From the NCBI RefSeq assembly GCF_032854445.1, contig NC_088303.1:20591501-20655500 (forward strand): a stretch of DNA of 64,000 nucleotides, given 5' to 3'. Positions 1-64,000 of the stretch are shown piece by piece (positions within the stretch are counted from its first letter, which is position 1; each line of letters begins with the position of its first letter). Origin of the DNA: Liolophura sinensis (taxonomy: Eukaryota; Mollusca; Polyplacophora; Chitonida; Chitonidae). Below the pieces are notes generated by a model, which saw only the letters and a list, made by a program, of their open reading frames with translations, made no database searches and had not been told where the DNA came from. Made by a program: the position numbers and the translations under genes.

Positions 1-531
1 TACGCAGTTAGGGGCATAACGTTCGTGAGCACATCTGTAAACCCGGTTTCTACCATCACGTCTCTGCAATAGGAATCTGGACTCATCACTGAACCAAATG
101 CGTCGCCAGTTGCGTAGATTCCATGCAGTCACGTTGTTACACCATCGGAAGCGATTGGCGCGATGGTGAGGACGCAGCACGATCCCAACATAGGGCCTCC
201 TGGCTCTCAGTCCATGTTCCCTCAGCCTGTTCCGCACTGTCTGACTTGATATCCTCCTCAGTCCCGGTATGCTGGCTGCTGTGCTTTCAGCTGTAGTGCA
301 AGGGTCACGCAAATGGAGGACCCTTATGTAGCGATCTTGGGCTGCTGTAGTGACACGTGGTCGACCTGAACGCCGACGGTCATTTGTTGTCCCAGTATTG
401 TTGTAGCGGGCAGCAAGCCGTGAAATCGTGCTCTGGCTGACGTGTAGACGCCTAGAAATGGACGATTGGGACTCTCCAGCTTGAAGTCTTCCAATGGCAA
501 TATTTCTTGTGACAGTGTCAAGACGTGGCAT
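1..531 (-). CDS. Tc1-like transposase, N-terminal 177 codons, runs off the window
   Basis: The reverse strand from the ATG at 531 is open without a stop to base 1 (177 codons), about half the usual ~340 residues of a Tc1/mariner transposase. Residues 1-50 form a helix-turn-helix rich in Arg and Ser. The GRPR linker motif of Tc1 transposases is at residues 56-59. A second helix-turn-helix lies at about 92-110. The motif WFSDES at 146-151 carries the first catalytic Asp of the DDE triad (D149). The remaining two catalytic acidic residues lie beyond the window edge. The enzyme would cut and paste its own element at TA dinucleotides. The open frame argues for a fairly young copy. The family is clear from the motifs; whether the copy is active cannot be told. 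Confidence 0.92.
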   Translation of the reverse strand, partial: MPRLDTVTRNIAIGRLQAGESQSSISRRLHVSQSTISRLAARYNNTGTTNDRRRSGRPRVTTAAQDRYIRVLHLRDPCTTAESTAASIPGLRRISSQTVRNRLREHGLRARRPYVGIVLRPHHRANRFRWCNNVTAWNLRNWRRIWFSDESRFLLQRRDGRNRVYRCAHERYAPNCV

Positions 532-862
532 GTTGAATCAGCTTGAAAACACCGCTTGAAAGACGCCGATTTCCGGCCCGAAGTTGCGGTTTTATAGTCA
601 CACACTGCATGATTTCCATGCGTAAGTTCGGCGTGTAAGACTGCACGTGATGCAGTGTGGTGCTGTATTTTTCACTTCTTCCAAAAACGGCCTCCAAACT
701 CAACATTTTCAACCAAGAAATGTTTTGAGGAATAAAATGTGTGCTAACTGTGACTATTAACAATATTAAAACACATTTTGCTCATGAAATGAAGACGAAA
801 TGTATTTATTTCATTTTAAAATAAAACAAAACACCTATGCGTTTCTTTTTTTGGATAGTATA
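1..862 (-). mobile_element. Tc1/mariner DNA transposon, 5' half
   Basis: About 330 bp of non-coding leader separate the transposase ATG (531) from an A/T-rich end at about 838-862. In element orientation this end reads 'tactatccaaaaaaagaaac' and is flanked by TA, as expected for a Tc1-type terminal inverted repeat and TA target site. The other terminus is outside the window, so the inverted repeat cannot be confirmed. The element lies next to a SINE fragment at 870-1010. Confidence 0.7.
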
Positions 863-869
863 TAATGAT

Positions 870-1010
870 ACGAGTCAACCAGTCGTTGCACTATCCCCTT
901 CATGCTGAACGCCAAGCGAGGAAGTTACAACTTCCTCTTTTAAGGTCATAGGTGTTACTCGACCAAGGATTGACCATGGATCTGCCACTCCCGAAGCTTA
1001 ATCTAAAGGC
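870..1010 (-). repeat. tRNA-derived SINE family B, degraded fragment
   Basis: The segment around 890-985 matches the full-length family-B copy at 35244-35544, sharing the block 'cttcatgctgaacgccaagc' and the following 'aggaagttacaacttcctct' almost exactly. The tRNA-like head (near 985-1010) is eroded and the 3' part is missing where the Tc1 element abuts. Confidence 0.75.
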
Positions 1011-1396
1011 TAATTTCTGGTCGACTACTTCACCTGTTAACAGCCATCAGGATCGAGTGTAAGGGTTACCCAAATGGTACCAAATTATGTACACGTAGGT
1101 GAATTAAGAAGCAGTTTTAATCTTTATGTTGAGAAGCGCAACTAATACATGCCTAGAACGTCCGCCACAAAATCTTATATATGTATGATTTTGTCTCGGT
1201 GCGGACGATGTGCGACAAAATTTTGAAGTAAACTCCTTGCCCGAAAGTTTGAATCGCTGTAACCCTCTTTAAATGTAGTAAGTTGGGTTTTGAGATCTTT
1301 CACTCTTTTTATGCTGCATCAAAGTGAATTTACCCATTAACTAAGGCTTAACGGCGAATAATCGTTGAAATCATTTGAAACGTGATAAAAACCTAC

Positions 1397-1624
1397 CGTG
1401 CTCAAACCGATCAGAAATCGAAGGGCAATCACTGCATATGGACTGTAAAGGGCAGAGACTGGTGTGAGGAGTGTGGCGACCACTGTTGTAGTCATGGAGA
1501 CGACAATGACCTGCTTGCCCCCGTACCGTGTGGCTAGATAGCCTCCAAACATGGGTGACATCAAGTAACCGTAATAGTGCGCGGACAAAACCATTCCTTG
1601 TATCTCGTCCGACCAGTCAAGCTC
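1397..1624 (-). CDS. SLC17-type transporter, second exon (TM2-TM4 region)
   Basis: The exon is 228 bp, phase 0 to phase 0, with acceptor ttgctgcag|GAG at 1624 and donor ACG|GTAGGT after 1397. It encodes 76 residues beginning ELDWSDEIQGMVLSAHYYGY. These match the SLC17 signature of an acidic-Trp loop before TM2, then the major-facilitator loop 2-3 motif (GGYLATRYGGK) and a helix ending ALRFLIGL. The protein would move organic anions or phosphate with Na+ or H+ across a plasma, lysosomal or vesicle membrane. Later exons must lie left of the window, with the Tc1 element sitting in the following intron. There are no stops or frameshifts, so I treat it as a functional gene cut by the window edge. 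Confidence 0.82.
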
Positions 1625-1794
1625 CTGCAGCAAAAATATCAATAGGTTATTATTAAAACTGAAAGTTTATATGAATTCCCTTGAAACTAACTTCTATATC
1701 TTCCTAACTTCACTGAGAAACGATGATTCATTTTTCCATACATCTGAACCATCTGTTTTTACGTTTTTATACTTTCATATACCTCTGTAAATGT

Positions 1795-1872
1795 ATTTGG
1801 TTGTTGTTTTGCACCGTACCCAAGAATATTTCACTTAAACGACAGCGGACAGGATTGTGGTGGGAGGAACTG
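1795..1872 (-). repeat. SINE family A fragment in the SLC17 intron
   Basis: The stretch contains the family-A 3' motif (caagaatatttcactta followed by a gacagcgg..cag block and 'tggtgggagg'), diverged from the intact copies at 2700-2965 and 23404-23660. It is an old, truncated copy in reverse orientation. Confidence 0.7.
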
Positions 1873-2012
1873 TAAAAGTGGGGATAGAAGCCAAGTAAAC
1901 TCTTCTCTCTCCATTACGTATATATTTATAGGTAACTATTCTAATAAATCGTGCCGGGGAACAAAACTTGCTGGTCGCAGTCATTAACTACACCGTATGT
2001 TTCACTACTTAC

Positions 2013-2257
2013 CCGTGATTTGTTGTTGGCCATTTGCCATAAGCCTTCGTCACTTCCAGTAATTTCCCGATGAGAACCACTGACTCCGCCTTTCTCTGGG
2101 AACATACAGACAAGGGCCATGCTGATTGCTTGTCGGAGCGTGAACATTACTGCTGTTCCCCAAAAACATACGTGGGCAACCATCCACCTGCATGACGTTA
2201 CCACTGGCCACCTCTGTTTTACCTTTGGGCTTTGCGGCAGTAAAGTTCCATGTTTCA
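2013..2257 (-). CDS. SLC17-type anion/phosphate transporter, N-terminal exon (first transmembrane segment)
   Basis: On the reverse strand this exon encodes a short cytoplasmic N-terminus. It is followed by the CRW...FWGTAVMFTLRQAISMAL segment, which matches transmembrane helix 1 of the SLC17 (sialin / type I phosphate / vesicular glutamate transporter) branch of the major facilitator superfamily. A luminal loop follows, with an NKS glycosylation sequon near the exon end. The donor at 2012 (CACGG|GTAAGT) is strong. The acceptor after 2257 (tttttcaacag) is a reasonable but unproven choice; a start upstream in another exon is likely. The exon ends in phase 0 and joins the phase-0 exon at 1624-1397 across a 388-bp intron. 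The exact SLC17 member cannot be assigned from this part. Confidence 0.75.
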
Positions 2258-2339
2258 CTGTTGAAAAATATAGTTTTGAGAACATGTTAACCATAGAGAA
2301 GGTCTTTACAACGCACAACACCTAACCATACCGAAGTTT

Positions 2340-3480
2340 TCACTCTGTAAAACACCTAATCAAGTTCTGGCATCCACACCGAAAGCCTTTATACTGTACC
2401 ACACTCCTGTCATCAACACAGAGAGCCTGAACACTGTACCGCAAGCAAACAATTCTTGTCATCCATACCGAAAGTCTTCAAAATGTGCCACAATCAATCA
2501 TGTCCTGTCATCCACACCGAAAGTCTTCACACTGCACCACAATCAATCATGTCCTATCATCAACACATAGAGAATGCAAACTGTACCGCAACCAGTGCAG
2601 TGCAGTCATCAACACGGAAAGTCTTCACAATGTTCAACAATTAATCATGTCCTATCATCAACACCAATAGCCTGAAGACTGTACCGCAATCAAACAAGTG
2701 GGGCCTCCGTGGCTCAGTTGGTTAGCGCGCTAGCGCAGCGTAATGACCCAGGAGTCTCTCACCAATGCGGTCGCTGTGAGTTCAAGTCCAGCTCATGCTG
2801 GCTTCCTCTCCGGCCGTATGTGGGAAGGTCGGACAGCAACCTGCGGATGGTCGTGGGTTTCCCCCCGGGCTCTGCCCGGTTTCCACCCACCATAATGATG
2901 GCCGCCATCGTATAAGTGAAATATTCTTGAGTACGGCGTAAAAACACCAATCAAAAAAATCAATCAATCAAACAAGTCTTGTCATCCATACCGAAAGTCT
3001 AAACAATGTGCCACGCTCAATCATATCCTATCATCAACACCGAGAGCCTGCACATTGTACCGCAACGAGTGCATTACAGTCATCAACACCGAAAGTCTTC
3101 ACTATATTAAACACTCAGTCATGTTCTATCATTAACACAGAGAGCCACTGTACAGCAATCAGTCTTGTCATCCATTCTGAAAGTCTTCACAATGTGCCAC
3201 ACTCAAGCATGCCCTATCATCAACACCGAGAGACTGCACACTTTACAGCAATCAATCTTGTCACCCATACCGAAAGTCTTCACAATGTGCCACACTCAAG
3301 CATGTCCCATCATCAACACCGAGAGCCTGCACACTTTACAGCAATCAATCTTGTCATCCATACTGAAAGTCTTCACAATGTGCCACACTCAAGCATGTCC
3401 TATCATCAACACCGAGAGCTTGCACACTTTACAATCTTGTCATCCATACCGAAAGTCTCCACAATGTACGGTGCCACGCC
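2340..3480 (+). repeat. 46-bp tandem repeat organised as ~93-bp dimers
   Basis: Diverged units of about 46 bp alternate between a form with 'tgtcatccataccgaaagtc' and a form with 'catcaacaccgagagcctg'. The best-preserved part (3160-3450) repeats with an exact 93-bp period (for example 3251 and 3344). Because 93 is divisible by three, a 228-codon open frame appears at 3008-3694 and shorter ones elsewhere. Their translation is simply the repeat read through and has no recognisable domain. The array is split by a SINE at 2700-2965. Confidence 0.85.
2700..2965 (+). mobile_element. tRNA-derived SINE family A, full length with 12-bp target duplication
   Basis: The element starts with a tRNA-like head containing an A-box (tggctcagttgg, 2710-2721) and a B-box (gagttcaagtcc, 2778-2789). 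A conserved body follows (cggatggtcgtgggtttcc ... gccgccatcgtataagtgaa) and it ends in the 'acaccaatcaa(aaa)tcaatca' tail. It is flanked by a perfect 12-bp duplication, aatcaaacaagt, at 2688-2699 and 2966-2977. It is the reference copy for all other family-A matches in this window. Confidence 0.95.
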
Positions 3481-5004
3481 TAAACTATGTCGTGTTGACC
3501 ACACACAAACTATTCACACTGTACCACACATAATCATGTGCTACAGCAAGACTGGTCCTGTCAATGTCAATTACCACAGCAAACCTCTTGACACTATAAG
3601 GATACTGTTTCCTGCTCATATCATACTTGAAGTCCTTGCAACACAAATCAAGTTTTTGACTTTCATTAGCTTTAAAGCAGAGGAGTATTTATAAATTCAA
3701 AGTTCCAAGATGCATTAACTTATTCACCGCTAACAGTCTCAGCCAGAATACACGATATACACATGAATACCAAAAAGAGGGCTATGGACCAGTCTTGGGC
3801 ATATTTAGGAATTGTTAGATAAAATAAAAAATGAATTTCCGAAGGGTTGTTTTCTGTACTCACAGCTTAAACTGTCCTGATCTGTGGAGATCGTGCCATA
3901 TGTGTCAGCCATTTTGAATATGTGAAGTCACGAGCTCATCTGGAAATGACGTCTTGCCGTGTCACTTTAACGACTGCTAATACATGATACATCCTCATGG
4001 TTCTGACTTTAGGACACTCTATTGCTGTACAAACCAGGAACACTTAATGCGAACTAACATTAGGTGTGTTAGCATTACCTCCTTTGGCGGAGGTGTAGCA
4101 GCTGTATGCATTACACCAAAAAAGTAGGCCTGTACTTTTCATACAGCGACAGAGAAAGAAAGCCTCTCACGAATCACAATTAAGCTCTTTTAGAAATTAT
4201 CACAACAAAATAATATGAAAATGTTTGTCATTGTGTTTTATTAAATATTGTTTAGACACAGCTACCCGATGACATCCACGCCAGCTTGCACCAGCTTCCT
4301 AGAGTACATATGGATGACGCAAACTGTACTAGCTTGTTAAATTTTCTCAATCACGCTTTGGGCCTACCCACCGGCGTGTTTGAAACGCATTCCAAGAACG
4401 CCTGGAACAGGAAGAGTGCTAAATTCAAACATATCAAAATCCGTTAATAAAATCTTTGTCCTCGTAATATACTTAGTCATCTTCACGTAGAACAGCTGCA
4501 GTTATTTTCGATTAATTCATCCACATTAAAGGGAAACCGAAAGTGGAAATTATTCCCGTTGTCGCTGTTCTGTTACGGGAAAATCCGCGTACACAGCCAA
4601 GCTACAATGAACTTGACCACTGTCACTGTAAATTTCATGCCTATAAATGGATACACAGGCATGTGTGTAATTAGGCCGGGCGTATACTCGTTTCTGAACA
4701 GATTTACAGTTGGTGACTTTTGTGAAAGTTGCAGAACAGCCGCGAGTGAAACGAAGCCCACTTATTGGTCTGAGGTTGCCATCATAAGAAGTGACATATA
4801 TGAGCACGGTGTAAAACTGCTATGAAATAAATAAATAAAATAAATAAATACTGGTCTGAACACAAAGCTTAGAAATGTAGACACAGAAAGAGAAGAGAAT
4901 GGAAATAGACATCACAAAGTGTAACAATGAAGTGTTTAAAGATTAATGCATTAATAGTAAAAAGTAAAGTAATAACAACATTGTAGAAAAGTGTCCGTTG
5001 TGAA
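3481..5004. other. No supported gene
   Basis: After the tandem array there is A/T-rich unique sequence. The only long open frames (about 88 codons at 4559-4825 plus, overlapped by similar minus frames) have no recognisable domain, splice context or repeat relation. A (aaat)n run is present near 4823-4850. Confidence 0.5.
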
Positions 5005-5334
5005 ACTTTGATAACGTCAGCGTACCTCACCAACTACAGCCTCTAGATCTGTACACGTATACAATACACGTGTGTCACAGCCATGTTAGTGGACCTCATC
5101 AGCCACAGTCACTAGTTCTGTATACGTTTACAACAGACATGCGTTGCAGCCACGTCAGTAGAGCTCACCAGCCATATTCTCTAGCCCTGCACACGTATAT
5201 ATACAATAGTCGTGTGTTACAGCCACGTCAGCGTACCTAACCAGGTATAGCCTCTATTCCTGTACACGTATATATACAGTAGACGTGTGTCACAGCCACG
5301 TTAGTATACCACACAAACTACAGCCTCTAGCCGT
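5005..5334 (+). repeat. ~70-bp minisatellite, left block
   Basis: Four to five diverged units of 68-73 bp carry the recurring parts cgtacctcacc, cagcctctag, gtacacgtatata and acgtgtgtcacagccacg. The last unit stops at 'gtgtacac' and passes directly into the (CA)n(TA)n tract. The same unit in the same orientation resumes at 34590. Confidence 0.85.
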
Positions 5335-5336
5335 GT

Positions 5337-5422
<86 letters not shown>
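5335..5422. repeat. (CA)n(TA)n microsatellite
   Basis: About 25 bp of alternating AC are followed by about 62 bp of alternating TA. The position corresponds to the 'acacgtatatata' part of the adjoining minisatellite unit. Confidence 0.97.
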
Positions 5423-5427
<5 letters not shown>

Positions 5428-5439
5428 AAAATTGTACCA

Positions 5440-5840
5440 TTGGGTGACCGATTGGGGTTTCACAGTGTCATTGAGGCGACCCTTTTCATTAGGGCGACCA
5501 CTGCTGGTCGCCTTAATGTTTGTCCTTATGATTTGTAAAGCCAGGCCCAGATTTGAATGATATAGAAGACTGACAGTGTTGGTTATGAAGTATGAAAGTT
5601 ATGAAGCCACTTTTTGACGTCCTACCTTCTGCTTTTATCCAGTTTTATTCACTTCTAAAATGAATGGTGTATATCTGGCCAATGGTAAAAAGATGACATT
5701 TAGGCGACCACTAAAACTTCTTGTCTTTCACTGGACTTCTCATGTATATGTGGTAAATAACATGCCTGGTTATGCCATTTTTTATGCCCCATGTTATTAT
5801 TGGCTTTTAGTGGAGAAAGTTCCTTGTCTAAGTTTTTTTT
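5440..5840 (+). repeat. gcgacc-motif region, left edge of the central block
   Basis: Repeated short motifs are seen: 'tcattgaggcgacc', 'tcattagggcgacc', 'tggtcgcctt' and 'gacatttaggcgacc'. They match, mostly in inverted orientation, motifs at 33310-34510 just inside the second (TA)n tract. No coding potential is seen; the 60-codon frame at 5660-5842 is featureless. Confidence 0.6.
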
Positions 5841-6098
5841 AACATATATACGTTATCGGGGGTAAAACTCGGCACCGTGCAACGACTATTGGCAGTGCTG
5901 TCACGAGACTGTCTCGCACGTTTCAACAGCCAGGTTTAATGACGCGATGCACAAGATACGAGTCTGTCTTAGAGTTGCGGAAGAGTTTGGACTGGGCAGC
6001 CGCCATCCATGAGGAGAACGTCCACGAGGAGAACGGACATCCATGAGCAGAACGGAACAAGTAACTTGTTCGTTTACGAATAATTGGGAAAGGTACGA

Positions 6099-6134
6099 GA
6101 CTATAGGCCTGTATATTTATATAGGCCTATAGTC
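6099..6134. repeat. Perfect 12-bp inverted repeat (hairpin) in the left spacer
   Basis: The arms gactataggcct (6099-6110) and aggcctatagtc (6123-6134) are separated by a 12-nt A/T loop. A related 'cctataggcctat' occurs in the right spacer near 21945-21957, supporting a shared origin of the two spacers. Confidence 0.8.
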
Positions 6135-6277
6135 GAGCAGATAAATTCTCAACACTTTAAACCCCTTATTATCCGAAAACACAGACATTACTGTAACCCT
6201 GAAGACCTTCTCTAATGTGTCATTGTTAATTAGTAACCTAATAGTCCTCCATCACTAACTTGAAGAAAAAATATTAA

Positions 6278-8855
6278 AGATCCACGAGGAGGACCTTGCC
6301 TAGTTCACCTCCCCATAGGTATAAAGTATAACATCCACGAGGAGGACGCTGGCTAATTTACCTTCCTACTGGCATAAGATACAACATCGACGAGAAGGAC
6401 AGTGGCTAATTTACCTTCCTCCAGGTAAAAGGTACAACATCCACGAGGAGGACGGTGGCTAATTTACCCTCATATAGGTATAAAGTACAACATCCACGAG
6501 GAGGACGGTGGCTAATTTACCTTCCTATAGCCATAAAGTACAACATCCACGAGGAGAACGGTGCCTAATTTACCTTCCTACTGGTATAAAATTCAACATC
6601 CATGAGGAGGACGGTGGCCAATTTACCTCCATGTAGGTATAAGGTACAACATCCACGAGAAGGACGGTGGCTAACGTACCTCCATGTAAGCATGAGGTAC
6701 AACATCCACGAGGAGGACGGTGGCTAATTTACCTTCATATAGCCATAAAGTACAACATCCACGAGGAGGACGGTGGCTAATTTACCTTCATGTAGGTATA
6801 AAGTACAACATCCATGAGGAGGACGGTGGCTAATTTACCTTCCTACATGTATAAAATTCAACATCCACGAGGAGGACGGTGACCAGTTTACCTTCCTATA
6901 AGTATAGAGTACAACATCCACGAGGAGGACGGTGACTAGTTTACCTTTCTATAGGTATAAAGTTCAACATCCACGAGGAGGTCGGTGACTAGTTTACCTT
7001 CCTACTGGTATAAAGTACAACATCCACGAGGAGGACGATGGCTAGTTTACCTTTCTGGAGGTGTCAGGTACAACATCCACGAGGAGGACGGTGCCTAATT
7101 TACCTTCCTACTGGTATAAAGTACAACATCCATAAGGAGGACGGTGGCTAATTTACCTTCCTACTGGTATAAAATTCAACATCCACGAGGAGGACGGTGG
7201 CTAATTTACCTTCCTACATGTATAAAATTCAAGAAAACAAAAGGACAGTGGCTGATTTACCTTCCTATATACAACATCCACGAGGAGGACGGTGACTAGT
7301 TTACCTTTCTATAGGTATAAAGTTCAACATCCACGAGGAGGACGGTGACTAGTTTACCTTCCTACTGGTATAAAGTACAACATCCACGAGGAGGACGGTG
7401 GCTAGTTTACCTTTCTGGAGGTGTCAGGTACAACATCCACGAGGAGGACGGTGCCTAATTTACCTTCCTACTGGTATAAAGTACAACCTCCATAAGGAGG
7501 ACGGTGGCTAATTTACCTCCATGTAGGTATAAGGTACAACATCCACGAGGAGGACGGTGGCTAACTTACCTTCATATAGGTATAAAGTACAACATCCACG
7601 AGGAGGACGGTGACTAGTTTACCTTTCTATAGGTATAAAGTACAACATCCACGAGGAGGACGGTGGCTAATTTACCTTCCTACATGTATAAAATTCAACA
7701 AAACAAAAGGACGGTGGCTGATTTACCTTCCTATATACAACATCCACGAGGAGGACGGTGACTAGTTTACCTTCCTACTGGTATAAAGTACAACATCCAC
7801 GAGGAGGACGGTGGCTAGTTTATATTTCTATAGGTATAAAGTACAACATCCACGAGGAGGACGGTGACTAGGTTACCTTCCTATAGGTATAAAGTTCAAC
7901 ATCCACGAGGAGGGCGGTGGCTAGTTTACCTTCCTATAGGTATAAAGTACAACATCCACGAGGAGGACGGTGACTAGTTTACCTTTCTGTAGGTATAAAG
8001 TTCAACATCCACGAGGAGGACGGTGGCTAGTTTACCTTCCTACTGGTATAAAGTACAACATCCACGAGGAGGACGGTGACTAGTTTACCTTTCTGTAGGT
8101 ATAAAGTTCAACATCCACAAGGAGGACGGTGGCTAGTTTACCTTCCTACTGGTATAAAGTACAACATCCACGAGGAGGACGGTGGCTAATTTACCTTCCT
8201 ACATGTATAAAATTCAACATCCACGAGGAGGACGGGGACTAGTTTACCTTTCTATAGGTATAAAGTTCAACATCCACGAGGAGGACGGTGGCTAGTTTAC
8301 CTTTCTGGAGCTGTCAGGTACAACATCCACGAGGAGGACGGTGCCTAATTTACCTTCCTACTGGTATAAAGTACAACATCCACGAGGAGGACGGTGGCTA
8401 ATTTACCTCCATGTAGGGATAAGGTACAACATCCACGATGAGGACGGTGGCTAACTTACCTCCATGTAAGCATGAGGTACAACATCCATGAGGAGAACGG
8501 TGGCTAATTTACATTCCTACTGGTATAAAGTACAACATCCATGAGGAAGACGGTGGTTAAGTTGCTTTCCCATACGTATAAGGTACCACATCCACGAGGA
8601 GGACGGTGGAAAATGTATCTTCCTATAGTTATAAAGTACAACATCCACGAGAAGGAGAGTGGCTAATTAACCTTTCTACATGTATAAAATTCAACATCCA
8701 CGAGGAGGACGGTGACCAGTTTACCTTCCTATAGCTATAGAGTACAACATCCATGAGAAGGACGGTGGCTGATTTACCTTCCTATAGGTATAAAGTTCAA
8801 CCTTTATAGGTATAAAGTTTTCCATCCTTCAGGTATGCAGTACAACATTGATGAT
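6278..8855 (+). repeat. 53-bp satellite array, left arm (direct orientation)
   Basis: There are roughly 48 copies of a 53-bp unit with the invariant core 'catccacgaggaggacggtg', followed by 'gctaatttaccttcctat' and 'aggtataaagtacaa'. Units differ by point changes. A composite variant with 'aaacaaaagga' occurs twice, near 7232 and 7690, showing that multi-unit blocks were duplicated. There are no long open frames, as 53 is not a multiple of three. Confidence 0.97.
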
Positions 8856-11098
8856 TACCAAATTAACTTCTAATAAAGATTTAACTGATTGATTGACACA
8901 CACTTATGAGGACAATAGATAAGTTATATGTCGTTTTGGTACAGCTAAAATCTATATGCGGAGGACTGTTGCCTTGTTTATTTCTGAGAAATATATATAA
9001 CATATAATGTATAAGTATGTATGTAAGGTGATGGATACCAGGGTTTGTTACATGTTTAGGAAACTTTTTTAAAACTAAGTATTAACCCGATTTGAATGGA
9101 AGCCCTATAAGTTATATAATAGCTCTTCGCCAGCCTGATCACACTTGTGTGGTAATTAATTATAGGTTGTTTATTGTTACTTAGAATTGTTATATGTTTT
9201 ATGTACATGATTATTATTATTGCTTTATTCTGTGTACAGTAAACTTCTGACGCTTAATGTTGTAATCCCTTTTGATCTCTGCCTGTGCATAGCTGTTCAC
9301 AGCGCTCTTGTTGTCAATTAACGTTCAATGGCCATTTAATTAGTATGTAAAAACTTGCAGAGATAAAGCCTGGCGAATTGTTACGCTCAGTTCCTTGATA
9401 AGGACAAACAAGGTCTTTGCTGCTGTTGTATAGCCTTATTTATAACCCCAAAAATACACATATGTAGCTTGAGACCATAATTTGTAAAGTGCGAAAAACA
9501 TTGAATATTTAAGAAAGCTTATTTTGCCAAAGATATCAAGTAAGTTTTTCAGAGTTTGCTTCTTAACACACCCTACACATTATTTCCTCTTATGGCAGAG
9601 AAAGGTTCAAGCGTCTAAATTCTGTGTCTGACCTCTGACTTTCATGCATGACCCAGTTTATTTTGTTATACCGCAGAAGCTTACATCCACATATATCAGA
9701 TTTCACTGGTGGACAAGTGATCGCCCGCTTTATTGCTCCGGAATTCTCTAAGTGAAAACATTTAACTTGAAACTACGTTAGGCGTCTCCATCGTATAGGG
9801 TTTTCATATGTGGCGCTACCATAAAGTTACTTGCTTTATTTATGTATTTATTTATTTGATTATTGTTTAACGCCATATTCTCTTTAGGACACATGGTCTG
9901 TTTATTCACAACCTAATGTATATAACATCCTAGCCCAGCAAACCACGGTGGAATTTTTAGAAAGACAATATAGTCCTCAGACTTAAAAAGGAATTCAGAC
10001 TTATCTCCTTGTCAAGGAAATCTGTCAGCTATAACTTTCTCATACCCAGAATTGTTTTCTTTGACCTAAGCAAGATGCATTTATTACTACTATTATTAAG
10101 TTTTAAAAAATAAAATGATCAGAATCATAAAAATCCACACATCACAAAATATTTCTTAACAAATATGTGTACAGGCAAAAGAATGCAACAATACAGGTGT
10201 ATGTAAATATACCGTCAATGTAATTATTTAACTCAATTCGCATTAAAATTTGCCTTTCCCTGCCCGACAACCAAGTAGCGGAAGATCCATGTATAATACA
10301 ATATGAATTTGGGGTCGGGCTTTTTGAAGAGCGCTTTGATTTTATTCATACAATGAATGAAATCCTCATGAAATGGCTGAAAAGGAAGTATGTCAAGCAA
10401 ATACCATTTCATTTGTACTACCTAGCACATTGGGCCGACTATAGTGCTTGAAAGTCATATCTGCAGTGTCGTGATAACTTTTGTTATGGTTGAAGAATTT
10501 AAAATGTACTTCGGACCAATATCTTTATCTTAGAAATTAAGTAGGACTATTTTATTTTGTTCATATGGACATGTTGTCTCACATGAATGATCTTGATGTC
10601 TCCTTATCCCAGTTTACTTGGAATTCGACGGTGGAGAGTTATTTCCGGAAAAATTAACGAGTTCTATCATGTACGAGTTTGTTTATGTTTTTCGGACGCC
10701 AGAGAAATACAATATTTGGAATAACTCGATGTTGATAGAGGTATAAATGATTTTCTAATTCGATTATAGGATAAAACATTTCCAGTTAAAGTTAAAAGCG
10801 TGGAGTTTCTAAGAACATTCAGTGTATAGGCCTGCTCTTTCTACGCTTTTATACCTCCGTGCATCACTTGCCACAATGTCTAAACAAAACAAATTTATGG
10901 GTAACTTTCGTGTGTCTGGACCGTGGAAAGCTGAGGTGGCGGTGTGTTTGTAAACACAGTTTCCCATCGCATGTCTGCTGAAGTAATACTATCTCAGGGT
11001 GACTTGTTAGCTTTGCAGTTTGGCTAATGTAGTACATAGCTTTTATAAAAGCTTTCCACTTTTCCGACGAGTTTATTTCTGGACGCTGCAATGTAACA
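8856..11098. other. Left non-coding part of the KDZ element core
   Basis: A/T-rich sequence without a convincing gene. A weak SINE family-A remnant (tttaacgccatattctc..) lies near 9855-9895. The A of the probable first transposase ATG is at 11099. Confidence 0.5.
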
Positions 11099-12681
11099 AT
11101 GACAGCACACCAACCTGTCGTGATTCAATCTGTGGATGAATTGTTAAGTTGTGTAAAAAGTTGCAAGGATTGTTGTAAAGGAGACTATATTTCATTCCAT
11201 TGTCCGTTATGTCCACCGTCAAAGTTCAAGCCAACAAGGAAGAAGAAAGTAGAGAACCATTTGAGAGCTGTACAGTGGAAAGCACGCGTTGAGGGACAAA
11301 ACGATACGTAAAATTAAGCATCAATACGTTTTCATCTAAAATACTGTGTACATATATAGTTATCGTCTACGGCTTTATATGATAGGCGAGCTTTTTGATT
11401 AACTTTTCATGTTAAAAAAAAATAGATACATTCCCTGTCAATGAGATGATATGTTCTTAAATTATTTTTCTACATCTTTTTTCGAAATGTATACTCCTAG
11501 TGGTCATCCAGACGTATATGCAGATTTATCGGCTCTGTAGGTGACGCCAATTTAAAATATTCTTCCAGTGATGAGGCAGAGTAAAATAGATATCAAAGCA
11601 AATCTAAACTTACAGATCTTGTTTTCGTGATTGGCCCCGGCGATGGATGTAAAACAAAAAGATGCCATCAACTTCCGGTCGGACAAATGCAAGTGTCTAA
11701 TTTGCAAGGGAAAAAATCATCATCAGATCATCTATACCTGCAATTGAACTTCTACTCAATGGCTTCATGTAAATAGTAGTTGTGTTGTGTTTGTGTACAT
11801 ATTCTTTCTATTAGACCAACAGATTAGTCATTTGGCGTGTATGTTTTAATACCACACAATGTAAAGAACGCTCCCGCTGCGCTAGCCGTAACTTGAAAGC
11901 CAACAGATGTTTTTCTTAAATAATGCATGAACGGTGGCAAAAATTTTAATGCCAATCACTGGAAAACTATTCATCTGAAATAATTTGATACGAGAGAAGA
12001 GCACAATTTGTCCTGCTGACCAACTTTCAACATTGCACCATTACTGCTTTTCGCATCGTGTCTCAAAAATCAGAATAAAGTGTGCCTAAAAGCGAAAACT
12101 TCTTTAGAACCAAAACAGAGCCACATTCGTGGTTAGCTCTTTATACCTAATGCATGAACAGTAGGTAAATTGTGGTCAAACTTTTTAAGCTAGAACAAAG
12201 CTAGAACAAAAGCAAAGCCAGATTCATAATCTATTTGTCAAATTACACTGTATATATTCACACAAAAAATCGGATCAGCTCTGCACGGGTTTAAACTTCT
12301 TTCCAAAGGCTTCACTGTGCGAGCAATCTAATTAGGCTTTAAGTCTGCGCTATATATTACAGTCCATGCACATAAGTCCATAAAACTGACCGCCATCACA
12401 TGGGCTGTAAATTGAGCTGTTTTTGAGGCGTAAAAGACCATTGAAATAAATAACTAAATTATCACAATGTTCAAAAGACGTGTTTATTTTTGTAGGTAAA
12501 AGTGTCGTTCTTTGCCATCTAACTGAACACAGTTCTTCACGGCATTTCCAGTGCAAGTCATGTTCAAGGATAATTATTCGCAAAGAGAACTTTGAACCAC
12601 GTTCAAACATGTGTTAATAGTCTTAACACGCCTGTTGCATCCAAATTCATTCCCTCTACCCGTACAGCGAAAAATTCTTAA

Positions 12682-13835
12682 TCGTCACGTGCAAAACACA
12701 GATCAGAAAACCATCAGAATAACGCAGTAGAGGCACAGGAAAGTGACGCGGTGACAAGTGACAAAGACCATTGCTATGCCACCCAGAGTATTAATCTGAA
12801 GACGACTTGTTCTAGATCATTGGATTCCCAGATTTCAACAAAGACGTCATCCCTTCGAGCAAGTTGTACACTATGTGGTAAAATTATAACAGTGAAATGG
12901 ATGGAATCGCACTTGAAATCTCGCCAGTCTCTACCACATGATGTTAATGTCTACAATCATCACCATACTGTTGTAATCGATCCAGCCAAAGGAGTGTATT
13001 GTTCGTCCAAATCAAGAAGTGGTCCTCAAATCCCGATACATCTGCAGAAAAATACGCTCACAAATGCTCCGATCAGCATTTGTGAAAACAACTCATGTAT
13101 TGAGTTGAAATCGGCGGCAAGAAGAGGTGGGAACAGTTCCTTTGAGTGTGATCACGTTCGTTCTGTTCCTTATGCCATTCCTGGAAGAGAAACGATTCTT
13201 AGACAAGACACGCTTGAATGCATGCGGAGTGAAAATTTCATCACCGAAAGTAGATACAATGAACTAAAGCAGTGCCAAGAAACAGCTGAAAGCTCAGGAC
13301 GCCCATTTGTAGTACTCATTCCACCTCATCAGTCGACCTAGTATCCTAGACGTATTCATCTGTCTGTGTACACGGGGAAAAAAGGTTCTGGTGCAAACTA
13401 CAACGGACTATAGTAACGTACAATAAACAAAGAAACACCACAATATGCAGGTGCACAAAAAGCATTCGCACATGCCTCCATAATCTCATCTGCAAATGGT
13501 ATTTAAAACAAGAGCTACCAGAGTTGATATCGTCAGATGACGTGGAGTCATTATCTTATCAAGAAATTGACCAACAAGAATCTGACAATGAACGGGTAAA
13601 CGGGAGCCAGAGGCCAGTTCCACTGAGAAATAACAGCCAACATTTCCGATCATTACCAAGGAGTATTCCAAAGGACATCCCTCTGGAGGTCCGGCAAATT
13701 ATCAAAATCACAAAAGAGACGGTATCCTCGAAATTACTCCAAGAGAAACATCATGTGTTCTATGCCAAGGACCACTCGATGTTCGTCTTGTTTCCAGCAA
13801 GTCGAAAATAATACATTTACAACTAGTGGTAAAAG
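12682..13835 (+). pseudogene. KDZ transposase, large N-terminal exon (zinc fingers, SWIM)
   Basis: The frame opens at 12682; the true acceptor is uncertain. A CTLC..H finger lies near 12862, the block HTVVIDPAKGVY at about 12965-13000, and FECDHVRSVPYA near 13141. A TAG at 13339-13341 interrupts the frame, but the same frame continues with YPRRIHLSVYTGKKG. A shift in the A-run at about 13378 leads into the SWIM finger (CRC..CLH, then CKWYLKQ). A second shift near 13730 leads into ETSCVLCQGPLDVRLVS. The donor AAAAG|GTAAG ends the exon at 13835. Confidence 0.75.
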
Positions 13836-14419
13836 GTAAGGTCTCCAACTATCAAGAACTTTAGGTCACTGTGCTCAGAACAACTGAAGGAATGAATGGT
13901 TATGGGCATGATATATCGACAATATTCTTGTCATACGGTATCCTGGCACAAGCTAGGTCCAAATTCAGGACACTAAGGAGAACTGAACAATGAAAAAACC
14001 AGCTTGGCTTAATATTAAACATGACATTGTAATATATTCACTGTTAAATAATTATATTAAGCCTTTATGTCTGATCCTATGTATCATACGCTCACGGCAT
14101 CGCGAGCAAAGCTGTCCGATAATTGAAAAGATTATGTGGATATTTCGTCAAATATACACCAACGGTGGAAATGTTCTCATAAAAAAACACAAAAGCTTTT
14201 GGAGAGAGTGATATACGTAAATATGATGTAGTGTATTAATGATTCAGCATGGAATGGTTTAGCATGGCAGTTCTCATAGTTCCTTGATTTTCTATTTGGT
14301 TACATTTATCTGAAATTAGACCATGTCTGGATATCTTAATGGTTCGCCGTTATATAATTAATAATAGTTAATATAATTAAGTATAAAATTTTAGAATTAT
14401 CAAACGCCATCTCTTTCAG

Positions 14420-14559
14420 ATATAACCGTATACAACAAGGTATGCAAACCATGCCAATTGTTGTATCAACATAAAGAATGGAACGAAGGCATTCATAACT
14501 TCAATGATGTCATTTTCCTTGGGCTTGATGTATGTCTTTTCATCAGAGCTGGACTACAG
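14420..14559 (+). pseudogene. KDZ transposase exon, CxC5-like cysteine block
   Basis: The 140-bp exon has acceptor ctctttcag and donor CTACAG|GTACTC. With the one base left over from the exon ending at 13835 it gives 47 codons: DITVYNKVCKPC..., HKEWNEGIHNFNDV and LFIRAGLQ. It has no stop. The CxxC..EW..GIHNFND pattern is typical of the cysteine cluster preceding KDZ catalytic domains. Confidence 0.85.
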
Positions 14560-14772
14560 GTACTCTGAAGTGTTTTATGTTTATTAATGATAAAATGTCA
14601 GATTTATTCTATTTTATTTATTTACTCTATTGAGCATGCAGCATGTAGATTTTAACAGAAAATTTAACATCAACAAATCTTCCAGTTTAATGTTATCTCA
14701 AGTCATTATATACTTACTAAAACTTCAGTTATCAATATTGAAGATAAAATTTTGACGTTTAATTGTTTTCAG

Positions 14773-14974
14773 AACCACGTTGCAACAGGGCGGTCTGTTG
14801 CCATGCTTCAAGAAATGATCGGAGAGAATGTTGACACCTACACTTTACATCAAGCATACCTACATTTCGAGGCATGTACTTACCACGATTACAGTTTCCA
14901 TTGTGTCCTTTGTGGGTATCACCCTTCCATACTTATCTTCGACACCTGTCGCAAAGTAGCGTTCCGCCATTCAG
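14773..14974 (+). pseudogene. KDZ transposase exon carrying the first catalytic Asp
   Basis: The acceptor is tgttttcag and the donor is TCAG|GTAGGT. In frame with the previous exon it encodes NHVATGRSVAMLQEMIG, LHQAYLHFEACTYHDY, CVLCGYHP and LIFDTCRKVAF. The D of IFDTCRK (14941-14943) sits at the end of the first core strand of the RNase-H-like fold and is the likely first catalytic residue. It has no stop. Confidence 0.88.
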
Positions 14975-15343
14975 GTAGGTGGGCATGCAGCGTATATGAC
15001 AAGACATGTAATTGGATGATATACATTTCTGAATATTCTGAATCAGAAGATTAGATTTAATGTTACACAATGACATGTATAAACGTGGTTAAAAAGCACT
15101 CTAGATATCCAGCAATATTAACATTAACACCCCAACAGCAAAACCATAAATACATATTCGATTACCTGCCCATACATGTCAACTTTCATGCCAAAAGCAT
15201 AAAATTGAAAGTGGTTTCCTAAGCCATCGGACTAGGTCATATTTGGATTGTTGATAAATTCTAAAACTCTGATGGTGTTAAATAATTATTTATCCTGGAA
15301 GTATAAAGTCAAAATTTCCGACATATCTTACTGTTACTTATTA

Positions 15344-15994
15344 TGGCAAGCCGTTCCGGCCTTAGAGCATTTATTTAAGACATTTTGAATTCAGTCAAGA
15401 TGTCTTGAATTCATTTCAGATATCTTGAGTTCATTTGGACATATCTGGAAATCATTTTCAGACATCTGAAATTCATTTTAAGATATCTAAAATAAATTTC
15501 GTGCTGCATATATCACAAAAAGCATTTCAGATATAACAAAATGAATTCAAGATCTATTAAATAGATGTCAATTTGATATATCTGGAAGTCTCTTTGTGAT
15601 AGGTGCCCTACATTTGTCTGGTTATTTATGTGAACAAAATGTATGCTCCTTAATTATATCACCACGATCAGCCATGATGGCTTGCAGTGCGCATGAGCAG
15701 ATCTGTACTAATTCTGTTTCCGCTCAGGGAGGAGTTATTGCATTTTGTACATTTTGGCGCAATTTCTGTGGCTCTTTTACGGTTATGTGCATCCTTGTTT
15801 TTTATTCCGAGATATGTTCAAAAGAATTTTTGATGTCTGGAAAGGATTTTCAGATATGTGAAATACATGATCTATATATTAACACAAGGCTGCTATTTAA
15901 GAAATCTAGAAATGAATTGCAGATATCTGAAAATTAATTCAAGATATCTTGAAATAAATTCAAGATATCTGAATTAGGCCGAAATGGCTTGCCA
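15344..15994. mobile_element. MITE with TA target site and repeated AGATATCT motifs
   Basis: The ends are inverted: 'tggcaagccgttccggcctta' at the left and, reversed, 'tggcaagccatttcggccta' at the right, each flanked by TA. Both flanks inside carry multiple copies of 'ttcagatatctgaaattcatt' and 'aagatatcttgaattcattt'-type palindromic motifs. The middle (about 15600-15850) is non-repetitive with no transposase. It lies in an intron of the KDZ gene, so it inserted there later. Confidence 0.8.
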
Positions 15995-16149
15995 TAGGTA
16001 AGGGCAGATACTTTACACGTCATGAAGGTGGAGGTAGATGTATATATGTACCAACACGCAAATGAAGTACAAGTTATTCAGTGATATACATCTGTTATGG
16101 TTTTGTGGTCACATGAAAATGCTACACACTCAACTATAAGTCAATAACG

Positions 16150-16276
16150 ACGTCACTTTGTTATCTTTCCGTGTCTGATTTGTCCATTCCGTCTGGTGAA
16201 GTTTCTGACACGGTTGATGCTAAGGCTTTCTGGTCTGCAGTTGAGAACAGCGTAAGAAACCCTGGCACTCGACCGG
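16150..16276 (+). pseudogene. KDZ transposase exon (SDLSIPSGEV...FWSAVENSV)
   Basis: The frame encodes SVSDLSIPSGEVSD, then DAKAFWSAVENSV, and ends CGACCGG|GTAAGA at 16276. The acidic FW..VE motif matches the KDZ inter-strand region. The acceptor is not clear; the only nearby AG is in the wrong phase. The exon start is approximate. Confidence 0.65.
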
Positions 16277-16437
16277 GTAAGATATCAATATGCTAAAGGT
16301 AGTCAAATTTTAGACTACAAAATTTACTGCACAACTAGTGAAGCTCTACGTCTAAATTTAAAGACCTTTCACGATACAATCTTCCAGTCCGAAAATGTAA
16401 GACAGTGTGTATTTTCAACTGAAAGCAATGATTGATC

Positions 16438-16682
16438 TCGACCCTGTCCCACAAAGCAATCGTAGGCGAAGGTTATTGTAACTAACATGGCTGCCCATCT
16501 CTTTTACATGGGTTGTCATGGTAGTTATAATCAGCTTAGAATAAGGCTGCTTTGTGGAACAGGGCCCAAAGCAAACGTAGGCTAAGCTGATTGTAACTAC
16601 CATAGCTACCTATCTCGTTAACATGAGTTGTCATGGTAGTTACAATCAACCTAGTTTACGACTGCTTTGTGGAACAGGGGCC
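16438..16682. mobile_element. Two tandem copies of a short palindromic MITE
   Basis: A ~120-bp unit whose ends read 'ccctgt(t/c)ccacaaagca' and, inverted, 'tgctttgtggaacagggcc' occurs twice back to back (about 16438-16567 and 16565-16682). The copies share the inner 'attgtaactaacatggct' and 'gttgtcatggtagtta' blocks, which are themselves inverted. It lies in a KDZ-gene intron, just before the exon at 16736. Confidence 0.75.
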
Positions 16683-16735
16683 AGGTGATTAGCAAATGAG
16701 GTTAACTACTAACAGGTTGTTCTCCCTTGCTTCAG

Positions 16736-16923
16736 AACAAAATACCATAACTCCGTCCTACGAGTTTTGGAGTCCTTGGATTGGCGAAAACTCTCGCAGT
16801 GGTGACTTGATTTACAACACGGAAATAAAGAAATGTTCTCAAAGTATAAACAAGGATAATGAAGACCCCGTGTCCGAACCGATGCCAGAAGAAACCATCA
16901 TGAACATGTTAAAGGATGAAAAG
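16736..16923 (+). pseudogene. KDZ transposase exon (PSYEFWSPWIG...NTE)
   Basis: The acceptor cccttgcttcag and donor GAAAAG|GTATTT give 188 bp, completing 63 codons with the split codon of the preceding exon. The translated motif TITPSYEFWSPWIGENSRSG followed by LIYNTEIKK is a hallmark segment of KDZ/HMGXB3-type proteins. No stop is present. Confidence 0.85.
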
Positions 16924-17189
16924 GTATTTCCAGTGTAGGATGTAATAACAATTTACTGTATGCACTCACGTGAAAAGAGAACGTTTAAGAGTTAAGGGTA
17001 TTTGCACTTACTTCAAAGTGCATGTACTTATCTGGGGATATTTTATCCTATATTCTCTCAACGTTTATCTGTATGATGCAAATGCCTTTTTTCTCTGACA
17101 TTAATTTTCGGTCATTTGCTTCGAAAACAAATTCGCTGCATTTAAATTTCGCGGATATATAGGGTGGAATAGTATTATGAAGATTTAGT

Positions 17190-17285
17190 TATTTATTTGA
17201 TTGGTGTTTCACGCCGTACTCAAGAATATTTCACTTATGCTGACGGCGGCCAGCATTATGGGCAGATCCCGGGGGAAACCCACGA
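17190..17285 (-). repeat. SINE family A, 5'-truncated
   Basis: It contains 'ttatttatttgattggtgtt' then 'cgccgtactcaagaatattt', the cggcggccagcattatg block and 'cccgggggaaacccacgacc', after which the match stops. It lies in the KDZ gene intron before the SAP-like exon. Confidence 0.85.
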
Positions 17286-17368
17286 CCATATTTATAAAGA
17301 CTGTAAAGAAATAATGATGAACACAAAAGCTTCAACACAGCTCAAACCAAAAAATTCTCATATCTTTT

Positions 17369-17472
17369 GACAGGGTGTCGACAATCCGAAAAATGTGTCG
17401 TGAAGTGGGTGTTAAAGCAGAAGGGTACTCTGTTGATATGATCACCTGGAGTGAACCGCATAAACTCAATTA
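17369..17472 (+). pseudogene. KDZ transposase exon, SAP-like segment
   Basis: After acceptor cttttgacag, one frame reads VSTIRKMCREVGVKAEGYSV and DMI, resembling the SAP-like helix pair found before the second catalytic strand in KDZ proteins. The frame is one base out relative to the preceding exon (an extra G at the junction) and ends at TAG 17470-17472 without a donor. The exon is degraded. Confidence 0.6.
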
Positions 17473-17644
17473 GATATGGCCAAATATAAACATGGCAGGT
17501 TTCCTCACATGAGCATTTTTAGGTGATACAACATCAGTTAAACTGTCATTGTATTTATTAAATCGTTCTCTTTGGCTGTGACGCTTAAAATCACTCAGCC
17601 ATCAAGAAGTTTATTATCCTTAAATACGTTCTTTATTCTTCTAG

Positions 17645-18576
17645 GAGGATGGGCGGTTGGTTGTTGCCATCACGGTGTTGTTCATGCCATTAAAAGCTTG
17701 CTGCGGTCTGAAAGTTCAAGGGATTATCTCGACATTGAAAGATCTATGAAACATCGACCTAATATCACCATCTGCGACATAGCGTATCTACTGGCAAGAC
17801 AGGCCAACAAAATAATTCCACATTTTTATTCCCCAAACGAAGGAAGACTGGCACCTGATACAGATTTAAACATTGCAAGAGCCGAAAAAAGAGAGCTGGA
17901 TTGCGGGGCCGAATTTCTGACAAATCCCATTTTTCCCCCGACTGTGTCGAATCGAACAAAAACCCCGTCACACGATCTGACGTACACTATGCGCTCATAG
18001 ACTGGTTCCACCAAGAAAACTGTAAGAGCAGGCAAGAGATACTCTGACGGTCTTCCCTGCTGCCTGAGCTTAGTGGAATCAATGACACCCAAGCGGTGGA
18101 GCAACTCTTCAGCTCTCTGAAACGGGACATCTATTATTTAAATAACATGTCCCCGGTCAAACATATTTTTCTTTTTCGACTCATAATACAGCTCAGAAAC
18201 GTCAGATGAAACCGAGAACTCCTTCGTAAACAAACGACAAGATTTGGACAGGGATTGTTCTACAATCAATTTGGACAGGTCTGTCAGAAATATCTAACCG
18301 AAGCTGTACAACCCACACTCACGGATGACACCATCCAGACGCCTGTTTGATCTGAAATTGTTGTCGACTGGGAGTATGAACATGGCGAGACGAATGAAGA
18401 GATCGCCAATACTTCTGAAAGTGGACGTGGGGAACCATCAGCCTGTGGATTAACGGATACTAAAGTCCAAGAGAACATACTTTTGGGCTCCACTCTATAA
18501 GAGTTAAAGCACTTGTACACAAGCTAGTCCAGCTATTAGGAGCCGAGCGAATTCAGAAGATTTTAAATGTGGATGG
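17645..18576 (+). pseudogene. KDZ transposase, catalytic C-terminal exon
   Basis: The acceptor is ttcttctag at 17644. The frame reads GGWAVGCCHHGVVHAIKSLL, SSRDYLDIERSMKHRPNITI and CDIAYLLARQANK (second catalytic Asp). A one-base shift follows in the T5C5 run near 17925. Next come NPVTRSDVHYALIDWFHQEN, a TGA at 18045, LPELSGINDTQAVEQLFSSL (catalytic Glu), NNMSPVKHIFLFRLIIQLRN, TGA at 18207, TGA at 18348, and a final shift near 18495 into VKALVHKLVQLLGAERIQKI. Each TGA fits CGA to TGA decay. The donor is GATGG|GTTTGT. Confidence 0.85.
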
Positions 18577-18990
18577 GTTTGTATTTACCTTGTATTTTAT
18601 CTATTTGTTTTTATTTTTTGGTATGATTAGATATGGCTATTTTGGCTCCAGTTATGCATGGAGTAGTATCGGAATGGCTTTCCAGCTTTCAAGTTATCTA
18701 TATACAGACTGTTCAAATGTGTATAAACATTTGACAAGACTAAAGCCATAAAAAGGAGGAAAGTAACTAAGAATATTGCAGTCATCAAATAGTCATTTAC
18801 ATGTAGATGTGTGTTTAATTATTTATCATTATAATTTCATAATTTTGTTCCGCGCATGACTTGCTAAAAAGTGTGCAGGCATATATGTTTAATTAGTAGC
18901 AATCTATATACATTTCCAGATTTCAGTCTTTTACAAATGAATAGGAAGCCTTTAACAGGATTGCATTCTGTTCACATTTTTTCTTTGTAG

Positions 18991-19195
18991 GTACGAAGGG
19001 ACAGTCAGGAATAGGAGATGTAAGGAAGCTTTGGTTCGGGATGTAGTCGCACTACTTGTATCCAACAAACTGCACATATCTTTACCAGAAGCAAGACGAA
19101 GATGCTGTCAAACTGAACATTCATCGTTTCACACGGCACTTAAAAAAAGTGAACAATTAAGAGCACACCGCTTAATCAGCAGTACTGAATCGTAA
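18991..19195 (+). pseudogene. KDZ transposase, last exon
   Basis: The acceptor tttctttgtag is followed by a basic stretch (YEGTVRNRRCKEALVRDVVA, PEARRRCCQTEHSSFHTALK) that stays open to TAA at 19193-19195. The phase agrees with the donor at 18576. A basic tail fits DNA or nuclear binding, but this is inference. Confidence 0.7.
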
Positions 19196-19397
19196 CTGGC
19201 ATGCTGTGTATGTAAATAATAGATGACTGATGAGTTGACAATGTGTATTTTATATCATCGTTATCATTGTATCATGGCTATATGCCTTGTACATATAGCC
19301 TACACCAATAATGTATTTTCCATTCCACCACCATACCATTCATTGCCTCACTTACACATGTATAGAATCTTAGAATGTACAAGAGAGTTAATACACT

Positions 19398-19403
19398 AAT
19401 AAA
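19398..19403 (+). terminator. Candidate poly(A) signal of the KDZ gene
   Basis: AATAAA lies 203 bp after the last stop codon. It is the canonical hexamer in A/T-rich sequence, so chance occurrence is possible. Confidence 0.4.
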
Positions 19404-19829
19404 ATTGCCTAGGGTACTGCAGCATATGTATTAAAACACAACTTTTATCCTTACATCTCAGTAAAGCGTTCTTCAGTTTATAATAGTTTTTCTGTAAAGG
19501 TTTTTGCAAACCCGATGAATACAATGTTGTAACCAGTTTTAGGGAAAGGAACTTGTTGAATTAGAGTTTCTGTTGGCAAACTCTCCATGGGGATGGGTTA
19601 TGGCACTGCGCGAGGGCTCCATAAAATACATATATTTAAACCAGAATGTGGTTGTTGACTTTTTTATTCAACTGTCCGGAATTGGTGGTCACTGGATTTC
19701 TCATATTCTGTGATTCGAGGATTATATTCTAAGGCTCTATAATAATTTTCTCATCTACGTACATGTAGAGAAAGGCAAAATCGGTTTGTTCTCGTTCGTG
19801 TTGGGCTTTTCCCATCTGCGGAGAAAAAG

Positions 19830-21915
19830 GATGGTAAATTAGTCACCGTCCTCCTCGTAGATTTTGTACCTGATACCTGTAAAAACGTCAATTAACCACT
19901 GTCCTCCTTATGGATGTTGTACTTCATACCTATAGCAACATAAATTAGTCATCGTCCTCCTCATTGATGTTGTACTTTATACCTGCAGGAAGGTAAATTA
20001 GCCACCGTCCTCCTCGTGGATGTTGTACTTTATACCTACAGGAAGTTAAATTAGCCACCGTCCTCCTCGTGGATGTTGTACTTTATACCTACAGGAATGT
20101 AAATTAGCCACCGTCCTCCTCATGGATTTTGTACTTTAAACTTATAGGAACTTAAATTACTGACCGTCCTCCTCGTGCATGTTGTATCTTATACCTATAG
20201 GAAGATAAATTAGGCACCGTCCTCATCGTGGATGTTGTACTTTAACCCTATAGGGATGTAAATTAGCCACCGTCCTCCTCGTGGATGTTGTACCTTATAC
20301 TTATAGGGATGTAAAAAAGCCACCGTCCTCCTCGTGGATGTTGTACTTTAACCCTATAGGGATGTAAATTAGCCACCGTCCTCCTCGTGGATGTTGTACC
20401 TTATACTTATAGGGATGTAAAAAAGCCACCGTCCACCTCGTGGATGTTGTACTCTATACCTATAGGAAGATAAATTAGCCACCGTCCTCCTCGTGGATGC
20501 TGTACTTTATACCTGGAGAAAGGTAAAGTAGCCACTGTCCTCCTCATGGATGTTGTACTTTATACCTATATGAAGGTAAATTAGCCACCGTCCTCCTCGT
20601 GGATGTTGTACTTTATACCTTGAGAAAGGTAAATTAGCCACCGTCCTCCTCGTGGATGTTGTACTTTATACCTGGAGAAAGGTAAATTAGCCACCGTCCT
20701 CCTCGTGGATGTTGTACTTTATACCTGCAGGAAGTTAAATAAGCCACCGTCCTCCTCGTGGATGTTGTATTTTATACCTGCAGGAAGTTAAATTAGCCAC
20801 CATCCTCCTCGTGGATGTTGTACTTTATACCTGGAGAAAGGTAAATTAGCCACCGTCCTCCTCGTGGATGTTGTACTTTATACCTGGAGAAAGGTAAATT
20901 AGCCACCGTCCTCCTCGTGGATGTTGTATTTTATACCTGCAGGAAATTAAATTAGCCACCGTCCTCCTCGTGGATGTTGTACTTTGTACCTGGAGAAAGG
21001 TAAATTAGCCACCGTCCTCCTCGTGGATGTTGTACTTTATTCCTGCAGAAAGGTAAAGTAGCCACCGTCCTCCTCGTGGATGTTGTACTTTATACCTGCA
21101 GGAAGTTAAATTAGCCACCGTCCTCCTCGTGGATGTTGTACTTTATACCTGGAGAAAGGTAAATTAGCCACCGTCCTCCTCGTGGATGTTGTAGGCCTAC
21201 TTTATACCTGGAGAAAGGTAAAGTAGCCACCGTCCTCCTCGTGGATGTTGTACTTTATACCTATATGAAGGTAAATTAGCCACCGTCCTCCTCGTGGATG
21301 TTGTACTTTATACCTGGAGAAAGTTTAAATAGCCGCCGTTCTCCTCGTGGATGTTGTGCTTTATACCTGCAGGAAGTTAAATTAGCCACCGTCCTCATCG
21401 TGGATGTTGTACTTTGTACCTGGAGAAAGGTAAATTAGCCACCGTCCTCCACGTGGATGTTGTACTTTATACCTGCAGGAAGTTAAATTAGCCACCGTCC
21501 TCCTCGTGGATGTTGTACTTTATACCTGGAGAAAGGTAAAGTAGCCACCATCCTCCTCGTGGATGTTGTACTTTATACCTGCAGGAAGTTAAATTAGCCA
21601 CCGTCCTCCTCGTGGATGTTGTATTTTATACCTACAGGAAGTTAAATTAGCCACCGTCCTCCTCGTGGATGTTGTACTTTATACCTACAGGAAGGTAAAT
21701 TAACCACCGTCCTCCTCGTGGATGTGTATTTTATACCTGCAGGAAGTTAAAAAATCCACCGTCCTCCTCGTGGATGTTGTATTTTATACCTGCAGGAAGT
21801 TAAATAAGCCACCGTCCTCCTCGTGGATGTTGTATTTTATACCTGCAGGGAATTAAATAAGCCACCGTCCTCCTCGTGGATGTTGTATTTTATACCTGCA
21901 GGAAGTTAAATAAGT
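19830..21915 (-). repeat. 53-bp satellite array, right arm (inverted orientation)
   Basis: There are about 39 copies of the reverse complement of the left-array unit, with core 'caccgtcctcctcgtggatg' and then 'ttgtactttatacctg'. This arm is more homogeneous than the left. Its most frequent variants ('ctggagaaaggtaaattagc' and 'ctgcaggaagttaaattagc') differ from those of the left arm, so each arm has evolved by local amplification since the two separated. Confidence 0.97.
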
Positions 21916-23403
21916 TAAATACCAAGTACCTGTATATTGTATAGTCCTATAGGCCTATGAACCCCATGTCGGGAAAACGGGTCTGGAGAGGCCTTGGGCT
22001 GTTGTATCCTTATGATATAGGCCTAGAATACCTTGTCTTATTCATCATCTGTCGTCGGTAGTTTGATAATTTATACCGATAATTTATAACATACCTTGTC
22101 TTACTCATCATCTGTTGTCGATAGTTCGATAATTTGGAGAAGCACTGTAGTAAATAAAATTTAAGTTAATGGTGTCAGATATACGGTGATATAATCCGTA
22201 TGTCTTTTTACCGAACACAAATGTGTAACTATGCCCCACCACTTTGCATTTCGCGCCATATGTATGGTCATGCGCACTGCAACGTCCTCCTGATGGATGT
22301 CCGTTCTCCTGGTGGATGTACTTCCGTTCCCCTCGTGGATGTAGGCTGACGAGTACTGTTGGTTTGGATCGCGAAAGAATGATCTAAGGTAAGCCGTTTA
22401 AGTGTTACTCTGTATAACTACTTAAAATTGTTTGAAAACCGTATGATTGTAAAGCTTTTTACAAATTAGGAACAGGTGTACTTGTTTTTATTGTAGACAG
22501 TTAAACGGTTAATTGCTTCACAATCTGCGAATCACATTCCCGCGACGTCCCAACAACAACAACAACAAGCGAAAAGGGCATGCTGAAACTAGCACATGGG
22601 AGTTTGTAGGGAATAAGTTGCTGTCTCCGCATTTCATTTATGCTATGTCATTGTCTTTCGGTTCCTTAGCATGAAAATTTGTTAAATAAAGTCACTCAGT
22701 CAATTAATCAATTTCTGGGGAGCTATTGTATTTGTGGGTTGCTAACCTATCAATCGCATTTTTAATGCTAGGCATCAAAAGACAGCAACCTATTCCCTAC
22801 AACCTACCGCTAACCGCAACATTAACAGCCACATGAAAGTTGAAGTAATTCTGCCGACATTAGGCCTACGTTTTAGTTATTGCCTTTTGTCAGTTTATCA
22901 CATAGAAAGAAACAAGCCAATAGATCTAAATGATTCTACAAAATGATGCATATTCACCACTGTTGCCTCCAGCCACCTAACCCCTTTTTGCAAATGTTAG
23001 GACTGGTAATACAGTGTTTTTTATGGTGTTTTGTTTAGTGTACATATGCCTAGAAATGTCAGCAGATATGACTTAACATGTTGACTGAAAATTAATGGTG
23101 CATGATGGTTTGACTTCCATGTATTTGCTGCACATGAAAATCATTAAAACAATGGCAGGGAATCCTGCATAAATTTGTTGTCATCCCTAGTCTAGAACCA
23201 CATTAAGGTTTATCGGCTTTTATATGGTATATTTTTGTGCTTGGGTGGAGTAATTAAAAATAACTTTCTGTTTGCAGATTGAAAGATGTTGAGCAGAGGG
23301 AAAAATGGTAAATATTTGCAAACCATACTATTAATGTTACACGTTATGAATATGTATGTCAGTCATTTCAAGATCCAAATTGAGGAGCGGGCCCTGGCTT
23401 CTT
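21916..23403. other. Right spacer, outer motif block and unique sequence
   Basis: The outer motif block of the KDZ unit lies at 22280-22344. Beyond it, ATCTAAG|GTAAGC near 22390 is a good donor, and gtttgcag at 23271-23278 is an acceptor before a short segment ending AAAATG|GTAAAT near 23308. These could be leader exons of the SET-domain gene downstream. A (CAA)n run lies at about 22552-22567. Nothing else is recognisable. Confidence 0.4.
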
Positions 23404-23660
23404 TTTTTTTTTTTTTTTTTTTTTTTGATTGGTGTTTTACGCTGTACTCAAGAATATTTCACTTATACGACGGCGGCCAGCATTATGGTGGGTGGAAACC
23501 GGGCAGAGCCCAGGGGGAACCCACGACCATCCGCAGGTTGCTGGCAGACCTTCCCACTTACGGCCGGAGAGGAAACCAGCATGAGCTGGACTTGAACTCA
23601 CAGCGACCGCATTGGTGAGAGGCTCCTGGGTCATTACGCTGCGCTAGCACGCTAACCGAC
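23404..23660 (-). mobile_element. SINE family A, near full length with 12-bp target duplication
   Basis: Reverse-oriented copy with a long poly(T) (the A-tail), the conserved body, and the tRNA-like head ending at 'gcgctagcacgctaaccgac'. The duplication ccctggcttctt is perfect at 23392-23403 and 23661-23672. Confidence 0.95.
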
Positions 23661-24063
23661 CCCTGGCTTCTTGATTAAGGCGCTAGTCTTTCAATCATAG
23701 GTCACATGGGTTGTGGCTTCAATCCCATTCTCGGACACAGAACTTCAGAGGTGCAGATAAAATCAAGCCTGCTGAAAATCTATCCTGAACATAGGGTAAT
23801 TTCACTGGTGATTAAAATTAGACTTCATATTTAATTCGTCAACTTTTTAAAGCTAATTTGAGACCTTGTCACATTGCTAAATCAATGTAAAAACTCTTAA
23901 AACATATAATTCTTACCAGTGTTTTGGAATTTCTTTTTTACAGTACATTGGTCTCCTATTATGTAGTTATTATTAAAAACTTAGTACATACCATGGGTAC
24001 TTTATAAAATTTATTAATTTTTTTTTCAAACAGTAACTGAGCAGGAGGAGTAAAGCAAATCCA

Positions 24064-24973
24064 ATGGAGGATTGTATTTTTTATATAAATTGTAACCTTG
24101 ATAAAGATGGACTGGAAGTCAAATTTATCAATCAGTTAAATGGTGAGTTGTGCTTTGTTTTTATATTTAGTATTATGTTACAGTGTGTTTTATTTACAAT
24201 TAAGGAATAAAAATGGAGGAAAATGTGATTTAAGTTTTCACAGTATGTAAATTGGTTTCCACCTTCACAGCTTTTATCTGATTTCAGATATCATATACCT
24301 GAAGTCATGATTAATGTTGCATGAAGCAAAAATCATTCATTGATGGCCAGATTTTGTACTTGGACGCCTCAGCTAATTTAGAGGGAGGATAATATTGTTT
24401 TGCCTGTAACACAGTGTTGTTCATATGGGCATGATTTGTATCCCAGATTCATACCAGATGGACAAAGTGGTGAAGTCTGTTGAATTTAGACCAGGCTTTA
24501 CAAATATATTCACATTGATCTTTAGTTAGCAAGTGTGATGTATGTGTTTGCCTGGGCAGGACATGGTGACCTCAGCATAATATCCAATCTGAATTGTTCA
24601 TTGAAGATTTTTAAGTCATGTTTTGCATTATTAATAATCAGAAATATTTGTACATGATGTAAGTGAACACAATTTGACATATTCAAAGCCAAGATCTGAA
24701 GTAGTAATCTTATTCAGTGACATATTTTAAATCTTTGAAATAAGTTATAAGATTTATGTCAGGTTTGACTTCTGAGTTTTCTGAAGGTCTTTGTTTAACA
24801 TTTCAGGCAATGGAGGAGTGTTCACATCAATTAAATTCTGCAAAAGAGATTTCCTTTTGGAGTATGTCTTTGAAAGGCTGGCAAAACGGAAGCTGTGGAA
24901 AGGGAAAAATTCCATAGACAAGAATGTGGGGTCCTAGCTGGATTTTTTTCCCTTTCAGTGGAAAAGCGGAATG
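24064..24973 (+). pseudogene. SET-domain protein gene (KMT5A-like), two exons with an in-frame stop
   Basis: Exon 24034-24142 (acceptor tttcaaacag, donor AATG|GTGAGT) contains the ATG at 24064 and encodes MEDCIFYINCNLDKDGLEVK then FINQLN. Exon 24807-24973 (acceptor catttcag, donor GGAATG|GTAAGT) continues in phase with GNGGVFTSIKFCKRDFLLEY and VFERLAKRK. This is the start of a SET domain: GKGVF..., K/RGDFLLEY. A TAG at 24935-24937 falls where SET proteins usually have Tyr or another aromatic, followed in frame by LDFFPFQWKSG. SET domains transfer methyl groups to lysines; the pattern is closest to histone H4K20-type (KMT5A) enzymes. The catalytic core is not visible downstream, so this is a broken gene. 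Confidence 0.65.
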
Positions 24974-25708
24974 GTAAGTTCTGCAACTAAAAGCAGTGTA
25001 TTTTCCTCATGCCATTCTGTTAATGCTGTAGTCAAAGTGCAGAGAATACTTTCTAAAATACATGTTGGACCCCTAGTTTGGAATTAAATAGCTTTTTAAA
25101 CAATGCTAAAAAACCAGTAGGGTTTACCTAGTATTGAGCTGTGCACAAGTATCCACTATGTTACATCACAGGGGTGATAGCAAGTCTAAGGTAAGCTAAT
25201 GCAGTTCCCCATGAAATAAAGCTGCTATAAATGTGTCTCAAACTAAAAGAAGGTACATTTTATATTTTGACTGATAAATTTCATGGAAGCATTTGGTCTT
25301 CCTTGCATGTGCATCCCGTACCAGTTTCAGTTGACATTCATCAGTTTTATTGGATTCCTTATTTACCTGTGAGACACTTATACTAAAAGTTTTGGTCATA
25401 AGCAGATCAGTGTGATGTCTCTGCTTTTCTATATTTTCCCTCTTACTCTCCAAAACAGCCGTATACAAATGTACACATCCACAGACTTGTGTACGTTCAA
25501 CTTTGAAATTGTGTGGCACTGATAAACGAAATAATATGGATGTGCATATGTGACACACTAGTGTGTACGACTGGTACACAGTTGTATTTTCACTGTTTGT
25601 GAAATAAGAGACATCGAAAATCTTGCTTCTAAGCTTATAGGAATTAACTCAGTATCAAATGCAAAGATAAAAATGACACTATTATTTTTCTTTCTGTCGC
25701 TCATTCAG

Positions 25709-25768
25709 ACGACAGCTGCAATATGGAGACAAGGCAACATATGGCTGCATCCCATCAACGTCAGAAAG
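25709..25768 (+). other. Possible further exon of the SET-domain gene
   Basis: A 60-bp segment has a strong acceptor (gtcgctcattcag) and donor (GAAAG|GTGAGT) and is open in all three frames. No frame is clearly a SET segment. It is kept because of the splice signals and position. Confidence 0.35.
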
Positions 25769-26070
25769 GTGAGTGTTTTTATATTAGCATGTATTCCTAT
25801 ATATTGCTGAGGATACATGTACATTACTTTAATCTGCACTTTTCATTACATTCAGTTACAGGGGAATGTACAGCAATACAATTACTTTTCTGTTCTGTTT
25901 CTTTTCTATCCCTTTGAAGCAGATAAACTCAGTCAGGAATTTATCAGTAAAACAGTGAACAGTTCAGCTGTATATAAAAAATCAGAATTATATTTTTTCT
26001 ACAGGTTTCTACTTTTCCACGCTTTTCCCATGCTGTGTACCAAATTTTCATGTTTTTTGTAGAAGACAGA

Positions 26071-27079
26071 TGTTACGGTATTGAAAACGGCAACAGAAAA
26101 CAGACTCAGTGACTCAATATTACAATGTAAACAATGCTTTATATATAAAATGAGACGTACAGTTTTACAGACAGTTCAACAACAACAACAACATACACAT
26201 CAGTATTACCGGTCTTTACAAGTTTCCAGTTCACCTTTGCATCCCAAGGAATGTATTCCAGGAAATCCAACGTAAAGACCATGGGATAAACACACAATTC
26301 ACACAAGTCACAAATTGTCCTAGACAGGTACTTCGCCAGGTTAGCGAACACGAACACAGGTTACACAGAACTGGAACAGTCAAGCCTTTGAATGACGTCA
26401 CACCCGCAGAGCACAACACAGGGTAAATACAGGCATGGAGGTATAATCCACTTCAGATCAGTCACAGCTCCCGCAGAAGCTCACAAACGAGCCGTTCAGA
26501 GACGTAGAGTAATGTCACCTTGTGGCAGAACGAACGTCCTTTGCAAAACTGAAAACTTCAGTTTAGAGTCCTTGACGACCTTGTCGGTCAGGTGAGGTCA
26601 GCGTGTTAAACAAATTACACAGTCCACACTGTATAATCATAATAAAGATCCGAACACCAATAAACGTGACTTCCGCAGAAATTCACATAAACCAGACATC
26701 AGTACTACTGTGGTACACAAACGGTGCCGGCATAAAAAAACTGTCCTCCCAAATGAAACTGGCATCACCAGCTCATATCAAAATAATGGACTCGATACGA
26801 GAGCGTCTCACACTCTCCTGGCTCCCAGTGGATGCAGCAAAAAATCCTCCCCTCTGCACAGAAAACACGGCTTATATACGTGCCAGGTGGATTCAACTAT
26901 TCTTAGACACAGAATTAACAGCCAATGAACAGCCAGTTAAATAAACAGAGCATTGAACACGGTGCTTTCGGCCAGGTTCGCGCTGTACATATATAACAGG
27001 GCCTGTTATGCTTATAACATATAACACCAAGGTCCGCAGACTAACAGTACATGAAAACATTAAATAGTCATACATAACA
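26071..27079 (-). repeat. Complete LTR (about 1009 bp)
   Basis: In element orientation it starts TGTTATGTATGACTATT and ends TTTTCAATACCGTAACA. The polypurine tract ('gaagggtgggggtg' in element sense, about 27078-27094) abuts its upstream edge, so this is the 3' LTR. A short (CAA)n run lies near 26178-26191. Confidence 0.9.
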
Positions 27080-27193
27080 CCCCCACCCTTCAGGGAAAGA
27101 AAGTTTTGCATAAAACTTTCTTTAACATATTCATAATTATGAATAACAATAACGTTTACCATAGTCTTTAAAAACAAAGCTGCAGAAAACCAA

Positions 27194-27945
27194 CTAGACA
27201 CGTGACAAACAATCAGCAATCACATTATCTTTCCCTTTTATGTGTCTAATCTCTAGATTAAATTCTTGCAAAAGCAAACTCCACCGTAACAATCTTCGGT
27301 TTTTACCTTTTAGTTTGTGCAAGAAGGTTAAGGGATTGTGATCTGTATACACAACAATGGGGTAACTTGAGGAAGTCACATATACTTCAAAATGCTGTAA
27401 TGCTAGAATCAAGGACAGACATTCCTTTTCTATTGTCGAATAATTTCTCTGGCACTTGTCAAATTTGCGAGAGAAAAAACATACAGGGTGATCAACGTGA
27501 TCTGTTTCATTTTCTTGTAACAAAACTGCCCCAGCAGATATATCACTAGCATCAACAGCTAGCTTAAATGGTAAATTAAAATCAGGTGCTACAAGTATGG
27601 GGCCGCTGCTTAGCATGGCCTTTAATCTATCAAAAGATCTCTGACACTCAATGGACCACAAGAATTTAGCACCTTTCTTTAACAGCTGAGTTAGTGGCTC
27701 ACTAACAAATGAAAAGTTCCTACAGAACTTTCGATAATAACCTGCCATGCCCAAAAAACGCTTTAACTCTCTCTTACAACTTGGCACTGGAAAACAAGAG
27801 ATAGCACTGATTTTAGAATTAACAGGTTTTACCTGACCCTGTCCGACAACATGCCCTAGATATGTGACAAAAGCACAACCAAACTCACACTTGGCCAAAT
27901 TTACTGTAAGATTGGCTTGGGACAGTCTCGCAAATAATGCCTCCT
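27194..27945 (-). pseudogene. Ty3/Gypsy pol fragment: end of reverse transcriptase and RNase H
   Basis: The reverse frame is open from the junction at 27945 to the stop near 27194. It covers the reverse-transcriptase connection region (FLGMAGYYRKF) and an RNase H domain with DASDISAGAVL, a FSRKF...NYSTIEKECL block, YTDHNPLTFLHK and GKDNVIADCLSR, all standard for the Ty3/Gypsy RNase H. No integrase follows; only about 115 bp separate the frame end from the LTR. The 5' part is lost at the junction. It is a fragment, not a working polymerase. Confidence 0.9.
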
Positions 27946-28310
27946 TGCCTGTATTTACCCTGTGTTGTGCTCTGCGGGTGTGACGTCATTCAAAGGCTTG
28001 ACTGTTCCAGTTCTGTGTAACCTGTGTTCGTGTTCGCTAACCTGGCGAAGTACCTGTCTAGGACAATTTGTGACTTGTGTGAATTGTGTGTTTATCCCAT
28101 GGTCTTTACGTTGGATTTCCTGGAATACATTCCTTGGGATGCAAAGGTGAACTGGAAACTTGTAAAGACCGGTAATACTGATGTGTATGTTGTTGTTGTT
28201 GTTGAACTGTCTGTAAAACTGTACGTCTCATTTTATATATAAAGCATTGTTTACATTGTAATATTGAGTCACTGAGTCTGTTTTCTGTTGCCGTTTTCAA
28301 TACCGTAACA
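27946..28310 (+). repeat. 3' 365 bp of the LTR, opposite orientation
   Basis: It matches 26071-26435 in reverse complement over the same 365 bp. It begins exactly at a shared 'tgcctgtatttaccc', suggesting a microhomology junction with the pol fragment. Confidence 0.9.
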
Positions 28311-28315
28311 GAAAT

Positions 28316-28333
28316 TGGGGGCTTGTCCGGGAA
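28316..28333 (+). promoter_or_regulatory. Primer-binding site, tRNA-Pro-like
   Basis: Five bases after the LTR end, 'tggggg cttgtccgggaa' resembles the well-known proline-tRNA primer site of several retroelements, with two apparent differences. It marks the start of minus-strand DNA synthesis in the plus-oriented piece. Confidence 0.75.
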
Positions 28334-28438
28334 CCGATTGTTTCCCTTTTGTTTTGCACCGGATATTTGAAGTTAAACACAAGTGAGAAGCGATTGCTTA
28401 ATTTTAACGGTGAATGATTCAGTGGCTAAATATTTACA

Positions 28439-29068
28439 ATGGGAGATTTTGATCCTAAACAGTTTGTTAATGCGCCCGATCAGGATGTTTTTGAGAGTTT
28501 AAAGAAGGAAGACTTGGTTAAGTTAGGGACATTTTTAGGTTTGTCCATAAAGTCTTCATGGAGGAAAAGAGATATGCAGCATACTTTGTTGAAACATTTA
28601 GTGGAGATAGGCAAGTTTGATAGTTCTGCATTATCAGATTATGAGTTCGAGGGTCAGTCTGATGCTGAGCTTAAGTTTAAGCAGTTTGAGTTAAAGTTGA
28701 GATTGGAGAAAGAGGAAAGAGAGAAAGAGAGGGAACATGAGAGAGAGAGGCAAGAGAAAGAGAGGGAACATGAGATAGAGTTAGAAAAGTTGAAAATGCA
28801 GAGAGAGAGAGAGGAGAGAGAAATGCAAGAAAGAGAGAGGGAAAGAGAATTGGAGTTCCAAATGAAAAAGTTAGAGGTTGAGAGAGGTGAGAAACCGGGT
28901 CCTTCCGGTAGACAGGATTCAGGATTTGATGTGACCAAATACATTCGGTTAGTTCCATCCTTTCAGGAAAAAGAGGTGGATAAGTATTTTCTGCATTTTG
29001 AGAAAATTGCAAATAGTTTGAAGTGGCCTAAAGAGTTCTGGACTATGTTATTACAGAGTGTGCTAATT
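28439..29068 (+). pseudogene. gag fragment of the LTR element
   Basis: An ATG at 28439 opens a frame of about 210 codons. An N-terminal helical part is followed by a highly charged Glu/Arg/Lys coiled coil (about residues 78-150) and the beginning of a capsid-like region (FDVTKYIRLVPSFQEKEVDK, then FLHFEKIANSLKWPKEFW). It breaks off at the junction with the LTR at 29069. Gag packages element RNA; this piece lacks the rest of capsid and nucleocapsid. Confidence 0.85.
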
Positions 29069-29876
29069 GTAAAGACCATGGGATAAACACACAATTCACA
29101 CAAGTCACAAATTGTCCTAGACAGGTACTTCGCCAGGTTAGCGAACACGAACACAGGTTACACAGAACTGGAACAGTCAAGCCTTTGAATGACGTCACAC
29201 CCGCAGAGCACAACACAGGGTAAATACAGGCATGGAGGTATAATCCACTTCAGATCAGTCACAGCTCCCGCAGAAGCTCACAAACGAGCCGTTCAGAGAC
29301 GTAGAGTAATGTCACCTTGTGGCAGAACGAACGTCCTTTGCAAAACTGAAAACTTCAGTTTAGAGTCCTTGACGACCTTGTCGGTCAGGTGAGGTCAGCG
29401 TGTTAAACAAATTACACAGTCCACACTGTATAATCATAATAAAGATCCGAACACCAATAAACGTGACTTCCGCAGAAATTCACATAAACCAGACATCAGT
29501 ACTACTGTGGTACACAAACGGTGCCGGCATAAAAAAACTGTCCTCCCAAATGAAACTGGCATCACCAGCTCATATCAAAATAATGGACTCGATACGAGAG
29601 CGTCTCACACTCTCCTGGCTCCCAGTGGATGCAGCAAAAAATCCTCCCCTCTGCACAGAAAACACGGCTTATATACGTGCCAGGTGGATTCAACTATTCT
29701 TAGACACAGAATTAACAGCCAATGAACAGCCAGTTAAATAAACAGAGCATTGAACACGGTGCTTTCGGCCAGGTTCGCGCTGTACATATATAACAGGGCC
29801 TGTTATGCTTATAACATATAACACCAAGGTCCGCAGACTAACAGTACATGAAAACATTAAATAGTCATACATAACA
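29069..29876 (-). repeat. 5' 808 bp of the LTR, minus orientation
   Basis: It corresponds to 26272-27079 over exactly 808 bp, lacking the terminal ~200 bp of the LTR. The junction with gag occurs at a 'gtaaag' shared by LTR and gag-side sequence. Its outer end abuts the CAGA target duplication. Confidence 0.9.
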
Positions 29877-30044
29877 CAGATAATCGGCCTGACAGTGAAG
29901 ACAGCATTAACAACTAGAGGAAGAGTCTGAATCAGCTGAAGCTAGTGATAGTGGTATGTACACCAATGGGTACATGTACGCCACAAGTGAAATCTGGCAA
30001 TTTCATATGCATGACTTCCTCACTATAGGAGCAAATGTCCTTGA

Positions 30045-30440
30045 GGTAGGAACTTCAAATTTTGGATGTGCTCAGTTAAGGGTCAACGTATTCACTTTAG
30101 GGTTTCCTATTTAAATTGGGTTCATTGCAATTAAATGTCTGGTTCTATGGCAACGAAATATAATAGCCATTTCAAAGACATGCTGTGAATAGAAGCGAAA
30201 AATCAGTTGAGATAGGAACTTTTGATTGGGATAAATTATCATTTGAGGGTGAACTAAGACCCTATATAAATTCGGGTCATTTGGCTTAAATTTCTGGTTT
30301 CTGTGGCAACCAACTGTAATAGCCATGTGAAGGACAAGATGGGCACTTCAGATTTTGGATATGTGTTCAGTTCGGCGTGAACCAACACCCTATTTAAATG
30401 GAGGTTATATTGATTAAATTTCTTGTTTTTATGGCATCAA
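30045..30440 (+). repeat. Degenerate ~130-155-bp tandem repeat, three copies
   Basis: Recurring parts are 'ggaacttcaaattttggat', 'ccctatttaaat' and 'attaaat(g/t)tctggttctatggcaac' at about 30130, 30286 and 30415. There is no coding content. Confidence 0.7.
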
Positions 30441-30566
30441 GTATATCTTACAACTGTTTGGACATGTATCTTTGTAACAGAATAAAAACTGAGCTTTTTT
30501 GTGTCTCCTAAAGACTTGACCGAAACACTAGACCTGTAGGGTTTGCACACAGCTGTATTACTTAAT

Positions 30567-30717
30567 TTATTTATTTATTTATTTATTTATTTGATTCCTG
30601 TTTTACGCCGTACTCAAGAATATTTCACTTACACAATGGCGGCCATCATTATGGTGGGTGTAAACCAGGCAGAACCCGGGGGAAATCCACGACCATCTGC
30701 AAGTTGCTGGAAGACTG
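30567..30717 (-). mobile_element. SINE family A, 5'-truncated, with 10-bp target duplication
   Basis: A (tatt)n tail is followed by the 3' body of family A up to 'gcaagttgctggaaga'. The duplication attacttaat lies at 30557-30566 and 30718-30727. The tRNA-like head is missing, so this is a truncated insertion rather than later decay. Confidence 0.9.
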
Positions 30718-30727
30718 ATTACTTAAT

Positions 30728-32642
30728 GCTGATGGGATTAAGTGTGCCCACTCACTTCTGGTTCTTGCATGTCTGGTTTTAATAGGAAAGCTTAGTGCTT
30801 GAAACTGAAACTTGTTTTATGTATAGCTTACAGTAGCAGGTATTGTATGAGATTGCGGAACATTTTTAACTTTTATTTTGTGTGTATGTTTTGTAATAGT
30901 TAGGTTGATTTCTTTTTATCCAGAAAACCGAGCTTATCATCCAACAGACTGAGTTTATCATAGATGGAAGGAAAGTGAAGAAGGGATTGTCAAGGCTCAC
31001 TTCAATGTTATATGGGTGACAATTAAAAAGGATTCCCAGGAAAGAGAGAAATCAACGTTTTTCTGAAGGATAATCTGTTTGTCTCATTTCCTGTCAAACC
31101 ATCAAGCCAAGGTTATGAATGAGAAATATAAGCACAGAGTAAAGGTAAAAATATAACTTTTTGTAGTTAACCTAGTCACTAGGTTCACAAAGCTTCACTA
31201 TACTGGCCTTTCTGAGTTGTACAAATAAGCTGCGCGTTTTTGGTTAAAATTTAGAATTTGCTTGGCTCATCTGACATCATCATGGCAGTACTTAAGATTT
31301 TCTCGAAGTGTGCGTGTTACTTAATTTGAACTGCGATATCTCGGTAATTACTCATCATAAATAAAGAGACAAGGTTTTTAAACTCAGGGGTGGAAACTTT
31401 ATGATCTCGTTTATACCACAGTCTGTTTTTGTTTGTTCTTGTCATTTATTTATCATTAAATTCATTAATTCATTAAAAATTTCATAAATTATAATGAATT
31501 AATTAGATGCTCTCTGTAACATTGTGAACTGTGGTCTGATTTCAATACGTTATTTCTTTGGTTTGCTGTTTGGAATGTCATGTAGTTGCCTATGCATGTA
31601 TGTAGCAGAATAATATGTAGTCTCATTCTGTGATTCTCAGTCACATTTGAAATATCTCTCTGAGCGAATATTTTATTACATTCAATCGAGGAAACTGCTT
31701 ATTTGACTAGTAATGATGAGATTGAGAAGAAATGACAGCGTAGTTGTGTGTAGTGAAAATAGAGACCCATTGCCACAGTCCAGTCTTTACATATATTTCG
31801 CAATGGCTGGGCACAATTTTCAAAAAAAAAAACAAGACGAATATCAGTCATCTTCATTCAAAGGCTTTGTTGAGTTTGAGCTTGTGTAGTGAGGCTTCCA
31901 TTTTAACTCTGTTTCCGCATGAGGTTGTAAGTAAAGGTCGGCCAAGTAAGCATAAGATCATGCTCATCATTATGGATTTACGGTTTGGTGTCAGCGAACA
32001 AAATTAAATTGTGTGGCTGGTTGAAAAATGTTTTGCAATCATGTATATAGGAGTGTAATTAAATTGTATGTCAAAATGCTGAGTAGAATGTGTTAGTTAA
32101 TAGCAGATTGTTGAATTAGTTGATGTTTTAGATGAGAGTCCTGTAACATAACCAGGTTTAGCTCCACATATGGTTCTGTATTCCACAACATTACTTGTTC
32201 TGTTCGATTCATAATTTTAATCACTGACTGTACTAAAGTGAAATATACATAGATGTGGCACAAACACCATTAAAAAACCTCACGTATCACATGAAAATTA
32301 CCTTGAATTGTGAGCATTTAAGATAGGATCACCTTTGTACACACTCCATGCCCATGTTTTTGTGAATCATGAAAGTGACAATAAATGCAGCTATGTTCAA
32401 TAAGATACACATTGTGTACTTTGTTCTAGATTAGAAAACAGGAAGCAATAACCTCTTGTGTTGCTAGTATGAAATGTGAACCTATGAACAATGGGCTATT
32501 AGTACCAATTCATTGCATTTTGGTGATGGTCCAAATCCCTATTATTCACAATTGATAGAAAGCCTCCCTTTTTCGTGTTCAATTATAGGTCACACCAGAC
32601 GTGGGTTCCATCCCACTCTCGAACAGGAAACTTTAAATGTTA
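30728..32642. other. No supported gene
   Basis: A/T-rich sequence. Acceptor-like ttttatccag near 30924 is followed by a short open stretch ending in stops; I cannot tie it to a gene. A run of A near 31823 is present. Confidence 0.45.
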
Positions 32643-32842
32643 TCATTGTTCAGTTGTTTGTGGGGCCTTGGTGTCAACAGGAAATAGTTGTATATGATGT
32701 TACAGGAAGAGCTCACTTCACATCTCCAGCCTTTCACCACTGTCATTGTTCAGTTGTTTGTAGGGCCTTGGTGTCAACAGGAAATAGTTGTATATGATGT
32801 TACAGGAAGAGCTCACTTCACATCTCCAGCCTTTCACCACTG
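32643..32842 (+). repeat. Two tandem copies of a 100-bp unit
   Basis: 'tcattgttcagttgtttgt' begins at 32643 and again at 32743 with a single difference noticed (ggggcc versus agggcc). It is a recent local duplication. Confidence 0.95.
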
Positions 32843-33134
32843 TCAGATACACTCGTATCGGGAGGAGTTACAAGTTTCCTCGTATGAGCATATGTCAGAT
32901 GTGGGAGAGTTTGCCAGTTACTCGCCAAAGGTCGATGGTTTACCGTGGCCACGCTGCTTCCCTCCACCACACCAACAAAATCTGGCCGCCATCAATTAAT
33001 TTAAATAGTTTGATGTTAAGCAGCAATCAAAAATCAAAAAAATTGCCCTTGGGGCTTGGAGGCTATTAGTAATAGGCGCCCCTCTCTTGTGTATGCTTTT
33101 ACGACTAGTTAGCCTGCCGTCCACAACTGTGACA

Positions 33135-33181
33135 TGTCAGTTACTTGCGAAAGGAAATCGACCTTTCGCAAGTAACTGACA
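33135..33181. repeat. Perfect 20-bp-arm hairpin
   Basis: The arms tgtcagttacttgcgaaagg (33135-33154) and cctttcgcaagtaactgaca (33162-33181) are exact inverses around the 7-nt loop aaatcga. Nothing nearby identifies it as a known RNA or transposon end. Confidence 0.97.
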
Positions 33182-33324
33182 ACAAAAAATTACAGATTTC
33201 TCTGGATCAGAGGATTGCACCCTTACCATATAATACCTTCTCGTTAACACAGTTGAGTTTACGACTTTAGCCAGACATATTTCATAGGTTTGACAACATT
33301 TGTAAGGAGGGAGACATATTATAT

Positions 33325-33790
33325 GGGGTCGTCTGAATGACACTGTGTAAACATTAGTCGACCAAAGGCAGACATGTACAACATTCTGTTATATGCGGTC
33401 GCCTGAATGACACCGTGTAAACACTGGTCTACCATGGGAATACATTCGACATTCTCATTAGGGGCGTCTGAATGACACTGTGTAAAAGATGGTCTACCAA
33501 AGGCAGACATATACAGCATTCTGTTTTATGTGATCGTCTGAATGACACCGTGTAAACACTGGTTGACCAAAAGTAGTTATATACGACATTCTGTTATATG
33601 CGGTCGTCTGAATGACACTGTGTAAACACAGGTCGACCAAAGCAGACGTGACATTCTATCATATATGGCCGTCTGAATGACCCTGTGTAAACACTGGTCA
33701 ACCAAAAATAGTCATACACGACATTCTCATATATGATCGTCTGATTGACTGTGTGTATGAAGTATATGTTGTGTACTTGGGCGACCGTTT
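33325..33790 (+). repeat. 65-70-bp tandem repeat with gtcgtctgaatgac motif
   Basis: Seven units start at about 33331, 33401, 33466, 33536, 33606, 33671 and 33739. Each contains '(g/t)cgtctgaatgacac(c/t)gtgtaaa' and 'ggtc(g/t)accaaa'. The motif resembles the 'ggtcgcctaaatgac' motif at 34215-34300. Reverse-strand open frames here are repeat read-through. Confidence 0.9.
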
Positions 33791-34520
33791 TAAAATAAAA
33801 AGTCATTTAGGTGACCAGCTTAACTTTGGGCGACCATTCTTGGTGTTTATGGGAATCCTATATTTCTAACAACTTTGATATATACAACATTGTCTTAAAA
33901 GGTATGAAAATTGGCATAGTTGGGAATACATCTTTACAAGAAGCGTAGATAAATAAAGTGGTGTAAAGATAAATAACTCCAAATAAGTGGTGGCTTTAGG
34001 AAATCTACACAGGTCTTTTAAAAAGGTACACATTTCTCTCCAAAGGTTCTTGGTGTTTATGGGAATCCCATATTTCTAACAACTTTGATATATACAACAT
34101 TGTCTTAAAAGGTATGAAAGTTTGTCATTTGTGCGACATATTAACACCTAAACACAAGGTCTTATAATAGATAAAATATCACATGAAAATTTGTTATTTG
34201 GGCGACATATACAGATGTGGTCGCCTAAATGCCCAAAATGTTTGTGCACAAGGTAATATGTCATTTGGGCGACATATATGCGGTCGCCTAAATGACGCAT
34301 TGACTTTTGGGTGACCAGATATATGCAGTGAATTGTGTATATTTGTTATTTAATAGATGATGAATTATTTTTCTATGCTGTTTGATGTGTAAATGGTTTA
34401 AGATGAAAATAAAAAATTTTTGTTCTACAGATGTTTATTGTGATCGAATATATCAGTTTATGAAAGAATGGTTGCCCAAATGACTATTTTTCAGGAATGG
34501 TCGCCGAAATATACAATAAA
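33791..34520 (+). repeat. gcgacc-motif region, right edge of the central block
   Basis: It contains 'ggtcgcctaaatgac', 'tcatttgggcgacata' and similar motifs at about 33820, 34190-34300 and 34490. It also holds a direct ~75-bp duplication ('ggtgtttatgggaatcc(t/c)atatttctaac...' at about 33839 and 34049). It sits immediately left of the (TA)n tract, mirroring the region at 5440-5840. Confidence 0.65.
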
Positions 34521-34523
34521 GTG

Positions 34524-34524
<1 letters not shown>

Positions 34525-34589
<65 letters not shown>
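34525..34589. repeat. (TA)n microsatellite
   Basis: About 65 bp of uninterrupted TA. Its right end passes directly into a minisatellite unit at 'tgcaacagacgtgtg'. Confidence 0.97.
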
Positions 34590-34592
<3 letters not shown>

Positions 34593-35125
34593 ACAGACGT
34601 GTGTCACAGCCACGTCAGCGTACCTCACCAGGTACAGCCTATAGTCATGTACACGTATATATGCAACAGACGTGTGTCACAGCCACGTCAGCTTACTTCA
34701 CCAGGTACAGCCTATAGTCATGTACACGTATATATACAACAGACTTGTGTCACAGCCACGTCAGTTTACCTCACCAGGTATATCCTAAAGCCCTCTACAC
34801 GTTTACAAGAGACGTGTGTCACAGCTACGTCAGTGTACCTCATCAGCTACAGGATCTAGCCCACACTTATAACAGATCAGTGTGACACAGCCACACCGGT
34901 GTACCCCGCTACAGGATCTAGCCATGCACACTTACAAAAACGATGTATTCCAGCCACACCGGTGTACCTGGACACCTACAGTGTCTTGACCTGCACACAC
35001 AAATCAGAAGGCCACTACACGTCTGGGTGTCTCATCAACTACCATGCCTTGATCTGCACACTTATAAAAGATCAGTGAGTCACAGCCATTTTAGTATACC
35101 TCACCAGCTACAGCCTTAGCCTTGT
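34590..35125 (+). repeat. ~72-bp minisatellite, right block
   Basis: It has the same unit and orientation as 5005-5334 (acgtgtgtcacagccacgtc, acctcaccaggtacagcc, catgtacacgtatata). The first units are well conserved at 72-73 bp and later ones decay. Faint units recur near 36340-36475. Confidence 0.9.
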
Positions 35126-35243
35126 ACAACCTGTAGCCTAGTAGGCTTGAACTGATATGGATCAATCCGTTAGTTGGTACGCGCTTGTTGTCTGAACACC
35201 AATCTCCTATGAAACAATGACAAAGCTCAATTATTATGATCGA

Positions 35244-35544
35244 GTGAGTCGTACGAAACAAATTTTCAGTCATATGACGACGAAGGAATCCTTAGGGTGC
35301 ATGTACGTGTAATGTGCCTCCTTGCAGGACGGATTTCCACCGCTCTTTTATTTAGTGCTGCCTCACTGAGACGACTTACCGAAGGCAAGTAAGCCATTAT
35401 ACTGATATCCCCTTCATGCTGAACGCCAAGCGAGGAAGTTACAACTTCCTCTTTTAAAGTCTTAGGTGTGACACGATCAAGGATTGATCCTGGATCTACC
35501 GGTGCCCGAAGCGGACGCTCTACCAACTGTGCTATCCGGGCAGG
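35244..35544 (-). mobile_element. tRNA-derived SINE family B, full length with 13-bp target duplication
   Basis: In reverse orientation it starts with a tRNA-like head 'cccggatagcacagttggta' (A-box) and a B-box-like 'ggatcaatcc'. It continues through the conserved 'aggaagttgtaacttcctcg' and ends with 'cgtcgtcatatgactgaaaa'. The duplication ttattatgatcga is at 35231-35243 and 35545-35557. A SINE-free paralogue of the target site exists at about 36105-36180. Confidence 0.95.
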
Positions 35545-35557
35545 TTATTATGATCGA

Positions 35558-37178
35558 CGAGGGAAAACAGCACGCCATCAAATAAGGGGTGAGTGTAATT
35601 TTAATGAATAACAATAAAATAATTAAAACAAGTATATTGTTTTCAACGTAGTTTTTCATAAAGAAATAGTTAAGTTCACTAGTAATGGTAAACAGAATCT
35701 TACAGTTTCTATGTATTATGTGTACAAAGTCGACATTTAAGTATTAGAAATAGACGCGATAGAGCATTGTGGCAGTTACGGCCTTCCATACATTTTACCA
35801 ACGATTGTTCATATTACTATACTAATACAAACTGAATTTAAAGCTCTTGGCTAATGACACCGTGTTATAGAACTTGACACTTGAACAGAATCAGGAATCC
35901 AACAAATCATTGATAACCATTTCAAAGAGTCGAAATAATTAACTTTTGATCTCAAAACAGACTTTAATGGCTCCTAACATCATAACGTTAATGAAAGGCA
36001 AGAAATAAAGTTTACGTCATTTTAGCACAGTTAAAATGTTGTACCCTTCATTAGTGCAAGCAAGTCAAAACCTCAATGCTTATTCAGTTGACACCTACGT
36101 ATAAAACAATGACAAAAGCTCAATTATTATGAGCTGCGAGGAAAAAGGAGCACGCCATCAAATTAGGCTTGAGCGTGATTTGACCTGCCAAGATAGCGTC
36201 AACACGAGTAGTCTACCCTGTACACTCAAAGTCACGATATGTTATAACGTGTATGTGTACAATGAGATAAGAACACAAACAAAATGGAAACCAAAAAAAT
36301 TCCAGAAGACCACACAGTTATAAAATATCAGTGGACCTCTGCACGCCCGGGGGTTTCATCAGCTATCATATTGAGATCTGCACATTTGTCATCAGTGTGT
36401 CACATGCACGTCAGTATATCTCACCAAATGCAGTATTTAGGCCTGCACACTTATAAAATATCACTCAGCCTGTCACATTATAAACGTGGCGTTCAGGCCT
36501 ACTGTACCTGCTTCAGGAAATACGGCTATAATCAGCATAACTGGTATAGGCTAACAGTCCTAAGTATAATGAGTATGTCACAGCAGCCGCATGACTCTAA
36601 TGTATTCTGCCCCTGCTTCAGTGCAGCTAAAAAAGTCGACTTCTCCATATTTATATATGCAAAAGTTATACTTACATACATAATTAATTTGTTTTGTTTA
36701 TAAAGCACTAAAACCGATTTTCATTGTTTTCCGAAGTATTTATCACTTTTACCTAACTTGTTTCTGTGGCGACGTTAATTCGGGTTTGCTTTCACCGGTA
36801 CATCAAATTCTTTGTTTTTAATGATAATTCTTAGTAAAACCTAGGAACTAACGGAACACCTCGTGTGTCGGACCCAGGCGTCCTTGGAAGCTTTAAGCGG
36901 CAGGAAAAGAAAACCTCTTCATCGGAAATCTTAATCCGACCAGAGAAACTAAGATGTCCTGCGCGCTCTGAGATGTTTCCAGTCGTCAAAAGTCCCAGCT
37001 TCACCGAGGCACAAGCTCGACATTAGGCCCTAATCGGCTCAATGTCGTTTTGAATGTTATATGAATCATGTTATTTTCCACATACCTATATGTTTATATC
37101 ATCATGTTTAATTGACCAAACCCGTGGTAACGTGTGAAGATGCTATTTCATTGGTGCTAATGTGTATATATGCTAGTA
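35558..37178. other. Unique sequence with an empty-site paralogue; no gene
   Basis: The segment 36105-36180 (caatgacaaaagctcaatta, then ttatgagctgcgagg, cacgccatcaaatta) repeats the flanks of the SINE at 35244-35544 without the SINE. Diverged minisatellite units follow at 36340-36475. No convincing coding region is seen. Confidence 0.6.
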
Positions 37179-37396
37179 CACTCAAGAATTAATCTGTTAA
37201 TTTTACAGAAAGCCTGTTGTCTGAGTGACACTGGAGTGTATTAACACATATATTATATTCATTCAACATAAGATTCTATTAGATTAACAGGATATTATGT
37301 TGAATAGGACAGAGTATTATGTTATAACAACATAATACATTCTAGCATCACTCAGACAACAGTCTCTGTAAAATTAACCAGTTAATTTTTTGAGTG
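37179..37396. mobile_element. MITE with ~60-bp inverted ends
   Basis: The left end, cactcaagaattaatctgtt then aattttacag..gttgtctgagtgac, is matched in reverse by the right end (gtcactcagacaacag-like, then taaaattaaccagttaattt, ttgagtg). The 218-bp unit has an A/T-rich middle with further palindromic 'cataatat' and 'tattatgtt' parts. No transposase is present and the target duplication is unclear. Confidence 0.8.
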
Positions 37397-38589
37397 CAAG
37401 CAAATTGCACGATATAAACGGTATACATGTTAAACTTTTGTGACAACAGAGCTGACATCTTATGATTGTTTATAATGACGACCATTACTGTGTAATTGTC
37501 ACATTATACTGATTTATTGTCTCTCTTCCCCATAGTTATATTAAATGGTTTTGACAGTTTCCGCTCTAGGCGTATGAATCAGTCAACAATTAAACCGTAC
37601 CTCAACTGCCTGTTGAACTCCATGGCAGTTTTTCCCACAATCGGTTGTCGGGACAGCTTCCGCGTATGGCTTTTAAATTTGTTGTTATATTTTGTGGGAA
37701 ACTGAAATAGAAAACTAAAATAAAAGAGCAATTTTCTGAACGCTCTCAATGTTTTGGGTTCAACTGGTTCACGGATTAACATGTTATGATATATGTTTGC
37801 GTCGAAACAGACATTCGTATATCAAATACAAGTATCGTCTCAATAATCGCAAGGCCAATTCGCAGAACACAAACCACTAAAGGAGTAAGAAAGGTGTATA
37901 AAGTATAAAATTCGGAGGGAATCATGCAAAGAGAAGCAGTCAATAGTTTTCAATGATGTTGGGGAAAATGGTCATTCTGATGTTGGACATAGATTTTGCC
38001 AACTGAAGCATGATATATTGGTAAATTTCACCGCTCTGCTATAATTAGGCACTGCTTCTCTTTGCATAAATCCATCCTAACTTCTTACTTTATATACTTT
38101 CCTGGTGGTTCACACTGATCGTTATTCTGGAAACCGTCCGTTAAGGTTTACGGCTGGTATATTAATATCTCTTTCCGACGAATTTACAGTAGGGACTTCC
38201 CCATTACAAAGATAAATTTCAAAGACGTTTGGTTTGAAAATGAAAGTTGTCAGGGTGAATACATATAGTTATGATTTCATTGCATTTTTCTGTTATCTTG
38301 TATATATGTATGCCATTTGTGTACCTATTTTTGACCTGAGATAAAAAAAAAAACGCCCAAATTTTATCAAAACACTATAGCTTGATCCCGTTGGATCAAG
38401 AGGCGTCAAAGGGACCCCGATTCATTTGTCTGACAGTCAACGTCACAAACATCTTTACGCTTTTGTAAACTTGAGTGACTAGCTCCTCCATTGACTTCTT
38501 GACGTTGTAAAAACGAAGAGAGATAAGCGATCGACATTTCACATACAGCATTACATTGGAAATTTGCCAATGTTTATATCCGACCAGTT
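37397..38589. other. No supported gene
   Basis: A pair of near-inverted motifs ('gcagtgcctaattatagcag'-like at about 38035-38060 and 'gcaaagagaagcag' near 37926) suggests another decayed inverted-repeat element at about 37880-38100. It is not well enough preserved to define. Confidence 0.35.
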
Positions 38590-38800
38590 CATGGCATGTT
38601 CTCTTATGCTGAGTGTCATATCTGTGAAGTCCGACTCACTCTTAGGATACTGCCACCGGGCCGACGAGTTTGTGGCCTGTTTTCTTATGCTGAGTGTCAT
38701 ATCCGTGAAGTCTGACTCACTAACAGGAAACTGCCACGGGGCCGACGAGTTTGTGACCTGTTCTCTTATGCCGAGTGCCAAGTTCATGAAGTACGTGTAC
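38590..38800 (+). repeat. 81-bp tandem repeat, about 2.5 copies
   Basis: 'cttatgctgagtgtcat' recurs at 38603, 38684 and 38765. Open frames of 86-89 codons on both strands result from the period being a multiple of three; no domain is recognisable. Confidence 0.9.
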
Positions 38801-38904
38801 CATTCACTCATGACCGACCATTTTCATGGTTAGTACATACATACTATATGGTGAGCGTCCATTTGTTTTCCTCTACAGACATCTATGTTCAATCATTTGC
38901 CTGA

Positions 38905-38970
38905 TTGTTTAATGCCATATACTCAAGAAATTTTCACTTGCGCCATGTCGGTAAATTTTATGTGCGGAGG
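38905..38970 (-). repeat. SINE family A, heavily decayed
   Basis: 'gattgtttaatgccatatac' followed by 'tcaagaaattttcacttgcg' is a weak match to the family-A 3' end. Confidence 0.5.
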
Positions 38971-39264
38971 TAACAGTAGCGTTCGGGATAAACCTCCGAC
39001 CTTTGGTAATATAATGACCAAGTCTCCCACATAACAAGTACAAGTGGTCTCCTAAACAAGTGGTTCTGAGCGAACGTCAAACTGCACAAACGACACGATC
39101 AAGATTTATGTCCAGAGTTCACAGTGATATATGTATATATAAGATATATATATGACTGTACAATATCATATGCAGAATATAACACAACACAAAAAATAAA
39201 CATATACTGATAACATCGCAATAGCTAACAAAAAACACTTAAAAGTATATAAATATACAAGTGG

Positions 39265-39348
39265 GCCTGCAGCAACATGCGGATGGTCGTGGGTTTACCC
39301 CGGGCTCTGCTCGGTTTCAACCCACCTTAATGGCCGCCATTATATACA
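39265..39348 (+). repeat. SINE family A fragment
   Basis: It contains 'gcagcaacatgcggatggtc' and 'gtttaccccgggctctgctc' followed by the cccacc..tggccgcc block, with head and tail missing. Confidence 0.85.
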
Positions 39349-39394
39349 ATTATAGGACGTCAACTGTGTTCTCACGAAAGCTTAATATGTATAC

Positions 39395-39600
39395 GGAGCC
39401 TCCATAACCGAAAGGGTTAGCACGGCAGCACGACATGCTATCTTCCTCTCCAGTCGTAAGTGGGAAGGTCTGACAGCAGTCTGCAAATGGTCGTGGGTTT
39501 CCCTCAAAATAATGCTGAGCTCAGTTGTACAAGTTGAATATTCTCAAGTAAGCCACCAATCAAATAAATATATTAATAAACAAATAAATAAATATACAAG
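39395..39600 (+). mobile_element. SINE family A, diverged near-full copy
   Basis: The decayed tRNA-like head 'gagcctccataaccgaaagg' is followed by 'tcgtaagtgggaaggtctga', 'aatggtcgtgggtttccctc', an internally deleted body and a 'caccaatcaaataaata' tail. Confidence 0.8.
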
Positions 39601-39654
39601 TGTATAGCAAGGATTACACAATTAGTATGGCACCGTTCCCCGTTCAGGCCATCA

Positions 39655-41003
39655 TGCATGCGGCTTGGCAGGAAAGGTGTTCACATGTTTGACCACTTGG
39701 CCTAACAGTATTGTGCTCCATAAAGTACAGAGTATTATTAAATACTGTTTGTTAACGAATATAGTATGTTTGTGGTGTGGCAAACCGCTTTCATGACTTA
39801 AATCCAAGTAGTACGCGGGAAGGTCTGGCAGCAACCTGCGGTCGTGGGTTTCCCTCTTGCTTTGTCAGGTTTCCTCCCAACATAATGCTGGCCACCGTCG
39901 CATAAGTAAAATATTCTTCAGTACGGCGTAAAACACCAATCAAAATAAAAAACAAAATCTAAATAAAATAAATCCAAGTACTTGAAGGTCTTGCTCTCCT
40001 GGAGATGGAGATCAAGAGGTATTTCATGGAAGGAATGGTAGGATATATTCAGTTTTTCAGTGTAGGCTGAACAGGAACGATAATACTAACAATTGAATTC
40101 TGAGACAAGTGTACAGATTTTACGCAATAGCACTCAAGTGCGCAAAATCATCTATCTGAGGTCAAGGCCTTGTAATTACTATCTGTCATATACCTACCAT
40201 GGAAAGATAGTAAGCCCTGAAGAGCTGCGTGTTATCCCAACAAAATATTATAGCTGAGATCAAGAACTTCCAACGATGTCAAAGCATCGAACGCTTTAGG
40301 GTATATGAGGAGAATATAACAATTCATAAGTCGTAATTCTCATTTAGGTACGTTTGTAAGAAACTGACAGGTATTGTTTTCGAGACTAGCTATAAGATAA
40401 AAATTATACTTTGATTGACCTTTGGTTAAAATTTTGTTAAATTTTATTAATTGCCTAAAGCCCTCTTCGAAGTGAAATAAATAGGGTAAGACAGCAATAA
40501 AAGTCCTAAGGTTGACAAGCTTACAAAAAGCAACACCGACTCCTTGCCATCGATCATTAAATCCTCCTTCGATTTGTATGGATCTCAGACTTACTAGAGA
40601 TGCAAGCAATTGTGGCGTGAACACCTCTGAAGTGGATCGAATAGAGTTGAAAGACAAATTCAGTGTCAAATGTGTGCGAGTCCTTCAAAAGCTGACAATT
40701 CCAGAGAGCTGCTAAAATTGTTTGAAAGATCAAGAAACTAAAAGGTTCTAAAAACTAGAAACTAAAAGATAAAAGGTTCGTGAATGTGGTGTTTTTAACC
40801 ACAGTGATGTTGTTAAAAGTCAGGTCAGTTCCATGTGTTTGAAAAAGAAATGTTGGTTTAGAGGTCCACCCGTGACAGCTGCAGTTCAGGAAGAGAAGAT
40901 GTACATCAAAGTGACATCGAGGTTCTTGGTCGAAGCCGAAAACAAGGGCCGCGCAAAAAAAGAGCAGCATGGTTGACATACCGTGGCGTGGATTTTGCTC
41001 GAT
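39655..41003 (-). pseudogene. Toll-like receptor pseudogene, N-terminal half
   Basis: Read on the reverse strand it parallels the intact receptor at 47838-50303. It has the same intron acceptor (tttcaattccag|ATC at 41003) and a start at 40979 giving MSTMLLFFCAALVFGFDQEP. There follow LRR N-terminal cysteines and LRR segments (MTLNLSFNSIRSTSEVFTPQ, FHFEEGFRQL, NISYHSF, YYLDLSHESGLPHHKH). Several frameshifts and stops break it. A SINE sits inside at 39811-39969, and homology ends at about residue 400. Transmembrane and TIR parts are absent. Because the upstream splice site is kept, it arose by DNA duplication, not by retrocopying. Confidence 0.88.
39811..39969 (+). mobile_element. SINE family A inserted in the TLR pseudogene, 11-bp target duplication
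   Basis: It is a 5'-truncated copy (starting near 'gcgggaaggtctggcagcaa') with an A-rich tail. It is flanked by aaatccaagta at 39800-39810 and 39970-39980. The duplication lies in the LxxLDLS coding part of the pseudogene, so the insertion disrupts it. Confidence 0.92.
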
Positions 41004-42839
41004 CTGGAATTGAAAAATGTCATGAGGGTATTATTATAATAAAATCGTTGACAAATTAATTCTATATCAGATTCTGTATTCTCAAAGCCACGCACAAATC
41101 TGGATGGTATTTGTCAACAATACAACGGTTTCCCGCGAGTATAATATAAAAACTTTGGTGGTCAGGTTGTTAAAGGTACTTGACACACCAAGTGTGGTTT
41201 AAAAACTGGCGTCGGACCGAGAATTTGTGGGATTTCCCGTTTTTTACATTGCGGGCAATGGTGACAATAAGCAATGTACGGCACTCAAAAAGATTGTCCA
41301 CGTGTATGGTGTGTATATCTGAGGGAAAGATCATATGCCATTAGATCATAGTACACGTCGTAAACTCTGCATTCTCTGCAAGAGAGTACTTTAGAATTTC
41401 TTATGTTGTATAATAAAAAAGAGGCAACGACCTGAGAGCTTTTAGAACGCAAAAATCTGCAAACAGATTCAAAGAAATTTTAATTAGAATTGCATAAGAC
41501 TGTATTCTTGAACGATTGTAACAGATGTGGTATAGTGTCATCCACTAAATATGTCTCACAGAAGCCTGAGACACGAATTATCTGCAAAATAACACCGAAA
41601 CCTGTCGGAGGACAAATACATCGGTCCGTCTAGTCGGAAGTCGCCCAAACTAGGAGGACACAAGAAGGGGCATCTGGTGAAGAAAAACCTTTTTGTGTTC
41701 TCATCCGACTCTGCCATAAACCAATGAAAAATGTTATAGTTGGCACATTACTTCTGAAATAAAAAGAGGAATGACATAAGTGACATCTCTCATTAACAGC
41801 TCTGTCTTAGCCAGTGAGTAGTAGTACATATGTTACACATGCGCAATGCAGGCAATTGCGTCTAACATTTGCGTCCGAACTGAAGAGCGAAGGAACGCTG
41901 ATTGGGTAAAACTGCTACACAGACATTTCTGTACTGTTTGCACCTAGTTAAAATATATCAGAATTTTGTCTGTTTTGGATAGAACATAAAACTTTTTTGC
42001 CAGTGATACTTACTACCCCTTGGAGGTTACAAAATACCATGAATTCACTTCTAGCATCCACAGCTAACAAATGGTGGTCATGCTGGGTTGATTTTTTGAT
42101 ATGTAGTGGAGAAAAGTACAAGCTGCATGTGTTGGTATGGCACTGCGCCACGTGAAAGTTAGGGGTTATATATTTTTGAGGTTGAAGTTTACTACATAAA
42201 TAGTAATGAAAATAAATACGCTCGCGTAACTTGGTAGTACACGGCACATCTACATGTACGTACAGCTGTACCCATGTTCCAGTTTTATTTATTTGTTTCA
42301 TTGGTGTTCAATCGTATTGGATTACTTATTCAATCGTCGTCCGGTTTATAGGCTGAAGAAACAGGGGTGTCCGGAGTAAACCAAAGCCTGATCTTTCTCA
42401 CTCACGTGAAGGAAAGGACCCCTAAAATTCGAGGTAGGCATCATTAAATAGATCACTTTAAACAGTACATAAATATACTTTCATTTATTTTGTGCAAAGA
42501 GTTTAATGCGTTCAAACATTTGAATTCTAATGTGGGCATTATGGACGCTACCATTATAATTTGGGAACTCTGATGCCACTCCAACCACGACACTGGAGGT
42601 TGGGATAACACTTTTCACTCATGAATGAAAGATTACTGATAAAAGATTCCCAAAAATTCCTTCTTTCTGGAACATCAGGAAATGAAAGGTGATGTGACGC
42701 CAGAGTTCCTAGATACCATCAGTATGGCTCTTAAATCCTACCATTGTATTCAAATATTTGAATGCCTTTCAACACTCTTCAAAACATCTGAAAAAAATAA
42801 ATAAAAGCATTTTTACACATAGTTTTCAGTTGTCTAACT
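41004..42839. other. No supported gene
   Basis: Upstream flank of the TLR pseudogene. The 117-codon reverse frame at 41948-42301 has no recognised domain. A very weak SINE-tail-like 'cattggtgttcaatcgta' lies near 42299. Confidence 0.4.
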
Positions 42840-42859
42840 GATGGCCCTTACTTGATATG

Positions 42860-43298
42860 TTAGATTTCTTTTACCTCAACGGTATATTGATGATCTGCTG
42901 GCTTTAAAGAATCTTTATATACCAAAGGCTGTAAATAATATCTATCCGCCTTCGCTGGATTTAAAGGAAACCACTGACTCTCCAGGCGGTACCTATCTTT
43001 TCTAGATCTATATTTGTACAAAGACCAAAGCGGTTTTCTTTCTGGCAGGGTTTGCTACAAGAGGGATAGTTTTAATTTTGGCATTGTGAATTATCATTAC
43101 TTGGACAGCAATATACTGAAGGGCCCTACATGTGGAGAGTACATATCTCGACTTGTAGCATATGTTAGATCCTGTGTGTTATGTAATTCCCATCAACGTC
43201 AGAATTTATTACTGCAAAAACTAGTGTGTCAAAGTTATTCCATCACACGCCAACACTCCAGGTTTATCCGTTTTACAATGTGTACAATACTCTTGTAA
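42860..43298 (+). pseudogene. Reverse-transcriptase relic of a non-LTR or Penelope-type retroelement
   Basis: The YIDD catalytic motif of a reverse transcriptase is encoded at 42893-42904 (YIDDLLALKN). After a frame change the 43014-43298 frame reads YKRDSFNFGIVNYHYLDSNI, GPTCGEYISRLVAYVRSC and an NLLLQKLVCQ stretch. This pattern (KRD-FNF-IVN-LDSNI-GP-YIS-LV-YAR) is common in molluscan and cnidarian retroelement polymerases. Stops and shifts between the pieces show it is dead. I cannot assign the clade. Confidence 0.65.
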
Positions 43299-43439
43299 GT
43301 AATATGGACGGAGCATCCAGAATCTCTGACGCTCTGCTTCTTGATTGTGTCTACTAATTTCCGCTTAACCCGGGACTAGAGGCAGTCTATTAATTGTTCA
43401 CGTTGAATAAGATCGCCACGTTGGATATATGAACAGTTG

Positions 43440-43960
43440 CAAACAAAGAGCAACTGATACACCTCTACCAAGAAAACCATGCTGATCAGAAATGACTCCA
43501 ATTGAAACCAGTGCGTATCGCATTCACCTTAGTTTGGTGTTACGTTAGCAATTATCAAAATGGCGCGAAAGACATCTTTTCATTTATATGGCATATTTAA
43601 TTATAATTTTATCATATCCATCCATCAAATCATGCCTGTGGAGGAGGGGAAATATGGAAACATATTTAAACACGTCTTCAAACTTAAATTACTGTGGAAC
43701 AGACCGTAGGTCCATCAAACATTTGAGCTGATATCTAACAACACAACGTTTCAAGATAATATAATGAGAATGTATAAACTACGGTGATATATACTTTAAA
43801 AACAGAACAACAACACCATCTTTACTGAAGCTAATTACATTGTTTGCAGAACGAAGTGCACAGGAAAGCCGCATCTCCGAGTTGACTGTATCACCTTGTA
43901 TTCTACATCCGATAGATCGACGGCATAGCCTGAATGAGCGCCCATCCCACACTTAGACTT
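43440..43960 (+). repeat. Diverged segment paralogous to 54340-55020
   Basis: Shared blocks in the same order include '(t)gctgatcagaaa', 'aaaatggc(g/c)cgaaag', 'ttatatggcatattta', 'ggtccatcaa/ggtccaagaa', 'ataatgagaatgtata' and 'cgaagtg..ccg..ttgac.gtat'. No coding signature is present; it may be an old low-copy repeat or a duplicated flank. Confidence 0.65.
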
Positions 43961-44032
43961 TGACCGGAAGGTCCAAGCAGACCTGACACTCTGGACGTGT
44001 GTACATGGATGCCAGTACTATGTGATCAGAAA

Positions 44033-44140
44033 AGCAACGTGCGGATGGTCGTGGGTTTCCAACCTTATGCTGGCCGCTGTCGTATGAATGAAATGTTCTT
44101 GAGTACAGCGTGAAACACAAATAAATAAATAAATAAATAA
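44033..44140 (+). repeat. SINE family A, 5'-truncated copy
   Basis: 'gcaacgtgcggatggtcgtg' opens the match, which is internally shortened and ends in an (aaat)n tail. 'tgatcag' on both sides may be the target duplication. Confidence 0.85.
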
Positions 44141-44184
44141 ATATGATCAGCAATAATAGCATCATTCTCCCATGAGGATGAAAC

Positions 44185-45205
44185 AGTTACATGATGGAGA
44201 TTACCATGCGGGATTCGATGTCTCAGAGCTCGTCATATAGTTACATGATGGAGATTACCATGCGGGATTCGATGGCTCAGAGCTCGTCATATAGTTACAT
44301 GATGGAGATTACCATGCGGGATTCGATGGCTCAGAGCTCGTCATATAGTTACATGATGGAGATTACCGTGCGGGATTCGATGGCTTAGAGCTCGTCATAT
44401 AGTTACATGATGGATATTACCATGCGGGATTCGATGTCTCAGAGCTCGTCATATAGTTACATGATGGAGATTACCATACGGGATTCGATGGCTTAGAGCT
44501 CGTCATATAGTTACATCATGGAGATTACCATGCTGGATTCGATGTCCCAGAGTTCGTCATATAGTTGCATGATGGAGATTACCATGCGGGATTCGATGGC
44601 TCAGAGCTCGTCATATAGTTGCATGATGGAGATTACCATGCGGGATTCGATGTCTCAGAGCTCGTCATATAGTTACATGATGGAGATTACCATGCGGGAT
44701 TCGATGTCTCAGAGCTCGTCATATAGTTACATGATGGAGATTACCATGCGGGATTCGATGTCTCAGAGTTCGTCATATAGTTACATGATGGAGATTACCA
44801 TGCGGGATTCGATGTCTCAGAGCCCGTCATATAGTTACATGATGGAGATAACCATGCGGGATTCGATGGCTTAGAGCTCGTCATATAGTTACATCATGGA
44901 GATTACCATGCGGGATTCGATGTCTCAGAGCTCGTCATATAGTTACATGATGGAGATTACCATGCGGGATTCGATGGCTCAGAGCTCGTCATATAGTTGC
45001 ATGATGGAGATTACCATGCGGGATTCGATGTCTCAGAGCTCGTCATATAGTTACATGATGGAGATAACCATGCGGGATTCGATGGCTTAGAGCTCGTCAT
45101 ATAGTTACATGATGGAGATTACCATGCGGGATTCGATGTCCCAGAGTTCGTCATATAGTTACATGATGGAGATTACCATGAGGGATTCGATGGCTCAGAG
45201 CGGTG
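44185..45205 (+). repeat. 54-bp tandem repeat, about 19 copies, in-frame
   Basis: The unit is 'gttacatgatggagattacc' followed by 'atgcgggattcgatgtctca' and 'gagctcgtcatata'. Homogeneity is high. One frame reads MMEITMRDSM(S/A)QSSSYSY repeatedly, interrupted where a unit variant turns CAG into TAG (for example 44385 and 44494). No start context, splice sites or flanking exons support a gene. Confidence 0.95.
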
Positions 45206-47783
45206 TCATGTAGCTTTGCTAACAAATCTGATTGGTCGGGTGTGATGGGTGTGATATAAGTGATGGGACGGAGATTCTCGATGATTTTCGTATAAAGGTT
45301 GAAGTTAAATTTCATTTCCATCAATAACTTTGCAACGTGCAAACAGCTGTGATTGATTTATCCTGTCCAGAGCTTCAAGGTTAGTACTTACACATGCAGT
45401 AGAATGAAACCATATTTTGTCGAGGACAAATGATTCCATATGACTTCTGACTATCTCGTTTATTCCACTATCTCGGTTATATTCTTGCCAGATAATGTAC
45501 GATTAATTTTCAGCAGATACAAAGTAAGCTAAGATAACGTTAACACTTAATCTACACCGTGATGATACCTAGAGCCCATTTGTTGTTGGAGATTTATTTG
45601 TCCGGAAAAACTGCAGTTGATTCACGCCAATATGCAGGTTTGTATCTAATGAACGTCAAGGTCCCAAAATGTTGCTATCGGCAATGTTCACAGAGAGTGG
45701 TGTGCCCAACATGCACGTGAAACGTTGTAGCCACGTATGTTACGGCTATAATGGGTTAGGCATGTGTAAAGTGAACATGAGACAGAAGCATATAAGTCAT
45801 ATAAGTAAGCACACAGATCCGCTTATCTGCAGTATGTAAGTGTAGGCTGACCTATTTTGTGTCTTCCAGTATATGGCTCTTTGTTTCTACAACGAGCCGT
45901 AAACTACCCGACAAAAACAATATCCGGTACTGGCTATTTTAATTTTATATGATTTGATAGTTGGTTTATTCTGGAGATTTCACTTATATGATGGTGATCA
46001 GTACTATGTGTGGGTGCAACCAAAATGCCTGCAGTGCGCCAGCGACCTTTGGTACGTTACTGGCGAACTTACCCTCGTGTAAGGTGCATATGGATATGCA
46101 CACCATACTGGTGGAGGACAAGCCACATGAAAGCTGCAGACAGTTTATTCTCACCAAGGCTCCAAGCTGTGAAAGCCAGAGATTTTACTATTTCTCTGAC
46201 TAAAGCTGCCCCATGTGTCTCAGAGATTGAAAGACAAAGACCGTTAACAACCTGCCCACCAAAATTTTACAATATAATAGAAAGGAAACCCTGTTATGTT
46301 GTATCAATATCGTCCACATGTCTATGTAGATTTGTTTTCACGCTGTTTGGTTACTATAGTGCACTAAGTGTTTGTATCCTCGATTTCATAATAATTATTA
46401 TAAACCTAATTTTTTTATAGTGCTGTATTCGATAATAGGGTCTGTAGTTTTATTTACATGTATATTTGCATACACACCAATAAATACAGGCCTACCAGAC
46501 ATACATTTCACAAGAATATAGGAGTCCTACATGCACTTTTACCGGAACAAGAACAGGAAGTCGCATTAACAAATGTTAACTATGTATAACTAGCTGTATA
46601 GTTGTATTAATAGTGTTGCGCCTAATACGGCACACGGTGGTTTATCGTTAACTCATAGCTCTTATTGCACAATACCGGTGTTTTTAAAGGTAAGTCCGCA
46701 TTTTTCAACCGTACGGACTCCACATGGCTTTCTTTGGGCTCTACTTGTTCCAAAGACAAAAAATGATGTCTCCCACATGTTCCAGATTCTGAGAGGGGCC
46801 CTCAGGATAGACCAGGACATACATGTACATATATTCATTAATTATTTAGTTGGTATTAAATGAAAAAACTCAAGAGTGTTTCACCTACACGACAGCGGTC
46901 AAGTTTAGGGGTCGTGGAAACCTGAGTGACAGCAATAACATACAGCCCTTCACGAAATACTTGACAATCTCCTAACTCAAAGCCGCTGACGAGCTAGCCA
47001 GATCTGGATGCGAAGCTGCGGCTTCACTTGCTTATTTTGCTACAAGAAATGAAATCTAAGCCTCAAATCCAACATTCATATGTATTATATAGGCTCGTCA
47101 AACAAAAACGTTAAGAATTAAGCCCAAAAGATCATTATTACATCAGAGTTTAACCCTTCTGCCTTCTCCAGAAAACAGTGATGTTGGTATAAGTGACTTT
47201 ATCACATGGCAGCCAGACTAGACTTTAGCTAAGACTAACAGATCTCATGGTTACTGGGACCTAAAGGTAAGTCAGGAAGATGTGATCATGAGCCACAAAA
47301 ACAGAAATTTCACGTAGAGCAGGAAGAGTATGTTGTGCCTATATGTTACCCCGAACAATGCATCTGTCGAAAATAATGTTGCCATATGTTGGCCGGCCCT
47401 GGTTTTTGACAGATGAAGCAAAATGAAGACTGCTTCAGTCATGGTTGCCTACCCCTAGTCCCGTTCTCGCAACACTATGTCACGCGATAGATACATACAC
47501 GTCTGCTGACCGTGTCTGAGCCATCAAATAAGTCGACCTATAACATGTTCTGCTTAACATCATTACAGAAGATAAGCAGGATGATAAATGACTGAATATT
47601 AATTTCTTTAGTGGTTATATCAGTATATACTAAGTAAATGTTAAAATTTCACCTGATTGTAGTATTAAGACCGCAAAACTTTTTGGTCATTACACAGACG
47701 TTTCAGGAACTTCACATTTGATATAGGCCTACAAGGAATATATGAAGAACTTTAGATACCATTATGATATTTTTTCATTTCAG
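45206..47783. other. No supported gene; upstream region of the Toll-like receptor
   Basis: Unique sequence with decayed SINE-like pieces near 45960-46020 and 46850-46935 (cacctacacgacagcggtca). An upstream non-coding exon of the receptor should lie here, because an intron acceptor (ttttttcatttcag) precedes the coding exon at 47784. I cannot place it. Confidence 0.45.
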
Positions 47784-47837
47784 ATCGGACAAAATCAAAA
47801 CTGTATCTCAGTAGAGATGCATAGGCCACGCCACTGT

Positions 47838-50303
47838 ATGCCAACCATGCTGCTCTTTTTTTGCGCGGCCCTTGTTTCCGGCTTCGACCAAGAGCCTCGA
47901 TGTGATTTTGATGTACATCTTCTCTTCCTGAACTGCAGCTGTCACGGGTGGACCTCTGTACCGACACGGGAATTTCTCTCACACACACGTGGAATTGACT
48001 TGAGTTTCAACAACATCAGTGTGGTAAAAAACCGCACATTCACAAAGCTTTTATCTTTGGAGTTTCTTGATCTTTCAAACAATATTATCAAGACTCTGGA
48101 ATCGTCAGCTTTTGAAGGACTCGCAAACCTTTTGACACTGAATTTGTCCTTCAACCATCTCGAGTTCACTTCAGAGGTGTTCACGCCACAATTGTTTGCG
48201 CCTCTAGAAAACCTGAGATCCATACTAATCAAAAGGTCATACGGAATGATTCACCCTTTATGGGAAGGGCTTGATGCTGCTTTTGGTAAGCTTACCAATC
48301 TTACGACGTTTATTGCTGATTTACCCTACTTATTTTGCTTTGAGGAGGGCTTTAGGCAATTAACAAAACTGAACAAAATTTCAAATGAAGGCCAAGCAAT
48401 GAATAATTACTGTGGCATAGGAGTTCTCTATAACAATGTAACTTTTCGTTATCTTAAAAACATACCCCTCCGAGAATTACGACTTATAAATTGCGATATA
48501 AACATCATATTTCCCGGCGCGTTCGATGACTTGATATCGTTGGAAGTTCTTGATCTTAGCTACAATAATTTCTTGGGACTACACACCGCTCTTCAGAGCT
48601 TACGTTCTTTCCATGGTAGGAATATGACAGAAATTAACTTTGCGATGGTAAATACAAACGCCCCAGATAGTAATAACACGGTTGTCAACTCAGAGGACTT
48701 TGCGCACTTGAGTGCTATATGCGTAAAATCTGTAGACTTGTCACAGAATTCTGTTGTTAGTATCGACGTTCCTGTTCAGCCTAGACTGTGGCTGGATTGC
48801 CTGGAAAAACTGAATATATCCTACCATTCCTTCCTTGAAATACCTCTTAATCTCCGTCTTCATGGGAGCAAGACCTTGAAATACTTGGATTTAAGTCATG
48901 AAAGGGCTATGCCACAGCATAAGCATGATATGTCAGTTAACAAAAAGAATTTAATAATAGTCTATACTTTACCGCCAACACTGTTTTGGCTTAGCTTCAG
49001 CAGTTGCTGGAATTGGTTCACAAGCGACACAGAGGTTACCTTTTCCCGTAACAATCTTCGCTATCTCGAGTTAGCTTTTGTCAACATAGATCAATGCAGG
49101 GATATGCCGATGAGAGGCCTATCGAATTTGACAAGCATAGACTTATCCGGTATGAGCTGTCCAGTAATTTATCCACAGTATTTCCAATACTTGAGAAGTA
49201 TTACCAAACTTTCTCTCGCCAACTCAGTACAAATGGATTTAGCTTTAACGTCTACGACTCTCCCTTTCGTTTTACTGAACATTCTAGAGGAGATTGACCT
49301 CTCGGAAAACAATTTGTTCGACATACACCAAGAGCTTTTTCACAACAACACACAGCTGAAATCAGTCAATCTGGCCAACAATAAGCTACAACGCTTACCC
49401 AAAACTGTACAAGACGTGAGTGAACTGAAAGTACTGGACTTGACCTCCAATGTCTTCACTCATCTACAAACACAAGAGATGAGAACAATCGACAACTGGC
49501 TGGCCAAATCTGGCTCTTTTGAACTCAGGTTAGGGAATAATCCTCTTCAATGCACATGTGACACAATTATGTTTACCCGGTGGATCGTTCAGATGGAAGA
49601 CATCCTCGATAATCCTAACAGTTACACGTGCCTACTGTCGAATGGTACTCGGCTACCTTTTTCGACATTCAGAAAACTGTTAACGGACTTTGAAGTGCAA
49701 TGCGTTAGTCACACTTACTTGATAATATCCGTGGTGAGCGTCTCGACGCTTATCGTTTTGCTTTTGTTGTTTGCTGGGATATATCGTTACCGTCTCAACC
49801 TCCGATACTGGCTGTATACTAAACTCATGCCACCCGAGGACATGTTTGTTGATCAGGTATATACCTATGACGCTTTTGTGGCCTACACCTGTGATGATTA
49901 CGAGTGGGTGATTCGAATGCTGCGTCCGAAACTAGAATTGGTGGACGATCCCATAAGACTTTGTGTTCATGACAGAGACTTCATTCCTGGAAAGCCGATT
50001 CATGAAAATATCGTGGATAAAATGAAAGAAAGTCGTAAAATCCTATTAATCATCAGTCAAGGGTTCCTGGAATCCCGATTCGGCCCTTTGGAAATCGAGT
50101 ACGCTGGTATGAAATGCCTGGAAGAAGGTAGAGACGACACAATCTTGTGTGTGCTGATGGAGGATATCCCAGTTCGGAAGATGCCGAGGGCATTGAGAAA
50201 CCTGTGGCATAAGATCACTTTCCTGAAATGGAGCGATGATGCCGAACAAGAGGCTATCTTCTGGCGGAACCTTAGGGCTGCTGTCACACCAGGACGCCAC
50301 TGA
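47838..50303 (+). CDS. Toll-like receptor (single cysteine cluster type)
   Basis: It is an 821-residue type I membrane receptor of innate immunity that would signal through TIR-TIR contacts with MyD88-like adaptors. A signal peptide (MPTMLLFFCAALVSG) is followed by an LRR N-terminal cysteine pair (CDFDV..LNCSC). About a dozen leucine-rich repeats follow, for example LEFLDLSNNIIKTL, LEVLDLSYNNF, LEEIDLSENNLFDI and LKVLDLTSNVF. One LRR C-terminal cluster comes next (NPLQCTC...YTC...C), then a transmembrane helix at about 628-650 and a TIR domain at about 677-815. Box 1 is YDAFVAY (677), box 2 RLCVHDRDFIPGKP (707) and box 3 FW (808). The coding part is one exon beginning at acceptor 47783/47784. 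The start at 47838 is preferred because the paralogue at 41 kb keeps this Met; the in-frame ATG at 47817 is possible. There is no defect. Confidence 0.95.
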   Translation: MPTMLLFFCAALVSGFDQEPRCDFDVHLLFLNCSCHGWTSVPTREFLSHTRGIDLSFNNISVVKNRTFTKLLSLEFLDLSNNIIKTLESSAFEGLANLLTLNLSFNHLEFTSEVFTPQLFAPLENLRSILIKRSYGMIHPLWEGLDAAFGKLTNLTTFIADLPYLFCFEEGFRQLTKLNKISNEGQAMNNYCGIGVLYNNVTFRYLKNIPLRELRLINCDINIIFPGAFDDLISLEVLDLSYNNFLGLHTALQSLRSFHGRNMTEINFAMVNTNAPDSNNTVVNSEDFAHLSAICVKSVDLSQNSVVSIDVPVQPRLWLDCLEKLNISYHSFLEIPLNLRLHGSKTLKYLDLSHERAMPQHKHDMSVNKKNLIIVYTLPPTLFWLSFSSCWNWFTSDTEVTFSRNNLRYLELAFVNIDQCRDMPMRGLSNLTSIDLSGMSCPVIYPQYFQYLRSITKLSLANSVQMDLALTSTTLPFVLLNILEEIDLSENNLFDIHQELFHNNTQLKSVNLANNKLQRLPKTVQDVSELKVLDLTSNVFTHLQTQEMRTIDNWLAKSGSFELRLGNNPLQCTCDTIMFTRWIVQMEDILDNPNSYTCLLSNGTRLPFSTFRKLLTDFEVQCVSHTYLIISVVSVSTLIVLLLLFAGIYRYRLNLRYWLYTKLMPPEDMFVDQVYTYDAFVAYTCDDYEWVIRMLRPKLELVDDPIRLCVHDRDFIPGKPIHENIVDKMKESRKILLIISQGFLESRFGPLEIEYAGMKCLEEGRDDTILCVLMEDIPVRKMPRALRNLWHKITFLKWSDDAEQEAIFWRNLRAAVTPGRH

Positions 50304-50763
50304 AGTAAACACGGGGCCCGTGAAAAGTGATTTACTTGGTAGGCCGTTTAAATAGTGTTTAAGTGTCGTTTTAAAAGTGAATCAAAGTTCACTCTATAGG
50401 ATACTGATCTTCTTGCTTTGTTGTTTACCATTATGAACATTTACCGATGTGTTGAAGTAATTTGCTGCCTGAATGATTGTACAGATGTAGAATTTTGCTG
50501 TTTTTAACTCTTTGTCAAATTGTTTAATTTGATGTTTGTTAACGTGTTGGTTTCTACGGTTGTATATTATGGTGTTTGTATCCATGTTTAATTTACATAC
50601 TTAGATGACGCCCCAGAATTTTATACATGTTTTCATGCTTTGTATAGTTGAGAATGCTTGGGTTTTAAATCGAATTTGTTTTGGTATATATTTTTTATTG
50701 TTACAGAAGTATGCTTACGTTTCTTTTAGTGTCACACATATTTACACCTGATGTTTTGTCTGT

Positions 50764-50769
50764 AATAAA
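50764..50769 (+). terminator. Poly(A) signal of the Toll-like receptor gene
   Basis: AATAAA lies 461 bp after the stop codon in an A/T-rich 3' untranslated region. It is the first canonical hexamer that I noticed downstream. Confidence 0.6.
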
Positions 50770-52439
50770 GAAAAGCGAATGGATGCGTCCAGAGGACGTT
50801 TAGCCCCAATTCGAGATGTCAGCCTCTCCCGGTGATTATATGGTGTGATATGATACAGAGCACTTTCAGTGAAGTTCCAGTGTAAACCTTGAAATGTACA
50901 CTTGTGTCACAGCAAATAATGGACGTCATTCTTGAATATTGCAAGTGTGACCCAGCTAATGAAATTATGTCATTCAAGGGAAATAACTCTTATAAGCATT
51001 TCGTACTCAGTTGTTACCGAAGTCGACAGATGTCTGGAATTACGTTAGATTTGTTTAATTTTACTGAAAGAAGTATTACTAGTTCATTCCTTGGCCGGAA
51101 ATAATTCTTAATTCTTGGGTAACTGTTGAGTTGTACGAGCAGTTTCCTTTCTAAGGGAATTGATACTTTGTCAGGACCTGAAATTCGCGCAGCTAGCTAT
51201 CAGGGGTAATCTGCGGTAGTGGTTGTTGACACTGTGACGTCACTGCATGTCCGCTGTAAGCGACAGGCAGCATGATTCGACGTTTGTATCATACTTGCAC
51301 TTTATAATACATGATTTCGACATCACTTTCAGGTAAGGTTCGATCAGGAATGTCACATAAGCATTGTAAATTGGTATTTAGTCGACCGGTAACATTTATC
51401 CATAAAAGCGAACTCGGAGATACTGTGTTTTCTAGCGCAATAGTCGGGTAAACGAGCGTCTCATCGTGATCTGTAAATCGTAGTCATGCTCAGTTTGAAT
51501 GTTCAAGAAAAGTGATTTAAAGGTCATGTATGGTTGTATTCGTACAATAATTAATGGCATTTGTGATATTGTCATAGTTTGCCACGTGCATTTGTTTACA
51601 TCATAGCACATGTGTATGTTTACAGCACATGATCAACTCCCCTATATTAATATTCATGACGTTGCAGCATAGCGATTGGCTAATATTACGTAAGTAACAT
51701 ACTGCGGGACTGCTCAAGGTGATGAAGGGAGAAGAATAGAGTGACTGTCTGAAAGGAGACACTGTTTCGAGTCCTTTATTTACTTATACTTTCTTACGTC
51801 AAAAGACGTTAACATGAAACTATTACAACATTAAAGCCTCAGACTGATAATATGACATATGTTAAGACACAGACGTTTATATGTAGGCCTAGAGGATATA
51901 GATAATACCTATGTAATGAGCGCCCTAATTTACATAAACGTTGGCTGAAGGTTTCTTAAGAAACTAGAGGAAAATGTCTTCATAGTAAGTTCCCGTTGTG
52001 ATTTTAGTCACATTAGACTGCATATCCGCTCTAAGCGACCAGCAACCAGCATTGGAAGAAGAGGCAGGGATTGATGTCAGTGCCACACATATGCTTTTTC
52101 AAACCTTTTGTTTGTTTCGCAATTAACATACTTGTGCTCCATTTTGTCAATGTATTCAATTATTGATTGCCTTGCACAGATATATTTATATACATGTTAT
52201 ATGTTCTACCTCTGGTGGAGAGATCCATCAACTCTCGCTGTTCGTGAGAAATGGTGGCAGCAAGCGGTCTGCGACACTGGAGTTGCCGTTTGTGCGGTCA
52301 AGTGTTAGCTTAGAAACTTGGTCATTAACTTACCAATGATCGGTACGGTTTCCTCCGACCGCCATTGTGTAAGTGAAAATTTCGTGCAAATAAGTAAATG
52401 TCTGTGGTAGATAGTATGTATGCTTGTACGTACGTATAT
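50770..52439. other. No supported gene
   Basis: Intergenic sequence. Short open frames (71 codons at 50889-51104, 66 codons at 52108-52308) have no domain. Confidence 0.5.
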
Positions 52440-52710
52440 AAACTATGTATGTATGCTTGAGGGTTTACGTCCTTCTTAACAACTTCTCAGTCATATGACG
52501 ACGAGGAGTCATTAGGTATGTACATATATTGTGGCGTCTTGTGGCATGGCGAATCCTTGTCGCCAAAGCACTGCCTCCACTGAAGTGTCATGCCGAAGAC
52601 ACCAAACATGACACCCCCTAACCAGTCACATAATACTGACAGCAGGTCGACCAGTTCTGTTTCCTTGCTCTAACCTCTGAGTGCTGAATGCCAACCGAAG
52701 CACATCACAG
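52440..52710 (-). repeat. SINE family C, nearly full copy
   Basis: It shares the 'cagtcatatgacgacga' tail with family B but has a distinct body ('ccaaagcactgcctccactg', 'aagtgtcatgccgaagacac', 'ctgagtgctgaatgccaacc'). A second copy is at 55462-55730. Confidence 0.8.
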
Positions 52711-53189
52711 TAGTACACGGAACGTTAGATCTGAGATCTGTTTCATTCTTCCCAGCTTAGCTTTCAGAAATATAGATACAGATTCATTAACCTGGAACTC
52801 GCTCTTTTCGAGTATGCTGTCCTCAATATGTCAAAAATGTAGCCTACAAAAACATGATTTCACTAATCATGCAGTAATTCTGACTTCATATGACCTAGTC
52901 ATTCGTGAATAATACAGACCATAACCTTACAATTATCACAGATGTTCTTGGCGATCGGCCAAAACCAAAAATCGTTAACTGCCATTTTCGAATCGCGTCG
53001 GCATCGTCCGGAAAAATATAAACTCGTGGAATTGGACTCTCTGATTGGATTGAAACCAATGAGACGTAGGCCAACATAATCTAAAGAGCGATTGACAAAT
53101 TGTTTGGGAGTCTTAACTTTAATTTTTGTTTTAATAATGAACAGAAAGGAACTGTAAGCAACTATGTGAAAAAATAAATAATCTTAATT

Positions 53190-53343
53190 TTGGGAAGAGC
53201 AGCCGAGTCCAGTATAAGAACGGGGTCACGTGATTCGAAAATGGCGGTTTGAGAAGTTCCGATGATGTCCGTGGGGATGCGTTGGTTACACTTGTGTTAT
53301 TTGCGATGTTATGGTCTTTATTATTCCCACATAATGAGGTGAC
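53190..53343 (+). promoter_or_regulatory. Candidate promoter with YY1-like motif
   Basis: The motif aaaatggcgg at about 53240, in an otherwise A/T-rich region, resembles the YY1 site often found just downstream of animal transcription starts. It precedes the candidate first exon. Confidence 0.3.
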
Positions 53344-53484
53344 ATGAATTCAGAAATTACTGAGGACAGCGCAGGTAACAGTACGGAGTTCCAAGTTAAT
53401 GAATATAACGATTCAGAGCGGTTAATGTGGAAGCTAAGCTGGGAACATGGCCAACCGATTTCAGAGCTAACAGACCATTTGCAG
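53344..53484 (+). CDS. Candidate first coding exon, unknown protein
   Basis: An ATG (gaggtgacATGaatt) opens 47 acidic codons (MNSEITEDSAGNSTEFQVNE, then SERLMWKLSWEHGQPIS, ELTDHLQ) and ends at a good donor, TTGCAG|GTAGCT. An alternative donor is GCGCAG|GTAACA at 53373. No downstream exon that I can join was found. The function is not recognised. Confidence 0.35.
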
Positions 53485-54339
53485 GTAGCTACAGCTGTAC
53501 TGGTGTTCCAGTATTTTTTGTACCCCGGTTTATGAGTTGAGGTTTATGTGTTGAGGAAACCGCGGATAAACCCTCTAATTTAAAATTACTGCCGTACTAG
53601 CAAAAGCCTACATAGATACAGCTTTCCTTTTTTTTGTAAATATATATTTCCAATACATATTTTATCTGTAAACGCACTTTGTTGTCTCTGCATGGTTTAT
53701 ATATATCTAAACGTGTGAGTCATTTCCTGGCTTGGCACATGCTCTGCTGTGCATCACATAAGCAAACTCCAATCAAATAAATAGCTCGACATGCACCAAT
53801 GCTTTCATATAGTTTAAAACTGATCACACCTGGTTAATGGTTTGATGCAGAAGTGCATATATCACACACAATCAATACAAACAGGGTAGTAAAACTAATA
53901 GTTTTAAAACACTGCATTTCTCTAACGTGTTATTTGTTTAACACGCCATAGTTTGTCGTTTATAATAAATGCTAAACCGCAATAACTATTACTTTTTAAT
54001 GTCTCAAAAGGGACATTTGAAATAGAGAAAGTTGAATGAACGGAAACTGTTTGCACTGATAATTCGGTTTCACTCAGTTGAACTTACTACATATGTATAC
54101 TTAGAATAATTCATGAGACTCTAAATGTAATGTTATAGTCTATACATACATTGAATAATAAACGTTTTCCATCAATGTAATCGTTTCTACTTCAAATGAA
54201 CTTTTTAATACGCTCAAGAAAATAACATTCTCTAGTATATATTCTCTTATATAACAAAATATGCATTCAGATAGCCCCTTGCACCACGTGGTAGGAGCTT
54301 TTCATTCAAAACAATTAAATGACTTAAAACCTGAGTGCA
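53485..54339. other. No supported gene
   Basis: A/T-rich unique sequence without recognisable repeats or coding signature. Confidence 0.5.
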
Positions 54340-55020
54340 TAAAAGGCCTTCACTTAGCAGCAATAACAGTTCAAACAATAACACCGTGTTGATCAGAAAC
54401 AATTTCAATTTAAAAGCCAGTACACACTGCATTAACCATAATTTTGTGTTTAGCCACCAACTAAGAAAAATGGCCCGAAAGGGACTTTTTCTTTTACATG
54501 GTATATTTAACAGTAGGTTTGTTATATCAATCCAGTAAATGATACGTGTGGGCGAGGAGGAATATGTTTAACCCACCAATCACATCTTCGAAGTTGATGT
54601 ACTGTGGTCTGAAGCACAGGTCCAAGAAATTCTTGCGTTCATATCTACCAACACATGCAAATTTAATAATTATAATGAGAGTTTATAGATTTTAAGGTAC
54701 ATATATATATTTTTTTTTATTTCTTGAATGTTTTTTACGCCGTACTCAAGAATTCTTCACTTATACGATGGCGGCCAGGACACAGGGCAGTGCAGAGAGG
54801 AACCTGCGACCATTAACAGGTACGGCCGGATTGGGCGCGCAGAGTTGGCTCGCTAACCACCTAGACGCCACCGAAGCCCCCAACTTGTGTACGGTATGCT
54901 TTAAAAGCAGAATAGAACACCGTCTCCACTAAAGTTATCTCATAAATTACATATCTTGCAGAACCGAGTGTCCCGTATTGACACTTTTATTCTACCTCCG
55001 CCAGTCCTACAGCATATTAC
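54340..55020 (+). repeat. Segment paralogous to 43440-43960, with a SINE inserted
   Basis: It is colinear with the 43-kb segment (tgttgatcagaaac, aaaatggcccgaaag, ttacatggtatattta, ataatgagagtttata, gaaccgagtgtcccgtattg). The 54-kb copy is interrupted by a family-A SINE at 54713-54890 that the 43-kb copy lacks. Confidence 0.65.
54713..54890 (-). mobile_element. SINE family A, diverged copy
   Basis: 'ttttacgccgtactcaagaa' and 'tcacttatacgatggcggcc' are followed by an internally deleted body and a head remnant 'gctcgctaaccacctagacg..ccaccgaagcccc'. Confidence 0.85.
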
Positions 55021-55194
55021 GACTCAACCCCGCTCTCCCAAGGTCTGCCCGGTATCCTCCTACAAATATGCTGGCTGCAAGAAACAAGAAACAAGAAACA
55101 AATAACTAAATAGGCTGACTATCACACTAACAATTTATATAATATCAAATACAAAGTGTACATGACATGGCAATTTACTGTTTCACTTTCACTT

Positions 55195-55335
55195 TGTTCC
55201 TCTGAAAAAAAAGTTATTTTGTTAATGAAACGGCGAGTTTTCCCTTTTGGAAGTAAACTGGATGGTGTCGCTCTTTTTGGCTGATGAAGTCACATGTGTT
55301 AGCCATTAGTGTGTGAATCATCAGGGTTGGCTGGG
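55195..55335 (+). repeat. Segment paralogous to 58500-58640
   Basis: Shared blocks: 'aatgaaacggcgagttttcc' with 'ctgaaacgtcgagctttccc', 'ttttggaagtaaactgg' with 'ttcggaagttaaacgg', and 'aagtcacatgtgttagccat' with 'aaatcacgtgtgttagccat'. The origin is unknown. Confidence 0.6.
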
Positions 55336-55461
55336 TACATGGTGCAACAGGCTAATTGACAGTTACGGGATTAGCTCCAATTATACTGATATGATTGTTG
55401 TTTAACGCTGTGTCAAAAACAATTCACTTTCCCACGGTGGCCACCTTTATTAACATGTATA

Positions 55462-55730
55462 TATGTATGCTTGGGATTTAACGACATACTTTAAAATGTT
55501 CATTCATATGACAACTAGAGTGAACCAAAGTATCATGCCGAAAACAACAGACATGACACCACATCCAGATATATTATATACTGATACTAATCTCTCAGTG
55601 CTGAGCGCCAAGCGAGCAGCAGCAAGTAGCATTTTTGAAGTCCTTTTATATGACCCGACCCGGTTTTGATCCCAATCCCGAGGCGGACACTCTAGCTAAT
55701 CAGCCACAGGAGCGGTGGCATTGATTAGCA
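55462..55730 (-). repeat. SINE family C, second copy
   Basis: It contains 'tgcttgggatttaacgacat', 'tcatgccgaaaacaacagac', 'ctcagtgctgagcgccaagc' and a tRNA-like head remnant 'ggcggacactctagctaatc'. Confidence 0.8.
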
Positions 55731-56034
55731 GAGGAATACGCAGAATGCCTGAAGTAAACCACCTACAGTGGGTTTTAACACAGTACAATAATTTTCATAT
55801 TACCGTGCTGTTAGGAAGAACTCTGCAAAGCAGTGCTAATTCTTTTTTTTTTTTTGAGAATATACTTGACGTATTATGATGCTTTATTGATGCATTACTA
55901 TTACACGGGACACAAACATCTCCCAGCTACAAGTAAGTTTTCATATGACAAACGTATAGATTAGATCAGGCGTAATGCCTGGTGTCTTCGTCGTGATGCT
56001 TCAGCGATGCAGCAGGATGGCACGGAACGCAATT

Positions 56035-56085
56035 TATTTATTTACCATAACTGATTGGTGCTGTACGCCGTACTCAAGAATATCA
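56035..56085 (-). repeat. SINE family A, short fragment
   Basis: 'tgattggtgctgtacgccgt' followed by 'actcaagaatatc' matches only the 3' end of family A. Confidence 0.8.
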
Positions 56086-56734
56086 GAATACAAACATCGT
56101 CTTTTTGAAAATAGGTTTTCATATGCCAAACATAGAGACTGGATCGGGGGTTATGTCTAGTGTCTCTGTCACAGTGCTCTGATAATGCATTACTTGGACA
56201 TGATGTCTCGGTTTATCCACTTTATTCATTATTGATAGCATATTCACTGAATATCTTGACACAAACGTTTTATTTATCAGTCTCTGCGTTTCATTGAAAA
56301 AAGGCCCCGAAAATTTCTTTTCAGAGAATTTTTTAAAAATTTTACTCTAATCCACACTTTAGAGAGAACACTGTTATTTAACAATCAATTAAATGTTTAA
56401 ATATCTAAAACTCAAGTCGATGTTTTAATGGTCATCGTTTACTCTTCCCATTCACGTAGATGCCCGTAGCCTGCCATCTACTCCGTCTGCTGAATGCTGA
56501 GGAACAAGATACAGATCGGTACTTCTAATTATCATAATAATTATAACCGAAGCGGGATGGTGAATAGGCCTACGGGCCAAACTTTACTGCATTCGTGGAT
56601 GGAGATCGGGTTTTATGAATGGAAAGTAGTAGTTGTCTAGCTGTGGGTGATCACCTCACTTCAGTATTGCTGAAGTACTTTTTATTTCGTTGGAAATGGA
56701 AGACTCAGTAGTCGACACATTGCCTGAGGATATT

Positions 56735-56930
56735 TCATTTATTTATTTATCTATTTATTTGATTGGTGTTTTACGCCGTACTCAAGAATATTTCACTAAT
56801 ACGACGGCGTTTTAATACGACTAATACGACGGTTGTGGTGGGCGGAAACCGGGCAGAGCCCGGGGGAAACCCACGACCATCCGCAGGTTGCTGGAAGACA
56901 TTCTCACTTACGGCCGCCTGAGTGTAAGTT
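56735..56930 (-). mobile_element. SINE family A, copy lacking its head
   Basis: A (tatt)n tail, 'gattggtgttttacgccgta', a short internal duplication of 'taatacgacgg' (56798-56831), and the body up to 'tcacttacggccgcctgag'. The tRNA-like head is absent. Confidence 0.88.
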
Positions 56931-57340
56931 GTGTGAATATTAATGAACACACACATCCAATTCCAACAATTAAAGTTTGTACTCATTTGCCAAGTTATTT
57001 TTTTTTGTTTGGGAGCGTTTATTGGCTAACACGGATTACGTCACATTTCACGCGTATCATAAAACCAACTGTCTTTTTCAGAGAGCTTCGGGCCGATACG
57101 ATTCGACTGGTTTGTCGTAGAAAGAATAGTCATCGGTTGTCAATGGGTTCTAAGCGAAAATGAAAGTGAAAACTGCATAAAACTAGACACCGCATATTCA
57201 TCAACACCCACCATTGTGTTATTGTGAGTAAACTGTGAGTAATCTGCTCATTTTTCCGGTGTGCTCTTTTTGATCAGCGGAAGGATCATTGAAAATGTAC
57301 ACGTATGTTAAATCTTCTGTTTTAACAGAAACAGAATCTC

Positions 57341-57440
57341 GCTAATCTAGCGTTGTCGCTCCAGTGTCGCTCATCTCGAGCTGTCGTTCCAATGTCACTC
57401 TTCTCACGTTGTCGTTCCAATGTCTCTCATCTCGAGTTGA
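57341..57440 (+). repeat. Short tandem repeat, three ~30-33-bp units
   Basis: 'gttgtcgctccagtgtcgct', 'gctgtcgttccaatgtcact' and 'gttgtcgttccaatgtctct', each followed by 'catctcgag' or 'cttctcac'. Confidence 0.75.
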
Positions 57441-57599
57441 GTTGCAAGTTAACCACGAGGAATCAGGTCAATTATTAAAAAAACAATGCATCATTCGAAC
57501 AAAATTAAGACGAGAATCAATGCATTGTCCTGGATTTGACCGAGATTCAGTCGACCACAGTCGTCCTAATTTTGACTAAATCTCTTACTGAATCTCGTT

Positions 57600-58310
57600 G
57601 TGCTAACCTCTGTAACACCTCTAAACACGTGCTAGCAAGTCTAATGTAAATCATGACCTCTGTAACACCTCTAAACACGTGCTAGCAAGTCTGATGTAAA
57701 TCATGACCTCTGTAACACCTCTAAACACGTGCTAGCAAGTCTGATGTAAATCACGACCTCTGTAACACCTCTAAACACGTGCTAGCAAGTCTGATGTAAA
57801 TCATCACCTCTGTAACACCTCTAAACACGTGCTAGCAAGTCTGATGTAAATCATGACCTCTGTGACACCTCTTAATACGTGCTAACAAGTCTGATGTGAA
57901 CCATCTCTAAACACGTGCTAACAAGTCTGGTATGAACCATAACCTCTTTGACACTCTAAACAGGCACTAACAAGCCTGAACCATGATCTCTGTGACACTC
58001 TACAACACGCACTAACAAGTCTAAACCATGATCTTTGTGACACTCTAAACACGTTCTAGCAAGTCTGGTGTGAACCATGAGCTCTGTCATTTCTAAACAC
58101 GTGCTATAAACAAGTCTGGTGGGAACCATGACCCCCGTGACACTCTAAACACGTGCTATAAACAAGTCTGGTGTGAACCATGGCATTTGTGACACTCTAA
58201 ACACGTGCTAACAAGTCTGATGTGAACTATGACCTTTGTGACACTCTAAGCACGTGCTAACGAGTCTGATGTAAGCCATGAACAAGTGCTAACAAGTCTA
58301 GTGTGAAATA
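57600..58310 (+). repeat. 50-bp minisatellite, about 14 copies
   Basis: The unit is 'cctctgtaacacctctaaac', then 'acgtgctagcaagtctgatg' and 'taaatcatga'. The first five units are nearly identical (57607, 57657, ...) and decay increases to the right, with gtgctaacaagtct forms of 40-58 bp. Confidence 0.95.
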
Positions 58311-58499
58311 AACTGTTCACACAACGCTTTTACTTGTCTTCAAGTTAATTTACTGGCAGTTTACAGCATGCAAATAAAACACCACAAGTGTGCAACCGCT
58401 TAATATGGCTAACTTTTGCACATTCCTTGTACAAGGACAAACACACAAACTCCGTAAATATCGTACAAGACCCATACGATAGACACTAAAAAAAACATA

Positions 58500-58640
58500 A
58501 AGTATTGTGCTGTTACTGAAACGTCGAGCTTTCCCTTTCGGAAGTTAAACGGCTTGTAACTTGTGATTGTGATTTGCTTGTGATTGGCTTACCAAATCAC
58601 GTGTGTTAGCCATCAGTTTGTTACTCACAATGTCAATCTG
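58500..58640 (+). repeat. Segment paralogous to 55195-55335
   Basis: It is the partner of the 55-kb segment in the same orientation, with an extra direct repeat (ttgtgattg..cttgtgattgg) inside. Confidence 0.6.
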
Positions 58641-59454
58641 GATACACCAGTCCTGGTCCGGAAATTATACAGGAAACGGTGGAAATATTTGACAGACTCA
58701 TACTCCTTACAACATGCTTGCATCACTTCTACCACTTAGACAAGCTTAGACTTTTGGGGCTGGTGAGGCGCCCCTAGGCTTGCTTTGGATTAGTCTCGTC
58801 TATTTTATCAACATTTAGCACTAAAATTGTTTCACGTGTTGGTTTGAATGATGATGTGCATACTTTAGATAGACAGGATACATGTATATAAAGAACACAT
58901 TATTAAAAACAAAGGTTACAATAGTTTTTGTCATTTTTGATATCACATCCTGCGTCATTACCTTCATCCCAGTGACCGCGTTGTTGTAGTTTGCTGTACT
59001 AATTTTGCTACTGATGTCAGTGATATAATGCAAGGATGCAAGAGCGGTACATGCGCAATAATGATTGTGTCACAGCCTAATGAACTGCCCTGATACAGAG
59101 ACGGTTGCGACACAGAGCCTCCCGGACGTCCAACTGCCAGGTTAGTCACTGCTTTACTTTATTGTTGTTTAAATGTAGCTGCATTAGAATGTTCACTAAT
59201 ACGGTGTCGGTTATGCTTATAGGTTAAGGTATCTGGAGTGTCCGTAGTATTCAGCCACTCTATTTACTCTTAAATCTCCTGGCTCAAAGCAGTATAGGAA
59301 CAACCCAGTGATGGGTTCGAATCAGCGACCTCATTGGTCTGGGTCAGATTGATCATTCCGAGATCAACACTTTAGTTTACTGAGCCAGCGTGGTTCTTGA
59401 ATACAGGTCATTCAGCGATAGCATGCCATTGCAGTAGAGTGGCCTGCTATATCT

Positions 59455-59650
59455 CATTTGATTTGATTGGTGCTTGTTAAACCGTACTCAAGAATATTTC
59501 ACTTATACAACGGAGGCCAGCATTATGGTGGTAGAAAGCCACGACCATCCGCAGATTGCTGTCAGGCCTTCCCACGTACAACCAGTGAAGAAGCCAGCAT
59601 GAGCTTGACTTGAACTCTCAGCGACCGTATTGGTGAGAGGCTCCTGCATT
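59455..59650 (-). mobile_element. SINE family A, near-full copy
   Basis: 'tttgattggtgcttgttaaa', 'ccgtactcaagaatatttca', the body with a small deletion, and 'ccgtattggtgagaggctcc' of the tRNA-like head. The outermost head bases are missing. Confidence 0.9.
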
Positions 59651-60360
59651 GCTCATTGCGTCACTTTTATCTCGACAGTCACTTTTATTCCCAAATATTG
59701 AATTTAATACCCAAAGTAATTAATTTTTTTAATGAGAACTTTATCAACCTAATCATCAGTGACCACTTATATGACGACACCAAGGATTTGCTCTTTATGA
59801 AATGTTTTTTTTTAATCGGACATCTCTTTCATCTTTTCATTGTTTATTACATCTGTTTACTTATCTGAATCTATCTTATTTACATCTATTTACACAAGTA
59901 AATAGAAAATGGCAAACGTGCCATTTATATATACAAGGACTGCAAGTCTTGTGGTTTTTAACACAAACGAACAATTTTCAGCATGTTTACAGTAAATATA
60001 TAGCCCTTTTTGCCACGAAAGTATCATAGAAAATTAACAAGACCAGAATCGTGATCAGGACGCCAAATTACGTCAGGTTAGATGTCTACAATCTTCAAAT
60101 TCAAATTTTTGGTTTTCACCTCACCATCATCATTTTTTCATCACTTCCGCAGTATCTTCTAAAACTAGATTTGCTCATACATTGCATTTTTTCCTCTCCA
60201 CATAGCATCCATGGAACTGAGGACACCCAAATTTTTACTCCCTAAATTTCATCTCCACTTCTACTACTTACCAAGGTTTTATCTATTTCAGTCTTGAAGT
60301 TTCAGTTGCAGAAGTTTTTGAATTAAAAAAAAAATGCAAACAGTGCCATCCGTCCTGCGA

Positions 60361-60450
60361 CAACGAGGCACATTACATGCACTCTAAGGATTCCTTCATC
60401 GCCATATGACTGAAAAAGTGTTAAGTACGACGTTAAACTCCAAGCAGTCA
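60361..60450 (+). repeat. SINE family B, 3' tail fragment
   Basis: 'gcacattacatgcactctaa', 'ggattccttcatcgccatat', 'gactgaaaaagtg' and 'acgacgttaaactccaagca' match the 3' end of family B in plus orientation. Confidence 0.85.
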
Positions 60451-61329
60451 CTCCCAATGGAACATACCCGCTTTATCGCATCCGCCGTTCTGGACAAAAG
60501 GATATTTTTCGTTGTGCACAAAATCCAATATAGCCTTCAAGTCACCTATTCAAATTTTGCAAGAGTAAAGGTGCACGTCTTAAGGTCCTTCCCTAAAACA
60601 TACTAAAGTTTCATACAGTTCTGGCCAGCCGCTTTCTCAAAAAACGCTCCACAATTTTAGTGAGAATAATAATTGTTCGAACAAACACAATAGAGATTCA
60701 AGCCTGAATGACTTGAACTCTCAATAATCAAAGATTATAATTTTTATTATGCGGATTGAAATATCGTGGTAAACGTAATTATATTTGCTGCAATGGTTGA
60801 TCTTTACATACTGAATCTACAAAAAAGACTGAGTTATGTGTGAACCATGTAAAACACCAATTTGGGAAGCATGTTAATCGGTGTATCACATGCTGTTGAC
60901 ATTACAGTAAGTGGCCTACTCCTCGCATTTGTGTACAAGCCATATGACTTGTTACTCATGTATACACTATACAGTAAGCAACGGTATGGCTGCTGGGAAA
61001 TATTATAAATGATAAAATTCCAGCATGAAGTATTTAATGTGAATCTAATCAGCCCTATTAGATATGATAAGTAAGCTGCGAATACTGTGTAAACTCAAGG
61101 CTCCGTGGTAACAAATAATACAGATTCAGGAACTTCAACGATGTTTAGATATATAGATGTATTTGTACAAAAAGTGTACAGCGGGTCGGCTGATATCCGC
61201 TAACAGCCACACCAACGGGGTCAGCCAGGTAAATATATGAAAACCTCTTAAAACACGGCCAGCTGCAAAGCTTTTGGTGCGCAATTAGCACGTTTTGAAG
61301 GCTTCTGGGTGGACTCTGTGGCAGAGTCG

Positions 61330-61392
61330 TTAGCGTCCAGCTCATTAGCTCAGCTGGGTAGGTCTGCCAACAACCTGTGAATAGTCGTGAGT
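61330..61392 (+). repeat. Weak SINE family A remnant
   Basis: 'cagctcattagctcagctgg' and 'gtaggtctgccaacaacctg' followed by 'tagtcgtgagt' resemble the middle of family A. It abuts the 36-bp array. Confidence 0.45.
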
Positions 61393-62902
61393 CTTGTTCA
61401 TCTCCCAGACAGTGATTACCCTCACTGGCTTGTTCATTTCCCAGATAGTGATCGCCCTCACTGGCTTGTTCATCTCTCACATAGTGATCGCCCTCACTGA
61501 CTTGTTCATCTCCCAGACAGTGATCATCCTCACTGGCGTGTTCATCTCCCAGACAGTGATCACCCTCACTGGCTTGTTCATCTCCCAGACAGTGATTACC
61601 CTCACTGCTTGTTCATCTCCCTGATAGTGATCACCCTCACTGGCTTGTTCATCTCCCAGACAGTGATCACCCTCACTGGCTTGTTCATCTTCCAGACAGT
61701 GATTACCCTCACTGGCTTGTTCATCTCCCAGACAGTGATCACCCTCACTGGCTTGTTCATCTCCCAGACAGTGATCACCCTCACTGGCTTGTTCATCTCC
61801 CAGGCAGTGATCACCCTCACTGGCTTGCTCATCTCCCAGACAGTGATTACCCTCACTGGCTTGTTCATCATCCAGACAGTGATAACCCTCACTGGCTTGT
61901 TCATCTCCCAGACAGTGATCACCCTCACTGGCTTGTTCATCTCCCAGGCAGTGATCACCCTCACTGGCTTGCTCATCTCCCAGACAGTGATTACCCTCAC
62001 TGGCTTGTTCATCTTCCAGACAGTGATAACCCTCACTGGCTTGCTCATCTCCCAGACAGTGATTACCCTCACTGGCTTGTTCATCTCCCAGACAGTGATT
62101 ACCCTCACTGGCTTGCTCATCTCCCAGACAGTGATCACCCTCACTGGCTTGCTCATCTCCCAGACAGTGATTACCCTCACTGGCTTGTTCATCTTCCAGA
62201 CAGTGATCACCCTCACTGGCTTGTTCATCTCCCAAACATTGATTACCCTCACTCGCTTGTTCATCTTCCAGACCGTGATTACCCTCACTGGCTTGTTCAT
62301 CTCCCAGACAGTGATCACCCTCACTGGCTTGTTCATCTCCCAAACATTGATTACCCTCACTGGCTTGTTCATCTCCCAGACAGTGATAACCCTCACTGGC
62401 TTGTTCATCTCCCAGACAGTGATTACCCTCACTGGCTTGTTCATCTCCCAGACAGTGATCACCCTCACTGGCTTGCTCATCTCCCAGACAGTGATTACCC
62501 TCACTGGCTCGTTCATCTCCCAGACAGTGATTACCCTCACTGGCTTGTTCATCTTCCAGACAGTGATTACCCTCACTGGCTCGTTCATCTCCCAGACAGT
62601 GGTTACCCTCACTGGCTTGTTCATCTTCCAGACAGTGGTTACCCTCACTGGCTTGTTCATCTCCCAGACAGTGATCACCCTCACTGGCTTGTTCATCTCC
62701 CAGAGAGTGATCGCCCTCACTGACTTGTTTATCTCCCAGACAGTGATTACCCTCACTGGCTTGTTCATCTTCCAGACAGTGATTACCCTCACTGGCTTGT
62801 TCATCTTCCAGACAGTGATTACCCTCACTGGCTTGTTCATCTCCCAGACAGTGATCACCCTCACTGGCTTGTTCATCTCCCAGGCAGTGATCACCCTCAC
62901 AC
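61393..62902 (-). repeat. 36-bp minisatellite, about 42 copies, open in several frames
   Basis: The plus-strand unit is 'cttgttcatctcccagacag' then 'tgatcaccctcactgg'. Since 36 is 12 codons, frames of 430-480 codons are open on both strands. The reverse frame reads DEQASEGDHCLG repeatedly and another reads NKPVRVITVWEM. The longest reverse frame has no ATG at its start (it opens with GTG). There are no splice sites, other domain or poly(A) context. I regard it as a satellite and not a gene, though a secreted repetitive protein cannot be fully excluded. Confidence 0.9.
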
Positions 62903-64000
62903 AAGATCAAACTAAGAAACACAACCACTTTTATATAAATTCAGTGCAAATAACTGAATAATCTAAAGTGAAAAGTAGCACACATAAACACAAAACAATG
63001 TATAAACCACAACAAAACATAGTTTTTTTTATAAGAAATTGTAAGTTGCGGTCTCAAGGGCAAGTCACAGTCTACAGGATTAGGCGAATTGCTCAAGTGA
63101 AAAATATCACCAGCTTCCTGGTGAAAATAATTCGTATTCAAAGGCACGCTGACGAGTCTCAAACCCTTCCCTTGGAAACTGAGGTAAAGTCGCAAGTCAG
63201 TGCCGGGGAGTAACACTCACTCGATGTGTATTCGTACAGTAAAACTAGAGCTTTCAAAATAACCGAGTCACATAGCAATAAACTCACAATGCAGAAATAC
63301 CCTAATCTTTCAAGATGAACTGACGGCACAGACTGGTTCCGTCTTACCATTACACTGCTCTAGACGGCCATCTAACCCTTACGAGCTGGACTACATATAC
63401 GATCGAACAAAATACTAGAATACTCTAGTTTCGATGGACATGAACAATAAACATGAACGAACATGAACAATTTGCAAGAATTCACAGTTGATTCTAGAAA
63501 GAACAACATATTTACTCTACAGAAAAAGCTTACAGGCATTGACAATGCACTCAGAAATATCGCTCGGGCTGGCTTTAAACAATAAACAAACTCTGATTTA
63601 GGTCAAACGGCCTCCATGCGGGCGGATTCTTTCATAAAGCATAACAATGAAATAGACATGATGCGATACATACGGGGTCACAACATCGTATATATGTATG
63701 TAGCATAGGCTTTGCGATGAATTTTCTAGAGCAAGTCAGCAGCTATCCTTGTCCTCTCAGCAAATGTTCCGGGCCCACGTAGATGGATGGAGACGCTTTC
63801 TGACTGCTTTTCAGCGAGAAAAAGAGCCGTTATATCTGAAATTTAACTTCATACAATTAAGTTTGTATGAGGGCTTGAAGTAGTGAAACGAAGGTTCAGG
63901 GGCCGCCCACGCTCTGGAAGCTGTGGTACATGCATATCTGATAGCCGAAGACACGTTTTAGAACATTACTGGCGACTAAAATTAAGAGGGAAAGCCAGGA
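62903..64000. other. No supported gene
   Basis: Unique sequence up to the window edge. Overlapping short frames on both strands (62941-63350) show no domain. Confidence 0.45.

What the first reader, a model, noticed from the sequence alone, without database searches (positions are those of the whole stretch)
5999..22350. Giant fold-back transposon: KDZ transposase gene between mirror-image 53-bp satellite arrays
Seen: the same 53-bp repeat forms arrays of 2.6 kb (about 48 units, direct) and 2.1 kb (about 39 units, inverted) on either side of an 11-kb core. Matching outer motif blocks lie 0.2-0.4 kb beyond each array. The core contains a KDZ-type transposase gene. Known: Drosophila fold-back and Galileo elements have terminal inverted repeats made of tandem repeats. 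Inference: this is an independent fold-back architecture in the KDZ superfamily, possibly with the arrays acting as multi-site transposase binding regions. I know of no published description for KDZ.
Basis: partly seen in the sequence, partly recalled or inferred. Interest (0 to 1): 0.88.

Follow-up and report, generated by a model that had tools for sequence, protein, structure and literature searches.

The report
Zisupton transposon with mirrored repeat arrays
A 16-kb jumping gene of the Zisupton (KDZ) type, now broken, sits in what looks like a chiton genome and carries dozens of tandem copies of its own end motif as two mirror-image arrays near its ends, an arrangement that recalls the unrelated fly element Galileo.

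Summary
Two arrays of one 53-bp unit (6280-8801, 48 copies; 19828-21911, 39 copies) face each other in inverted orientation around an 11-kb core. A short terminal inverted repeat, 5991-6054 against 22354-22283, encloses them. It holds three copies per end of the unit's 17-bp motif. A matrix of this motif, scanned over both strands of the 64 kb, ranks exactly these six sites first outside the arrays (16.9-20.8 bits; next 5.2), while the other 36 bp of the unit are absent from the ends. So the arrays belong to the element. The core holds a multi-exon, now broken Zisupton-type transposase gene; a modelled relative aligns best to a DDE transposase. The host is almost surely Liolophura, a chiton. 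It is not a textbook fold-back element: 225 and 371 bp of dissimilar DNA separate each end from its array. Best reading: repeated transposase-binding sites, as in Galileo; the binding is inferred. No target-site duplication, second full copy or empty site could be shown. New variant of a known kind.

The parts
5991..6054 (+). Left terminal inverted repeat; 17-bp motif copies start at 6005, 6020 and 6039 (the last runs one base past the alignment)
   Evidence: Local alignment to 22354-22283, score 59 against shuffle maximum 29; motif sites 18.2-20.8 bits
6055..6279 (.). Left spacer (225 bp) between terminal repeat and array, no clear counterpart on the right
   Evidence: Further alignments score at most 24, within the shuffle range
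6280..8801 (+). Left subterminal array, 48 copies of a 53-bp unit, motif on + strand
8802..19827 (.). Core of about 11 kb with the transposase gene
12826..13586 (+). Coding region of the N-terminal half of the Zisupton-type gene, with zinc-binding-like cysteine/histidine stretches (label mine); a frame change and a stop inside
   Evidence: tblastn with P0009, E 2e-18, frame changes at about 13374; stop after 13338
14420..14559 (+). Exon in the CxC4 region of the relatives
   Evidence: ag before 14420 and gt after 14559; P0003 46.9% over 49 aa
14773..14973 (+). Exon with the first putative catalytic Asp
   Evidence: ttgttttcag before 14773; tblastn matches E 2e-9 to 5e-17
16735..16926 (+). Exon; 62 of 63 residues identical to Liolophura sinensis protein P0005
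17644..18281 (+). Catalytic-core coding stretch with the second putative Asp and the Glu; a frame change and two in-frame stops
   Evidence: tblastn with P0001, P0004, P0009, P0038: E 1.5e-26 to 1.2e-37; the weakest relative tried, P0003, 1e-16 and 6e-15
19828..21911 (-). Right subterminal array, 39 copies of the same unit, inverted
21912..22282 (.). Right spacer (371 bp) between array and terminal repeat
22283..22354 (-). Right terminal inverted repeat; motif copies at 22282 (one base outside the alignment), 22301 and 22324

Best explanation
A decayed cut-and-paste DNA transposon of the Zisupton branch of the KDZ superfamily, 5991-22354. Shown: it ends in a 64-72-bp terminal inverted repeat with three clustered copies of a 17-bp motif; inside each end lies a large array (48 and 39 units) of a 53-bp unit whose best conserved stretch is the same motif, in the orientation of its end; the core encodes a multi-exon Zisupton-type transposase that is now broken. 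Inferred: the motif is the DNA-binding site of the transposase (probably of its N-terminal zinc fingers); one motif with 36 bp of neighbouring DNA became the 53-bp unit and grew by unequal exchange mostly within each arm, giving some 40 to 50 binding sites per end that gather transposase and help pair ends 16 kb apart, as proposed for Galileo. About 0.85 for the anatomy and classification, about 0.55 for the binding role.
Confidence: 0.8

Rival explanations
1. The arrays belong to the element but are a neutral by-product: a short motif-bearing piece near each end expanded by slippage and unequal exchange, and the copies do nothing.
For: Tandem arrays are found elsewhere in this window too, for example at 44185, 57606 and 61393. 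Units cluster by arm, as local unequal exchange predicts. Two long arrays persist although the gene is dead.
Against: Both arms expanded the same 53-bp unit, and the part shared with the ends is the best conserved. Neutral growth does not predict which part is conserved.
Confidence: 0.3
2. Satellite first: an inverted pair of satellite arrays existed, and a KDZ element or its gene lies between them by chance or by an inverted segmental duplication.
For: No target-site duplication and no second full copy fix the borders; spacers on the two sides do not match.
Against: The terminal repeats outside the arrays carry the array's motif, three per end, in the right orientation, and nothing else in the 64 kb does at up to 4 mismatches. 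An inverted duplication should have copied the spacers too.
Confidence: 0.07
3. The arrays mainly serve the element's expression or its silencing (promoter, enhancer or piRNA seed), not end recognition.
For: The arrays flank the gene on both sides; the first CpG of the motif is mostly kept: CG in 34 of 39 left and 29 of 32 right units that matched the search pattern. No direct test was possible.
Against: Does not explain why the same motif forms the two termini.
Confidence: 0.08

Closest known systems
Zisupton (KDZ superfamily), platyfish and other animals
   Same: Multi-exon gene related to Xiphophorus and other fish proteins, CxC clusters in relatives, terminal inverted repeats. KDZ elements up to 31.7 kb are known (PMC12477816, passages).
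   Different: Mirror tandem arrays near the ends appear in none of the KDZ passages that I read. No Ulp1-type (C48) protease exons were found here, unlike P0004, P0009 and P0038. The original Zisupton paper is not held, so it may describe such repeats.
Galileo (P superfamily, Drosophila)
   Same: Tandem repeats in the terminal regions hold extra copies of the transposase-binding site found near the end (PMC3688188, abstract and sections 1 and 2.6).
   Different: Another superfamily; 0.5-1.2-kb terminal inverted repeats; Galileo-G has four long direct repeats, with sites in the first two, against 39-48 short units here.
Tetris (fold-back element, Drosophila virilis)
   Same: Tandem units (about 220 bp) share a 37-bp stretch with the outer flanking domain of the terminal repeat, so units seem born from the end (PMC4079207, passages).
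   Different: No coding gene, thought Mutator-like by its authors; arrays lie inside long terminal inverted repeats.
Cryptococcus KDZ1, KDZ2 and KDZ3
   Same: KDZ transposase with terminal inverted repeats of 139-241 bp (PMC12810828, passages).
   Different: The words 'tandem repeat' do not occur in that paper's main text; 4-8-bp target-site duplications there, none shown here.

Membership tests
Zisupton / KDZ | Transposase homologous to Zisupton proteins | tested here: met
   tblastn with P0038 (Xiphophorus hellerii; CxC7 at nearly the position given for platyfish Zisupton G3KL21): residues 165-942 map in order to 12862-18212, best E 2e-29 and 1.5e-26, apart from three weak stray rows (E 0.5-0.9)
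Zisupton / KDZ | CxC zinc cluster associated with KDZ | tested here: inconclusive
   42 of 49 relatives match CxC4 at E <= 1; the window's own pieces match no such Pfam model, although exon 14420-14559 aligns within that region of P0003 and P0004
Zisupton / KDZ | Pfam KDZ domain PF18758 | tested here: inconclusive
   No match in the 581-aa joined gene pieces at E <= 1; not among the 25 shown of 52 families for 49 relatives
Zisupton / KDZ | DDE transposase (RNase H-like) fold and acidic triad | tested here: inconclusive
Zisupton / KDZ | Terminal inverted repeats | tested here: met
   64-72 bp, score 59 against shuffle maximum 29
Zisupton / KDZ | 8-bp target-site duplication | tested here: inconclusive
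   None convincing; an old copy may have lost it. None was detected for Zisupton-type elements of Pristionchus either (PMC9297572, passages)
Fold-back element | Long continuous terminal inverted repeats | tested here: not met
   Spacers of 225 and 371 bp between terminal repeat and array are not alike
Fold-back element | Tandem repeats inside the terminal regions, in inverted orientation | tested here: met
Galileo-like mechanism | Array units bound by the transposase | not testable with these tools
   Only the shared motif is shown

The most novel reading that the evidence does not exclude
KDZ transposons of chitons have independently evolved Galileo-like ends: a multi-finger transposase reads a 17-bp site repeated some 40 to 50 times per end, so that end recognition works by local crowding of transposase over kilobases and not by one or two sites, which could let a very large element pair its distant ends.
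Probability: 0.4. Interest if true: 0.7.

Novelty: new variant of a known kind. Interest (0 to 1): 0.52.

Why it matters
If other copies share it, this is a fold-back-like design arising in a transposon superfamily for which I saw no such report, with far more candidate binding sites per end than described for Galileo. It would make a general idea testable: that tandem arrays at transposon ends are banks of transposase-binding sites. It also shows a route by which a transposon end can seed a satellite repeat.

Tried and rejected
So copy number, other mirror pairs and empty sites remain untested.

Relatives with flanking DNA: A1 in viral contigs (32 pattern stretches, none a relative by tblastn) and in genome contigs (82 stretches, none a relative); the exact 20-base pattern in viral contigs (0 matches). 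The three answers say that records of the window's own or a near genome may be left out. So I could not look at the ends of other Zisupton elements.

Ten ORFs of the core against Pfam gave only weak unrelated matches (PRP21-like, DUF2688). The joined pieces gave none. I did not take these as evidence.

Target-site duplication: 900 offset pairs tried; the 7 of 8 hits at unequal offsets are near what chance gives (my estimate, about 0.3 expected), so rejected. The hit GGCAGCCG/GGCTGACG lies inside the terminal repeat.

A first conservation test cut units at the motif itself (0.966 against 0.881, permutation p 0.0004); it is biased toward the motif, and 4 of 47 left and 0 of 38 right intervals were dropped. 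I rely on the spacer-anchored test, whose bias runs the other way and for which I have no p-value.

Second copy: P0005 has 62 of 63 and 34 of 34 residues in common with the window, but its kinase part has no good match there (best E 0.32). It may be another copy or the same place with the kinase beyond the window's edge; I could not tell.

Fold: the Foldseek list (33 matches at E <= 10) has no significant row.

Literature: ten searches: seven use KDZ or a branch name, one fold-back elements, one sea-urchin TU elements, one the Liolophura genome. Searches listed only papers without the KDZ words, and one search found none, so the weight lies. One search found 65 papers with the word Zisupton and listed 40; I read passages of seven of the 65. 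I saw no description of tandem-array ends in KDZ; this covers open-licence papers and what I opened.

Full report
What is there. Two tandem arrays of the same 53-bp unit lie at 6280-8801 (48 copies) and 19828-21911 (39 copies). They are inverted to each other, 84.6% alike over 2071 alignment columns. Among 12 tandem arrays of the window that I tested, no other long pair is inverted; a 21-bp-unit array at 15369-15488 has a 79-bp inverted partner at 15895-15973, within the element.

The ends. Outside the arrays lies a short terminal inverted repeat, 5991-6054 against 22354-22283, with one 8-bp gap in the alignment and score 59 where 200 shuffles reached at most 29. It contains three copies of one 17-bp motif on each side. 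Between terminal repeat and array are 225 bp (left) and 371 bp (right) that do not resemble each other above shuffles. So this is a short terminal inverted repeat plus inverted subterminal arrays, not one long fold-back arm.

The link between ends and arrays. A weight matrix built from 85 array copies of the motif was scanned over both strands of the window. Outside the arrays the six best sites are the 3+3 terminal ones, 16.9 to 20.8 bits, in the orientation of their arm; the seventh is 5.2 bits, at 43632. Array sites have a median of 32.8 bits, so the end sites are related but not identical. The remaining 36 bp of the unit score 13 and 18 at the two ends, against shuffle means of about 15. 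Only the motif is shared. Within the arrays it is the best conserved part, together with up to 4 bp before it: 0.940 against 0.862 when units are cut at the spacer, 89 of 89 units used, motif window 5th of 53.

History of the arms. The nearest neighbour of a unit is in the same arm in 85.7% of cases, against a shuffle mean of 49.8% and maximum of 66.4% over 500 shuffles; mean identity is 0.806 within left, 0.823 within right and 0.802 between, and single cross-arm pairs reach 0.98. This fits a common founder unit and later growth mostly within each arm.

The gene. On the + strand, exons with good splice signals (for example ttgttttcag before 14773; gt after 14559) encode a protein related to P0001-P0004 (E 3e-73 to 1e-62; 5 of 3944 candidates passed; query of 581 joined residues). 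A profile search gave 91 proteins at E <= 0.1 of 7990 scored, many from fishes, some named HMG domain-containing protein 3-like. P0038 from Xiphophorus hellerii has a CxC7 cluster at 1333-1391 and a C48 protease domain; platyfish Zisupton G3KL21 is said to have its CxC7 domain at 1333-1393 (PMC12062965, passages). Residues 165-942 of P0038 map in order to 12862-18212 of the window, apart from three weak stray rows. None of the seven long relatives tried matched the + strand between 18338 and 22500 at E <= 1; the protease part of P0009 and P0038 was not seen. The gene is broken by frame changes near 13374 and between 17898 and 17961 and by in-frame stops.

The host. P0005 is an NCBI protein of Liolophura sinensis on a 25,057,479-base contig; the L. 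japonica assembly lists scaffold_12 with exactly that length (PMC11068029, passages), and a correction about the species name is listed (PMC12441733, start of abstract in the search listing). P0005 shares 62 of 63 and 34 of 34 residues with window exons. The window is thus almost surely from this chiton or one very near it.

Mechanism. Shown: one motif, at both termini and through both arms, oriented by arm, best conserved. Inferred: it is the transposase-binding site. Relatives carry N-terminal C2H2-like fingers: simple pattern hits in 5 of 5 proteins looked at, and the family profile matches CTCF fingers at E 7e-4. The same strict pattern found none in the three + frames of 8802-13600 of the window, a result against, though cysteine- and histidine-bearing pieces lie at 11141-11299 and 12513-12614 and overlap weak matches of P0032 (E 0.77 and 0.20). 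[quoted passage not shown] Tetris gives the precedent for units born from the outer end (PMC4079207, passages).

What is known. KDZ elements can be very large (30.3 and 31.7 kb; PMC12477816, passages), with terminal repeats of 139-241 bp in Cryptococcus (PMC12810828, passages). Zisupton is said to make 8-bp duplications (PMC12730594, passages). The KDZ-related searches showed me no report of tandem-array ends; of 65 papers with the word Zisupton I opened passages of seven. The founding Zisupton paper is not held, a real gap in this claim.

Limits. One copy, broken, no duplication, no empty site, and no access to the rest of the genome.

Noticed in passing
P0005 (Liolophura sinensis, Sgk2-like kinase): This annotated kinase gene model ends in two exons of the transposon, the second read out of the transposase frame: a chimeric annotation, or a kinase gene with a copy of the element.
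   Followed up: partly
26272-27080 and 29069-29877: Two identical 809-bp direct repeats, like the LTRs of a very young retrotransposon. Between them lie a Gypsy-like RNase H piece on the - strand and a + strand ORF at 28430, with a 99% inverted pair 26071-26447 against 27934-28310: a rearranged interior.
   Followed up: partly
47727-50303: Open reading frame of 858 aa for a Toll-like receptor (LRR and TIR domains); a broken inverted relative lies at 39709-41030.
   Followed up: partly
2720-2959, 17181-17260, 23402-23657, 30559-30715, 39811-39980, 44054-44143, 56731-56916, 59462-59646: A dispersed short repeat, several copies next to a T-rich or ATTT-rich run, SINE-like; one fragment lies inside the transposase gene. 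ARAGORN with the bacterial code found no tRNA in the window.
   Followed up: partly
44185-45201, 57606-58281, 61393-62900: Three further minisatellite arrays (54, about 50 and 36 bp units), without inverted partners; the 36-bp array is open in several frames, up to 487 codons.
   Followed up: no
6102-6140 and 21948-22023: Both spacers between terminal repeat and array contain the palindrome TATAGGCCTATA or most of it; TATAGGCC occurs 6 times in the window, four of them in these two spacers.
   Followed up: partly
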